A stretch of DNA of 64,000 nt, taken from contig OY987244.1 in NCBI GenBank assembly GCA_963920765.1, forward strand, positions 19,882,358 through 19,946,357. The letters are read 5' to 3'. The notes below the pieces were generated by a model. The model was given only the letters and a program-made list of their open reading frames with translations, had not been told where the DNA came from and did not search any database. Source of the DNA: Ulota crispa. Taxonomy: Eukaryota > Streptophyta > Bryopsida > Orthotrichales > Orthotrichaceae. Below are positions 1-64,000 of the stretch, one piece after another. A program made the position numbers and the translations under genes. The first letter of the stretch is position 1. The number at the start of each line of letters is the position of its first letter.

Positions 1-2
1 GG

Positions 3-656
3 GAATTCTGGATGCGTCTTAGTGCGCACGCTGCAAAAGAGTTATTGGTTCTTTAGGTCTTTCTCTGTGTTACTTGGCTGATTGGTTTGTTGGTGAAGAA
101 GGTAGTTGACTCTGTCAAGCGCTGTCTCTTTGAATTGTTCCTGGATTCTATTGAGTCCGGTGGGGAGCAAAATTATGATCAACACGAGGTGGATGGAGAG
201 ACAGAGCAAGACTTTTGGAGTAACCAGAGTTCAATAGACTAGATTACCTTGGTTAATGGAGTCGGTGGGACCCACGTTGAGGCCCACGTTTATCCTAAGG
301 AATCGCCAAGTGTGGATAATTTCAACTTTGGCGCATGTCCAGAATTGCTAATTCCCCCCTTCCCTGAAGGTGTTGTCATATCTAGGGTTTGGCCTTGTTT
401 GATGGATCTGCCTTCTATGGCTGTAGTGCTTCACTGGTCTTCCATGAATTTGTTGTGGAGGTGGTTTGTGCAAACGACTATAGAGTGGAACGCCTTAGAA
501 TTTGCCAGGTTGGATGCGTTAGGGTTTGGTAGACATAGTCCAGTGGTAGCGTTTGATTGCCAAATGATAAAGCAGCGGTTTTTAGAGGAAGTTGCTAATT
601 TCCGCCAATTGGTTGAGGAAGACATAGCAGAGATAGCTTTTAGGCTTAGATCATAA
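3..656 (+). pseudogene. decayed ORF, possibly F-box-like, left end outside window
   Basis: Frame 3 stays open from the window edge to a stop at 654-656 apart from two in-frame stops (about 54-56 and 240-242). The last open stretch starts near 249 and gives about 135 residues. Its pattern (PEGVVISRVWP, a Trp/Leu-rich helix, then IEWNALEFARLDALGFGR) recalls the helical core of F-box-like plant proteins, but this is a pattern impression and I do not recognise the family firmly. The Glu-rich tail ends EEDIAEIAFRLRS. It abuts the RNase H end of the copia element on the opposite strand, and no copia 3' LTR separates them. It may be a host gene remnant or a captured fragment. Confidence 0.3.
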
Positions 657-729
657 GTTTTGCCAGGTTTACTCTTCCTTCTGTAATTTTCACGCTGCTT
701 TGATAGTGCTTGACCTACTTTGAGTAAAG

Positions 730-1473
730 AATGTTTGGGATTTTGTCTAATTTGACTAACCCTAATTTGTCTCGCAATTGCTCGAAGGCTATTCGGCCCA
801 ATGGTTTTGTAAGTATGTCAGCCAGTTGATCTTTGGTTGGAATGTATGCTAGGTCAATTTTGCTTGTTTATACCTTGTCCTGTATAAAGTGATATCACAC
901 CTCTATATGTTTTGTTCTCCCGTGGTAAATAGGGTTTTTTGCAAGATTGATGCTACCTTGATTGTCCTCGTAAATTAGGGTTGGGATTTTTTGGTCACGT
1001 CCCTTGAGTTTGTCAAAAAATTGTCAAAGCCAAACTATTTCCTTTGCTCCTTCAATGAGGGCCATGTATTCTGACTCAATGGAGGATAGCGCGATAGTTG
1101 GTTGTTTCTTGCTGTTCCAGGTTATAGGTGTCTTTCCAAGCAGGAAGAGGTATCCAATGGTGGACTTCTGATTGTAGGCGTTGCCAGCCCAATTGGCATC
1201 GGTAAAGCTGAGTAGATCACTATCCCCCCCTCGACAACAATTCAGGGCGAGGTCGGGAGTGCCGCACAGGTACCGATAGATATGATTGACGGCGTGAAGG
1301 TGTGGCTCTTGGGGGGCTGTCATGAAGCAGCTTACTATGCTAACAACATAGGAGATATCAGGGCGGGTGTGGGTGGGGAAGATAAGTTTCCTATCCATCC
1401 TTTGATATTCCAGAGGTTCAGTGGCAGAAGCCTGCATGTCAGGTACTAGGTGGAGTTTTTCTTGCATTAGGGT
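730..1473 (-). pseudogene. copia RNase H domain
   Basis: The open part (1024-1467) carries the copia RNase H signatures SFTDANWAG, STIGYLFLLG and ALSSIESEYMAL followed by EIVWL. The frame continues past a stop at about 1021-1023 with IYEDNQGSINLAKNPIYHG, KHIEV, a stop, YHFIQDKV and YIPTKDQLADILTKPL, to about 730. The stops sit where Trp or Arg codons are expected, as in C-to-T decay of methylated DNA. RNase H normally removes the RNA template during reverse transcription. It is separated from the RT domain only by the 1478-2242 insertion. Confidence 0.85.
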
Positions 1474-1477
1474 ATTT

Positions 1478-2242
1478 TGGTGAATGCATGGTTGAGTGGC
1501 TCAAAAACGTGACAAACCGTAAAAAACTGCACACACTCAATTTTCAAATGCCAAAATGGTGCATTGGAAATTATCAAAAAAGAAAAAATAATCCATTGCA
1601 AAAATTTAAACTTTATTGTAACTACAACAATGTTGCTCAGTTTCTTTTTTGGCTTTTTATGGAGGTGTGGAGGACTTTTGAAAAAAGGTGAGTGTGACAT
1701 TTCTGCTATCTGCAAGTTTTTCAAGGACTTTTTAAAGATGATTTAGTTACCTAAAAGAATACAAAGGACTATGATTCTATTGGATTTCTAGGTAAAATTT
1801 TAAGAAAATATAATCTTGTTTTGTAAATGTGTATAGAATATTTGCCAAGGATCTTTTAAAGCCTTTTAAAACCTTCAATCTTACGAGTTCTTTTTCTCCT
1901 TTGTTTTTTTTGTTTTTCCAATTTTTTTGTGCAACTTGAGTATTTTTCTAAGTTCTAGAAGTGCTTCTAGTGATAAGGACTTTTTGAATAACTTTGATTG
2001 ATTTAAGTCTAAGCCCTAGAACACAGCTTGCAGTGGATAATTTCAAAAAGAACAACTCCGGAGATATCAAACCGTTGGATTGAGTTTATAAGTCCATTGT
2101 AGACATGAAGAGGCCAGTTAGCCGCCATGACACTTGATGCAATTACAAACTAACAATTGAATCAAAATCCTTAAACCCACTTAAGGGACTCTGAAGATAG
2201 GGACTTTTGCCAAAATTGAGCCACTCAACCTTGCATTCACCC
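1478..2242. mobile_element. 765-bp TIR element inserted at the copia RT/RNase H junction
   Basis: The ends are inverted repeats of about 26 bp that start GGTGAATGCA and continue GGTTGAGTGGCTCAA (left near 1479-1504, right near 2216-2241). ATTT occurs at 1474-1477 and again at 2243-2246. Removing the element plus one ATTT restores an uninterrupted copia reading frame between the RT ORF and the RNase H ORF, which fixes the boundaries. There is no transposase ORF; the interior is AT-rich with ORFs of 85 codons or fewer. This is a MITE-class non-autonomous DNA transposon. The superfamily is not assigned. Confidence 0.8.
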
Positions 2243-2246
2243 ATTT

Positions 2247-2408
2247 GTCGGTTGGCACTCTGAGAGTCCAAATTCTTCTAGCATTGACTGAATGTAGTGT
2301 TGTTGGGTGACTACTATCCTAGTAGGAAGGAAGTGGAATTCAAATCCGAGAGAATGAGAGAGCAAGTCCAAGTTAGACATCTCAAATTTAGTCTGGATAT
2401 TGGCCCTA
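2247..2408 (-). pseudogene. copia reverse transcriptase, C-terminal part
   Basis: On the minus strand this reads IRANIQTKFEMSN, then LLSHSLGFEFHF, the QQHYIQSMLEEFGLSECQP thumb-region motif and the approach to RNase H. It matches the copia stretch after the YVDD box. It continues directly from the RT part at 6401-6990 once the 2414-6400 insertion is removed. Confidence 0.8.
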
Positions 2409-2413
2409 ATAAG

Positions 2414-5400
2414 TGTAAGTCCCAGATTCAGCACCAGAAGTCCTAAATTTCTTTCTTGTTTTACTTAGCTTTGAAATTACATCCATATAAGTGGAATAGC
2501 CATTTATGTTGATTTAGATCAATTAGACCAAATGGTTAGCAGTACGCTATTTACTCTACTCCATTTGGTAGGTCATTAGGAGTGATTTAGTGAGATTTAG
2601 TAGGTTTTAGTCAGTTTGAGTGACAAGGTTACTAGGGGCTTGGGATCCCCTCCAAAAGTCCCCACTAACCTAATTAGAAAGGGTTAGTTTAGGAGTAAAC
2701 TAGCCATGCCATGGCCAAGGGTCACATCACCTAGTTTAAGTCACATTATCAGTTGGTGCATCTATACCTAAGGTTCCCAAGACCTTCCGCTTTTCAGAGA
2801 GCGTGATTCCAAGCAGTTAACTCTACTAGGCTATCGGTCGACCCTGGTCAAAGGAGGTTGCAAAATGGCAGTAAAATGCCACCAAAATTCATGGAAGAGT
2901 TTCTCAAGGATTTATGAAGATCCTCCAAGTTTCAAGTTGTTTTGATAGTGGCAAAACCTCGAACGGCAACATCCATTCAGTTTCAAGAAGGCGCACGACG
3001 TCCAATTTCAAGATTGTATCTATTTGGAGTCTAATTGACAGAAGCAAAGAGTGTTTCCTAGCTCCTCCAACAACGTTAGAAGACCTCGGGAAGTCAATTT
3101 CTCATTCTTGGAATGAATTCCCAATTCTAGATTTTTCATCCATCCACCCCTAACCCTTCATTCAAGATTCCCGACACCCTGTAGCTTGGAATTGGAAGTG
3201 TGAATAACTAAAATCTACTATTTTGGGTCCAAGGAATCCAATGTCATTGTTTTTTTGTTGTTTAGAGCCACGCTCCAAAAGTTATGGCAAATTCATCTAG
3301 ATTTCATCCATTTTTGGTTTTTCTTAGATTTTAGGTACATTTCAAAGGATCTATGGATCTCCTAGATAGAGGGCCGAGGTGGACCCCCCTCAAAAGTATA
3401 AAGGGAGGCCCACCTCCTCCCAAAAACACTCCTTGGCCACTTATCACTTGTCATCACTCTTTACTTGTCAACGGTCACCTTGGTCCTTCCCTTGCGGTCC
3501 CAATTTGTGGGACTCTTCCCCCTTTCCTTGTGTATTAGAGTTCTTTGTGAGGAGAGAGAGTGTTGGTCTATTAGAAGGGGAAGGCCCGTAGTGATCCCCT
3601 AGCGTTTTTGGTTTTACTAACCCCTAGGAAGTTGAATTATGATTGGTGAGGCCGCTTTTCCATACTTCTTAGAAGTCCTAGTGCTCCCTTAGTCCCCATT
3701 TAGAGTGTTAGCTTACTAGAACCTTACCAGAACTTTGTCCCCACCACATCATCACATCGCAAGCCCTTCTAGCAGTTCTTAAGGAATCTTGACAACTTAG
3801 CCTTATTGGGCCAGCTCTCTCAATTCCCTTAGCAACTCTCTGAAAAGTCACCCGGCTTAGAAATTATCTCCGTTGAGGCCTCGCCTTGCCTCTAGAGTCT
3901 CTTGGCTAGTGACAATTGGAGCATACTCGGCCCCCGTGTTTCTTTTGAATTCACTAGCTGCTACTCTCTTGAACCTACCAGTTGTCCCTCTCTTGAGCTT
4001 ACCAGCTACTGCCCCTCTTGAGAGCTCTTGAGTCTACCAGTTGCTGCCTCTCTCTTGAGATCACATTTGGCTCCCTTGTTTCGCTCAAATTTACCAATTG
4101 CCCTCTCTCTTGAGCCTACCAACTACCCCTCTCTCTTGAGTCTACCCTGCTGCCTCTTTCTTGAGATTACATTCAGTCCCCTTCTCTCTCGAGTCTACCC
4201 AACTGCCCCTCTCTCTTGAAATCACGTTCGGCCCTTTTGTTTCTCTCGAACTCACTAATTGCCCTTCTCTCTTGAGTCTACCCTGCTGCCCCTCTCTTGA
4301 GATCACATCCGGTCCCCTTCTCTCTCAAGTCTACCTAGTTGCCCCTTTCTCTCAAGTCTACCTTGTTGCCCCTCTCCTGATATCACATCCGGTCTCCTTC
4401 TCTCTCGAGTGTACCTAGCTGCCCCTCTCTCTTGAGTCTACCTTGCTGCCCCTCTCCTAATATCACATCCGGTCTCCTTTTCTCTCGAGTGTACCCAGCT
4501 GCCCCTCTCTCTTGAGTCTACCCTGCTGCCCCTCTCCTGAGATCACATCTGGTTCCCCTTCTCTCTCAAGTCTATCCAGCCGTCCTCTCTCTTGAGTCTA
4601 CTTAAGCTGCCTCTCTCTCTCTTGAGATCATATTTGGCCCTTTGTTTCTCTCAAATTCACTAGCCGCTACTCTCTCGAGCCTACCAATTGTCTCTCTCTC
4701 GAGTCTACCTGCTGGCCCTTTCTCTGAGATCACATTTGCCCTTTGTTTCTCTCAAATTCACTGGCTGCTGCCCCTCTCTCTAGTCAACCCAAATTGCTCC
4801 TCTTTTGAGTCTACCCAGCTGCCCCTCTACTAAGATCACATTCAGCCCTCTTATCTCTCAAGTCTACCCAGCTGCCTTCTCCTGAGATCACATTCGGCCC
4901 TTTGCTTCTCTCAAATTCACCAGCTGCTGCTCTCTCAAGCCTACCAGTTGCTACCCCTCTCAAGATCACATTTTGGTCCCTTCTCTCTTAAAAGTCTACC
5001 CTGTCTCTCTCTCGAGTCTACCTTGCTACCCTCTCTTGAGATCACATTTGGTCCCTTCTCTCTTGGGTCTACCTTGTCTCTCTCTCAAGTCTACCCAGCT
5101 ACCTTCTCTTGAGATCACATTCAACCCTTGTCACTCTCAAAGCCTAACCCTGTCTCTCTCTTGAGTTTGCTCAGCTACCCCTCTCTCGAGAGCTTTCAAA
5201 TCTACCAGCTGCTGCCCCTTGGGTTCCCTTCTCGCTCGAGTCTACCAACTGTCCTCTCTTGAGACTTCACTCAAATCCCTGTTCTCTCTTGAATTCACCA
5301 ACGCCCTTGTCTCTCTCAAATTTGCCAACGTTGCTCTCTTGAGATCACCTTCGGCCCTTGTCTCTCTCGAGTTCACTAGCGCTGCTTCCTCGAAGATCAC

Positions 5401-6400
5401 ATTTGAGCCCTGTCTCCCTCAAATTCACTAACTGCAGTCCATCCAACAATTCATCCAGCAGTTCATCCACGATATTTCATCCATGGCCCTCAGCCAGCCA
5501 TCCATCCACAGCTTCTATCCAGCAATTTTTCATCTGGCAATTTTCATCCACAGTAGTCATCCAACAGTTTTCATCCACGGCTCTCCCTCCAAAGCTTCAA
5601 AGCCTGCAGCTTCAATTGGCCTTGGGTTTGGCTCTCAAGGCTAAAATTTGGGGAAATTAGGATAACTAAGAAGGAAGGGGTTAGAGCATTAAGAGCTCAA
5701 CCACTTATTTGTCCTTCAAGTATCTCACATGGCCATGTGCTAAGATTGCATTTGCGTTGTTTGTGCTAGGCTTTACCATAAGAAATTTTTTAGGAGGTCT
5801 CCCTTTGCATCATAGGCCCCACTTAGAAGTGCGTACCCGTCATACTTAGCCCACTAACAAGACAAAGGTCACTTGGCATCATCTTATACACTATTTGGGT
5901 CACCACAAAAGGGTATAAGGATCTCCAAGCTTCTTTCTAGGCGTACTCCTGACGTTGTGATTATTTGTCACAATTACGGCAGGAAAGCCGAGCCACTAGC
6001 GAGTTTTACCCCTCCTAGTCTAGTGGTACGTTGCGATTATTTGTCCCTAGAATAGAGTATTATACATTAACCCAGCACCACCAAACCACAAAAGGATGGA
6101 GGCCATTCACAACCAAAACATCGGGTATGTAAACCTCCATGACAAGGTATGATCACTTATTTAGCCATTTCAATTACCCATGAAATCCAACGTGTGAAAC
6201 ATTAGAAACAGATTGTCCTCTTTTTTGCTCATCATTGTATGTTGTAGGCTTTTTAGTAAAGATCCATTGCTTAGAAGGCATCTTTAGTTGGAAATCTACA
6301 ACTAAACCCACCCTCTTGCTGTTATAGTTCATTTTCCAGTTTTGTTAGAATCCAGTTATGCTTGCGCTTACTTCTCAAGGGGGAGGTTTGAGCACTTACA
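2414..6400. mobile_element. 3987-bp TG...CA element, probable solo LTR (copy 1)
   Basis: It begins TGTAAGTCCCAG and ends GAGCACTTACA, so the tips are inverted TGTAAGT/ACTTACA. It is flanked by a perfect 5-bp duplication ATAAG (2409-2413 and 6401-6405). Cutting it out rejoins the copia RT frame. It shows no coding domains and no second internal copy of its own ends, so a solo LTR of a long-LTR retrotransposon fits best. A LARD-type non-autonomous element is the alternative. Copy 2 lies at 11726-14886; the two share their first about 1.2 kb and last about 500 bp, and differ in the middle. ORFs in it such as 2914-3153 have a counterpart in copy 2 (12225-12464) but no recognisable domain. Confidence 0.75.
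3930..5440. repeat. CT-rich minisatellite, about 80-bp period
   Basis: This is a diverged tandem array inside solo LTR copy 1. Units carry TCTCTTGAGTCTACC and GATCACATCCGG-like blocks. The ATCACATCC block recurs at about 4221, 4301, 4381, 4461 and 4541, an exact 80-bp step, while the outer parts of the array are more degenerate. The ORFs seen across it (for example 4161-4418 and 5358-5660) are products of the repeat and not genes. Confidence 0.85.
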
Positions 6401-6990
6401 ATAAGCGCAATATGGGCCTCGTCATCCCCTGTGTGATACACATCATCAACATAGAGAATAAGAAGTGTCAATTTGCCCTCTTTGTTGGTGTAGTAAAGGT
6501 TGTAGTCAACATTTGATTTGAGAAGTCTTTGGCCCAGCAAATAGCCATTGACTTTCTTATACCAAGCCCTAGGCGCTTGTTTTAGCCCATAAAGTGCCTT
6601 GTTCAGTTTGTAGGCTTAACCAGGTGGAATGGAAGCGTCAGTGAATCCAGGAGGCAACGTCACGTATATTTCTTCGTCAATTGTACCGTTTAAAAAAGTG
6701 GTCTTGACATCAAGATGGAAGATATGCCAGCCATGAAGTCTTGCAAGCGCCACGATGCTCCAAAGTGTATTCTATTTGACAATAGGGGCAAAGGTCTCGG
6801 TATAATCTGTTCCTTCTTTCTGCTTGAATCCCTGTACAACTAATCGGGCTTTGAGTTTTCTAAGTTTCCTGTCAGTGTTGGCTTTTATCCTATAAATCCA
6901 CTTGGTTTGAATTGCTTTTTTGTGTGGTGGCAAGGGAGCCAAGGTCCAAGTGTTGTTCTTGTATATGGATGACATTTTGCTTTTCATAGC
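6401..6990 (-). pseudogene. copia reverse transcriptase, N-terminal and palm part
   Basis: On the minus strand: KWIYRIKANTD, ARLVVQGFKQKEGTDYTETF, HLDVKTTFLNGTIDEEIYV, LNKALYGLKQAPRAWY, then the catalytic YVDD box (about 6440-6454) followed by HTGDD. It is interrupted by stops near 6772 and 6616, and by a stop at 6994-6996 just before it. The YVDD aspartates are retained but the frame is broken. Confidence 0.85.
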
Positions 6991-6996
6991 CTTGAT

Positions 6997-7401
6997 TTAG
7001 CGAGGGTCTTTGAGAGCCTCTTGAAGGTATTGGGGTAGAGTAAGTCTGATGGGCAATGATCCAAAGTCAGCGATATGGAGTTGGAAGTTATCCAAATGGG
7101 ATGGGATTTTGCAGATCTGCCCACTTCTAGTCATCCAAACTTGGGTTTGGTCTTGATTAAGCGTCTGTGGATGGTGAATGGGAGGTGGGAGCACCTCCTA
7201 ATCAGATGGTTCAGATTGTTTGGGAATAAGATTGGGAGTCAGGACTAGAGTGGATGATAGAACTCTAATTACGGAATTGGGAGTTCTTGTTTTGAAGTGT
7301 GGATCAACAACTTCAAGAGGAGTATTGGGTGTATCAGTAACCAAGGCAAGGAAAAGCATTACCGACAGTGTGAGTGCCGAAATGGCATTGCTACCGGTTT
7401 C
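6997..7401 (-). pseudogene. copia integrase-to-RT linker region
   Basis: The frame continuing into RT reads PQTLNQDQTQVWMTRSGQI and ends LPQYLQEALKDPR, then a stop at the place where copia proteins usually have Trp before the conserved AMKxKM. Further right the linker continues with Ser/Thr/Pro-rich sequence. It ends at the foreign block that starts near 7402. Confidence 0.6.
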
Positions 7402-7494
7402 CTGATGGAGATATCTCCATCATGTAGATACTCGTTATATATTTATGTTTGTGTTGATTTCAAAAAATCAACGGTTGAGACAAAAGGGGTGGTC

Positions 7495-7750
7495 GTGGCA
7501 AGGACCACAGTTTGGTGACAGTGCAGCAGCCATAAATTCCAGTGCGCTACGCCGTCTTGTCACATGCACAGCTCAGGGGGGTAGGTAGCGGGTTGGCTGG
7601 GCCAATTTCCTGCCTCACTAGCTGCCAAGCAGTGAGCCGCCATCACTGCTCAACGAGTCCAATGGGATTCGAACCCGGACCGGCGGGCGACCAGAGACGA
7701 CCGCTTCTCCAGCCAACCAAGTCCACGACTTGGCGACTGAAGACAAGCGT
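7495..7750 (-). mobile_element. tRNA-derived SINE candidate
   Basis: The minus strand carries GGTTCGAATCC (7665-7675), an exact Pol III B box as found in tRNA T-arms. About 35 bp upstream is an A-box-like TGGCTGGAGAAGCGG (7701-7715). The head is GC-rich and about 90 bp long; it is followed by a body that ends in AT-rich DNA toward 7495. A true tRNA gene is unlikely because acceptor, D and anticodon arms cannot be formed. Confidence 0.55.
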
Positions 7751-8997
7751 TTAACGCTATTATATGCTTGCAAGGGCACATGGCCACTTTACGATGGTGT
7801 TTATTTTGTAATTTAATCATTTTCATATGTTTCTCTAAATGTTTTGGAGGCTCATATATTTTGCCTTTGTTTCAATAAAAATACTAAGAGTTTAAAAGTC
7901 AATAGGAAAGGTGTGAAAGGAAAAAGGGTTTGGCATCTATAGTGGGGTTATGATAGAAAAGGGCATGGGCTGATGTGCCCCACCTCCCTACTTTAGATAA
8001 GGTCGAAATTATGGAGGAAAGATCCCTTAGTTGTTGGAAGTTAGTATATGAGTGTTGATGAGAAGAAGGAGGAAAAACCTAAAACTTTGATGAGAGAGAT
8101 TTTTTTGTGTATACATGATTTTGAATTGAAATTTGAGGAGGTTGTTTCTTGTGTGATTACCTTTTCAAAATGAGTTTGCAAGTTTGGTTTGGAGTTGTGA
8201 TGCAAAAGTTATGAGTGCTTAAAATTTGGAGTCAAAAAGCCAAACTATGAAGAAAGGCTGAGATTTCGACAAGCCATAACTTATGATCTGTATGTCATTT
8301 TGCAACAAAATTTGAAGGGAGTGTTTATCTTAGTCTTGACTTTCTAGAAAATCCTTAAACTTGAGATTTGAAGCTTGAACAAGAAAGTTATGAAGGTGTG
8401 AAGGTTTGGAGGTGGCTGTTCTTTTGTTATGAGAAGGCCAAAATTTTGAAGAGCTACAACTTTTGAACAGTATGAAATTTTCTTTTCAAATTTTTAGAAG
8501 TGATAGTTTGTTGTCATAGCTTTTCAAATTGTCTTTAATCATTTCATTTTGAGTTTTATTGAAAAAGTTATAGTGGGTAGAAGTTGGGGGTTTGGGTGCT
8601 ATCTAAAGAGTTGAGACCCACGCTTTGATTGACTAGAGCTTTTGGACAAAGTTTTAGTTTGAAGTGAAAATTTTATAGATTGTAGCCAGTGATATCATCT
8701 TTTTAAATTGATATCAAGTTTCTATGGATGACATATAGAACAAAAGTTATAGAGGTTTATAAAAACAGTGTTTAGTTTGTAAGGAGGAAGAAGAGCCTCT
8801 ACTTTGAACCCGCATAACTTTTAGACAGTAGCTTAGATTGAGTTGAAATTTTGAGGAATGTTAGAAGGTTAAAAGAACTTTTCAAATTGTTATTATACTT
8901 AGCATTTGGATCCTTGAGCCTTCTGTGGCACTAGATAGAAAGTCGCAGCTTTTCTAGGACCTGTTATTTGTGACTTTTCTCATTGTTTTTATTAAAA

Positions 8998-9066
8998 CAT
9001 GAAGACTTGAAGACATGAAGACTTGAAGACATGAAGACTTGAAGATCTGAAGATATGAAGATTTCA
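8998..9066. repeat. 16-bp minisatellite
   Basis: About four tandem copies of GAAGACTTGAAGACAT with small changes. It makes a short Ser/Leu-rich ORF on the minus strand (8954-9151) that is not a gene. Confidence 0.9.
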
Positions 9067-9589
9067 AGAGGAATGTTTTGGGTTTATTTTTTATGTATGT
9101 GTAGGATGTGGCTTTGTTATTCCTACCCAGCTTTGGAGGCTCGTTTGTCAATTTATTTCCATTTTGTTTTGTAAACTTTATTGCGAGCAGTTTGAATTAA
9201 ACCAAACTTAACCCCATTTATTGTCGTGGTGACGAAGTGGAATTGATCACCCACATGGTCGAGACTTGCTCTGTTCTCACGATTTGGAGTATTTGCCAGC
9301 AGATCTTGAATTTGATTTTAGGATCCCGTCATACGGACGGCAGCTCGTGTCTGCTGTCCCGATCTACCCGTCCTGTATCCAGTGGGCTCTTATCCCTACC
9401 TTGACCCTTATACCCTTAGAGCCAGCCACATGATAGGCCAACGAAAAACTGAAGACTGAAGATTTGAAGAGAAGATCAAGATTGACGACAATTTTAGTCG
9501 GCAACGCACGATCGCAGCAAGACACCCTGCATGTTCCCAAGGCGCGCTCCTCTCAACCCGACACCGGGCAATTCGGAATTTATGCATAG

Positions 9590-10498
9590 CGGCCAGTTTA
9601 TGGGTTCTGGGTTACTGGACTGAGGTATGAATATTGATTCAAGGATATTTGGGAAGTGATCACTTGGAGCAGCTATGGGGTGTTTGAATGGATAGTATTC
9701 TTTGTCAAAGCTAACATCCTTAGAGACAAGGATTTTTCTAGTTAAGGGATAAAAGTTTCTGAACCCGGTGGAATCTTTGTCATAGCCTATAAATATGCAT
9801 TCAATGGCTCTAGGTGACTATTTTTTTCGAGACGGTGTGTTATCAACCACAAATGTTCAATAGCCAAAAACTCAAAGGTGTGCAACTGAGGGGACCGTAC
9901 CTGATAATTTTTCATAAGGTGAGGTGCCTTGGTTTGCCTTTGTCGCAGTCTGGTTGATCAGATAATTTGAGGTGTGAATTACCTCTGGCCAGAGGTTGGT
10001 GGAGAGATCACACGCGTATGCCGGACTTTGTGTTTTTTCTAGCAAGCTCCAGTTCTTGCGCTCAGCCACAACATTTTGGTGTGGCGTATACGGTTGTGTG
10101 AATTGGCGGAAGATTCTGTTGGTTTCACAGTATGTCACAAAATCCTTGGAGGTATATTTACTGCCATTGTCTGACATAATGCCTTTAATCTTTTGGTTGC
10201 TCTAGAGTTCTATCATAATCCAAAATTGGCAAAAATATTTGAAGGATTTTGCTCTTGTGTTTGAGAAAATATACCCAAGTGAACCTGCTATAGTTGTCTG
10301 TGAATGTAAGAATATAGCGAGAATCAGGTTGAGAGGGTGTCCCGAGTGGTCCACAAAGATTGGAATGTATGAGGGAGAGCGGGGACCTGATAATAGATTG
10401 ACAGCTCCAAGTGCTACTGGAGGTTGTAAGTGCGGAGTGATGAATGCCAGGATCTTGAGCTCCAGAATGGTGGTGGTCAGGGTTTTGAGGGGCATGAT
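9590..10498 (-). pseudogene. copia integrase
   Basis: The catalytic core reads IHSNLCGPL, YILTFTDNYSRFTWVYFLK, then SDNGSKYTSKDF and YTPHQNVVAERKN, covering the three DDE positions. The first Asp is replaced by Asn (codon at 10359-10361), so the enzyme would be inactive. The C-terminal part (RAIECIFIGYDK, RNFYPLTRKILVSKDVSFD) is readable to about 9590 in another frame. Plus-strand ORFs here (9996-10205, 10239-10568) are antisense shadows. Confidence 0.85.
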
Positions 10499-10539
10499 GC
10501 CAAGGGACTTGGGTTTGACTTTGCTTACCTACTTGACAA

Positions 10540-10830
10540 GCGACACAGGTGTGAGGCTTGGGATCTAAAGGAGGTAGACAAGTGACTTTAGAATGTCTAG
10601 ACATGTATGCTATTGTTCTGTAGTTAGCATGTCCTAAGCGTTGGTGCCAAAGGTACGTGGACCAGGTTTTTTTGTTAACCTCAACACTATTGACAGTCCC
10701 AATGGGTGGGTAAAACCTATACAAACCATTTGCTTTGTTCCAAGATCCTTGTGCCATGAACTGACTGTTCTGAGGTAATTTAAAATTCTAGAGAATGAGG
10801 ACCTGATCTTTATTGAACAAGACATGGGAT
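10540..10830 (-). pseudogene. copia GAG-pre-integrase zinc-binding domain
   Basis: On the minus strand, LWHQRLGHANYRTIAYMSRH followed by HTCVACQVGKQ gives the H-x3-H ... C-x2-C zinc-binding pattern at the start of copia integrases. Upstream the same frame reads SHVLFNKDQVLIL, a stop, and NSQFMAQGSWNKANGLYRF. Confidence 0.8.
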
Positions 10831-10859
10831 GTTTTGGAACTGTTAGTAATTAAACCTAT

Positions 10860-11095
10860 GGAAAGAAGGTTCTTGGTTATACCCGGTGCATACAAAATGT
10901 CAAAGATGTTTATTGATCCAAAATTGATCACAATGTCGGCTTTGCCTATACCAACAACTGCCAGCGACTCCCCCTTGCAGTGCTAACACGGGAGCAACTA
11001 TCAGCTATAATATCTCAATTAGAAGCTGGGGTCCCCGTTACATGCTTAGAGGCACCATTGTCTAGATACCAATCTTGAGATGGACCTATCACAAT
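10860..11095 (-). pseudogene. copia aspartic protease
   Basis: On the minus strand, DWYLDNGASKHVTG marks the active site. The canonical D-S/T-G-A is changed to D-N-G-A, which removes the usual Ser/Thr. The later conserved part, IFDILYAPGITKNLLSIG, is present. A stop follows TPASN and a frameshift lies between the two parts. Confidence 0.75.
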
Positions 11096-11725
11096 AAGAT
11101 TGACCTTTGTAACAATTGCGGTAATCTCAGGATCAGAGTTTGAGTGATTACTACCAAAGTTATCAGGGGTGGTGAAGTTGTCGACATAGTTGATTGTGTT
11201 GGACTAGGAATTGGTTGCATGAGCCTAGAAGTTGGCACGGCGTTTCTTAAGCTCAGCAGACAATTCCGGGCAGATCCAGAGCCAGTGGTCGGGCTTGTTG
11301 CAGTAGTGGCAAGTGGTGCTTGTTTTGCGCTGGCGAGGACGAGTAGAGGTGCCAAACTTCTACACTAGAGTCTTCACCATGAGCGCCTCGGTGTCGGTCT
11401 TCTTTTGCCGCATGCCACGCCAAAGGTTGTCTTGGAGGAGTATGCTCATGACTTCAGGCAGTGGAGAAAGTTGGGTCCATACATGAGAGTATTAGCGAGT
11501 GATTCATGGGTGTCAGGAAGCGCCATGAGGAATTGCTCCACCAGCTCTGCATTAGAAATCTTCTCGCCTATGCCTGCAAGGTCGGTGATGATGGTCTGAA
11601 GTTCTTGCAAAAACAAGGGGACTGACTGACTAGGTTCTAGCTTCAAGTTTGTAAGTTTGCGCCTGAGCAAAAGCTTCCTAGAGTTGTTTGTGCTAGAGTA
11701 GAGTGTTTGGAGAGTGGTCCAACAT
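11096..11725 (-). pseudogene. copia gag, C-terminal part with zinc knuckle
   Basis: Near the 11725 end the minus strand reads CWTTLQTLYSSTNNSRKL then RRKLTNLKLEPSQSVPLF, and EQFLMALPDTHESLA, the usual copia gag (UBN2-type) core. Further left a CCHC knuckle, CHYCNKPDHWLWIC (C-x2-C-x4-H-x4-C), lies at about 11267-11312 in a shifted frame. It joins the gag start at 14887-15208 when the 11726-14886 insertion is removed. Confidence 0.8.
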
Positions 11726-14700
11726 TGTGAGTCCCAGATTTAGCACCAAAAGTCCTGAATTCATTTTTCGTTTTACTTAGCTTTGAGATCACATCAATAT
11801 AAGTGGAATAGCCATTTATGTTGATTTAGAGTAGTTAGATCAAATGGTTAGCGGTACGCCATTTATCCTACTGCATTTGGTGAGTCATTAGGAGCGATTG
11901 GTGAGATTTTAATAGTTTTTAGTTAGTTTGAGTGACACACATTCATGGGGCTTGAGATCTCCTCTAAAAGTCCCCACTAACCTAATTAGAGAAGGTTAGT
12001 TTAGGGCTGCTACTATGGCCAATGGCCACATTATCCAGCTCACATGTCCCATCACTAGATTATTTGGTGCGTCTATACCCAAGGTGTCCAATACCTTTTG
12101 CTCCATAGAGAGCGTGATTCCAAGCGGTCAACCCTACTAGGCTACTAGTTGACCCTGGTGAAAGGAGGTTGACAAATGGCAATAAAATGCCACCAAAATT
12201 TGTGGAAGAGTTTCTCAAGGATTTATGAAGATCCCCCAAGTTTCAAGTCATTTCGATAGCAGCAAGGCCTTGAACAACAATATCCATCCAATTTCAAGTA
12301 GGCACTTGACATCCAATTTCCAGATATCATTCATTTGGAACCCCATGGACAGAAACAAGGAGTGTTTCCCGGCTTCCCCGACAATGTTGGAAGACCTTGG
12401 GAAGTCAATTTCTCATTCTTGGGATGAATTTCCAATTCTGGATTTTTCATCTATCCACCTCTAACCCTTCATTCAAGTTTCCTGACGCCCTGTAGCTTGG
12501 AATTGGGAGTATGAACAACCAAAACCGGCTATTTTGGGTCTAAGGAATCCAATGCCACTATTTGTTTGTTTTTTTGGAGCCACGCTGCAAAAGTTATGGC
12601 AAATTCATCTAGATTTCATCCGTTTTTTAGTTTTCTTAGATTTTAGGTAGATTTCAAGGGATCTATGGATCTCCTAGATAGAGGGCCAAGGTATCCTCCC
12701 CCAAATGTGTAAAGGGAGGTCCACTTCCTCCCCAAACAACAATTGTCCTCTTTTTTTGGTTACCAACTCTTGCCTTTTTCCTTGGATCACTTGTACTCTC
12801 TCCAAGGTCTTTTTTGTCACCTGCCCTTGTCCACTCCAAGCATTAGATAGTTAAAACTTGTTTGCATTACTTTGAGTCCTACAAGCCCCTAGGAAGTTGG
12901 ATTAAGACTTGGTAATGCTGCTCTTCCATACTTCTTAGAAGTCCTAATTAAGCATTGAAGTCACCATGTCAGCCCTCAAGGTTGCTAATCAGGAGAGGAG
13001 TATTCAGTATTTAGAGCCAGCTTACCATTGCATTACCAAAACTCTCCCATCATATCAGAACAAGCCCTCCTAGCAGCTCCTTTGGAATCATCTTAGCTCA
13101 ACTTTGGCCAGTTGATCCGATTCCTCTTGTAGCTCTTTGAGAAGCCACTAAGTCTCTAGATTCTCTCAGCTTGAGGCCTAGCCTCGCTCATAGATTCTTT
13201 GGCTTGTGGCACTACTAGCCGCCCAAACTCCCCACATTCTATTGTGAAGACGCAACCTGGATTCCACCCCTTGAAATTCCAAGGCTGACACCCCACACTG
13301 CTCTCGAGCTCTAGCCAAACCTTCACTTTTTCGAATTCTCTGCTAGCACCAGCGTGCTCTCAAGCTTTAGCTAGCTTTACTCTCTCAGAATTCTTTGCTA
13401 GTAACCGGCCTGCTCACCGATCTTGAGCTAGCGCTCACTTTTTAGAATTCTCTGCTAGCAACCAGCCCTGTTTATCAAGCTCGAGCTAGCCCTCACTTCT
13501 CAAAATTCTCTACTAGTAACCAACCTGCTCACTGAGCTCTAGCTAGCTCTCACTTCTCAAAATTCTCTGCTAGCAACTAGCCCTACTCATCAAGCCCTCG
13601 GTCAAGCCCTCACTTCTCAGCATTCTCTGCCAGTCACTCGCATTGCTCTCGAGATCTAGCAGCCCTCACTCTTAGAATTCTCTTTTGTGACCAGTATTGC
13701 TCATCGAGCCCTAGCTTAGTCCTTACTCTCATAATTCTCTACGTGACTAGCATTGCTCATTGAGCTCTCAGCTGGCCCTCACTCTTAGAATTCTCTGCCG
13801 TGACCAGCATTGGCCATCAAGCCCTAGCTTAGTCCTTACTATCAGAATTCTCTACATGACTAGCATTGCTCATCGAGCTCTCGGCCAGCCCTCACTCTCA
13901 CAATTCTTGGTGTGACCAGCATTGCTCTCGAGCTTGAGCCTCAGCCCTCACTCTCAAAATTCTCTGCTGTGACCAGTAGTGCCCTTCGGGTACCCAGCAC
14001 CCTCTTGAATTCCAACTCCCACTCTTCCCAGTCTCACGGCAGCGCCGTTGGTACCCAAGCTTGCCAATACCCAAGCCGCCGATACCCGACCTCCGGCCCT
14101 TGGATCTAGCCTTGTAGCCTTGAACTTTGGCCCCCTTGCCAGCAGGTTTGGCCTTACATATCAAGGATTTTTCTTGACTTTTGATGGTAGCTTTGGGAGC
14201 TCTTAAATGTCCTCACCCATTTTTTGGATTAACATGATAGTTTAACAATTGCTCCAAAGTAAGGGAGGACCCTTATTTTGTTGGATTAGAACTTGTGTCA
14301 TAGTGGATCCACCAACCGATAATCCCTCACATTTGACCCATTGGAAGAATTAAGAGATATTTCCTTACATTGAAGACTTTATTGTGCTCTGTCAAAGAAG
14401 GAGAGACCCTCCAAAACGTTGGAATTTGGAAACCGGTTTATGTAGTGATTATTCATCACATTACTATAAACTAAACCGGTACGATAAGAAAGGTTGATCT
14501 AGCAACCCACTTGAGTGTTGTGATTATTTGTTCCTAAAATAGAGTTATTATTTGTTGATCTAGCACCACTATATCACCTAAGGATGGAGGCCATTTATGA
14601 CCAAGACCTAGGGTATGAGAACCCCATGATGAGGCATGATTACTTACGTCACCATTTCAATTAACCATGAGACCCCACGTGAGAAATATTAAGTAAAATT

Positions 14701-14886
14701 GCCCTTCTCTTTGTTCATCATTGTATGTTGTAGGCTTGTTAGTAAAGATCCATTGCTTGGAAGGCATTTGTAGTTGGAAATCTACAACCAAACCCACCCT
14801 CTTGCTATTATAGCTCATTTCCTAGTTGTGTTAGAACCCGGTTGTACTTGCACTTACTTCTTGAGGGGGAGGTTTGAGCATTCTCA
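11726..14886. mobile_element. 3161-bp TG...CA element, probable solo LTR (copy 2)
   Basis: It starts TGTGAGTCCCAG and ends GAGCATTCTCA, and shares both flanking segments with copy 1 (2414-6400). The supposed 5-bp duplication is degraded: AACAT (11721-11725) versus AGCAC (14887-14891), with both differences being transitions. It splits the copia gag frame between the tokens LAKC and WTTLQ. It has no coding domains. The duplication is more decayed than that of copy 1, which suggests an older insertion. Confidence 0.7.
13310..13990. repeat. minisatellite, about 58-bp period
   Basis: This is a tandem array in solo LTR copy 2, with units carrying GAATTCTCTGCTAGCAACCAG and CTCGAGCTAGCCCTCACT-like blocks. 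Repeats of AATTCTCTGCTAG lie near 13332, 13445 and 13560, with intermediate variants. The unit is unlike the 80-bp unit at the corresponding place in copy 1. Confidence 0.8.
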
Positions 14887-15208
14887 AGCACTTAGCTAGA
14901 TCTGTGAAGTATGCTACATACAATATGACACTGTCTCTGACAGACAAAGATAAGACGGTGAGCACCTTGCGCTTCTCAAGGGCCAGAGCAGCGACTTTTG
15001 GGGGTTCAGTAGGAGCTACACCTCCAACTTCCGGCTCAACTAACTTCCAGCAATCCTCACGGATCAGGACATTTCGGATCTTGAAGCGCCAAACATTGTA
15101 CTTTGACACACCTTTGAGCTTGGACGCATTGCCCCCAAAGCAATCACAAAAGGCCATCTGGAGATACTGGAACGGAAAAATGAGACTTACGGGATTTGTT
15201 GGACTCAT
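14887..15208 (-). pseudogene. copia gag, N-terminal part
   Basis: On the minus strand: KLKGVSKYNVWRFKIRNVLI, CWKLVEP and SVRDSVILYVA, matching the start of copia gag proteins (usual core L-x-G-x-N-Y-x-x-W). It begins about 55 bp downstream of the primer binding site. The tail beyond YFTDLAKC, reading into 14831, belongs to the inserted LTR. The plus-strand ORF 14874-15230 is its shadow. Confidence 0.8.
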
Positions 15209-15264
15209 TATTGGATCTGAAAAGAATTAAGAGAAAAAAGATTGAGGCAAGAGGATTCGAGGGA

Positions 15265-15589
15265 TGGAACCTGCGATGATACCATGTAGAAATAGTAGGA
15301 ACTACTTGCCAGTTTCCCTGAGCTACTCTGATAACAGATAATTCTACAGTGTAAGATCCTACATCTTATACTACTCAAAGCCTAACGCCCCACTAACTAA
15401 AGTACTCAAGTGTTTGAGCTGTGGCTGCCAGATGGCAACCCACTCCATCCTAAGGGCGACCCCCATTACTTCCATTAGGTCATCAGTTGATGACCGCAGT
15501 ACCATGTCCTTTATTGAGAATCCTAGTACATGGAGAGAACTGTGAGGCCGGATATCAATATCCTTGACGTGTGATATCTTGCTTCAACA
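15265..15589 (-). mobile_element. copia primer binding site and 5' LTR
   Basis: Read on the minus strand, TGGTATCATCGCAGG (within 15265-15284) resembles the initiator-Met tRNA binding site TGGTATCAGAGC of plant copia elements. It abuts DNA that on the plus strand starts TGTAGAAATAG (15285) and reaches CAACA at 15589, so TGT...ACA ends of an LTR of about 305 bp are plausible. The partner LTR is missing, so the outer limit is inferred. Confidence 0.6.
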
Positions 15590-15590
15590 A

Positions 15591-16008
15591 TTCTCTCAGT
15601 TGCAATCGGTTGCAATCCTTGCTTGCACCTAGCAGCCAATGTTTGCCAAACATTTGTAGATCACACACTATCAAGGAACAATCACTTATCTTTTGCTCAC
15701 AAGTGTACCACTTTAGAACTTCTACCTCACACGCTCATTGGTCACGTCTCACTGATGGATGTACATTGCGCACCATCTAAACAATATTCAACAACTATTT
15801 ATAAATCAACTTGTGTTGGAAGACGGTGCACAATGTACGTCCATGAGTGAGACGTGACCAATGAGCATGTGAGGTAGAAGTTCTAAAGTGGTACACTTGT
15901 GAACAAAAGATAAGTGATTGTTCCTTGATAGTGTGTGATCTACAATTGTTTGGCAAACATTGGCTGCTAGATGCAAGCAAGGGTTGCAACTGATTGCAAC
16001 TGAGAGAA
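15591..16008. mobile_element. 418-bp hairpin (foldback) element
   Basis: The left arm 15591-15778 and right arm 15821-16008 are near-perfect inverted repeats (about 188 bp each) around a 42-bp loop. Tips are TTCTCTCAGTTGCAATC and its complement. CAA flanks both sides, possibly a 3-bp duplication. Look-alike ORFs on both strands (15571-15850, 15795-16060) encode the same peptide from each arm and are not genes. It directly abuts the copia LTR end. Confidence 0.8.
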
Positions 16009-16344
16009 CAAGGGTCATGACCTCATGACAAGTTGGCAATGATGTTGATGCTGGCTTCAATTGCTTGCGCCTTCAATAGTTGCAAAATTCATTGAGGTGA
16101 TCAGGTTTTGTTACCCAAATTGTAATTACTTTGAAATTGTTACCCAAACTATAATTTCTTTTGTTTTTGTTACTCATTTTGTAATTTCCCCTTTTTTGTT
16201 TTATTGTTTGTTTGTTTACTTTTGCAATATTAATACTATAATTCTATTTATCATATTTGTTATTCATGATTTGTCCATGTGTGTACACTTCTGCAAACAT
16301 GGTGTGGTATAAGTGTGTTACTATTGCTTTAATGGGGAAAAGCT

Positions 16345-17279
16345 TTAACCCCTAAAGCACTAAGCTCAAGTTTTCACCAAAATTGCTCCAAAACTGCCAT
16401 TCTAGTACAAGTACCAAATCTTAACAAAAAAACTTTTTTGACAAATGTAACCATAAGATCTTGTACTACACTAGTATCAAAAGATGCAAAAAAAATCAAG
16501 AGTTTTCACATTATAGATTGTTAGATATTTGAATTTGAATTTACAAAAAGCCATTTTTTGTCTCTGCAAAAATCTGAGCAGGTGCACTTCACAAGGTCAT
16601 ATTTTTGTATGAAAAAATTCCAAAGTGGTTGTAGTTTTTTGGATTTATTCTTCAAAGCAAGTTGGGTACACACTTGAAATTTTCAAATCATTTGGAATTG
16701 TAAAATTCATGGAAAAAAAACGGTAAGTAAATAGAAGTAGAGAATGATTCAAACCACTAAATTCTTAAGAACTGGATTATGGAAATGAGAAATTCCAATT
16801 CCAATGGTGATGATGTTGTGATAAACAATCTACATCTTTTGGTTTTTTTTTTGTTTTTGTTCTAAAATATTGAAAATTGAGTAAATTAATGGACTTCAAA
16901 GTTTATTTTAGAGTAGAGAATCCATAACTACCCACAAACAAAATCTCCTCATAACTTTCATCTCATTGATAAACATGAAATGATTCAAAGCTTCCCAAGT
17001 ACATATAAATCTAAAGAACCAATTGCAAAAAACAAAATTCAAACAATGTAATTTTTGAAAAAGTATTTGGACTGCCCTCTGAGCAAAGAAAACTACATAT
17101 CATGCAATAACTTTTGAACCAAGAAGTCAAAAGTTATGAAAATTGTTGGGCCTTAAAGCTACTCCTTGGACATATCATGTGTGAAAATTTCAAAGAAAAA
17201 AAAATGAAAACCTCATTGATAGTGAGTTGCCCAAAATTTCTATGTTGCCAAAAATGAGTGTTCAGGCTTTAGGAGTTAA
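16345..17279 (-). mobile_element. TTAA-flanked MITE, copy A
   Basis: It starts TTAACCCCTAAAGCACTAAG and ends GGCTTTAGGAGTTAA; 935 bp. The interior shares long stretches with copies B, D, E, L, N and O, for example the CTCATAACTTTCATCTCATT block. It has no transposase ORF. Strand is given relative to copy B. Confidence 0.75.
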
Positions 17280-18470
17280 TTCATGTTGATCAAAAAATTT
17301 ACTCCAAAGAGGGCTAAAGCCTATTGACCTTATCAAGTAGCTAGGGACCAAAAAAACTACTTTTCAAACTTTGAACATTATATTGCTTCAATTTTTGCAA
17401 GCAATCAAATGGGCTGAATTTTTTTGCACACATTACATAAATATAGTACTACAGTTTAATATGGTTAAATTTTCAAAAGTAGGTTGCAATATTCATTTTA
17501 CATCAACACACTACAAAAACACAATTTTTGACAATTAGTTTGTGAACACACCCCTTGGGCCTTTGGGCCTTTGGGTCTTTGGGGTCGAACCTGTTCATAC
17601 TTTGACGAGGATTGAAATATGGTTCACCTTGCTGCCGGCCTTCTCTCGGGTTCCTTCTAAATTACACTCCCATGTCAATGCCGATGTTGGCTTTCGTTCT
17701 TGCCCTTGTTTGTTGAGTTTTTCAACACCCAAAAATCTTAAACATTCTGCCCTCTGGATTGTGCTTGGGAAATTTCCCATCCCTGCTAAATGTTAATGCC
17801 CTTCTTTGGAAGTTGCGGTGGAGAACCGGGTGGAGAACTTCCAACCCTGCTGCTGAATAGTGAAATGCTGGCTTCCACTTTGACAAAATGCTTAATAGTA
17901 TTATAACAATGGGGAACATACACACACTAAAGTTATGGGCATGGTGTTCTCAGGCGGAGGTCCTCTATCAAATCTCCACTCGCGTTATCCAGAGCGCCTG
18001 CATTCTGAAAGCACCAAACCTTGAACCCTGCCACATCCCTGTTGCTCAAGGTTTGATGGAGTTTTTTTTAGGTGTAGTGGGTCCCGAGACGGAAGACTTT
18101 TACCATTGCTCTCAGCTCCTTCAACATTGACATGCTCTACCGGTTTCAATGCAACGTTTCAAATGGTCGCGCAAATCGATGGCGTACTTTCGAACCTTCG
18201 AGCGCAACTCCAACCGATAACTTCTACCACCAAACTTTCAAAACACGCAAAGAGTTGTGTTGGCAGAATCCTTGTCCACGCAATTAGGGATTGCACCAGT
18301 GACGTACAGTGCGCTTGCGAATCGATCTCTCTTGCCATATGGACTGAAGCATCTGCTAGCAACAGTTTCTCCTCCATGGCCGTCGTCACTACTCAAACGA
18401 GGTTCGACTTTTTTAGGTAGATCGTTTCTGTGGGCTAGTGTAAATCTCATCGGTGGTTGAGATACAGGCC
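17280..18470. other. upstream region of the 18471 gene
   Basis: A short tandem run of CCTTTGGG units lies at about 17547-17583. From about 17600 the base composition rises toward that of the following gene. Several ORFs overlap on both strands (for example 17888-18130, 18106-18420 and, on minus, 18159-18389). None has a recognisable domain or a clear splice link, and I read this as promoter and 5' leader. Confidence 0.3.
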
Positions 18471-19811
18471 ATGGGAAATATCTTGCAGTCCGTGGATCTT
18501 CAAGGTGGTCTGTTATGGTTCCAGTTTGCATATGCGATTTGGCAGTTTTTTAGAATGGCCAAGTATTTTCGGCTCCCGTATGCTTTCCTCGCCCATACCT
18601 TCATGTGGCTCATTGGCAGATGGGGTTGTCCATTTACGTCCCGAACCTACATTGTGCTGGTCCAAGAGAAGACCAACTTCTACGTCCCTCGTGAACAGCA
18701 AGACAGGATTTTAGAAAAATGTGGTAGTTCTGTTGTGGAAGAATATCGAGATGGCGTGCCTTCCCATTTACGGTGCCTGCACATAAAGGCTGTAGATTAC
18801 AAGCTGTGTGGCACAAAATATGACATTGAAAACAATTTTGTGTGGAACTATTTGCGAGACAACCCGGATTGCTTCGCTGTTGCGGCAGACCTGCTTTGGC
18901 CGGGATTCGCTATTCTGGATCGGATAAGTGTGCTGGATGGGTTGAAGATGATTTACCAGGGGGACTACATTCCGAATACTCGTAAGACCAGATTTCTGGC
19001 GGTGCCGGATCGAGAGAGAGAACTCAACCAGAACGTTTCACGAGTCCTCGCCACCATCCCTTTGATGGCGCAGGCGAAGGGCTACGACAGCCTGTCTCTG
19101 TGGCTGAGCATTGCCATCATCGTCATCGATCAGTGCTCGCTGCTTTTGAACGGAGTCTGGGTGGTGTTTAAGAAAGCGTGCGTCCATCTCTTCAAGATTG
19201 CCATGCTCAAGTCAAGGTTTCAGCCTGGCACGAGAGAGCTGATTTGCACCTTTTTTTCGACTTTCAGCAAACAACTGATGTTCGGTGACCAGATTCGGAA
19301 GAACTTTGTACGAGTGAGGAAGGGTGACAAGGTGTACACCAAGTCGCCGTTCAACCTCGCTGACTTCGATTTCATCAGAGAACCACCGCCTTTGGAGAGT
19401 GCGAAAAAAGAGCCTAGGCCTTACACTGAAGAGGAGTTTGGGATATTCAGAGAATCCAATGGGAAAACACACGAGTTCCCCGATGGAATTGGTGTTCGGA
19501 GTTACTACATCGATGATTCTCGAGTAGACGTGATATTCACGGAGGACGGTGGGTTCTACAATTATCTAAATAATGTGGCTGTTCATTTGGGAGGATGGTA
19601 TAATAATGCGGATTCAGAAAATTCGCCTGAGAATTTTGATGATTTCTTAGACCTTTTACAGATCATGGAGGAGATGCAAATGCTTCCTATCCGTCAAACC
19701 GAGGAAGACCAGTTGCAAAGCTTGCATTTCAATATGTTGTTTCTTGTGGGCTCAAGTCCAAGGGATCTCACCTTCTTGGTTGCAAAGAAAGGTGGTATTA
19801 TTGGAGGATGA
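18471..19811 (+). CDS. unknown plant protein, 446 aa, putative membrane protein
   Basis: This is an intact single-exon ORF with composition clearly less AT-rich than its surroundings. I chose the ATG at 18471 (context GGCCATGGG) over an in-frame GTG at 18453. I do not recognise the family. Visible: an MGN start that could be N-myristoylated (inference); hydrophobic segments at about residues 13-30 (LLWFQFAYAIWQFF), 36-50 (PYAFLAHTFMWLIG) and 207-233 (LSLWLSIAIIVIDQCSLLL), so membrane association is likely; a soluble middle with Cys/Trp-rich segments; and an acidic, Tyr/Asn-rich C-terminal half (300-446) with PYTEEEFGIF, a DFDDFLDLLQIMEEM-like acidic helix and the ending LVAKKGGIIGG. No nucleotide-binding, kinase or transposase motif is seen. 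It has no close neighbours in the same orientation. It may be lineage-specific, and an upstream exon cannot be excluded. Confidence 0.65.
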   Translation: MGNILQSVDLQGGLLWFQFAYAIWQFFRMAKYFRLPYAFLAHTFMWLIGRWGCPFTSRTYIVLVQEKTNFYVPREQQDRILEKCGSSVVEEYRDGVPSHLRCLHIKAVDYKLCGTKYDIENNFVWNYLRDNPDCFAVAADLLWPGFAILDRISVLDGLKMIYQGDYIPNTRKTRFLAVPDRERELNQNVSRVLATIPLMAQAKGYDSLSLWLSIAIIVIDQCSLLLNGVWVVFKKACVHLFKIAMLKSRFQPGTRELICTFFSTFSKQLMFGDQIRKNFVRVRKGDKVYTKSPFNLADFDFIREPPPLESAKKEPRPYTEEEFGIFRESNGKTHEFPDGIGVRSYYIDDSRVDVIFTEDGGFYNYLNNVAVHLGGWYNNADSENSPENFDDFLDLLQIMEEMQMLPIRQTEEDQLQSLHFNMLFLVGSSPRDLTFLVAKKGGIIGG

Positions 19812-20436
19812 TGCAATTTAGGGTTTAGATTGAGATGCTATGTTTGGAGACTTGTGTGTTACGTGAAAATCTTGACGTCATTGGGACCCATTTCGCCAGA
19901 GCTTGCCAATTTCATTAGCTACTCCAAAGTGGGTTATTACCCATTAATAACACTTGTGCTTGTTTTGGGCCTTCAACTAAATGTTATAGATTTGAATATT
20001 GTCCAGTTTGCTGGACACTTGGCTTCGTGTTTCGTTAGCCCATTTTGTATAAAGTCGCATGATCCTTCGCGGATATGGTTTTAGACGAACCAACTCTAGC
20101 TTGGGATGTGTTGTGGTGACAGATTTGGTGTACTCGTTGTAAAGTCGATTTCTCTCAGGAAAAAGAACATGGAAGATTTTTCTCACCGCGGAGAGAAACT
20201 GTTCATTCAAGAATTCCCCGTAGATGTGGAATTTTTGAGAAAGCCATCAAGAAAAACCTCACTCTCACGTATTCATTATTTTGGAAAATGTCGGTGTTCT
20301 GGAATGTGATGTACCCATGCTATAATCCAAGGACATTCAAGCGCTGAGATAAACTGTGTTGAGTAGCCCCAATAACCCTCAGAGCTCAACATTCTAGGAC
20401 ATGCACAACTCTAGGATGTCGAGAGTGTCTCAGACG
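19812..20436. other. 3' flank of the 18471 gene
   Basis: Probable 3' UTR and intergenic DNA. I see no repeat copies and no convincing ORF; the short ORFs at 19830-20084 and 20106-20309 lack domain features. Confidence 0.3.
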
Positions 20437-20440
20437 GCTC

Positions 20441-21648
20441 AACACCATATTATGTAATCTGGGTAAAAGGGTACTTTTTGGGATTTTTGAAGGTTCTAGG
20501 TGATCATCTAAAATCAAGCTTTAGAATTTTTTTGGTACACGTGCCCTCACCTAAGAGGAGGAATTTGAGAGGGAAAAAATCTTAGTGGCTCAAACTGAAT
20601 TTGACACCTTCAAATCTGGTTTAAGGTAACTCTTTGTTGTTTTTGGGTTTAACCCCTAAAAGCCCATTGTCCCCTCGGGGGACAAATGGGATTTTGGGCA
20701 GGTACCTATGGCTAACCTACTTTGCGTGATTTTCTGAAACTTTTATTCAAGGTGGGGAATGTGAAGACCTAAGTGCGGGTACAATTTTTTCTCCATTCTG
20801 ACAATTATTGAAGAAGTTATGCATGAATAACTGAAAAACAAGGGAGAATTGGGCAGAAAAAAAAATTGCAACTTTTTTAAATAAAATTTTGAAATTGGTT
20901 CTTTAGATTTTTATGTACTTGGGAAGCTTTGAATCATTCAGTTTTGATAGATGAGATGAAAGTTATGAGAAGTTTTAGTTTGCGGGTAGGTATGGGACTC
21001 CCAAACCTCCATTCTTTTTCCCCCTTGTAAAACTTTTTTCTTTACTTTTTTGAGCTCTTTGTGTATTTGATTTTTGACTTTTTTTTGCAAGTTGTAGTAG
21101 ACTAAGATTCCTTAGTTTTCACCATTTGGATCAAAGTAATTTGGGTTTTTGAATTTTACATAAATCCTCTAATTTTGCCTAGTTTATATGCAAATTTCAT
21201 GACCTTACGGCATTGCAAGATTTTACAAAGTATGATCCACATCTTAATTTCATTTGAAAATTCTCCCACACATACCTAACTTGGTCTTCTACATGGAAAA
21301 AATAAACCTCAACTTTGCGTAGAACAATTTTTTTGATATAGGAGCCATCAAAGGCTTTTGAAATTTCTAGGCAACAGTGAAAAAATCATTTTTTTTCACT
21401 TCAGAGGTGAATATCTCACTCCTCACCATCTAGAATGAGCTAACTTTTTTCTTAAATACCTACCATTGTCTAGGGCAAGATCTTACGGTTGGATTTCCAA
21501 AAATAAATAAAAAATTACATTTCTCCTCACTTCCCCAAAAATGGTAGTTTTGAGTGATCTTCACAAAAAAATGGGCTTGGGCTTTTAGGGGTTAAGGTAG
21601 AGTACAAAATGGTACCTCCCTTTTTCCCAGATTACATAATATGGTGTT
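20441..21648. mobile_element. 4-bp-TSD MITE family, copy 1, split by TTAA element B
   Basis: The ends are perfect inverted repeats of at least 23 bp starting AACACCATATTATGTAATCT. GCTC flanks both sides (20437-20440, 21649-21652). Without the nested element the length is about 260 bp, matching copies at 38616-38873, 35402-35677 and 42849-43104. The interior shares GAATTTG(A) and CTCACCTAAGAGGAGGAATT-like blocks with them. Non-coding. Confidence 0.85.
20649..21595 (+). mobile_element. TTAA-flanked MITE, copy B, nested in the AACACC MITE
   Basis: It starts TTAACCCCTAAAAGCCCATT and ends GCTTTTAGGGGTTAA; 947 bp. The host MITE copy at 38616-38873 has the unoccupied site (GGGTTTAAGGTGG on the minus strand, TTAA at 38668-38671). 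Here the same sequence reads GGGTTTAA, element, TTAAGGTAG. This shows directly that TTAA is the duplicated target. A subterminal palindrome TTGTCCCCTCGGGGGACAA sits at 20667-20685. Confidence 0.9.
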
Positions 21649-22037
21649 GCTCCAATTCTACATCACTGTCTCAAATCCTCTGGTTTTGAGAGCCATTTCC
21701 CAAAAGCACCTTCTTAAGAAATAGCACTAACTGACGAAATTCTCATGACTTGTGTTAACTAGTAGAAAGACGTGTCCTAAAGGATTGTTTCAGTATGATT
21801 GTAGATGTCCACAATGATTATAATTGAGTTGTTTAACAATATATGTAATAGTCGTTATGGACAAGCTGTTTATGAGCACTTTTCCTCAAAACGATTGAAG
21901 GAAAGAAGCAATTTGGAAAACATCATTTGGACAAAAATTCTACGATGGGGTCAGTCGTTATCTTGGGGCTTTGAATTGCCGGAAGTCGGATGTTAACGAA
22001 AAAGTGAAAATGATGAATCACATAATCTTTGCTGCAG

Positions 22038-22136
22038 GTTCGGAAATTGTCGACAATTCAGTCAGAAAACCTGCGTTTCCAAGCGGACGCTCGTGAAAGA
22101 GTTGTGGTATCATCGAGCTGTGTATCGATCCTTCAG
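22038..22136 (+). pseudogene. candidate coding exon, 33 codons
   Basis: The acceptor-like TTTGCTGCAG and donor-like CAG/GTTATT bound exactly 33 codons (phase 0-0) reading KLSTIQSENLRFQADARERV and VVSSSCVSILQ. This would be an amphipathic helix. I do not recognise the family. It may belong with the decayed coding region at 22412-22975. Confidence 0.3.
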
Positions 22137-22411
22137 GTTATTTTGTAGAGGATTCAGCGATTTCATCATTTTATATGATTCTTGAGGTCCAAACAGAGAT
22201 TTTAGTACACATGCAACTCAATAACAGCAAGCCTCATCCTTATGTACATAGTTTGGCAATTCTGAGTAAGTCCTGCCATGCCTCTCTTTTGTCCAGCAAG
22301 TTTTCATTTCACAATTTGGATCAACCAGATTGTTGGTTATACCCCATGTATCCTTGGTCCTTAAGGGGTTGGAAGAATGATGACGAAAGCACAGCATCAG
22401 TAAACTGATGA

Positions 22412-22975
22412 TCGAGGTGCAAACTCCATGTAGATCTTACATGTTTAGCCGATGGTGACGTTGGTCGGAGTAGTTTTCAACTTGGCAGCTTCCGGAGCTT
22501 CCTCCTGGATCCGATTCAGGATGGTAGAATCACAGTCTTTCCTGGACATCTATCCCTAAGCTTGGTCAGCCTGTTGGTTGTGAAGATTGTTGCCAAATTT
22601 GTTGGAGTTCTCAACATCTCCACATATTGGGCAGGAGTGCTGTGCATGGTGTTGTACCAAATTGCAGCAGGTCTCACCACGGTCATCCTGCTCCAAGCTA
22701 TTCACGAGGATGGAAGCAAAACAAAAGTGCAATCCGTCATTTAGACACTTGACTTCTTGGCTTGCAACACCCTTCTTATTGCCCCCATTCTGGTTGAAAT
22801 AGCGGAATTTCACAAAATTGGGAAGTTTCAGTTGAGGCTGAGCTTTGAGAAATTGAAGCGGTTTTGAAGGTCCGACTGAAACCCGAAGCCCATCTGAACC
22901 TTGTTTCTATATCCGTCGTTGATACAAAAGCTCCAGGCTTCCGTTGGCCGCCTATTCATTACCTATCTGAGACAC
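22412..22975 (+). pseudogene. decayed coding region, unknown membrane-type protein
   Basis: One frame is open from 22412 to a TGA at 22864-22866, broken once by TAG (22742-22744). It contains a hydrophobic stretch (LSLVSLLVVKIVAKFVGVL, then TYWAGVLCMVLYQIAAGL and TTVILLQAIHEDG) and, after the TAG, LACNTLLIAPILVEIAEFHK. A second frame continues from about 22845 with IEAVLKVRLKPEAHLNLVSI and VVDTKAPGFRWPPIHYL until the MITE at 22976. The stop, the frameshift and the MITE insertion suggest a dying gene. Spliced exons of a live gene are possible but need RNA evidence. I do not recognise the family. Confidence 0.35.
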
Positions 22976-23384
22976 TAGGGGTAGTCACACCTTCTGCGAG
23001 GATGAAAGTCTTATGAAGAATGATAAGTTGTGTAATGGAAATAGGAGCCAATGGGAGGATTTCTCTCTCAAGAAGGTGTCGGTGGAGAATGGAGAATTGT
23101 GAATTAGTTTACCTAGAAAATGGTGATGTGGTAAGAAAGCAAGTTGCATTCACACACTCACTCAAGGTCTCCAACTACAATGGGTATGAAAGCAAAAAGA
23201 GTTAGAAAAAAAAGGTAAAAACTTCACATACAAAAATTTCTTCACGTCCATTCTTCTCCGCTAGAGATGAAAAAAAAAACTTATTATTCTTCAAAGAATG
23301 GGGCCTCCGCAAATCAAAGAGAAAGTGCCACCTCCCCATTCTCTAAAAATTGAGAATGGGGTGAAGAAGGTGTGACTAGCCCTA
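22976..23384. mobile_element. 409-bp TIR MITE
   Basis: The inverted ends are TAGGGGTAGTCACACCTTCT (22976-22995) and its complement with one mismatch (23365-23384). A TA at each tip could be the target duplication (Tc1/mariner-like), which is not proven. It interrupts the reading frame of the decayed coding region to its left. Confidence 0.6.
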
Positions 23385-25110
23385 CTGGAAAACTACAGAT
23401 TTTGAAGCTCTAGGCTCTTGGGGTATTAGCTATTAGAATTTGGAGCACTTGAATGGCACATTTCTGATGCTCCATGGTCATTAAGGAAAAATCACTCGGC
23501 AACTTAAGATCTTAATTCTCTGTTGCTAATTAAAGGCATGAAGCTAGTAAACACAAGTCTATCTGATGATAGTCAATGGTACACCATTTCTCAACGCCAC
23601 GGTTAATGGACACCAAAGAAGTATCATTTCTCTCTTGAACTTCATGTTGACTTTGGAGACAATTTTGTTGTTCAAATTTGACTGAAATATAAACTCAGGG
23701 CAAGATGGGTTTGATAACAATCAATGTATTAGAGCACTCACTTTGCTCGCATTCTTGAAAAACATACACAAAATGCAGATCATGGAAGACAAATTAAGAG
23801 ATGCTAACTATGGAAGGTCCAGGGAAGGTACGCTGCTACTACCGGTATGTTGGTACTCCACGAGATGCAAACTACGAAAATTAAGAATTTCAAATGAAGC
23901 AGGGGCTCAACAGCCTCAAGCCCTCAACTAAAGTTCAAAAAGACCAACATATTTATAACTTAGATAATTTAAACCACCTCCTCAAATGCTTTAGAATAAG
24001 TTAACTAGCAATTGATGAAAGTTCTCGAGTTCAGTAATGGCACTGTAGTCAAATAAAGAAGTGCAAAGAGATAAACAGAATGAAATGCTAAGTCAAGGGA
24101 ATGAAATCTAGTGCACCTAGCTATTCCAAGAATTATGCAAACTGGTGTTACCTGTGAGATGAGGACTGCTAACCACACTCACTGACGCAAAAGTTAAAAA
24201 CTTAACAAAATCTGAGCAAACCCCTAGGAATAAGAGCATGCACTTGAAATTTTTTGGAGCAATTACGTTATTTAGAGCAAGGCGGATTAATGCTATGTTT
24301 AACTAAATATGGTCTATTCATGTATTTATGGACTATGTGTACTTATGAAGTCTACAAAATATTGGGATATTATCCATTGTTTAAACAAAATAAGGCAAAA
24401 TGCCATGAGATCTCTCAATGTTTAAGCACAATATTAGAAAATCTCTCAATGATTAAACAAATCAATAGGAGATTTGCAGTTGCCTTTTTTTAAATTATTA
24501 TTTATAGACTTTGGAAGATTCAGTTTTAGTTGAATATGCCATATTATTATAGTATATGCCTTGTTAGAGATTGAGTCTATATGCCATACAGACTATTTAG
24601 AACCTCCAATAAGGCCCTTAAAACTTGACACTCTTAACATTTATTGAGCCTACATCGGGTACATTAGAAAGTGTGTGAAGTGACTCTACTTCATATGATT
24701 TTTTTATTGTACCAGTGTTTTTGTTTGAGGTGATATATAGCCAAAAAACAAAACTTTTTTTCAGGTGGCTGAAATTACCACCAAAGTCAAGGTTTTCATC
24801 CAGATTGATTTGCCACAATTCCAATTTTTACACTCTTCCAAGGATTACTTTTGCCCCCTTTTCCCACTTTTGGCGGCCATATCTATTTATTTTAGAAGTT
24901 CTTGCCAAATGTAGAGTTTGTATATAGTTCAAAAACCCAGACATAATTTATGGTTCTAGTGTACCAATATCTTTGTTCTATTGAGATGGCTCATCAATAC
25001 AATTTTCATGCTTGCATTGAAATCAGGGTGGGCGGAAATAGGGGATTAGTGATTTGTTTATTGCAATAAGTACATGTCTTGGGGACCTTTTTTATCCTTC
25101 TTGAAACTTC
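23385..25110. other. intergenic, no feature recognised
   Basis: AT-rich DNA with short, featureless ORFs. I see no TIR pair, tandem array or RNA gene. Confidence 0.3.
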
Positions 25111-26039
25111 TTAACCCCTAAAGGACCAAGCCCTTTCTTTTTGTGAAAGTCACTCAAAACTGCCACTTTTGGAGGAATGAGTAGAAATGTAGGAAAAAAA
25201 GTTTTTGGAAATCCAACCATAGGATCTAGACTATGGGAGGTACTTGTGGGACAAAAATCAACTCATTCTAGATGTAGAGGAGTGAGATATTGACATATGA
25301 GGGAAAAAAAAGTTTTTTTCCATTCTGTCCAGAAATTTCAAAAGCCTTTGACCTATATAAAAAAAATTCTCTATGCAAAATTGAGGTTTATTTTTTCCAT
25401 GTAGAAGACCAAGTTAGGTATGCGTTGGAGAATTTTCAAATGATTTGGAAGCGTGAATCATACTTTGTAAAATCTTGCAATGCAGCAAAGCCATGAAATT
25501 TGCATATACACTAGGCAAAATTGGAGGATTTATGTAAAATTGAAAAATCTGAGTTACTTTGATCCAAATGGTGAAAACCAAGGAATCTTAGTCTACTACA
25601 ACTTAGAAAAAAAAAAGTCAAAAAACAAATACACAAAGAGCTCAAAAAAGTAAATCACCAAATTTTACAAGTGGCAAAAGGAATGGAGGTTTGGGAGTCC
25701 CATACCTACCTGCAAACTAAAACTTCTCACTCATCAATCAAAATTGAATGATTAAAAGCTTCCCACATATATATAAATCCAAAAAACCAATTTCAGATTT
25801 TTATTTTTAAAATGCAATTTTTTTAATAGTTTTTGGGTTGCTTGCCCTCATTTGTTGTTTAAAAATTCAAGCATAACTTTTCAATAAATGAAAATGAAGA
25901 AAAAATTGGATGGCCAAGCAAATCTTTGAATTCCCCATCTTCCATAAAAGTTTCAAAAAATCACACAAAGTAATTTAGTTGTAAGTACATGCCCAAAATC
26001 CCAACTGCCCCCATGGGCAGTTGGTCTTTTAAGAGTTAA
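25111..26039 (-). mobile_element. TTAA-flanked MITE, copy D
   Basis: It starts TTAACCCCTAAAGGACCAAG and ends CTTTTAAGAGTTAA; 929 bp, inverted relative to copy B. It shares its final TTAA (26036-26039) with the next element F. Confidence 0.85.
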
Positions 26040-26797
26040 AATCTGAGCACCCCATATGCTAGATCCTATCGCTCAGGATTTCACTAGGTGTTTTGGAGGA
26101 CCATATCTAATTTTTTGATTTTGCACTAAACTAGGATTATCAAGGTATTCAAGTGGTCCTTGCAAGTGAAGTAATGGCAAGTCAAGTCAAATGTTGTACA
26201 AGTAACTAGAGAGTCATGATTGCATGGAACACCATATGCGGCCAGGTGGCAAGGAGCATCTTACATGTTGCAATTGGTCAATATCCCTTGCAAACTTCCT
26301 TGCAATGTACTTTGTGGTAGTAAGGAATTCATTGGCAAGGGTTCAAACATGTTCTGGACCTTTTTCAAGGTAATTCTCACCAACTTTGCCGTACATCATT
26401 TTTTGCGCCATTGCGGTTTGAAATCCTCAAACTTAGCATTCAAAGAAGTACAATCTTTGATAATTTGCAAGTGTGTGCATTCACATCTAATCTTGCTACC
26501 CACAATATTTGAGATGAATCAAGGACTTATAGAATTTTGTAAAACTCAATAAATAGCAATTACTTGCCAAAAATTGAGATTTTACCATCACTTGTTGTCC
26601 GATCAAATGTTATAATCTCCCATCTCCCATGGTCAATTATTTCCAAAATTTGCAAGCCCTTTTCCAAGTAGGTATTCCAGTGTTTTCAATGGTCACTTTT
26701 TGTGGATCATCCAATTGACTCAGATATGATATATCAAAGTTGTAGGTCTTTGAAAACCCTTATTTTGGTGAAATAACTCTGGGCGCTCAAGGGTTAA
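26036..26797 (+). mobile_element. TTAA-flanked MITE, subfamily 2, copy F
   Basis: It runs from the TTAA shared with D to CTCAAGGGTTAA; 762 bp. It is the reverse-oriented counterpart of element G (51471-52233): blocks such as CTTGCAAGTGAAGTAATGGC and GTTTTCAATGGTCACTTTTT recur there. It has a different interior from the 0.93-kb copies but the same TTAA habit. Confidence 0.75.
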
Positions 26798-26938
26798 GGG
26801 CCTTGTTGGAGGTTCATAATTCTGCTAATGCAAAAGAGGAGCCATTCTTGCTACTCTTGTCATTGTCATCACAAGTAGAAAGAAGAACCTTAGGGAATCA
26901 AGCTACACTATCAAAGTTTGATTCCACAAACTTTGGTT

Positions 26939-27874
26939 TTAACCCCTAACGGACCATTGTCCCTTTGGGGGACAAATGGGATTTTGGGCATGTACCTATG
27001 GCTAAACTACTTTGTACGATTTTCTAAAACTTTTACTGGAGTTGAGGATTTCAAAGATCTACGTAAAAATGTAATCTTTTCTTCATTCTGACATTTATTG
27101 AAGAAGTTATGCATGAAAACCTAGAAAATGCTGCTCCCCGGGCAGCCAAAAACTTCTTTAAAAATTCCATTTTTTTCAAACATTAATCTGAAATAGGTTC
27201 TTTAGACTTATGTGGACGTGGGGAGCTTGGAATCATTCAATTTTGATAGATGAGATGAAAGTTATGAGGAGTTTTGTTTGCGGGCAGTTCTAGATTCTCT
27301 ACTCTAAAATAATCTTTGAAGTCCTTTATTTTACTCAATATTTATTATTTTGGAAAAAAAAAAAAAAAAAAAAAAAACCAAAGGATGTAGATTGTTTATC
27401 ACAACATTACAACTATTGGAATTTGCATTTTTCATTTTAATAATTAAATTCTTAACAATTTAGTGTTTTGACTTATTCTCTACTTCATTTTACTTACTAT
27501 TTTTTCCCATGTGTTGTATAGTTCCAATTGATTTGAAAATTCTCCTACACGTACCTTACTTGGTCTCCTACATGGGAAAAATAAACCTCAACTTTGTGTA
27601 GAGTAATGTTTTTGCTCTAAAAGTGGTCAAAGCCTTGTGAAATTTCTAGGCAGCAGCAAAAAAAAAATCCCGCAATTCATATATAAATATCTCACTCACT
27701 TTTGTGTAGATTGAGCTGATTTTTTTATCATGTGTACCTCTTGTAGTCTATTGTAAGATCTTATAATTCGATTCTTGTAAAAAACTTTTTTTCTTACCAT
27801 TGTACTTGCTACCCAAAAAGTGGCAGTTTTCTGTGTTTTTTACAAAAAAAATGGCTTGGTCCATTAGGGGTTAA
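26939..27874 (+). mobile_element. TTAA-flanked MITE, copy E
   Basis: It starts TTAACCCCTAACGGACCATT and ends CCATTAGGGGTTAA; 936 bp, same orientation as B. A subterminal palindrome near TTGTCCCTTTGGGGGACAA and a poly-A run at about 27354-27377 are internal. Confidence 0.85.
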
Positions 27875-28012
27875 AACCCCATTTGGGCATTAGCTTGGTG
27901 CCTTGGTTTGTAAAGATCTATGTTTCTCTTACTGCATGTAGACCTTTTGTGAGATTTCAAATGAATTGTTTTTCTTGATCTTATTTATCATTGATCATAA
28001 TTCCTAAACCCT

Positions 28013-28828
28013 AATTTGTTCCTCATTCCGACAATTATTGAAGAAGTTACGCAAGCATTTCTAAAAATTTGGGGAGGACTGCCCGCCTAGGCAGCCCAAA
28101 ACCTTCTTAAATTTTTTTTTTAAAAATTAAGTTTTGAAATTGGTTTTTTAGATTTTTTAATAGGTGAGAAGTTTTGAATCATTCAATTTCAATCAATGAG
28201 ATCAAAGTTATGAGGAGTTTTTGTTTGCAGGCAGTTATGGGTTCTCTACTCTAAAATAAACTTTGAAGTCCTTTATTTTACTCAATTTTCAATATTTTGG
28301 AAAAATAAAATAAAACAAAAGGAAGTAGATTGTTTATCACAACATTTTGACCATTAGGATTTGCAATTTTCATTTTAATAATTAAATTCTTAACAATTGA
28401 GTGATTTGACTCATTCTCTACTTTTTTTTACTTGCTGATTTTTCCCATGTGTTGTGTAGTTCCAATTGATTTGAAAATTCTCCCACACATAGCTAACTTG
28501 ATCTTGTACATGGGGAAAATAAAGCGCAAAGTTGCATAGAGCAATTATTTTCATGTAAGAATGGTCAAAGGCTTCTAAAATTTTGCAGCAACATGAAAAA
28601 AAACTTTTCTTTTCACTTTAGATGTATCTCACTCATCTCCATCTAGAATGACCTGATTTTTTTCCAAAAGTACCTAATCTAGTGTAGGACAAGATCCTAT
28701 GGTTGAATTTCTCAAATTAAAAATATAAAAAATATAAAAAATATAAAAAATATAAAATAAAACTACATTCTTACTAATCCCCCAAGAGTGATTTTCACTG
28801 AAAAAACGGCTCAGTCCTTTAGGGTTAA
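28013..28828 (+). mobile_element. TTAA-flanked MITE, copy Q, left end missing
   Basis: It matches copy L from the TCCTCATTCTGACAATTATT block onward and ends TCCTTTAGGGTTAA, but the first about 110 bp including the left terminus are replaced by unrelated DNA. It holds an AAATATAA microsatellite at about 28723-28757. Confidence 0.7.
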
Positions 28829-30647
28829 GGTAAGAATTTTGGAATGAGATTAGATGAATCAGGTTTGTTATAAATTCTCAAACAAGAATATCAAAAATGA
28901 GCTGTGAAAATCGCACTACTACGTGAATCAACAAGTTAAAATCCAAATTATGAATACAAATCAAATTAAAGCTAAAGAATTATAGTCTTTATAACGCTAA
29001 AGGTTTAACTACTTAGCATTGGGATCTAAGGCTCATCAAATGACAAAGAAAAATGTGAAATTTGGAGTTAATTTCTTTTCAAGCATTTGAAATATTACAA
29101 TGATTGACCATATCATCGTATAGGTGTGCTTTCAAAGAGCTTTAGACATAATTTTTTAAAGGTTAAATGTTTTGATGCAAAGATTATAAGTTTGGATTAT
29201 GTAAATGATGGGCAATCATTCATTATCCTATGGCTTTAGATAGGGGAATGCTATTTCATGAGTGGGCATCTGTGAGCCAGATTTTTTTCAAAATATTCAA
29301 TTTCACCTATAATTGTGTACATAGGGTCTTATAATTGTACATTTAAACTTTTATTTTTTGATAAAATTGTTTTTTATTAGATTTTCCACTGAATCTGAGA
29401 TCAATCTTAGCTCATCGCTCCCAAGCTTACCATTCTATGCTTACAAAATAACTTTGTCTAGCTTTAGAATGTCTCTAGACATTCTAGTTTTTTTTTCCCT
29501 CTAATAAGTCATGTGAGGCACTTGTTATGATCAATGACATTTACAAAGTTAATAAAAGACAATAGGAAATAATAAATCTTATGGTGTATTGCTTGGAATG
29601 ACAATATAACATGATATATAGAAACCAAAAGTGTAAAAATGAGTATTGTGAAAAATTAAAGTTTTGACATAATTTTGTTAACAATGAATCATAAATTTAT
29701 GATTTTATTAGTGCGAATTTTGTTGATTGAGTAATTATGTGTAAATGGCGTTATATACATGCAAACCTACATTCAAAACTGTGCAAATAATGAAAACCAC
29801 CATGCAAGCTCAAAATTTGCACGTTGGCCCCTTTGAAGGATACAATTGCTATTGATTTAAAACTCACTTCTCATTTGTTATACCAAGATGGTTGCATTTA
29901 GCGTCATTCATTAAAAGTGTCATAGAATGATGGAAAGTATGTTGCAAAGTGTCATTTTGAATTTCATAGAAATTCATAAAAATTTCTTAACAAAGTTTAA
30001 GGTGGAAGCACCCATTGCCAACAACGTCTCATTTCTAACTAGTAGGGTGTGTTATTTCCACCATGAGCAAGGATAGGTGCTTTGGAATATGTTTTTCTGC
30101 CTTTTTCAAGGTTGGGGTTACTTAAGTCATGCCACATGTCCAAGTGAGGTAGGAAGTAATGAGCTACAAGTAGTTTGGCTAGTATCAGAATTACATACAT
30201 TTAGGCATTGGCAATGGGTGTGGAACAACTTTTGACTCCCAAAATTCACAGTAATTTTAGATTTGCAAATAAAAATTTGAAAAATTTGCAATCCCAATAT
30301 TTCTTATCTTCCTACATGGGAAAATATTTTTTGCCTCAAACTCTTTATAGTTTTCTGCAGAATCACTTAAGTTATTAGATATGGGTGCTGCCACCTTATT
30401 GAGTGGTTGTTCACAAGCTAACATCCAATTTGCCCTTGCTCCCTTTGAAAGTAAAAGTGCCTGCTTATGTTCATGCAGTTTGCTTTTCTTTGTAATGAAA
30501 TCAAATGTTTTAGTTTTTTTAAACAAAAATTTATCTTCTAAGATTTATTTAGTAAAAAATTTTGTATCATTATGTACAGCTACAAAGTCACATCTTCATT
30601 GAAAAAAAAATCCATAAGAAAAATGTACGATCTTTCAATAAACCAAC
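28829..30647. other. intergenic, AT-rich
   Basis: No convincing ORF. A short inverted pair, CACCCATTGCCAA, lies at about 30008-30020 and 30207-30219 and could mark a degraded small TIR element. Otherwise nothing is seen. Confidence 0.3.
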
Positions 30648-31052
30648 GGAATTGATCTGGCCACACCCGGGGTTGATATATGCTAACCCTGCGGATAAAT
30701 TTCAGTTTTTTACCATCAAGAAACTGAATTTGGAAATTTTGAATCCAGGTTTGGACTCAGAGATTTTGATTTAGTCTAGAAACATAATGGAGGCTACAAT
30801 TGAACAAAATTCAATGAGAAGTTTAGCTAGAGGGCAAATTATTATTTTTATTTTAATTTGTAAAATAATTAAGTTTTTTCATTGGATGTTGTTCAATTGT
30901 AATTTCCTTTGTGGTTTTACATGAAATCAAGGTCTCTAAGTCCAAATCTGAATTCAAAATTTTCAAATTTAACTTTTTGATGGTAAACATCTGAAATTTA
31001 TCCCAGAGGGTGTGTGCATACACCAAACCTAGGGTGTGCCCATAACAATTCC
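30648..31052. mobile_element. Mutator-like MITE, copy 1
   Basis: The tips are GGAATTG...CAATTCC, with a GGCCACACCC/GGGTGTGCCC region and inverted arms that share CCATCAAGAAACTG-like and GATTTAGTCTAGAA-like blocks. The flanks TAAACCAA and TAAATCAA match at 7 of 8, consistent with an 8-9-bp target duplication. It is related to the arms of the element at 55891-57335. Confidence 0.6.
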
Positions 31053-32169
31053 CTAAATCAAATGCAATTGTTTCCAACAGTACCTTTTTAGGCTTTTAAA
31101 GACCTTGTTCAACTTTGAATGATGTGATTGTAAATATCACAAATCATTTCATCCATCTATGTCATGTTAGACCAACCCTAAATTGCATGTCCGTTCAGGG
31201 GAAACGCAAATGATCAAGACACAATTTTTTCGCAATTTGTTTTTTGTTTTTTTGAAAGTGGGGCACAAATGCAACTTTGCATCTGAGCCTCCATGCATTA
31301 AAAGAGAAACGTGCTCTAAACAACTTGTTCACAACAACTATAAATGTCCTAAACAATTGTACAATGACTCAATTGGAGTTGTTTGGAACATTTGCAGTCA
31401 TTGTTAACTAGTCGTTTAGGACACATTTTTCTTCTAGTGATGTTTGCACCTTAATTCTAGCATATATAACCACATTCCCAACTCAAATTTCTTGTTGCAT
31501 GGCCTATCCTTTGACCTAAAGTTGCCCAAAGTAACAACTATGATCTATATGTCATTGGATTCTTGTGTTACTATTCTAGAATTTACATAAATTTCTACAG
31601 AGATTCCTTCTAATTTTGTGTTATTCATATGTACAAGTATGTTTCACCTAAAAATAAGATTCTCATTTCAAATTATTTTCATTAAAAAAAAACTTCAAAA
31701 AACACACATGGAGATAATAAAAAAAAAAACCACAATTTAAATTGAAATCATAAAACTCAACATAAAGAATTCCAGTGGAAATCGTCAATTTTTCAATACG
31801 ATGTTTTTTATAGAGGGAGTTTCCAATAGTTTGTTCCAACTTTTATTGATAAACATTGATAAACATTAATAAGCATTGATAAACATTAGTAGATACAATG
31901 CTTGGTTTAAGCACATAAACAAGATTTGAATTATGGTCTAAAACTTTGTTAAAAAGTCATAATTGACATTACTTATCCACTACACTTAATAACATGTTTT
32001 CAAATTTTAGAGTTCACCATGTCCGTAAGGAATCAACTTGTAACATGTTTTTTCTATGAAGGTGAGTGGAAATAAATTAGGATTGATTTTCCGAAATAAC
32101 TTGCAATATCATGAGCAGCGACTACAAAATTTGAAGGTTTTAATGAACAAACATTTCTATTAACTCTTC
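31053..32169. other. intergenic with a 10-bp tandem repeat
   Basis: About five copies of ATTGATAAAC lie at 31845-31888. Near 31412-31433 a TTCTTCTAGTG end recalls a CACTA terminus, but I found no partner. The rest is AT-rich without features. Confidence 0.4.
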
Positions 32170-33050
32170 TTAACCTCTAAAGTTCTTTGTGTTTACATGG
32201 TCAAATGGCTCAAAATTGACCTCTCTCAATAAAATGATTAGTAAATTAAAATTTTGAGTTTTTTTTCAATAATTTAACCATAAGATCTATCTTGTCATTT
32301 TTTTATGGATATCCTCTCAAAAATTTAAACTTTAAGAGGGCATATTTCATTAGATTATAACACTCAAAGTAGGGGCAAAACTTTTTTTGAAGCTTCTCTT
32401 AGGTGTCAATTTTTTTTGGTTATTCACACTGATATCTTCCACTTTCTAAATTTCTTATGCAATTTAACTTTATTGTAGAGCATGAAGTTAGCTATATGCC
32501 TCACAAATTTCATGATCACCCAATGCTTAAAACATAATGGAAAAAAAATGGAATTAGGAACTGCTATGTTCAAATAGTCATTACATTAAGAAAACTTCAC
32601 TAAAGACTCTTATAGAGATAAATCTTGATTACAAAATTGATGCGGCATAAACCTAGAACATCATGTGTGATGTGGAGTACTTGCCAAAGTAATTTTTTTA
32701 AAAATAAAAAGTAAAGTAGAAGTTATTACATAGTCAAGGAGAGTTGATTACAAATTTTGCCCATTGACTAAGCCATTGTAAAGTGCTTTTGAACACTATT
32801 TGGACAACACCCTCAATCCCTTTGTTTCTGAATTTTTTTGAGGATGCTCATGTTGACATCTAAATCACATTTGGTACCAAATCTCACTCAAAATTTATTT
32901 AATTTTGCTTTTTTTTAGGAAATAAGCAAGCTTTTTAATATGAGCACATACACCCTTATTTTCACAATCTTATCTTTTATGTTTACTTGTGAAATGCTTG
33001 CCCAAATATCTCAAAAGCCCAAAGTGGGCTCCTTGGTCCTTTAGGGGTAA
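32170..33050 (-). mobile_element. TTAA-flanked MITE, copy P, diverged
   Basis: It starts TTAACCTCTAAAG and ends TCCTTTAGGGGTAA (one T lost from the right TTAA); 881 bp. The interior is only weakly similar to copies D and A, so it is an old copy or another subfamily. Confidence 0.6.
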
Positions 33051-33219
33051 CTTATTTGTATTTTTATTTTTATTTTTTTCATCATATACAAAATTTAAGT
33101 TAAAAAACCTTAGAAAATTTTGATGACCCTTGTAGTGTATGGGCCGAATGGACGTGTGGAGCGGGGCTGGAGAAGTGCAGAAGTGCAGATCTAGGGTCTA
33201 TTTACCTTCAAGACTTGTA

Positions 33220-33544
33220 AGGTAGGAGGCTCTGAAATTGTTCGGACATTGAAACCGTCCCTTTTCTTAAATGTGCACAGTTTGTACATGCTGCTTTTTA
33301 TAGGTTTCAGAAATGTACAATTGGAATACATTTGAGGAGGGTAACGGTTTTAGAGCCCTATGCACTTCAACTTCAAAATTTTATAGCTATGTCCACAAAA
33401 CTCCAAAAAACATTAAACAACTTACGTTAAATGCCAATTCTTCTTGTCTTTCAAGGAAAATTTACTGAAAAATACTTCAAAAAGTTTCACCTCCCCAAAA
33501 TCCAGTTTCAGCCGTTTGAAGGACGGTTTCAGAGCCTCCTACCT
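33220..33544. mobile_element. TA-flanked MITE (AGGTAGGAG family), copy 1
   Basis: The ends are AGGTAGGAGGCTCTGA and its complement, with TA on each side (33218-33219, 33545-33546); 325 bp. Four copies in the window share the AGGTAGGAG tip, always with TA outside it, as expected for Stowaway/Tc1-mariner-type MITEs. Confidence 0.7.
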
Positions 33545-33559
33545 TAAGTTCTGTTAGAG

Positions 33560-34180
33560 CGTGCATGGGTGGAGTCGTGGTCTCGTGGAGATGCCCGAAA
33601 TGCCTGACCTGCGAAGTCCTCGATGAAAGCAAAGCAGTACTGAGTACTCCCGTACGGACTTGCAGAAATGCGGTGGAGGTGCTCGTCCGAAGCAAGATGC
33701 ATCGCAATCTGGCATTCTCTACAAATATAATTAGACCGGATGAACGGGCGGAGGGGTTTGTAGAAATCATAAGAGGCATGCGTGGCACACATGCCGGCAG
33801 CCTCGCAGCTGGAGATAGATAGCTGGATCACAGAAATCCCGGCTTTTTTCCCCAGCACAATTAGTAATCAGGCGTCTGACACAAAATTTGCCAGAGCACT
33901 GTGTTGCAGGAACAGTAGGACGCACAACGGGGAGGACTGGAGGAGTGACCAAGTGAGGGCATCTCCACCGGTTGGTTCGAGTCTAGCAAGTGGTAAGACA
34001 TTGTCACCCTGTTCACTTTTGCAATCTCCATCGGTTGGTTTGAGACTAACAAGTGGCAAGATATTGTCACATTGTTCACTTTTGCAATCTCCACCGGTGA
34101 TATTGGCAGGGTGAGTTTGTGAAGGCTGGGCCACACAGAGCCAGAAATTGACGTTTTTGAAGCCAAGTCAAGTCAAACGC
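33560..34180. other. GC-richer island, possible gene remnant
   Basis: Composition is clearly less AT-rich than both flanks. ORFs of 85-110 codons overlap on both strands (plus 33565-33822, minus 33544-33858) and I cannot choose between them. The minus frame has an SNYICRECQIAMHLASDEHL stretch. No domain is recognised. Confidence 0.25.
33957..34103. repeat. tandem repeat, about 62 bp, 2.3 copies
   Basis: GCATCTCCACCGGTTGGTT recurs as GCAATCTCCATCGGTTGGTT about 62-65 bp later, and a third partial start, GCAATCTCCACCGGT, follows. AAGTGG...GATATTGTCAC and TTGTTCACTTTT are the conserved unit blocks. Confidence 0.8.
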
Positions 34181-35397
34181 GTATATTCTCTCCTTTTTGG
34201 GCTCCTTTATCGTTTTACAATTCTAGTTCTAAATGTCAGTTTTTGAAGCTTGCAAACCGGCAATTCTCACAGAAGTTGCTTATTTAGGCATGCCTATCAT
34301 CTAGAGAGTGCCAAATGGCATTCTATCCTACATGATTCATTATTCCATGTGAGGGATTTACAATTTTATTTCATTTTGCTCCAAGGAATCATGTAAGATT
34401 TGAGAGAGTGCAAAACTTATTTTTTTCAGATCAAATGAATTGGATTTCAAGACTACAAGTGAGTTTCAAGTTCTTTTTAAAAAAAGAAAATATTTTATTT
34501 ATTTTTACTTTTCAAGGCTTTGTTTTTAATGATTGTTTCACAATTTTGTGAAGATTTAAGTTGGAGGAATTTCTTTCAAATTCATAGTTATTATGTTTAC
34601 TTTTATTTTTTGTAAAAGTCAAGTTTGATTGCAATTTTTTTGAGGATTGATGAGTCATTCCATTTTATTATGAAACAGACATTGATTTTGTAAATATTTT
34701 TTGTAGTATTTGAAAAATCACATAAAAAGAGTGATTTTTAAAGAATGGGCAAAACACATTAAAAAATGACATGTTCAATATAGCCCACATTGCATTCAAT
34801 ACTTTGAATTTTTCCTTTTTGTAGATTTGTTGGGTAATTTCACTTTATTTCAAGATCAAATCTCAAACAATATTGAAAAAAAATAGTTACAAAATTTCCA
34901 ACTGAGTTGTAAAAACTAAAAATCATAACTCCTACCTTGGGTATAAAAAATATAAATTGTCAACATAACACTTTTTTAGGTACATGCAAAAAAAACTTTT
35001 AGGCCACATGTGCTTCATGTGAAAGTCTTAATTTGATGTTTTCTTGTGTATACGTTTTTGTATCAATTAATAGTCATTATAGTAGTATGCAAGTCCAATC
35101 AAGTATAAGACATATTAAGTTTTTAATTTTTTAATTTCAAAATCACTATCTCTTGTTGTAGACTTGTAGTAACTTTTTTTTTCTTCATATGGGAAAAGAG
35201 GATTGAGATTAGATGGCATGCCATTTTGTGAGGTTAGGGTGGAAATCTTATATATTTTACTTGTTAGAAAATGTAAAAGTTTTAGACATTTATTATTAAG
35301 AGATAAAATTAGGAAGTTTTGAGTTCACATTTGGATTTAGATATCTGATTTTAGTCTAGAATAATGGACAAGAACAAAGTTGACCATTGTCAACAGT
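34181..35397. other. intergenic, no feature recognised
   Basis: Strongly AT-rich, with no ORF of note and no clear TIR pair. Confidence 0.3.
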
Positions 35398-35401
35398 GAA
35401 A

Positions 35402-35677
35402 AACGCCATATTCATTAAATTGCAAAAACCATATTCCCAAGTTGTACTTCACCTAAAATCCAATGTTTTTCTTTATGGCGTTTAAATGCCAAATTCAAAA
35501 GTATCAAATTTGGTATGAGCCATTGAGATTTTGTCCCTTGCAAATTCCTCCTCTTAGGTGAGGGCACTTTTACCAAAAAAATGCTACCTAAACCTAGAGC
35601 TTGGTTTAAGGTGATCACCTTAAACCTAATTTATTCCCAAAATCGGGGTTTCTTCCCAAATTAATGAATATGACATT
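35402..35677. mobile_element. 4-bp-TSD MITE family, copy 2
   Basis: The ends AACGCCATATTCATTAAATT and, inverted, AATGTCATATTCATTAA are flanked on both sides by GAAA (35398-35401, 35678-35681). Length is 276 bp. The CTCCTCTTAGGTGAGGGCAC block is shared with the other copies. Non-coding. Confidence 0.8.
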
Positions 35678-35879
35678 GAAAGCAAATTTTTATTTTCACT
35701 TTTATTTAGAAAAAGAGTTTAAATTGTTTACCACAGCCCCCACAGAATGACATGTCATCTAACCTAGCCAAGAAAACACTCTTTTTAGTACAAATCTTGT
35801 GTGGCCCAAAATTTTGAAACCGGTTGCTAGAACAGCCATTTTTGAAAACCAGCTATTCAAATAGTCGGTTTCTGGGCTT

Positions 35880-36780
35880 GTGTGGCCCCGGCATGAGAGG
35901 CCTCGCTACATTATGCTCCGGGGACGTAGAGCCAACGGGATACGAAGTTTTTTCTGCGCGCTTGAAAGGCGGATTCAATGTAATTTGAGGCCTCCGGTCC
36001 CACCCCAAGCTGCCTTTTGGTCCAACGGACCCTCACTTGGATCCCATCCCAAATTGCCAGCAAGCCTAGCTATATAGTTAACATCAGTGACCATTGCAAG
36101 ATTCCACGGGCCCAGATCCTCTAGCACGTCGCAGGAGAGTATACGGGTAGAGATCCTGTGCACAGACACGCAAAACCATAGCTCAGGGTCCTTTCAAGCT
36201 CATGTGGCGAGTCTCTGCATTTGCCAACCGGTGGAGGTGCCCTCAGGACTGGAGGAGCCGAGGAGGAGGTGCTGAGGTGGCGAAGCAAAGGCGCATCTGT
36301 GATGTTGAGAATAGAGATGGAAATGCCGCGAGAATTGTTGCTTCCAAAAGCTCGGATGCGGCCAGACAATAAAACACAATGGCCAGGGAATCCGGCGAAC
36401 TCCCACTGGATAAGAAAGGAGTTCCAGATGGGAGCAGTGGAGCACCCGCCATGCTTGCTCCGGGGGTGTTGTTTCTTGTTCATTTTTAGAGGATTTGATT
36501 CTTGTGTATCTGGGCATCGAATTTGTGGCCGACTGGCCCAGTGGCCCTGAGCTGCCGCTTTCCATTTTAGAAACGTACCGGCGCTGTGACGCTGTCCGTC
36601 CGCTGACGTTACCGTCACTTCGCTGCTCTCGGCGCTTCCTCCGCTCGAGAGAACCTTTCGAATGTGACTTCCTTTCCGCACCGGGGACTTTCCCATTGGC
36701 CCAGCGATATCGACCCCGAATCTCCTCAAAAAGGTTCAACAACAATCGCTGCAATCATCCCTGTCTGTAAGTCCATCCAA
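35880..36780. other. GC-rich island, possible gene or pseudogene
   Basis: This is about 900 bp of unique-looking GC-richer DNA. The longest ORFs are on the minus strand (36121-36729, 202 codons; 36200-36754, 184 codons) in two frames that each look partly coding: a basic Arg/Ser/Lys-rich part, RRKRREQRSDGNVSGRT, in one, and a Pro/Ser-rich part in the other. A frameshifted gene on the minus strand would explain this, but no domain is recognised and no splice sites are convincing. Confidence 0.25.
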
Positions 36781-36899
36781 ACCTCCATCTGGATTTCATC
36801 CATATGTCGCTGAACGAAAAGTTTTTGATTTTGAAAGGTGAAATGCCTTTTTAGGCTACTAGGAATTAATGGTTTTCATTGAGAGGGATGAGCCTAGGA

Positions 36900-37284
36900 G
36901 TGAACTGAGTCAACTGACCCCCTCACTGCCCCTGCCTGGATGAATGGGGTCAGGATTCTGTTCACTGCACATCCACGTTTTCTACCCAGGGTGATAACGT
37001 TCTATGATTTTCAAGCAAGGGTGAAAGGCATAATTTACCCTATTTTTGTAATGTTCAATCATACACTTCTCTCGAATTTTAGACTACAACAAGGTCTTTG
37101 AATCCAAATATGAAGTCAATTTTTCAAATTCGATCTCTCGATGGTAATTTTGAAACTCTCAGATTTTTTGAAGAGTGAAAAAGTAGAGTCTTGTCACTCT
37201 AGACCCAAAACCTCCTAAAATAGTTAACTGCAATCCCATCCCAGCACTATTCATCCGTGAAAGGCAATTGAGGGGATCAGTTCA
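36900..37284. mobile_element. foldback element (GTGAACTGAG family), copy 1
   Basis: The left end GTGAACTGAGTCAACTGACC and the right end GGGGATCAGTTCA form imperfect inverted repeats. The interior matches the element at 43783-44159, including CACTGCACATCCA, AAATATGAAGT and AACTCTCAGA blocks. Confidence 0.6.
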
Positions 37285-38337
37285 TAATATTGTTAACCTT
37301 CACTTGGGGTTCTTTTTTGCTCTCCAAATATGAGGATCCCCCAACGAATGCCATTTGCTAGCTTTGGCCAAGGACCAATCGATTTTCAGGATTTATAACT
37401 AAAGTCTCTCGTAGGTATATTGGGAGGAATAAACCCAGGTGAACAATGTTATGTTCACCCTGGCCTGATTTTATGAGTGATTCCAACCTTCCCCTTCTTT
37501 TTGGTAACCAGGTGATTGCAAGAAACACTAGTACTATTTGATGTCCCATTCACCTCTTGCAGGTGCTTTTTGGCTTGTAACTTTTGCTCAGCAAGTTCTT
37601 TTGAGCTAAAATTTCAGAGGCAGGTAAACGTCATAGTTATTGACCTTCAGTTTTTTTTGCAATTTTTTTTAAATTATTTCAATATTTTTAAATAGCCCCC
37701 GAATAGGTGTCTACGTTGGCCATTTTGGGGATTTTTAGTACTATTTTGGGTCCAAAAAAGCAAATCCCATGCCACAAATTAGGGGAGTTGTTCATCATAG
37801 AGCATTACATGGATGTATAGAAGGATGTTAGGAAATTGTGAATTCTTTGCCTTCCACATGCTCTCAAAGTGGGCATCCTTTGGTCAAGCATTGGAGAAAG
37901 ATAACAAACTTTCTCAAAAAAGTGATGTTATCAATTCAAGTGTCTCAAATAGAGCAAAAATGGCTTATTTTTGTTTTATATTTTTGAACTTTTTTACTAT
38001 TTTCTAAAAAGCAAAAAGGAAATTGTCTTTTTATTGGTAATTTCTGTCCCTCTATTTTTGTGCATAACTTTTAGAATAAAAAATTTCTAGGTTTGAATTT
38101 TCACAAGTGTGCTACATTAAATACTTTACAAACTGTCCATATTTTATTTTATTTAAAAAAAATCTTTCAAAAGCTCATAGTACTCCCTAGTTTTGCTTGT
38201 ACTATGGCTTTTTGCAACAAAACCGGCTGGTCTTTCTTGCAACTACCCAACCTTATTTTTGGAAAGTGCGAACACATAGGAGAGCCATTGTGGCAGTGTC
38301 CATTGGTTGGATGTTAAATTTTTTCATACTTTTCCAA
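37285..38337. other. intergenic, no feature recognised
   Basis: AT-rich. The short ORFs at 37813-38007 and 38093-38403 have no recognisable features. Confidence 0.3.
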
Positions 38338-39472
38338 TACTATGGCCTCCAAGGTAGTTTTGTTCACCCTGTTTTACCCTTCAAAAAATTTGGTATTTTA
38401 TAAAATAAAATTAGCATTTTAAAATCTTGTACCATTATATTTTAATTCTTACTCAATTCCAATCAAGCATACCATATTTTGAATTTCAAAAAACCAAAAT
38501 CCTATTTTTGGTGAATTGTTTTACATAATGTTTGTGGTTTTACATGATAAATGATTAAAAAAAATCGGTAATGAATTTTTGAGAATTGATTGCATGGATG
38601 CATAGGAAAAATCCAAACACCATATTAGGTAAATTGGGAAAAATGGAGGTACCATTTGTACTCCACCTTAAACCCAAAAAGTTACTTTTAATCAAATTCA
38701 AAGGTATCAGATTTAGTTTGAGCCACTAAGATTTTTTCCCTCACAAATTCATCCTCTTAGGTGAGGCCATGTGTACCAAACAAAAACAATGAAGCTCAAT
38801 TTGAAGTGATCACCTCAAACCTTCATAAGTCCCAAAATGTACTCTTTTTCCCAATTTACCTAATATGGTGGATTCCACACACACAACTTTTCTTCTAACA
38901 AGCATCTCCAAAAAAATCATAATTCCTTTTGTTTAGATTTTATTGATGAAGTGATTACAACCAAATCTTGTAAATTAGGTATTTCTTCATGGTAATCAGC
39001 TTTTTTTGTTCAACTTATACTACATAATTGGGTTGAATCTTTGAGCATAATGATACGGTTATTTTGCCAAAAACTAGTTAAAACTACATAATTATTTATT
39101 TTACAAAATTTGATCATGATCATTCCAACATTAAAATTTACATAGAAGGAATTATATATTTTTTGAGTTGCTTGTTAGAAGAAAAGATGTGTGTGTAGAT
39201 GTTTCCTATGCATTCATGCAATCAAATCTCAAAAATTCATTACCAATTTTTTTTAATCATTTATCATGTAAAACCACAAATATTATGTAAAACAATTCAC
39301 CAAAAATAGGATTTTGGTTTTCTGAAATTCAAAATATGGTATGCTTGATTGGGATTGAGTAAGAATTAAAATATAATGGTACAAGATTTTAAAATGCTAA
39401 CTTTATTTTATAAAATACCAAATTTTTGAAGGGTAAATGAGGGTGAACAAAACTACCTTGGAGGCCATAGTA
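38338..39472. mobile_element. long inverted-repeat (foldback) element
   Basis: The left arm (38338-38615 plus about 38874-38937) and right arm (about 39144-39472) are inverted copies, from TACTATGGCCTCCAAGG at the outer tips to AATTCCTTtT-like sequence inside, around a loop of about 200 bp. The left arm is split by the MITE at 38616-38873; the right arm preserves the unsplit sequence (GGAAACATCTACACACAC on the minus strand). No coding content. Such arms would make a hairpin RNA if transcribed. Confidence 0.8.
38616..38873. mobile_element. 4-bp-TSD MITE family, copy 3 (unoccupied by TTAA element)
   Basis: The ends AACACCATATTAGGTAAATT and ACCTAATATGGTGGAT are flanked by TCCA (38612-38615, 38874-38877). 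About 258 bp. It carries the unoccupied TTAA (38668-38671) at the site where the copy at 20441-21648 received element B. It is inserted in the left arm of the long inverted-repeat element. Confidence 0.85.
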
Positions 39473-39674
39473 CGTAGGAGTTGTATGAAATGGATTAAAT
39501 ACATCTAAGTATGCTTGCAAAGCGAACTTTTTTCATATTTCAACCACTTGACATTTTTTGAATTTTTGGATGTTGCATGATTTTTGTGCAAGGGTTCTAA
39601 AATCAGTTTATGTAGAAGTGAAAGAAGAAGAAACTAACTCGCAAACTTGAGGATCTTGTTTATGGATTTTTTTA

Positions 39675-40102
39675 GGGAATTGCTAAAACCACACCCAAAA
39701 TTGCTAAAGCCACACCCAAAATTACTAATGCCACACCTGTGTTAGCACGTAGTTTGAGAGCTTAATGCTTAAAAAAATATTCTAAGTGGTCCATTATTCA
39801 TTCAATCTCGTCACTACCACCTCCTTGAATGAAAGAAGAAAAAATACAAATTTTGTTTAAATTTTATTGCATCATTTTTGTTTTTTAATGTATTTTAACT
39901 TTAAGTAATTCAAAAGTCCTTTATTTTAAATTTCAAATTCAAATACCCCCTTATTTTTTGAATATAACCTTAGTTTGATAAAGGATGAAACAAATGTTTT
40001 AACCTGAATTGAAAAAATCTGCATTAAATTCTTACATTTCATGCTCAAAGCGCATCTAGGGGGTGTGGCGTTAGCAATTTTGGGTGTGACTTTAGCAATT
40101 CC
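39675..40102. mobile_element. Mutator-like MITE, copy 2
   Basis: The ends are GGGAATTGCTAAAACCACAC and, inverted, GGAATTGCTAAAGTCACACC. The left end repeats the ATTGCTAAAGCCACACCCAA unit once more, so it has short internal direct repeats. The flanks ATTTTTTTA and ATTTTTTAA match at 8 of 9, as in 9-bp Mutator duplications, but these are low-complexity flanks. Confidence 0.6.
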
Positions 40103-42258
40103 ATTTTTTAAAGTTGTCTTTAAGTTTGCTTCAAAAGTTCCAAATCTATTTACCCTCTTGCTATGCAAGTTCCAAATGGAATAGATTTTTTTGTTGCCCT
40201 AACCAAATTAGTTGAGCTACATTGCACTATTGTTTGGGGTGCAAGCTCATTTGCACTAGCAATATGGACACATCTCCTCAATGGAAATTTGTCTTCTTTT
40301 TCAACATGAGTTTAAATAAACATTCTTTACATGTGTTTGAGGAAAGTATGAGAAAATACGTCATGCCTATGCCCTATCCTACATGATGCATTCTCCAATT
40401 CCAAACAACCAATGGGGTGGTTCCATATGACCCTTAATAAATGGGAAGAATTATGTGGGACCTTTTAGGTGATGGTGTTAAAAAAAAAATCTTGTAAGTT
40501 AAGTTTATATGTATTTTTTTTACTCACATTCATTTCTTCAACACTTCTTGCCAATGTAAATGAATATTTAGAAAACACATTTTGAGTAGTGCCAATGACA
40601 GTTGGATTCAGCTTAGAATCTTTGCGGACATTATTCAAACTATATTGCATTGTAGTACTTTCTTGATTTTAGAATAATAGTTTATTCAAACAATGGCTTT
40701 GATCAATGTTAAATCTCCAATCCCTTAGTCTATAGTCAACAAAATGATAGTTTCATGAAAATCTTGTAAATGTTGTGGACTCTTCATTTTTGCATTGAGT
40801 GCCATGGTCATTATTGTTTGCTTTAATCTTACAAAAAAAGCAACAATAATCAAACAATGTACAAAAATAAGATGCTAATAAACACATAATTACTTAGTTA
40901 TGCATAGAACTCTTCATGAAAAATAACCTTAAGACAAAGATTTTCTTTAGTTTAATACTGAATGAGACATACTGAGAAACAATGTATACCTAAGGTAGAA
41001 ATGGAAGAAAACAAAAGCTACTCCAAAAACATGTAATTTGTAAGCTACAAGAAAGAAGTGAAGATTGGAGAGGAAAGAAAGAGAATGTGGTAATTGTAAA
41101 AAAAAATCTAATATATGGATACAAGTGAGTAGAACCCATCAATGCCAATTTTTGACTCAATGGAATCCTGTACTTTCCCAACAAATAAATAAAATCCTAG
41201 CAACAAAACATCTCAAACTATTAAATCATCTAAGGTTGCCAATTAAATATATTTACTTTGGATTACAATGTTCTATCACATTCTAAATGGCAGGGCCAGA
41301 AAGGGCTTCTTTGTGTAATTCTCCTAACGCTACATTATGGAAAAAGATGCCCGTAATGAGTGCTACTTTTCGTTTTTACCTAAAATAGTTTACCCTGACT
41401 ATAGTAGAATTGTATATCTTCAATTTGTATCCCAAGGACTAGGAGTACAAATGTTGAATGGAAAATGATTGCAAACATGTTTGCAAAGAAACCAGTTTGC
41501 TTCTTCAAATATCTAAATGTGTATATATTGTTGCATTAACAATTGTATACATTAGTAATTTAGTATAGATTGACAAAATGACACCATTTGTATGAATTCT
41601 ATAATTGAAAGAACAGAAGATGTTTTATGTTAAAAGTAACTATTCTGCTTCAAGAAATGGATATCAAAATTTGATCCCAATAAATAAAAGGATTTTTGTT
41701 TAAATGACTAAAAATAGTCGTTCAGATTTCAAATTTAAATCTACGAAATCCTCATTGAAGTAACCAATTTTGTAGAACATGGAATCACTTCTTTCAAATT
41801 TAATTGACAAGGGTTAGTACATAAAATGAGTTTGGAAACATTTTTTCATCACCAACTATAAGGTCTTCCGTATTACTTTTTTTTGGGACGTGTTACAGAA
41901 AACTGCCAGTTATTGAAAGGTTTATTGATTACCAAATCCCCTATCACAGCTGTGCATCCTTTGAGATGGCAGGGGACTTAGTTCAGTATGTTTCACCTTA
42001 AAACTAATACAAAAGGCATTCCGTGAAAAAATACCAATGAACAAGCTAATTAATGATTTTAATAAGAGCTTAGTTCTCAAACTAAATATGAAAATTACTA
42101 AGAAAATATCCTATATTCAACCCATAAGGCCACAACCAAATCAAACTTTAAAATTTCAAGTTACTTGTTTCAAAATACACTGATGAATATAGGTTAGTGC
42201 AGTGGTTAGTCTAACCATAGAAACATGATCTATAAATTATAGTTGATTTTTTTCTTGC
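40103..42258. other. intergenic, no gene recognised
   Basis: AT-rich. A stretch at about 40365-40490 (ATGATGCATTCTCC..., CCAATGGGGTGGTTCC, GGGACCTTTTAGGTGATGG) resembles 59272-59395 and may be a diverged dispersed repeat. No convincing ORF. Confidence 0.3.
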
Positions 42259-43480
42259 TTAACCAATAATGACTCAAGCCCTTTTTTGTGTGAAAGTTAC
42301 TCAAAACTGCTACTTTTGGGGAATGAGTAGAAAGGTAGGAAAATTTGTTTTTTTGGGAAATCCAACCATGATAGGATCTTGCCCTATATTATGGAAGGTA
42401 CTTGTATGAAAAAAATACATCTCATTCTAAATGTAAAGGAATGAGATATTGACAACAAAAGTGATTTTTTTTTTTTTTTTTTTTTTTTGTTGCCCAAAAA
42501 TTTCAAAAGCCTCTGACAACTCCTATATTAAAAAAATTGCTCTACCCAAAGTTGAGGTTTTTTTTCCCATGTAGAAGACCAAGTTAGGTATGCGTGGGAG
42601 AATTTTCCAATGAATTGGAGGTGTAAATCATACTTTGTAAAATCTTGCAATGTCATAAGGCCATGAAATTTGTATATACACTAGGCAAAATTGAAGGATT
42701 TATGTAAAATTCAATCATTTGAGTTATTACGATCCAAATGGCAAAAACCATGGACATTTAGTCTACTACAACTTGGAAAAAAAAGGTCAAAAAACAAATA
42801 CACAAATTGCTCAAAAAAGTAAAGCACCAAATTTTACAAGGGGCAAAAAACGCATTATTCGTTAAATTGGGAAAAACAGAGGTACCATTTTGTACTCCAC
42901 CGAAAACCCAAAAAGTCACCTTAAACTAAATTTGAAGGTATCAAATTCAATTTGAGCCACTAAGATTTTTTCCTTCACAAATTCCTTCTCTCAAGTGAGG
43001 GCACGTGTACAAAAAAAAATGCTGTGAGCTCCATTTCAGGTTCACCTGAAACCTTTAGAAGTCCCAAAATGTACCATTTTTCCCAATTTAACAAATAACG
43101 AGTTGAAAGGAATGGAGGTTTGGGAGTCCTTTACCTACCCGCAAACTAAAACTTCTCATAACTTTTAGCTCATCAATGAAAAATGAATGATTCAAAACTT
43201 CCCACATATACATAAAACCTAAAAAACCAATTTCAGATTTTTATTTTAAAAAATGCAATTTTTTTTTTGTGGGCTGCTTGTCCTAGCTTGTTGTTCAAAA
43301 ATTCATGCATACTTTTTTCAATAAATGTTGAATTGAAGAAAAAATCAGATGCCCTCACACATTTTTGAATTCCCTATCTTCCATAAAAGTTTCAAAAAAA
43401 CACACAAAATAGTTTAGCTCTAAGTACATGCCCAAAACCCCACTTGACCCCGAGGGACCACTTGGACCTTTAGGGGTTAA
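42259..43480 (-). mobile_element. TTAA-flanked MITE, copy N, split by the AACACC-family MITE
   Basis: It starts TTAACCAATAATGACTCAAG and ends GGACCTTTAGGGGTTAA. Net length is about 966 bp after removing 42849-43104. It closely follows copy D, which has the unsplit junction GGCAAAAGGAATGG. Confidence 0.85.
42849..43104. mobile_element. 4-bp-TSD MITE family, copy 4, nested in TTAA element N
   Basis: The ends AACGCATTATTCGTTAAATT and, inverted, AACTCGTTATTTGTTAAATT are flanked by AAAA (left) and GAAA (right). About 256 bp. The TTAA used by element B in copy 1 has decayed to TTCG here (minus strand). Confidence 0.8.
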
Positions 43481-43782
43481 AACTCACCCCCAAATTATTC
43501 TACAAAGTTGCATTTGAAGTTTTGAACAGGAAGTTGTCTAATTACAATATATTATGCATGGACAGAAGGTTGTCACTCATGATTTGAAGGTTTGTATACA
43601 CTGCGGCGCCAAGTATGCCACCTGTCAAATGAGCCAGCTGTAGATATCTTATGTCTTAAGAAAATCTGGACCTTTTTAATGATTTGGATGACCGCCTAGT
43701 CTTGTAGGGATAATGGATTAATTTTAGAAGATGGTTTTGACCTGTAGATCTTCACCAAGCTGGCAACCATAGTCACTCCCGG

Positions 43783-44159
43783 GGTGAACTGAGCCTCATT
43801 GCCCAGGGCTGCATGGATGAACAGGGCGTCGGGAATCTGTGCACTGCACATCCATGTTTTTGGGCCAGGGTGGAAAAGCTGTGTAATTCTCAGGCAAGGA
43901 TAAAAAGTAAATTTGGCCTCCTATTATTGTGATGTTCAATTATATCCCCTGCAGACAAAATTAGGGGTCTCTGAACCCAAATATGAAGTTAAAATTTGCA
44001 AATTCAATCTCTTGATGATATTTTTCCAAACTCTCAGAATTTTAGAAATGTAAAAAAGTGGATCTTTTTCCCTCACCCAACAAACTCGTAAACCAATTGA
44101 CTAAGCTCCCGACCCCATTCATACAAGAAAAGGGCAATGAGGGGGTCACTCAGTTCACC
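43783..44159. mobile_element. foldback element (GTGAACTGAG family), copy 2
   Basis: The ends GGTGAACTGAG and CTCAGTTCACC with a subterminal CCTCATTGCCC/GGGCAATGAGG pair form inverted repeats; 377 bp. It lies just downstream of the broken ORF at 44190-44648 (minus). Confidence 0.7.
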
Positions 44160-44189
44160 TCGACCCTGTCAAACTGCCCAGGTAAGATT

Positions 44190-44648
44190 CTAGCGAAATC
44201 TGTCCCCCACAAAGTAAAGCAGGGTCGTGGACCGGGAGTGCCTGCAGTGAAAATTCCTTGAGATTATACCCCTAGAAAAGATTCTGATTTTAATAAAGGA
44301 CCGAACATCATGCAACTGATCGAACCCCTCGAAGGTCTGATTGTGAGAGTTCGTGAAAATTTTGCAGTTTTCGGGATGTTGCATAAAGCAGAGCCTGCCT
44401 GCCATGGATGCAAGTGGTGGGGGGTTTCGACTTTCGACGGTGCAGTCATCGCTATAGTGTGACACTTTAATGATGGGCACAAGTTCTCCCGCAGAGACGT
44501 GGATCAACTTTGCAGAAAATTTCAAAGCATCCAATCCAGGAATCTGAATCTAGTTGTACTTTTTTACTTTCCAGGAATTACTCCCCGCAGTCACGTCGAT
44601 GACGATGAGGATGTCCTCCTGGACTTGGGGGTATTTTTGGAACCCCAT
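44190..44648 (-). pseudogene. broken ORF, possible universal-stress-protein-like N-terminus
   Basis: On the minus strand the ATG at 44648 opens MGFQKYPQVQEDILIVIDV. Codon 33 is a TAG (44550-44552), after which the same frame runs to a stop at 44190, 153 codons in all. ILIVIDVTAGSN followed by DALKFSAKLIHVSAGELVPI and IKVSHY resembles the first strand, helix and second strand of USP-type domains, as found at the start of some plant receptor-like cytoplasmic kinases. This is inference from pattern. No kinase domain is seen downstream to the left, where the foldback element at 43783 follows. The two halves could be joined by splicing only if an implausibly short intron (24 nt) were used, so I favour a pseudogene or a truncated gene. 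Confidence 0.35.
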
Positions 44649-47566
44649 CCTAGAAACGGGCTCCCTCGAATCACGAATCGCCACATTTGGTAAGGTTGAA
44701 TCCTGCAGAGACGCAGACGACAGCTGGGCAAATTGAAGTTTGTAACCGAAGCCTCAGCCTCTTTTTTCGTGCATCGACCTCGACAGACCAAAAAAACTCC
44801 TCCTTCTCCGTTGCAGGAGCAGCAGCAGCACTGCACTGCACTGCAGCAGTACAGGCAGGTACGACAACTACTATTACTACTACGACTGCTGCGTCCGTGA
44901 TACGACTCGTAGGCTGTTGTGCAATCGAGACGGTTGGAGTTCAACAACGCTAAACGAAGGAAAAACGAAAGCTCAATGTAGGTGTAGAAACTCAATTGCA
45001 GCGCTGGTAAGTACGTTTCCCCTCCGCAATCAACCAGTTTGTACATGCGACTGTGTGCTGAAAAGGAGTAACTTCTCTGCATCATACTTGCACTTTGGAG
45101 TAATCTGGGCACGATCTTCGCTCGGGCAGGACGTATTTACATTTACTGTGGTCCTTTGTTGGTTTTGGTCACTTGCAGACTGCCAACAACGTTGACCAGG
45201 AAATTCTATGCATTTACATTTCTGCACCTGCGACAGCTGCGGTAAATATTTCCAAACCGCCCACTGCAGGTTTTTTTCTTGTACGGGGCGTAGAGCTAAC
45301 TTCTTTCCAGTTAGTAATTCGTATGATCCTGATCTAATGGTCCAGTACTATCGACAGTGTATGTGCCTGCTTGTAACTTATTCTCTTGTATTTAGTAGGA
45401 TCAGTATGCAGTTTACATTCTGCCAGGAAGTTACTAATGTTCAAATCTGGCGCCCATTGAAAGTGAGTTAAGTGAAGTGAAACGAAGTCTGTCAACCGCT
45501 GTAACTACTACTGAAGAACAGTTGCTGCTGCTGCTGCTGCAGTTTTACAGTTCTTTTAAGTTACTACGGGCAAATCGGGTGAAACCCTCCGAGTCGTGAC
45601 ATGCACAACCAGGCAGTAAGTAAGATTTTTCTTAATAAGACGGACAAGGCTTTCGGGTACAGATGATCACAGGCCATGTACCACTCCCGGCTGATGGAAC
45701 TTTATGACGACTCTTCGTTATCTGTAACTGTAGTCTTACACAATGTGACCGGACACTGGAACTAACATTTGATGATTCAATGATGGCGATCAATAAATGC
45801 TCTTAGGCTCTCAGGAGTTTCTTGCTACCTGAATCCTGAGCAGGCAGGTTAGCTGGGGGGGAAAAGTGGATCATCACCTTCAGATTCTCGGAAACAGAAT
45901 CTGGTGCAGGTGCAGCAGCGGAGGAAAAAACGTTCATTTATGGCTCTGGAAGTATTCTCAGATCGTAGCATCTCCGATCCTGCGGAGGTCATGATCGTTC
46001 GTACTATCACAGTTACCAACAACTTTTAAGTTCAAAAACAAAACGTTATTGCGAACGACGAATGGTCAGTTCACAGATGCGATGATCGTGAGAATCATCC
46101 GCGGCAGAACTGGGCGTTGCTTCACCAAAGCAATCGATTGTTAGCATTGAAGGCGATCGATCAGCTTCAGAGGATCGATCCAGTTCCATCTTCACCAGGG
46201 TCGTCTCTGCAGTCCCATAATGGCAACAGGTTTTAAAGTGCAAATGATCTGGCCCCTGCTCAGTAATTTGCAGAGTGACCGATGTGGCGAAGCATTCCGG
46301 CGTGTGAGGAAGAGATCCATAGGCGTCCAGACAAAGTCAACTGTAGAGGGAATTTTTCCCAATCAATACATTCAATCGGAGTATGATCAGCGCAATCTCT
46401 TCCTGCAGGGCAGGGCAGGGCGACATGTTGGTTGAACAGGAGACTCGGCCACTCGGGGTTAGCAAAACACGAGCACTGGCTCATGCTTGCATCTGACACC
46501 AATAATAGCAAATTAATAAAGGCAACAGGTTCCAGTCAGATAAAGTCCCGCGAGATTATCTCCTCAGGCATTCCCACCTCATTGATCGCCAAAGTCCAAA
46601 CGACCTGGATCTCATCACTAACAGTCTCGTACGACGGTTTGCTGCTGCAAGAATAACTGTAAAACCACCTCGGAAGGCTGGCATTCCTGGCAAAATTTTG
46701 AAAAGAGGATGTCATTGCAATGACAACCATAGGACTACGAGTGATTGGCACAACATTCCACGAGCAGATCAATCATCGTTCATCCATCTAGCGCAAGTCA
46801 ACAAGAAGCTGGGCCCAAGAAGCCAGGCATGCATGATTCAAAACCTTTCAAGGAACACGTGTCATCTTTATTGCCTCAATAAACTCAAAATAGAGGAGGG
46901 CCGTACATTTCAGTTGGGATTTCTGCAATTGCTGAAGCAATGAATCCACACTTCACTGTCTCGGCTCCTTTCCATCTTGAACTGAATTATTGTCAACTTC
47001 GGCACTACTGACATAGTAAGTGCAGGAAGAATCACGGTGTCGACCACTTTCTCTATCTCTGTCTCTGTCTGTTTCTTCTCATTCTCGGTCCTACCTCTGT
47101 GTCTCTTTCTCACAATTTTTGATCGGAGTGTCTCAAGTTCCATGAAATGCAACTAGCATTCGATGTACAAGACATGATTGTTGTATCTTAGTTTACAAAA
47201 GCTGAAACTGTCTGTACTGCAAGCCTGAAGAACATTTGTACATGTAAGAGAGCAACTATAAAATTAAGTTATCCAGGCAACACTTGTTTCCTACAAGTGT
47301 GCATAACTGCCAAGGAAAAAAAACGAAGTCGCCTCTGATGATCAATCGAAGCGCACAAAATTTGATCGAAGAAGCCTGAGTAAAAATCTCAAAAAAAGCC
47401 GAAAGAAAATGAAAGAAAAAAAAAAAAAAAACTTGTGCCTTGCTATCCGAGGGGGGGTCTTCAAAACCAGCCTCCTCCCTGAAAAGAATCCTGCTACTTG
47501 TCGGTCGGTTTTCAGAGGCAGCCCCTGTACAAAAATAAATCAAACACACAAAATTGGGAGGCCTCC
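44649..47566. other. GC-intermediate region between two minus-strand genes
   Basis: It holds CAG/CTG-type trinucleotide runs (about 44817-44850 and 45517-45542) and ACT runs near 44869-44886. The ORF at 44591-45112 (minus, 173 codons) is Ser/Cys-rich from these repeats and looks like leader sequence. The part right of about 46000 probably contains the MYB 3' UTR and intergenic DNA. No other gene is recognised. Confidence 0.35.
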
Positions 47567-49655
47567 TCAGGCCGCTCCCACGCCGAGGAAATCAATGAAT
47601 GGAATCGCCGCAGGCTCTGCTAGGGAAGGAGCCACATCCGAGTCCTCTGCCGGGAACTTTTCCGGGGTGGATTCCGGCCATGACGACATCCCGAGCTTGA
47701 GCGAGCTGCTGTCCTTGCAGAACCTCGTTTCGTGCCGTTGTTGAAATGCGTGCCCGGAAGGCGCCATTGGCGTCCAGTTCCCGAGCTCTTTGGTCGAGTC
47801 CTGTCTGCGGAACGCCGGCGCGAGAGGCCGCACCACCGGGCGACCAAAATCGTCGCTCAGCTGTTGTTGTTGTTGGATCAAAGCGCGGCGAGCGGTGGTG
47901 GGGTATTTTTTGTACAATTCTTCAGCATGGTTCGCAAATGGGTTGGGAAGCGAAGGGCTCCACTGCGTGCACAGGTTTCCTTGCAGCGTTGCCTTCAGTC
48001 CCACGAAAGATTCCGGTGGTTGTGGCATTTCCAGAGAGCCGCCTCTCTCGGCTCGCGCTTCGGCCGCTCTGGTCAGCAGCCCGGAGCTTATGTGGCTGTT
48101 CAAGGGATCCCAAGGACGGTTACCTGCACAGGAAATCAACCATTAGCAAATCGCAACACGCCCAAACTGGTAATATACATAATTCAATTAAACGAAAGGC
48201 GTTTCCCAAACTCACAATAAACACTAACTTCCTTCGAGAAAAAGTAAACACAAAAGCCACGATCGAATCAATCCATTGGACAAAACATCTCTGCACTAGC
48301 TCTGCAAAGGGAGAAGGCACCCAAGTCCGCAAGAGACACACCTGCTGGTAGCGATGTCGACACCGCCAGCGGTGCTACGCTTCCGAAGTCGTTCCCCGAA
48401 AGCTTCGGTAGCTTTGACGACGCTTCCTCTGTAGAGTTTTGTTGCAAGTTGACGGCATGATGTTGAGGTCTGTTGCATATCGTGCCGGGCAGCGAGGTGG
48501 TTGAGCCCGAGAGAGAGGAGAGGGAGGACCTTGGGAGGCCTGCGGTATCCGACTCCCCGGTCATTGCATACTTCTCAATCCACGCCGTGAGGGAATCTGT
48601 TCCAGAGCCCTGGTGGGGGTGCTGGTCACCGTTGCGAGACTTGCAGCTGCCGCGGCGATTCGAGTGCGCCTTGCGGCGCCCGTTGGCGCGTGACCGCTCA
48701 CGGAACTTGCGCGCCATGACGACGTGCCAGTGGTTCTTCACGGCGTTGTCGGTCCGGCCCGGGAACAGGCGCGCGATCATGGCCCACTTGTTGCCGTGGA
48801 ACTGGTGCGCTCCCAGCAGCCGCTCCTCCTCTTCCTCCGTGAATGGTCGCCGGTTGATGCGCGGGTCCAGTTGGTTGAACCACCGCAGTCTGCAGCTCTT
48901 GCCTGAAACACACCCCCAACTCTCACGTCAATGCTCAAATTCGTACCCCCAAATCGACCGCAATCACTCTCATCTGCTTCTAGATTTCGAAACAATGTTC
49001 GACAAACCTTCTCCTCTCCCATTTGCAAACCCGAGTCAAGTGAGTTCCAGGGAGCGCGATCTGAACTTTAGCCCTACCCTGGTGAAGATACAAACTAAAA
49101 TTTTCGAAAAACACCAGCCTTTGGGACAAAATGATCGCATTTACCTGATCGCCCTTGCAGTTTTTCGGCAATCAAGTTCCAGTTCTGAGGTCCATACTGG
49201 GAGACGAGTTCCCGGAGCTTATCATCTTCCGCGGGGCGCCAGTGGCCGCGCGGGCACAGCTTGGACTGCACACTCTCGCCATCCCTGACGAGGAACCTGT
49301 CTTCGATGTCTTCACGGTCGTACTCCTTCATGTCCTCCTCCAAGCTGCCATGTTCCACGTCGTCGTCGCTGGAGCGCATGCCTCGCCAGGCATGTTCGCC
49401 GAGTGCTTGGAAGGGGATGTTGGAGTGGCTCACGGGCGTCCCCGTGTCGGAGCCGGAGTTCGAGGTGCGCTCGCCGTCGGTGGTAACCGTTTCAGCCGAC
49501 GAGATTCCCCGGGACCCATTCACGAAACTGACCCCCTTCTCCGAATTCTGAGGCTGCCATTGGGATCGCCCCTCTTCGGAGAAGTGAACGCGGCCCATGA
49601 GCTTTGCGGCGCCTGCAGACCATGAGTGCGATCGCCTCTCCTCCATAACCACCAT
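47567..49655 (-). CDS. R2R3-MYB transcription factor, subgroup 21 type (MYB52/54/105/117-like)
   Basis: Three exons on the minus strand: 49145-49655, 48342-48902 and 47567-48123. The two introns (242 and 218 bp) have GT/AG ends and phase 1, and the total is 542 codons plus stop. R2 is at about residues 133-184 with Trp 139, 159 and 178 ([37 protein letters not shown]). R3 is at about 185-236, with Phe 191 in place of the first Trp, then Trp 210 and 229 ([35 protein letters not shown]). HWRPAEDx[10 protein letters not shown] and the C-terminal PFIDFLGVG (532-540) are typical of subgroup 21. These are nuclear DNA-binding regulators; in Arabidopsis, members act in organ boundaries, cell walls and ABA responses. 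Intron 1 splits the Gly codon of SGKSCRLRW, a usual plant MYB position. The protein is longer than most family members because of a 130-residue acidic N-terminal extension and a long Ser/Gln-rich C-terminus. The start is the first ATG (49655); another in-frame ATG follows at 49646. Confidence 0.93.
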
Positions 49656-50586
49656 CTCCTCACAATTCCACTACGAACTCAAAATACAATTTGTGTTGAT
49701 CTTATCAACTGACAGAAGAGAGAGAGCATACCCCCTGCAAAACAATTGGGTTTCAAGCTCGCGCCATTACCCGACATGCCAAGCTCTAGATAATACTGTA
49801 CTAGATACGAGAACCACTGGGTGGTCCATGAAACTGTGCAACGCCACAACAAGGATCGGTGATAATTCAAACTGAGCCCTCTTCACAAAACCATACAGGA
49901 AGCTGAGTGAGTTCTAATTGAGGCACAATCGACAATCGAACAAAACAAGGAACACGTCATCCGTGTTGCCCCGACTTTGCTGTCCGGTCCGAACGCCTTG
50001 AGAATCCCAGCTAGTTTGGCTCGGAATACAATGTATGTAGTGTCCCGATGCGTCCCAAGGGGGGGGGGGGGGGGGGGGGGGGGGTCGCAGATTTCCCCTA
50101 CGAGCGTTTTTATGTACACGAATCTAGACCCCCTTTGCAAGCACTATCGCAACAAAAGCATAACTGTCCAAGTTCGGCGTATGTTTCGGGAGCAACAAAA
50201 AGGCTGTCTCGGTCATTGAAGGAGGGGTACTTGCTCATGACGATGATCACTATATCCACAACTTGCGAGTACCGTGTGTTCAAATCCAACACATTGTGTT
50301 CACCGGGGTTACACTGCCATATCCCCTCAAGGCAACCTCTGCAGCATCGCCGTGCGGTCTCCTTGAAGCACAATATTAAACCTTCCAAAGCGGGGCAAGG
50401 AATCTCGACTATGGTAAGCGTAACTGTCAGGGCTGCTTTACCACGCGCACCCTGAGTCTGAGAATGCAGGCGCGAAGTTAAAAGGTGGAGCTGTGGAGTT
50501 GGAAGCTTTGGGCGAGAGCAAGCGGCGGGGGCGCTATCAGAAAGGGAATTGCTTGTCAAAAGCCCTTACGACGAGGACCGGGGTGG
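49656..50586 (-). promoter_or_regulatory. presumed MYB 5' leader with upstream ORFs
   Basis: About 930 bp between a TATA-like site and the MYB ATG, with no other gene seen. It contains a 26-base G run (plus strand 50059-50084) and a minus-strand open frame at 50110-50559 without domain features. Treating this as leader is inference. Confidence 0.35.
50059..50084. repeat. 26-bp G homopolymer
   Basis: Uninterrupted run of G on the plus strand (C on the transcribed sense of the MYB leader). The length may be uncertain in assembly. Confidence 0.9.
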
Positions 50587-50594
50587 GCTATATA
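50587..50594 (-). promoter_or_regulatory. candidate TATA box of the MYB gene
   Basis: The minus strand reads CCACTATATAGCCC, a strong plant TATA consensus in otherwise GC-rich DNA, about 935 bp upstream of the MYB ATG. A CTG repeat (about 50716-50731) lies upstream of it. Confidence 0.35.
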
Positions 50595-51017
50595 GTGGAG
50601 TGCGGTGTCTCCGAGGGGACAAGCGGCTGGAAGATCGACCGGGAGAACGCACAACTGGGTCCCTAAAAACCGACTGACGCTGTGATTGGAAACAACCGCA
50701 ATCGCACTCAACTGGTGCTGCAGTGCTGCTGCTGCTGCTGCAACGACGACGCAAAGAAAAATTGAACCAGTCTGACATCATCACACCACGCGCTGCAGCC
50801 GGGAATTCCTATTTCCAGGATGTCAAGTAAAGTTTCGATGCTGCGATCCCCTGGCCGGACTGCCGGATTTTGTTGACGCCCGGTACCAGGCTACCAGCTA
50901 TAGCAGGTAGGTGGGCTTGCCCATGAAGCAGACCCCGTTGTTGGGGCTTTCAGCACACACAAAAATTATTCATGCGGATGATTGCTGCTGCCACTGTGCC
51001 ACATCCTTTTCGGCCTA

Positions 51018-51218
51018 AGGTAGGAGCACCCGTAAATGTGAGTTTAAGGGTTTTGAACATGATGACTATTACTAAACGTCTAGCAAATTATAGGATCCTA
51101 TTAGCAACATAAAAATAATGATTTTGCACTTTTGAGTTTATTATTTGGATACTATGAGAATAAGTTGTTTCAAAGGTCACGCTTATGGAGACCCTCACGA
51201 GGATGGGTGCTTCTACCT
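51018..51218. mobile_element. TA-flanked MITE (AGGTAGGAG family), copy 2
   Basis: The ends AGGTAGGAGCACCC and GGGTGCTTCTACCT are flanked by TA (51016-51017, 51219-51220); 201 bp. The interior (TTATTATTTGGATACT, GAATAAGTTGTTTC) matches copy 3 at 52609-52914 in inverse orientation. Confidence 0.75.
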
Positions 51219-51281
51219 TAATCTCTCCAAATTTGAAGTGACATATGTTTACGCCTAGCTGCAAGTCTATCTGGAACTTCA

Positions 51282-51455
51282 CACTAGAAGAAACCTGTGT
51301 TTTTTATAATGGATTTTTTTGGATGTTCCCTTGTCTTTATGTTACAATTGATGTGAAAACTAACATCTTGATGTTATGTTTGATGTCATTGTCAACATGA
51401 AAATGAGTGGACGTCCAAAAAAATCCGTTATAAAAAACACAGGTTTCTTTTAGTG
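51282..51455. mobile_element. CACTA MITE, 174 bp
   Basis: The inverted repeats are about 48 bp, starting CACTAGAAGAAACCTGTGT (left) and CACTAAAAGAAACCTGTGT (right, inverted). The 3-bp duplication TCA is present at 51279-51281 and 51456-51458. CACTA tips and a 3-bp duplication identify the CACTA (En/Spm) superfamily. No transposase. Confidence 0.85.
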
Positions 51456-51470
51456 TCACCTCCAAGCATT

Positions 51471-52233
51471 TTAACCCATAAAGGCCCAAGCCAATTTCAC
51501 CAAAAATCAAGGTTTTAGGAGACTTATAACTTTGATGCCCACAAAAAGTGACCATTGAAAACAGTAGAACACCTACTTAGAAAATGGCTTGCAAATTTTG
51601 GGAACACTTGACTATGGGAGATGACTAATTTGGAGGCAATTGACAATGGGAGACGGGAGATTATAATATTTGGTTAAATAACATGTAATGGCAAAATCTC
51701 ATTTTTTGGTAAGTAGTTGCTATTCATTGATTTTAACAAAATTCTAAAAACGTTTGATTTAGCTCAAAAATAATTGAATAGCAATGTTAGATGTGAATGC
51801 ACAAACTTGCAAATTATTGAAGATTTTGCTTCTTTGTGTGTTAAGTTATAGGACTTCAAACCACTACTGCACGGAAAACAATGATCAACACAATTGGTGA
51901 GGGTTGCTTTGACAAGGGTTTAGAACATGCTTGACCCCTTGCTGGTGAATTTTCCGCTACCACAAAGCACATGTAAGGAAGCTTGCAATGAGTACCAACC
52001 AGTTGTAACTTGTAAGACATTGCTTGCCACCACAAATCCATATGGTATTTCACCCAATTAAGGTACTTGATGCACTTGTATAACATTTAGTTTGCCTTGC
52101 CATTACTCCACTTGCATGGACCACATGAATACCTTTAATTTATAACAAGGTCAAAAAATTAGATCCAATACCTCAAACATGGTGTGAAATCATGTGAGGA
52201 CCATTTTGGTCCTCTGGGGCATTCAAGAGTTAA
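51471..52233 (-). mobile_element. TTAA-flanked MITE, subfamily 2, copy G
   Basis: It starts TTAACCCATAAAGGCCCAAG and ends CATTCAAGAGTTAA; 763 bp. It is the partner of element F in inverse orientation. Its right TTAA (52230-52233) is also the left TTAA of element H. Confidence 0.8.
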
Positions 52234-52460
52234 CCCTTAAACGTTTGAGCAGCTTGTAGTAAGCAAAAAATACAATCTTGTATTTGGAATGCATCCACAC
52301 TTTTACTATATTTGAAATCAACAAAGAAATTAGAATATATCAATGCTATACTAGTGAGGTATTCAAGATCCCAAATTAAAACTTTTTGTTGGTAGCAAAT
52401 GCTAGTTATATCGCAGCGTACATACCATGTCCTATGGTTGCTTGGTCGTTTAAGGGTTAA
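52230..52460. mobile_element. TTAA-flanked mini-MITE H, 231 bp
   Basis: The ends TTAACCCTTAAACG and CGTTTAAGGGTTAA are perfect inverted repeats. It is the shortest of the TTAA elements, inserted immediately at the TTAA that ends G. Confidence 0.8.
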
Positions 52461-52608
52461 GGACAAACACGCAACTATTCTACCAAGGTTCAACAAAAAT
52501 TTATCCTAATTAGTCAGAACTTGTATTGTTGCAACCAAAACAACAAACATATAAAGTAAAATATAAAAACAATTAACATGGATGGATGGATGGATTGATT
52601 GCTGCATA

Positions 52609-52914
52609 AGATAGGAGCACCCCATAAGCGTTAGTATTCCCATAACTGTCACTTCTAAAAAATTTGAAAAATATATGAAAATAAATAAATGTAATTACAA
52701 GGATGTACAACATGTGAACATGAAACTTTAGTGTTGATTATGGGTGCAATGGCAGTTTGCTCTTTAAAATTCACAGCTTATTCTCACAGTATCCAAATAA
52801 TAAATTCAAAAATGCAAACTCATTATTTTTCTGTTGCTAATAGAAGAATAAGTTATTTATTAATAGTCATCATGTTCAAAACCCTTAATTTGACATTTAT
52901 GGGTGCTCCTACCT
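52609..52914. mobile_element. TA-flanked MITE (AGGTAGGAG family), copy 3
   Basis: The ends AGATAGGAGCACCC and GGGTGCTCCTACCT are flanked by TA (52607-52608, 52915-52916); 306 bp. It is longer than copy 2 but homologous. Confidence 0.75.
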
Positions 52915-53223
52915 TAGTAGCAGGGATGCAGGTTGGCTATGCGTTACGGTGTGGAGCACAGTCGAAGGACGGGGTAGAAATCCCGGGTTGAGTAGGTTAC
53001 TGTTTTTTTTGTTTGTTTTTGATTTTGTGTTTTTTTGTTTGTTTTTTCGCTTTCCCAAGACCAACGTGCACAGAGAACGAACGATGGAGATTGGAGGGGA
53101 GCGAGTCAGTCAGAGGACTGACGCACAGTGAAATGATTATTGATTATTTGGTGGAGTGTGCGCGGAGATCTTGAGTTTCTTCGGCAAAAATCCTACATTA
53201 CTCATTTTTAAACCGGTTGTTTT

Positions 53224-53609
53224 TTAATCCCTACACGTCCATGAGGACGAAAAATGTCCTTTCAGTGCCAGCGAAGCATCCAGAGGATGGAAAAACAAGT
53301 TTTTTTCAAAAGAATTTTTTCTGAAAGTGGTCAGGGTAATGTGCTCAATCTCTGAATGCCAAGAATTGTTGCTTTGCATGTCCCCATATTTGTTTCAACT
53401 TCAATTTATGATGAGATGTAGATATCTTGTGCTGCCTTATGCTGCCCTTCCTACAATTTTCGTGAGGGCAGTATTGACTTTTGCACATTTGGGGAGAATA
53501 TTGACCTTTATGGGCACATGTCACACTGCTATAGAGGTATTGAATAGTGAATTCCCATGAGCTATGCCTTGGTTCATGCACGGTCACCCGTGAGTCCTTT
53601 AAGGGTTAA
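53224..53609. mobile_element. TTAA-flanked MITE I, 386 bp
   Basis: It starts TTAATCCCTACACGTCC and ends GTCCTTTAAGGGTTAA. Only the ends resemble the other TTAA elements; the interior is different, so it is a separate subfamily. Confidence 0.6.
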
Positions 53610-53653
53610 GAGCATGCACCATATATGGCCTATATACTTATGCTATAATGATT

Positions 53654-55335
53654 TTAATCCCTAAAGGCCCAATGGTCTCCTCGGGGGACAAATGAATTTG
53701 GGTATGTACCTATAGCTAAACTACTTTGTGTGATTCTTTTTGAAATTTTTATTGAAGGTGGGGAATTCCAAGACCTATGCGTGCATTTAGTTTTTTTCAT
53801 TTTGACATTTGATAAAGAAATTATCAAGAATTTTCTGAAACTAGGTGAGAAGGGGCAATTTGGGCAGGGTCTCTTCTTTGTAAGTGCGTGTTGACTCCAA
53901 AGAGGGTCAGCCCTTGTGGGCACAAGGTGTGGACACTTGTGCAAAGGGGAATGGAGTGAAAGGTGCTCATCTTGGGGGATTCCCAAACCTCCATTTCTTT
54001 AGCCCCTTGTAAAATTTAGTGCTTTAATTATTTGAGTGTTTGAGTATTTGTTTTTCTGTTTTTTATTTTTTCCCAATTTGTAGTAGTAGGCTAAGAATCC
54101 TTGGTTTTCACCATTTTGATTAACCCCTCTAGGCCCAAGCAACGTTTTTTGGCATTCTAGCAATTTTGGGTTGGTCACTAAAAAAAAAATTAAACCTTCA
54201 CACATGAAGTACCCAAGGAGTGGCTTTAAGGCCCAATAATTTTCATGACTTTTGACTATGTACATGGTTCAAAAGTTACTGCATGTTCTGTTGTTTTCTT
54301 TACTCATCAGGGCAACCAGGGCAGCTCAAAAACTTTTTTTAAAACTACATTTCAAGTCTTGTTTTTTTTAATTGGTTCTTTAGATCTATATATAGGTGGG
54401 AAGTGTTGAATCATTCAATTTCTGTTAATGAGATGAAAGTTATGAGAAGTTTTAGTTTGCGGGTAGGTATAGTTTTGAGAGACTCCACACCTACCCCAAA
54501 ACTAAAACTTCTCATAACTTTCATCTCATTAATGGAAACTGAATGATTCAAAGCTTCTCACATATATTCTGATCTAAAAAATCAATTATAAAAAACCAAA
54601 CTTGAAATATAAATTTTAAAGAAGTTTTTGAGCTGCCCAGGCTGACAAGTAAAGAAAACAACATATCATGCAGTAACATTTGAACCATGTAGTCAAAAGT
54701 CATGAAAATTATTGGGTCTTAAAGCTACTCTTTGGGTACTTCATGTGTGAAATTTTAAAAAGAACTAAAAAAAACAAAAAAATCTAATGCAAAACCCATT
54801 TGTAATAACCTACCCAAAATTGCTAGAAAGCCAAAAAAAAGGTTGCTTGGGCCTTGAGGGGTTAATGTAGCTTGAATTTTTGAATTCTACATAAAGCCTC
54901 CAATTTTGCCTAATGGATTTGCAAATTTCTTGACCTTTGGGTATTCAAAGATTTTTTGAAGTATGTGGTATACCTCTACTTGATCCAAAAATTCTCTAAC
55001 ATACATTAAACTTGGTCTTGTAAATGGAGAAAATCAACCTCAACTTTGTGTAGAGCAATTTTTTGCTATAAGAGTGGTCTAAGGCTTCTGAAATTTTTGA
55101 AGAACATGAATTTTTTTTTTTAAAAACTTGTCATTTTAGATGTCAATATCTCACTCCTCTACTTCGTGAACAAGCTAATTTTTTCCCACAAGTACCTTCA
55201 CAGTCTAGTAGGGCAAGATCCTATGATTGGATATTCAAAAAATACTTTTTTTCCTACTTTTCTACTCAATCTCCCAAAAGTGATAGTATTCTTTGACTTT
55301 TACAAAAAAAACGGGCTTGGACCCTTAGGGGTTAA
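53654..55335 (+). mobile_element. TTAA-flanked MITE, copy J, split by element K
   Basis: It starts TTAATCCCTAAAGGCCCAAT and ends GGACCCTTAGGGGTTAA. Net length is 936 bp after removing K and one TTAA, equal to copies A, B, D and E. The break falls inside a block (CACCATTTtGAT ... TTTTTGAATTcTACATAAA) that is continuous in copy B. Confidence 0.88.
54120..54865. mobile_element. TTAA-flanked palindromic MITE K, nested in J
   Basis: It starts TTAACCCCTCTAGGCCCAAG and ends GGGCCTTGAGGGGTTAA; 746 bp. It is an almost full-length inverted repeat: arms of about 355 bp (54120-54475 and 54490-54865) meet at a short loop near 54476-54489. TTAA stands on both sides within J. The right arm is also similar to the right half of copy A. 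Confidence 0.88.
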
Positions 55336-55494
55336 TTTGTTTTTTTTTCACATTTCATTTGGGTAACTTTTTGTTGTTTTTGGCTCTCCCCATACATTGA
55401 TTTGGTGTGTTTACCATTCGGGCATTCCATCATTACACAACATCCTTGCAACGCACTGCTGTGAAGGCACTGGCGGATGGGAAGGCACAGGGTA

Positions 55495-55810
55495 AGAGCA
55501 TCTCCACCGGTCTAGGCACTTTCAAGATTTTCCATCTATTTTGGCTGGCCCTCAAGCCCCTTGATCTCCACTTGTGCCCTTTCAAAAGGTGGCCTTACAC
55601 TCCAACACACCTTATAAATAAGCAATTGACCACTTATCAAGGAAAGTAAAGGATAAAGCTCACTAAATTGAGGGTGAATAGTGAATGAATAGTGGCTTGA
55701 AGGGCCCTTGCTAGACACGGCAGGACTCAATGTCTAGAGAGGTTCTTGAGAGGAGCCTAAGCATATTTCATCTAGTTTGAGCGTGTTGGAATCACTAATG
55801 GAGATGATCT
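55495..55810. mobile_element. possible hAT-type MITE
   Basis: AGAGCATCTCC at the left and GGAGATGATCT at the right are short inverted ends of a kind common in plant hAT-like MITEs. The flanks (ACAGGGTA, AAGGGGGT) only roughly suggest an 8-bp duplication; 316 bp. Confidence 0.35.
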
Positions 55811-55890
55811 AAGGGGGTTATGATGATGGAATTATAAAGGTCAACTGATGTTTCATTCTATTTTGCAGGGATACCTAAGACTTAAAAATA

Positions 55891-57335
55891 GAGAGTTGCT
55901 AAATCCACCACACTTTTTGCTAAATCCATCACAGTATCTCACCACGGGGTCCTGCACTGTTCAAGGGCAGCTCAAGCAATTTACCACAATGGGGTGAATT
56001 TTAGATATTTACTATCAACAAGGTGATTTGGAAAGTTTGAATTCAAATTTGGACAAAGGTCTTCAATTAGTCTAGAACCTTAAAAGAGGTTACAATTGAA
56101 CAATGCCCAATGGATAAGCTTAGCTAGGGGGCAAATTATTACTTACCCTTCTTTTTAACCCCTAAAGGACCATTGTCCCTTTGGGGGACAGGTGGGAGTT
56201 TGGGCATGTACTTTTGGATAAGCTATTTTGTGTAATTTTTTGAAACTTTTATTGAAGATGGGGAATTCAAAGATCTAAGTGGGCATCTAATTTTTTCCTC
56301 ATTCTGACAATTATTGAAGAAGTTACGCAAGAATTTCTGAAAATTTGGGCAAACTGCCTACTTGGGTAGCCCAAAAACTTCTTTAAAATTCAAATTTTTT
56401 TAAAATTAAAATTTGAAATTGGTTCTTTAGGTTTTTTAATAGGTGAGAAGCTTTGAATCATTCAATTTCAATCAATGAGATCAAAGTTATGAGGAGTTTT
56501 TGTTTGTGGGCATATGGATTCTCTACATTAAAATAAACTTTGAAGTCCTTCATTTTACTCAATTTTTAATATTTTTGAAAAATAATTAAACCAAAGGAAG
56601 TAGATTGTTTATTACAACATTATCACTGTTGGGATTAGCATTTTTCATTTCCATAATTAAATTCTTAACAATTTTGTGTTTTGACTCATTCTCTACTTGT
56701 TATTTACTTACTATTTTTTCCCAAGTGTTGTATAGTTCCAATTGATTTGAAAATTCTCCGACACATAGCTAACTTGATCTCCTACATGGGAAAAATAAAG
56801 TGGAAAGTTGCATAGAGCAAATTTTTTGTTATAAGAGTGGTCAAAGGCTTCTGAAATTTTAGGGCAGCATGGAAAAAAACTTTTCTTTTCACTTTAGATA
56901 TAAATATCTCACTCATCTCCATCTGGAATGACTTGATTTTTTTTTCCACAAGTACCTAATCCAATTTAGGGCAAGATCTTACAATTGGATTTCCCAAAAT
57001 TTAAAAAAAAAAAAAACCTTCTTATTGACCCCCCCAAAAGTGATAGTTTTGAGTGATTTTCATTGAAAAAATGGCTCGGTCCTTTATGGGTTAAAGAAGC
57101 TAAGCTTTTCCATTGGGCATTGTTCAATTATAACCTCCTTTAAGGTTCTTAATTAAAAGCAAGATCTTTAAATCCAAATTTGAATACAAACTTTCCAAAT
57201 TCAACTTGTTGATAGTAAATATTTAAAATTCACCCCACTGTGGTAAATTGTTTGAGCTGCCCTTGAATAGTGCAAAACCCCATGGTGAGATACTGTGGTG
57301 GATTTAACAAAAAGCGTGGTGGATTTAGCAATTCC
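55891..57335. mobile_element. Mutator-like foldback element, copy 3, host of TTAA element L
   Basis: Long inverted arms (about 55896-56130 and 57095-57331) start TTGCTAAATCCACCAC. The flanks TTAAAAATA (55882-55890) and CTAAAAATA (57336-57344) match at 8 of 9. Both arms carry CCCAATGGA(T/A)AAGCTTAGC near the centre. The loop is occupied by element L. Confidence 0.75.
56155..57094 (+). mobile_element. TTAA-flanked MITE, copy L
   Basis: It starts TTAACCCCTAAAGGACCATT and ends TCCTTTATGGGTTAA; 940 bp, closely similar to E and Q. It lies in the loop of the foldback element at 55891-57335. Confidence 0.88.
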
Positions 57336-57344
57336 CTAAAAATA

Positions 57345-57957
57345 CATTAAGACAATGGGAGAAAGCGGGGCTGGAAACGGGGAGGAGGGAATTCAAAGAC
57401 TGTGGAGTAAATAATAAGATTCAGGATTCCACCCAGGATTGCAAAAATAGGCTGCCCCAGCAGGCAAAAAATCTCTTCAGTGCTAATAGGTCGGGAATCA
57501 TTTTACAGGTTATTAATATTCATGAATCCAGTGTGAGACGGTGGCAGTATGGAGTATGGAACCCCTGACCTGCGGGCCTTGGCATAACATTGCTAAGCAG
57601 GCAAGTTCGTTCCCCACCCAGGTTGTGGAATATACCTCCCGAGATACCTGGGGGGGCAATTGAGTTATAACAGGGCCATGTGAGTGGCTGGGCTTTCCCT
57701 GTGGGAAGTAAATTCGATGTTGGGCTAGGGTGCCGAAGTTTCAGGAGCGAGTGTACATGGGGACTGAGTTACAACAAAGTAAAACTGTAGCACAAGGGGG
57801 CTCCTACTTATGGGGGAGCAAAAGGGAGCCCTCCAGCATTGATAAACAATGTTGTGGGTTTCTGCGTCCAAGCTGCTTGTTCCGCATTGGAAGTGCACAT
57901 GAAAAAGAATCTTAACTTAGCAAAGAAGAGACTGAGGGAGAGGTGTTTTAACCCCTA
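57345..57957. other. intergenic, unique-looking
   Basis: GC-richer than its flanks (many CCTGGG/GGGGG runs). The short ORF at 57730-57915 has no recognisable features, and no repeat copy is found elsewhere in the window. Confidence 0.3.
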
Positions 57958-58859
57958 AAGGACCACGTAATGTTTTCATCAAAAATTCTCCAAAACTGTC
58001 ATTTTTAGAGCATCAACCAAATTTGAAAACAAAGACATTTTTATGTATATGTGACTGTAGGATCTTGTAGAATAATAGTTTTAGAAGATGTGGAAAAATT
58101 TTGAAGTTTTCCACCACGTGGATTGGAAGATAGAAGAGTTTGAATATTCGAAAACATCTTGTAGAAATCCAGGTAGCTGCCCTTCAGAATGTGAAATTCC
58201 TAAGGAAAAAGGCCGTGTGGGTGGTGCTTCTTTAGATTCCTTATTTTGGCTAAGTAGGGTACATGTCAAGGGTACATGTCAAAAAAATTTCAAATCATTT
58301 GGAATTATACAATATCTGGGAAAAAAATAGTAAGTGAAAAGAAATAGAGAATGACTCAAAACACCAAATTGATGAAAATTTAATTATGGATTAGAAAAAT
58401 GCCTGTCCCAATGGTCATAATGTTGTAATAAACAATCTACATCCTTTGGTTTTGTTTTTTTTCCAAAATAATGAAAACTGAGTAAAACAAAGGACTTCAA
58501 AGTTTATTTTAGAGTAGAGGATCCATAACTGCTTGCAAACAAAAACTCCTCATAACTTTCATCTCATTGATTAAAATGAAAAGATTTAAAGCTTCCCACA
58601 TCCACATAAATCTTCTAATCCATTTTTGAATTTTTGTTTTTGAAAAAAGAAATTTTTAAATCTGCCCAAACTACCCACCGAGTGAAAAAACAACATATTA
58701 GGCCATAACATTTTACTCATAATTCCAAATACCATGAAATCTACCTTGTTCTCACATTCTATTAAAATTTTAGCTTAAAACATGAAAAGCTCCAATCACA
58801 GGTACTTGCCCAAAATCACTATCTTGCTAAAAAGGGGGATATGGTCCTTTAGGGGTTAA
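57958..58859 (-). mobile_element. TTAA-flanked MITE, copy O
   Basis: It starts TTAACCCCTAAAGGACCACG and ends GGTCCTTTAGGGGTTAA; 902 bp, the cleanest pair of termini in the family. The interior resembles A and inverted E. Confidence 0.88.
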
Positions 58860-61510
58860 GAAAGCAACCGTGGGGAAAGGTAGGAGACAAGGAAGGAAGC
58901 AGAAACCCACCACTCAAATTAATCAACAAAGGGTATTCCCCAATTTTTGCCTTTCCACATCACATCATCTCTCCAATCTGTGGCGCACCCAAATTGGTGT
59001 TGCTATTGACTTGCACTCAGATTGTGCCCTTTGCCCCACTGCCCAAGAAGGTTTTGCATCAAGAAGTGTACTTATATTTACATATCTAATAATGCCGCTG
59101 GATAAGTAAGCAAGCGCAAGGTTCTCTAGTGAAGGTCCAATCTCACCAGATTGTCAAACGCACTTTGGTGAGGGAGGTTTTGTCCTGTTTGTTGACGTGG
59201 GTCCACAAAAGTGGCCTCAAGATGCATCCTTCAAACGCCTGAGAGAATGCGTCAAAGAAAAACATTCTCTCAAATGATGCATTTTTGCATTTTTAGCAAC
59301 TAATGGGATGATGCCAGGTGACCTCAAAAGATGGGAGTAATCAAATGAGACCTTCTAAGTGGTGGGGTTCTAAAACTTTTTTGTGCTTTTAGTTTTATGA
59401 TTTTTTATTCATGTTTATTCCTTTGATGTTTACTACCAATGAGAATGAAATTTTTGGTAACATCCTAAACTATGTTCATTACAGACAAATCAGTCAGTGA
59501 ACATGCCAATGAGAATATGGCATGAGCCGTGGAGACCCTCCATTGTCAACATCTTATTGATTGCTTTCCAGAGGAGACATAGGCCCAAATGTTAGAAAAC
59601 ATGTGTACCAATGCAGGATTTGCATTTGAGATATATACAGTATGGCACTTCCATAGTGAATCCATATGGCATTATTCCTTGCTGCAAATACCCTCCCCCG
59701 CCCCCCTCAGCTACAATCAAGTTCCATGGCATTTGCATTTAATGCATTGCCGCAACAATTCTGCTTTTGCTAGTATGTTTTTTCATTTTTAGCCCCTTCT
59801 ACCCCTTCCCAATTTTTTTCTAGTTTATTAAAGAGAAAGAGAGAGAGAGCAAGCTAGCGAGATGGGCAAATTGGCAAATTGTAGCGTTCTTGAGAGGAGA
59901 CGGACCGTACAATGGCATTGCTACAATGGAGGTGAGTATTCTCTCTCTCCTTGCCGGCACCATAGTCATAGCCATTCCCATCCCCCCCCCAACCTTCCAA
60001 CATACAAGCAAACCCACCACGTCACGACTACAAGCGCATCTCCACCGCCTCATTGTACGTCACCTAGGACATACACTTACTAGGGTACTAAACGTAGAAC
60101 AGTGGCCCTACTACCATTTCCATAGTATTGACTCAGTGAAATTTTTCCATTGTCACTCCCCACCTTTTAGCTGCAAGTTTCAATCTTTAATTATAAGATG
60201 GTTTTTTATATTGCTAAGAGCCACATGACTTGTCATGCAAGCAAACGCAAGTAAAGCTTGGTATGTAGGACAAGACTTGTAACCGCACATAGGGCAAAAT
60301 AGATGTCTCTCTACATGCTATGAAGTGTCATTAGAGGATAAATGAGCTCAAGAGAAGGTCCTCAAGGAAGGTGACTAGAGGGGTCAAAAGCATTTAAATG
60401 TAATGTCCTTTTTCAAATTAAAAGAGACAAATGCCCTATATCCGCTTGCAACTTATGATGTAGCACTTCGTGAGGATATTTCGTTTCACAATATTATACT
60501 CTTTTTGTTTGATGAGTGTCCTTGTTTGATTGGCAATTATAATTGTAGTTTATTCTTGTGTCCCACTAGAGGTTCTTACATTAGTGATTGTCATGTTATA
60601 ATATTGCTTTGCATCATCAAATCCTTTTGTCATGCAGCATGGTATATTTAAGTACTTCACACAAGGTAAAGACCCTTGTGTAGGTATTTTACCCATGTTT
60701 CTCCTACCTCAATAAATATAGTTGTGTGTCAAGATTGGGAGGCCTTCTCTTGAGCTTATTTTTCCTCTAATATAGAAGTGAAAGGGCTTATTTTGTCATG
60801 CAATAATTGGTCCATGTTTTGCAAAATTGATCCATGTTACAAATTTTGCAATTTCAAAAACAATAGAATATGGCCTCTTTTTTCTTTTAACTTTCCTTTA
60901 TTCATTTTCTACCTCATGATTTAGAGGATCAAAATGTGTTGTTGCTTTTGCACAAGTCATCTTTGCTCTTTGTTGGTTACTTTTTTGTCTTTTTTGTTTC
61001 ATGTATTGCTTACTATAATTGCTTCTTAGTACTGTACTATTGAGACCAAGCCTTTTTTTGTGTGATTTGTATAGGTCTCGGGGAGTGCACTCCTCGTTTT
61101 CTTTTGGTACACGTGCAATCAATGAAGGGTTATTTTAATTACCTTGGTCTTAAATTTTTTACATGGCTTGGAAATAAAGAAGCTACACTTTAATAGGCTT
61201 TGGGTCTTTATAAGTAATGAAAGGTAGTGTTTATTAATTAGTATTACATATTTTTTAGTTCTACAATAGGGTTGTTAAAATAAGAAATACTAAACCAATA
61301 CTTTTCCTAGCTATAGGTCTAGGTTTTTTTTCATGCTTATTACTCTTGCAGGTATCTGAAGCAAGATCCAATGCCCTATGTTAAGCAGCTTCTTTATGGT
61401 AATTTATGGCAATCAGGACATGCCATGTGTTGTTCAAGCATGCGGTTTAGAGATACAGTATTGGGGTAAGATGGGAATTAATTGACGCAAGCTTTATTGT
61501 TCAAGGGTTA
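58860..61510. other. intergenic, no gene recognised
   Basis: A few ORFs of 60-112 codons (for example 59890-60228) lack domain features. 59272-59395 resembles 40365-40490. TATAGGTCTCGGGGAGTGCA at 61070-61089 has an inverted partner at 62182-62200. Confidence 0.3.
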
Positions 61511-61747
61511 AGGTAGGAGGCTCTAATTTGGTCCAGGACTCTAATTTGGTTCAGCTCTAGGAAGGGCTGACATGTTACTTCAAATATCTATTACTGTAAT
61601 TGATGAGTTAGGTGGGCTTAGTAAATAACCTAATTGCTAAGCCCACTTAACTCATCAATGATAGGAATAGATATCTGAAGTAACATGTCAGCCCTTCCTA
61701 GAGCTGAACCAAATTAGAGCCCTGGACCAAATTAGAGCCTCATACCT
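61511..61747. mobile_element. TA-flanked hairpin MITE (AGGTAGGAG family), copy 4
   Basis: The ends AGGTAGGAGGCTCTAATTTG and, inverted, AGGTATGAGGCTCTAATTTG are flanked by TA (61509-61510, 61748-61749). The whole 237 bp folds into arms of about 110 bp around a short loop near 61622-61636, an ideal hairpin precursor shape. Confidence 0.85.
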
Positions 61748-61749
61748 TA

Positions 61750-64000
61750 GTTGATATTATCTTCCTGTGTGGGCACAATTAGTATGTTTAGGTTATTTTT
61801 TAGCCACATTGCTCAATGGCTAATTGACAAGTGTTGTAAATGAGTCCATGATTAATCAAGGGAACTCTATGTTTACAAGTGCAAGCCATAAGCCACTCTA
61901 AGTGCAGGGTTCAATTTTTGCATGCCTAAACCCTAACAATGAATGTCACTGATTCTACAACTAGTGGATGAATTTCTTCACATGTCATTATGAATTTATA
62001 ATGAACATAGGGTACAAAAAAGATGAAAATAATTTTTTGTAAATGAAGTATAGGGTGTATGAAATGCCTTCAATTTAGAAATTTAGGTAAAGAAAGCCCT
62101 ATGAAAATCCAAATAATTTACCTACATAGCCCCCCTCTTATAGGACCTTGCACGCAGGTTAACCACAAAAACCCTATACAATGCACTCCCCGAGGTATAG
62201 GTAATACAAAATATTCATAAACCAAATCTAAGACACTTTGCTATAACAATCTTAATCTCTTTACTCTAAGAAGTTGGACTTAAGACTTAATTTATAGAAC
62301 TAGATTTTATTTATAGATCTTACGTACAAGGAAATCATCGTGTCATTCTATCTTATTAATGAAATGGACGTTGTGATTGGATTCATTTAAAAAGCAATTA
62401 TGTCTTAAGAGGCCAATGTGTTTCTTTGAATCAATTGTTTTTCCACTGTAGAAATAAAGAATATATAATAGAACAATGGTTGCTTACTACTACCAATTGA
62501 TTTTCCTTTTTTTAGTTCATTGATTGCCTCATTAAAAAATTGGATGTTTTTGTATTGTGTATCCATCAGTAACTTCTTGTGATAATACATGAAATATGTT
62601 CTTGCTAGAATTTTGTTACCATATCCCTCCAAAAACATAATTATTTTTCATTTTGTAGAGTATATATGATTTTTAATAATACTTTTGGAGACACATAATT
62701 TGACCTACTAGAAATGTTAAAAGAGGCTTATTTCTAGAATTCAAAAAGCTATGATCCATGTTTATTGAAAAGTGATGGCAAGGTCTTATGACTGGTAGGA
62801 ATATTATGTGTCTAGAACGTTGATAGAGTTCCATGACATGCATTAATATTAAGAAGGTAATTGAAATGCACCAATCATTTAAATGTGCTATCTAATATAT
62901 ACAAGTGCAAAAAAATGCAAGGTAACTTATTGCATTTTAGAAACAACGTGGGGCAAAATATAGAGAGCCTTTTATTCATTTTGGGTAAAGTTTATAACAA
63001 ATTTACAAATAAGGTAAGGCCATTGAAAATCAAAAATCATTTTTAAGTAATTTAGGTAGCTTCCAAATGTGAGTCATTAGTATCTTGTACATATAATTTG
63101 GTGTGTCATATATTGGATCCTCTCAATTAAATTTACCATAACTCGTAGGTACAGCTGGGTGCACAGTTGGGTGCACAACTAGGTCAAGCACATTGTTTAT
63201 TTATGGGCACTTAAATGCCCAATTTTTTGAAATACAATGGGTGGCTTCAAGGCTTTAGAGGAAAAAAAGGAGTTGTGTACATTTTTGTCTAATCCTTCTC
63301 CTCTCAAATTGTTTTTAGATTCTAGCTAGGTTTTTCTTTATAAAGAATATAGCCTAAAACAATTATAGTGAAATGGAATGTATAAGTAATGATAGAGTTC
63401 CATCAAATAAGCCATTTTGTCAATTACAAGTAATTATAGGGATCCTTTAGTTATTGCCTACAAATTAAATAGCCCTCCTCCCCCAAAAAAAAAACCCTTG
63501 CTACTCATGATACTCAAAATATACATAGAGTGCCCCAAGAGCAAAAATATCATGTAGAACTCTATGAAGGTAGGGCCTATATTGTGATGATTTTTTTGGG
63601 GGAAAATTTCAAGGATATCCTTGAAGTTTGCAATGTTTCCATAGATACCCGTACTTTTTAAGAAATTACTCATATATTGTTAGACCAAAATTTTCAAGGC
63701 ATTTATTTTGTTGTGCATGCCACTTCCCTTCTTCCTTTGTGTGCATGTTGCTTCTTTTTTGTTTCATTAAATTCCCATGAAGAAAGCACAAGTACAACAA
63801 ACAAATACTTGAAAATTTTGGTCAAGGATATTTGTGTAATTTCTGAAAAAACACGGGCATACATGTAGATATTACAAACTTGAGGGGTATGCATGAAATT
63901 TCCCATTTTTTCTTTCACGTGTTTAAATTTCATATTTGAGAGCTTCAACAAACAATAAAGAACTTTTTTTTGGATGTGCAATAATAGCTCATATTGTTAA
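61750..64000. other. intergenic to window end
   Basis: AT-rich, with only short ORFs without features and no array or RNA gene seen. It includes the inverted partner TGCACTCCCCGAGGTATAG (62182-62200). Confidence 0.3.

Follow-up and report, generated by a model that had tools for sequence, protein, structure and literature searches.

TTAA-flanked elements in a bryophyte-like plant genome share their ends with piggyBac transposase-bearing elements

Element B, an insertion in the 64,000-nucleotide stretch of DNA analysed here (the window), is almost certainly a non-autonomous piggyBac element, as are six further elements of the window and, with weaker homology, a seventh. All of them were presumably moved in trans by a transposase encoded in elements of 8.4-8.8 kb. 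The insertions are specific for TTAA with a 4 bp duplication, the ends are common to the short and the transposase-bearing elements, and the transposases are of the piggyBac type, with the three catalytic aspartates present in most copies.

Element B interrupts a MITE, sister copies of which lie uninterrupted in the same window (all coordinates without a contig or locus name are those of the window):

20441..21648, + strand: host MITE copy carrying element B, the filled site
20649..21595, + strand: element B, 947 bp when both TTAA are counted, assigned as a non-autonomous piggyBac element
20649..20652, + strand: TTAA target-site duplication, left of element B
21592..21595, + strand: TTAA target-site duplication, right of element B
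38616..38873, - strand: sister copy of the MITE lacking element B, empty site GGGTTTAAGG
42848..43097, - strand: sister MITE copy without the element, nested in element 42255-43480
35401..35672, - strand: sister MITE copy without the element, more diverged

When the flanks of element B were joined with a single TTAA, the resulting sequence (...TTTTTGGGTTTAAGGTAGAGTAC) could be aligned from end to end with 38616-38873 in reverse complement (...TTTTTGGGTTTAAGGTGGAGTAC), and the junction read GGGTTTAAGGTAG as compared with GGGTTTAAGGTGG in that copy. The filled/empty pair described in the first-pass annotation is therefore real: in silico excision down to a single TTAA regenerates a MITE alignable with four insert-free sisters, namely, the three in the window and one at L029:6786-7044. 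The motif TTTAAGG is found at the junction in two of these four sisters, and the other two differ there. The copy at 42848-43097, which belongs to the MITE family interrupted by element B, itself lies inside the piggyBac element 42255-43480, so that each of the two families has inserted into the other.

Matches to the sequence TTAACCCCTAAAGG with at most two mismatches number 22 in the window, compared with 0.87 expected, and this count was reached in none of 100 shuffles. From these matches combined with homology, we delimited 13 elements including element B, four of them in nested pairs, with a median length of 935 bp. TTAA is present on both sides of 11 of the 13, the exceptions being 28009-28829, which has lost its left end, and 32170-33051, with the right flank GTAA. 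The elements other than element B are:

16345..17279, no strand assigned: TTAA element with tips CCCCTAAAGC/CTCCTAAAGC, of a subfamily that has no long stretch of homology with the transposase-bearing elements
25111..26043, - strand: non-autonomous piggyBac element by homology, element B family; true right TTAA at about 26036-26039
26939..27874, + strand: non-autonomous piggyBac element by homology, element B family
28009..28829, + strand: element B family, left end lost
32170..33051, no strand assigned: diverged TTAA element, right flank GTAA
42255..43480, - strand: element B family, holding the MITE copy; its true left TTAA lies at about 42259
51471..53609, no strand assigned: TTAA element of another subfamily, holding 52230-52460
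52230..52460, no strand assigned: nested TTAA element, 231 bp
53654..55335, + strand: element B family, holding 54120-54865
54120..54865, no strand assigned: nested TTAA element, 746 bp
56155..57094, + strand: non-autonomous piggyBac element by homology, element B family
57948..58861, no strand assigned: TTAA element with weak terminal homology to the transposase-bearing element Ea; true end at 58859

Together, the 13 elements cover 12,355 of the 64,000 bases (19.3%), in agreement with the earlier figure of roughly 12 kb. That numerous TTAA elements surround element B also holds, but we count 12 of them rather than about 14, and the tip CCCCTAAAGG that most were said to share is common to them only if one or two mismatches are allowed, given that just five of the 22 matches are exact. 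The longer terminal sequence CCCCTAAAGGACCA occurs exactly at both ends of 57948-58859 and with 1-2 mismatches at other ends. The ends are asymmetric because this sequence is followed by the palindrome TTGTCCCCTCGGGGGACAA at the left and by a different sequence at the right. The motif CCCT lies one base in from the tip, in accord with the terminal inverted repeats of 12-19 bp with a CC[C/T]T terminal motif that are ascribed to piggyBac in a passage of PMC2872659.

The window further contains fragments of a MYB-type gene, with at least two exons (48268-49670, - strand), a GAG-pre-integrase retrotransposon fragment (10185-10787, - strand) and a 455-residue open frame (18444-19811, + strand) for which there was no Pfam match at E 0.001. 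Elsewhere in the genome, the PsaA/PsaB profile has, besides the plastid contig C157, which encodes PsaA, 46 more matches on contigs C1-C10, the stronger of which are evidently nuclear copies of plastid DNA. Among solved structures, the plastid PsaA matches 6l35 and 8htu best (1642 bits), followed by 9lut (1610 bits), with the remaining matches listed at 1572 bits or less; 6l35 is from the moss Physcomitrium, and the group near 1570 bits is from seed plants. Ten contigs of 16-41 Mb and C11, of at least 5 Mb, would agree with the n = 11 of many mosses. The host is thus likely to be a bryophyte, probably a moss.

The assembly-wide search for these ends that the first-pass annotation had called for covered the 157 contigs of the genome (274.8 Mb). 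The 14-mer TTAACCCCTAAAGG was found in exact form 15,411 times (7,719 + 7,692) compared with a single occurrence (1 + 0) of the reversed control, and the bare tip CCCCTAAAGG 18,843 times compared with 213 for its control, so that an intact TTAA precedes 82% of the tips. With at most two mismatches allowed, TTAACCCCTAAAGG yields 69,740 matches versus 3,339 for the control, an excess of 66,401 ends. This excess translates, as a rough inference, into about 33,000 elements that occupy about 31 Mb, or about 11% of the genome, on the assumption of two ends and about 0.93 kb per element, a length taken from one window only, and with some of the matches representing related tips and decayed ends being missed.

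The genome also encodes many piggyBac transposases. A profile search with the piggyBac DDE domain (PF13843), another step proposed in the first-pass annotation, gave at least 120 matches (best E 1.3e-73; of 527 first-look candidates, 116 were scored), three of which we link below to the ends of element B; none of 14 control genomes yielded a match. A 199-residue piece of one transposase copy, used as the query, produced at least 151 genome matches with 150 of 375 candidates scored, some loci being represented by two pieces. The stop-free 476-residue frame of locus L032, which belongs to another lineage, matches the solved structures of piggyBac (PDB 6x67, E 4.1e-20) and piggyBat (9c0f, E 5.8e-17) and, among 3,308 candidates from a large protein collection, 16 proteins, all with PF13843 and none with an informative name. 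In the 20 best domains (L009-L028), the three aspartates, which were placed by motif and which we take to be the catalytic residues of piggyBac transposase, are kept in 18, 13 and 18 copies, respectively; the second is lost in seven domains, and six of these seven losses are replacements of Asp by Asn. Thus, PF13843 transposases with the three aspartates that characterize the piggyBac superfamily are present in this genome. A cysteine-rich C-terminus, likewise a feature of piggyBac, is readable by eye in two copies, L030 and the element on C9 described below.

Pairwise identity among the 20 domains ranges from 27 to 81% (190 pairs), and 19 of the 20 contain one or more in-frame stops. This combination of wide divergence and stops implies that many old lineages coexist, most of them decaying. 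The stops in these loci are often TAG or TGA and, together with the replacements of Asp by Asn, form the pattern that methylated DNA decaying by C-to-T changes would show. A palindromic foldback repeat of about 410 bp (window 30648-31058) has copies in or beside the transposase loci L012, L022, L035 and L037. In L030, a TACA microsatellite of about 600 bp (4870-5460) lies between the piggyBac transposase and a right-type end; we set aside this locus as a full-length element (417-6437) because 417-1342 more likely represents a separate 926 bp element.

With 36 piggyBac proteins or domains as queries, tblastn gave no hit in the window at E 1e-3, whereas each of the 26 transposase loci L009-L034 was detected with them. 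This result bears out the earlier statement that the donor is absent from the window. Among the matches listed, the transposase match nearest to the window, at C3:20178200, is weak (E 9e-17) and lies about 232 kb away.

None of the 20 loci with the best transposase domains has TTAACCCCTAAAGG with at most two mismatches within 1.5 kb of the domain, which is explained by the length of the elements, which proved to be 5-9 kb, and the first six 8 kb loci examined around transposases represent mainly other lineages with other tips. In longer stretches, however, a right end was located at a similar distance downstream of the transposase in L035, L036, L046 and L047, and a left end farther upstream in L035, L036 and L047. 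Three transposase-bearing elements were delimited:

C5:24506226-24515054, 8,829 bp: transposase domain E 5.7e-63, 5,981 bp from the left tip and 1,705 bp from the right tip
C4:11551256-11559689, 8,434 bp: transposase domain E 6.1e-60, 5,489 bp from the left tip and 1,799 bp from the right tip
C9:12440860-12449389, 8,530 bp: transposase domain E 6.7e-63, 5,649 bp from the left tip and 1,756 bp from the right tip

These elements contain transposase relics between TTAACCCCTAAA tips and are mutually 65-72% identical over the catalytic region; all three transposases have in-frame stops, and the copies found include no intact transposase of this lineage. Exact tips are common in this genome, at about one per 18 kb, so that a tip close to a transposase carries little weight on its own. 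What links the two is the similar spacing between tips and domain, along with subterminal homology of the left and right types in the right order. Element B has 177-209 bp in common with the three large elements at the left end (75-89% identity) and 453-537 bp at the right end (76-83%, best E 4.4e-131), where the match to the C9 element ends 44 bp short of the tip, and both matches have the correct order and orientation. Both ends of the window elements starting at 25111, 26939, 28009, 42255, 53654 and 56155 match the large elements over more than 65 bp, and the element at 57948 matches over 57-60 bp at each end, with E of about 1e-4. Given that the ends of element B recur on three elements that encode a piggyBac transposase, element B and its kin are to be considered non-autonomous piggyBac elements. 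Of the two kinds of TTAA-specific transposase proposed in the first-pass annotation, it is piggyBac that is supported by elements with matching ends and PF13843 transposases.

The regions common to the large elements extend from about 0.7 to 2.2 kb (the conserved region) and from about 4.8 to 7.7 kb (the catalytic region). The frame near 1.1-2.1 kb resembles, by eye, the N-terminal part that precedes the catalytic region in L030, and we accordingly dropped its interpretation as a second gene in favor of an upstream exon. This resemblance suggests that the transposase gene of the large elements is probably split by a long intron. In addition, a block of about 440 bp in the window (60329-60771) matches, at 72-75% identity, a block that lies after the upstream coding region and before the catalytic one in all three large elements (Ea 4893-5335, Eb 2870-3305 and Ec 4771-5177); the window block could be a remnant of such an element or a different repeat.

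Not all TTAA elements of the window are tied to the three large elements. Those at 16345 and 51471 match them over 40 bp only, the one at 54120 over 33 bp at one end only, and those at 32170 and 52230 have no match among the matches listed; with 33-40 bp at most in common, these five may have been moved by a different piggyBac lineage. A broader version of this explanation, in which several piggyBac lineages moved different subfamilies of ends and the direct parent of element B itself was another, now lost lineage, is conceivable although rather unlikely. It would accord with the great diversity of the transposases and with the distinct TTAA-flanked tips of other lineages, namely L029 (863-5889, CCCCTCATCGCCAA), to which L018 is 90% identical in an alignment that ends at the TTAA of L029, L034 (620-6273, CCCCTCAACACCCC/TCCCTCAACGCCCC) and L037 (1967-7712, CCCCTAAATGCCTAA), as well as with the middle of element B (about 210-415), which is matched by none of the three large elements. 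However, the match at the right end of element B to the sampled lineage is longer than cross-mobilisation would need. In any case, the involvement of multiple lineages is compatible with the assignment to the piggyBac superfamily. Kolobok and Sola3 are other superfamilies that duplicate TTAA, and the duplication alone would fit such a transposase; nevertheless, the ends common to PF13843-encoding elements over up to 537 bp make it very improbable that either superfamily moves these elements, and Kolobok is not needed to explain them.

The length of the duplication has to be established independently because, TTAA being palindromic, a single filled/empty pair does not separate a TA duplication from a TTAA duplication. 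Genome-wide, the ends in which a single flank base is altered number 654, 679, 449 and 595 for positions 1 (the outermost) to 4, which is 2.9-4.4% of the 15,411 intact ends per position. The variation at the outer T/A that the first-pass annotation had named as evidence against TTAA does not stand out: the outermost base is no freer than the inner ones, as fits a decaying 4 bp duplication rather than TA or TWA with free outer bases. We further compared the flanks of element pairs on contig C1, using the listed variant ends (92, 100, 72 and 84 for positions 1-4, with position 2 covered up to 37.0 Mb of C1 and the other positions extending into C2) and defining pairs as inward-facing ends less than 2 kb apart with a changed flank at both. 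Among the 18 such pairs, nine carry the identical 4-mer, CTAA, TTAG, GTAA or TTAT, as a direct repeat, compared with a mean of 3.4 when the right flanks were shuffled among the pairs (p about 0.0009); two others are symmetric, two, with one left end in common, are changed at the same position to a different base, and five are unrelated. Identical non-TTAA 4-mers on both sides imply that the duplication is 4 bp, as in the piggyBac superfamily, and not the 2 bp TA of Tc1/mariner or the 3 bp TWA of PIF/Harbinger, neither of which emerged from the C1 pairs. CTAA, TTAG and GTAA are also described, in a passage of PMC10813416, as rare target duplications of piggyBac in animals. That the elements are of the Tc1/mariner type, duplicate TA, prefer TTAA by chance and have tips starting with ACCCC, with which the single filled/empty pair would be compatible, is hardly credible given the whole duplicated 4-mers, the unexceptional outer flank base and the piggyBac identity of the linked transposase.

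The piggyBac reading translates into a simple model of mobilisation. Under this model, the transposase of the 8.4-8.8 kb elements would recognise the terminal repeat, about CCCCTAAAGGACCA, and presumably also the asymmetric subterminal sequence, that is, the left palindrome TTGTCCCCTCGGGGGACAA and, at the right, about CCAAGCCATTTTTT. It would then excise the element and insert it at a TTAA, leaving TTAA on both sides, and would act in trans on the non-autonomous copies. Trichoplusia ni piggyBac is excised seamlessly via a hairpin intermediate, and by analogy, the same route may apply here.

The piggyBac family is best known from animals and is a workhorse of animal genetics. The elements described here resemble the piggyBac superfamily, as represented by Trichoplusia ni piggyBac (6x67) and piggyBat (9c0f), in the TTAA duplication, the short C-rich tips, the PF13843 transposase with three aspartates and a C-terminal cysteine-rich region, and the asymmetric subterminal sequence. 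They differ from both in the bryophyte-like plant host, the element size of 8.4-8.8 kb, the tip CCCCTAAAGGACCA, the very large number of non-autonomous copies and a conserved coding part situated about 2.7-3.2 kb upstream of the catalytic region. A parallel comes from coral CMITEs, described in part of PMC2872659 as TTAA MITEs with an empty/filled allele pair, for which piggyBac-like elements in the same genome are held responsible; that host is an animal, and in the present case long terminal homology connects both ends to copies that bear a transposase. In plants, angiosperm MITEs have been filed as PiggyBac from TIR and TSD (PMC10004981), and these are also non-autonomous, but a transposase partner is named here and not in the passage concerned. 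Repeat tables give 1,230 PiggyBac fragments, or 0.00% of the assembly, for C-fern (PMC6890710) and one PiggyBac entry for Stipa (PMC8319324).

The first-pass annotation had considered such transposases not typical of land plants. The introduction of a beetle study, which speaks of piggyBac as occasional in plants, for example in red algae (PMC12732532), is in line with that view, whereas plants are counted as hosts in passages of PMC8086355 and PMC10813416. In the literature searched, which included few subscription journals and was screened by title, opening of the abstract and term counts, we found no report of native piggyBac in a moss or of a piggyBac expansion in bryophytes. Two apparent candidates were discarded: in the passage of a moss genome paper (PMC10619864), the word is "piggybacking", and in that of a Physcomitrella paper (PMC5505980), the insect transposon is discussed as a tool.

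Thus, TTAA elements driven by piggyBac are a known kind, and the host, the scale and the diversity are what is new here. Whether piggyBac is a dominant, long-term resident of this bryophyte lineage, as the many deep lineages, the intron-bearing genes and the derivatives that make up about one-tenth of the genome would have it, is in our judgment evenly balanced. If true, this would be a major radiation of piggyBac in land plants that has so far gone largely unrecognised. A genome with an estimated 33,000 piggyBac-derived copies and at least 151 transposase matches would be a natural record of piggyBac in plant chromatin, and piggyBac derivatives could account for some of the unclassified plant repeats. 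The finding also opens the question of when and how piggyBac entered land plants.
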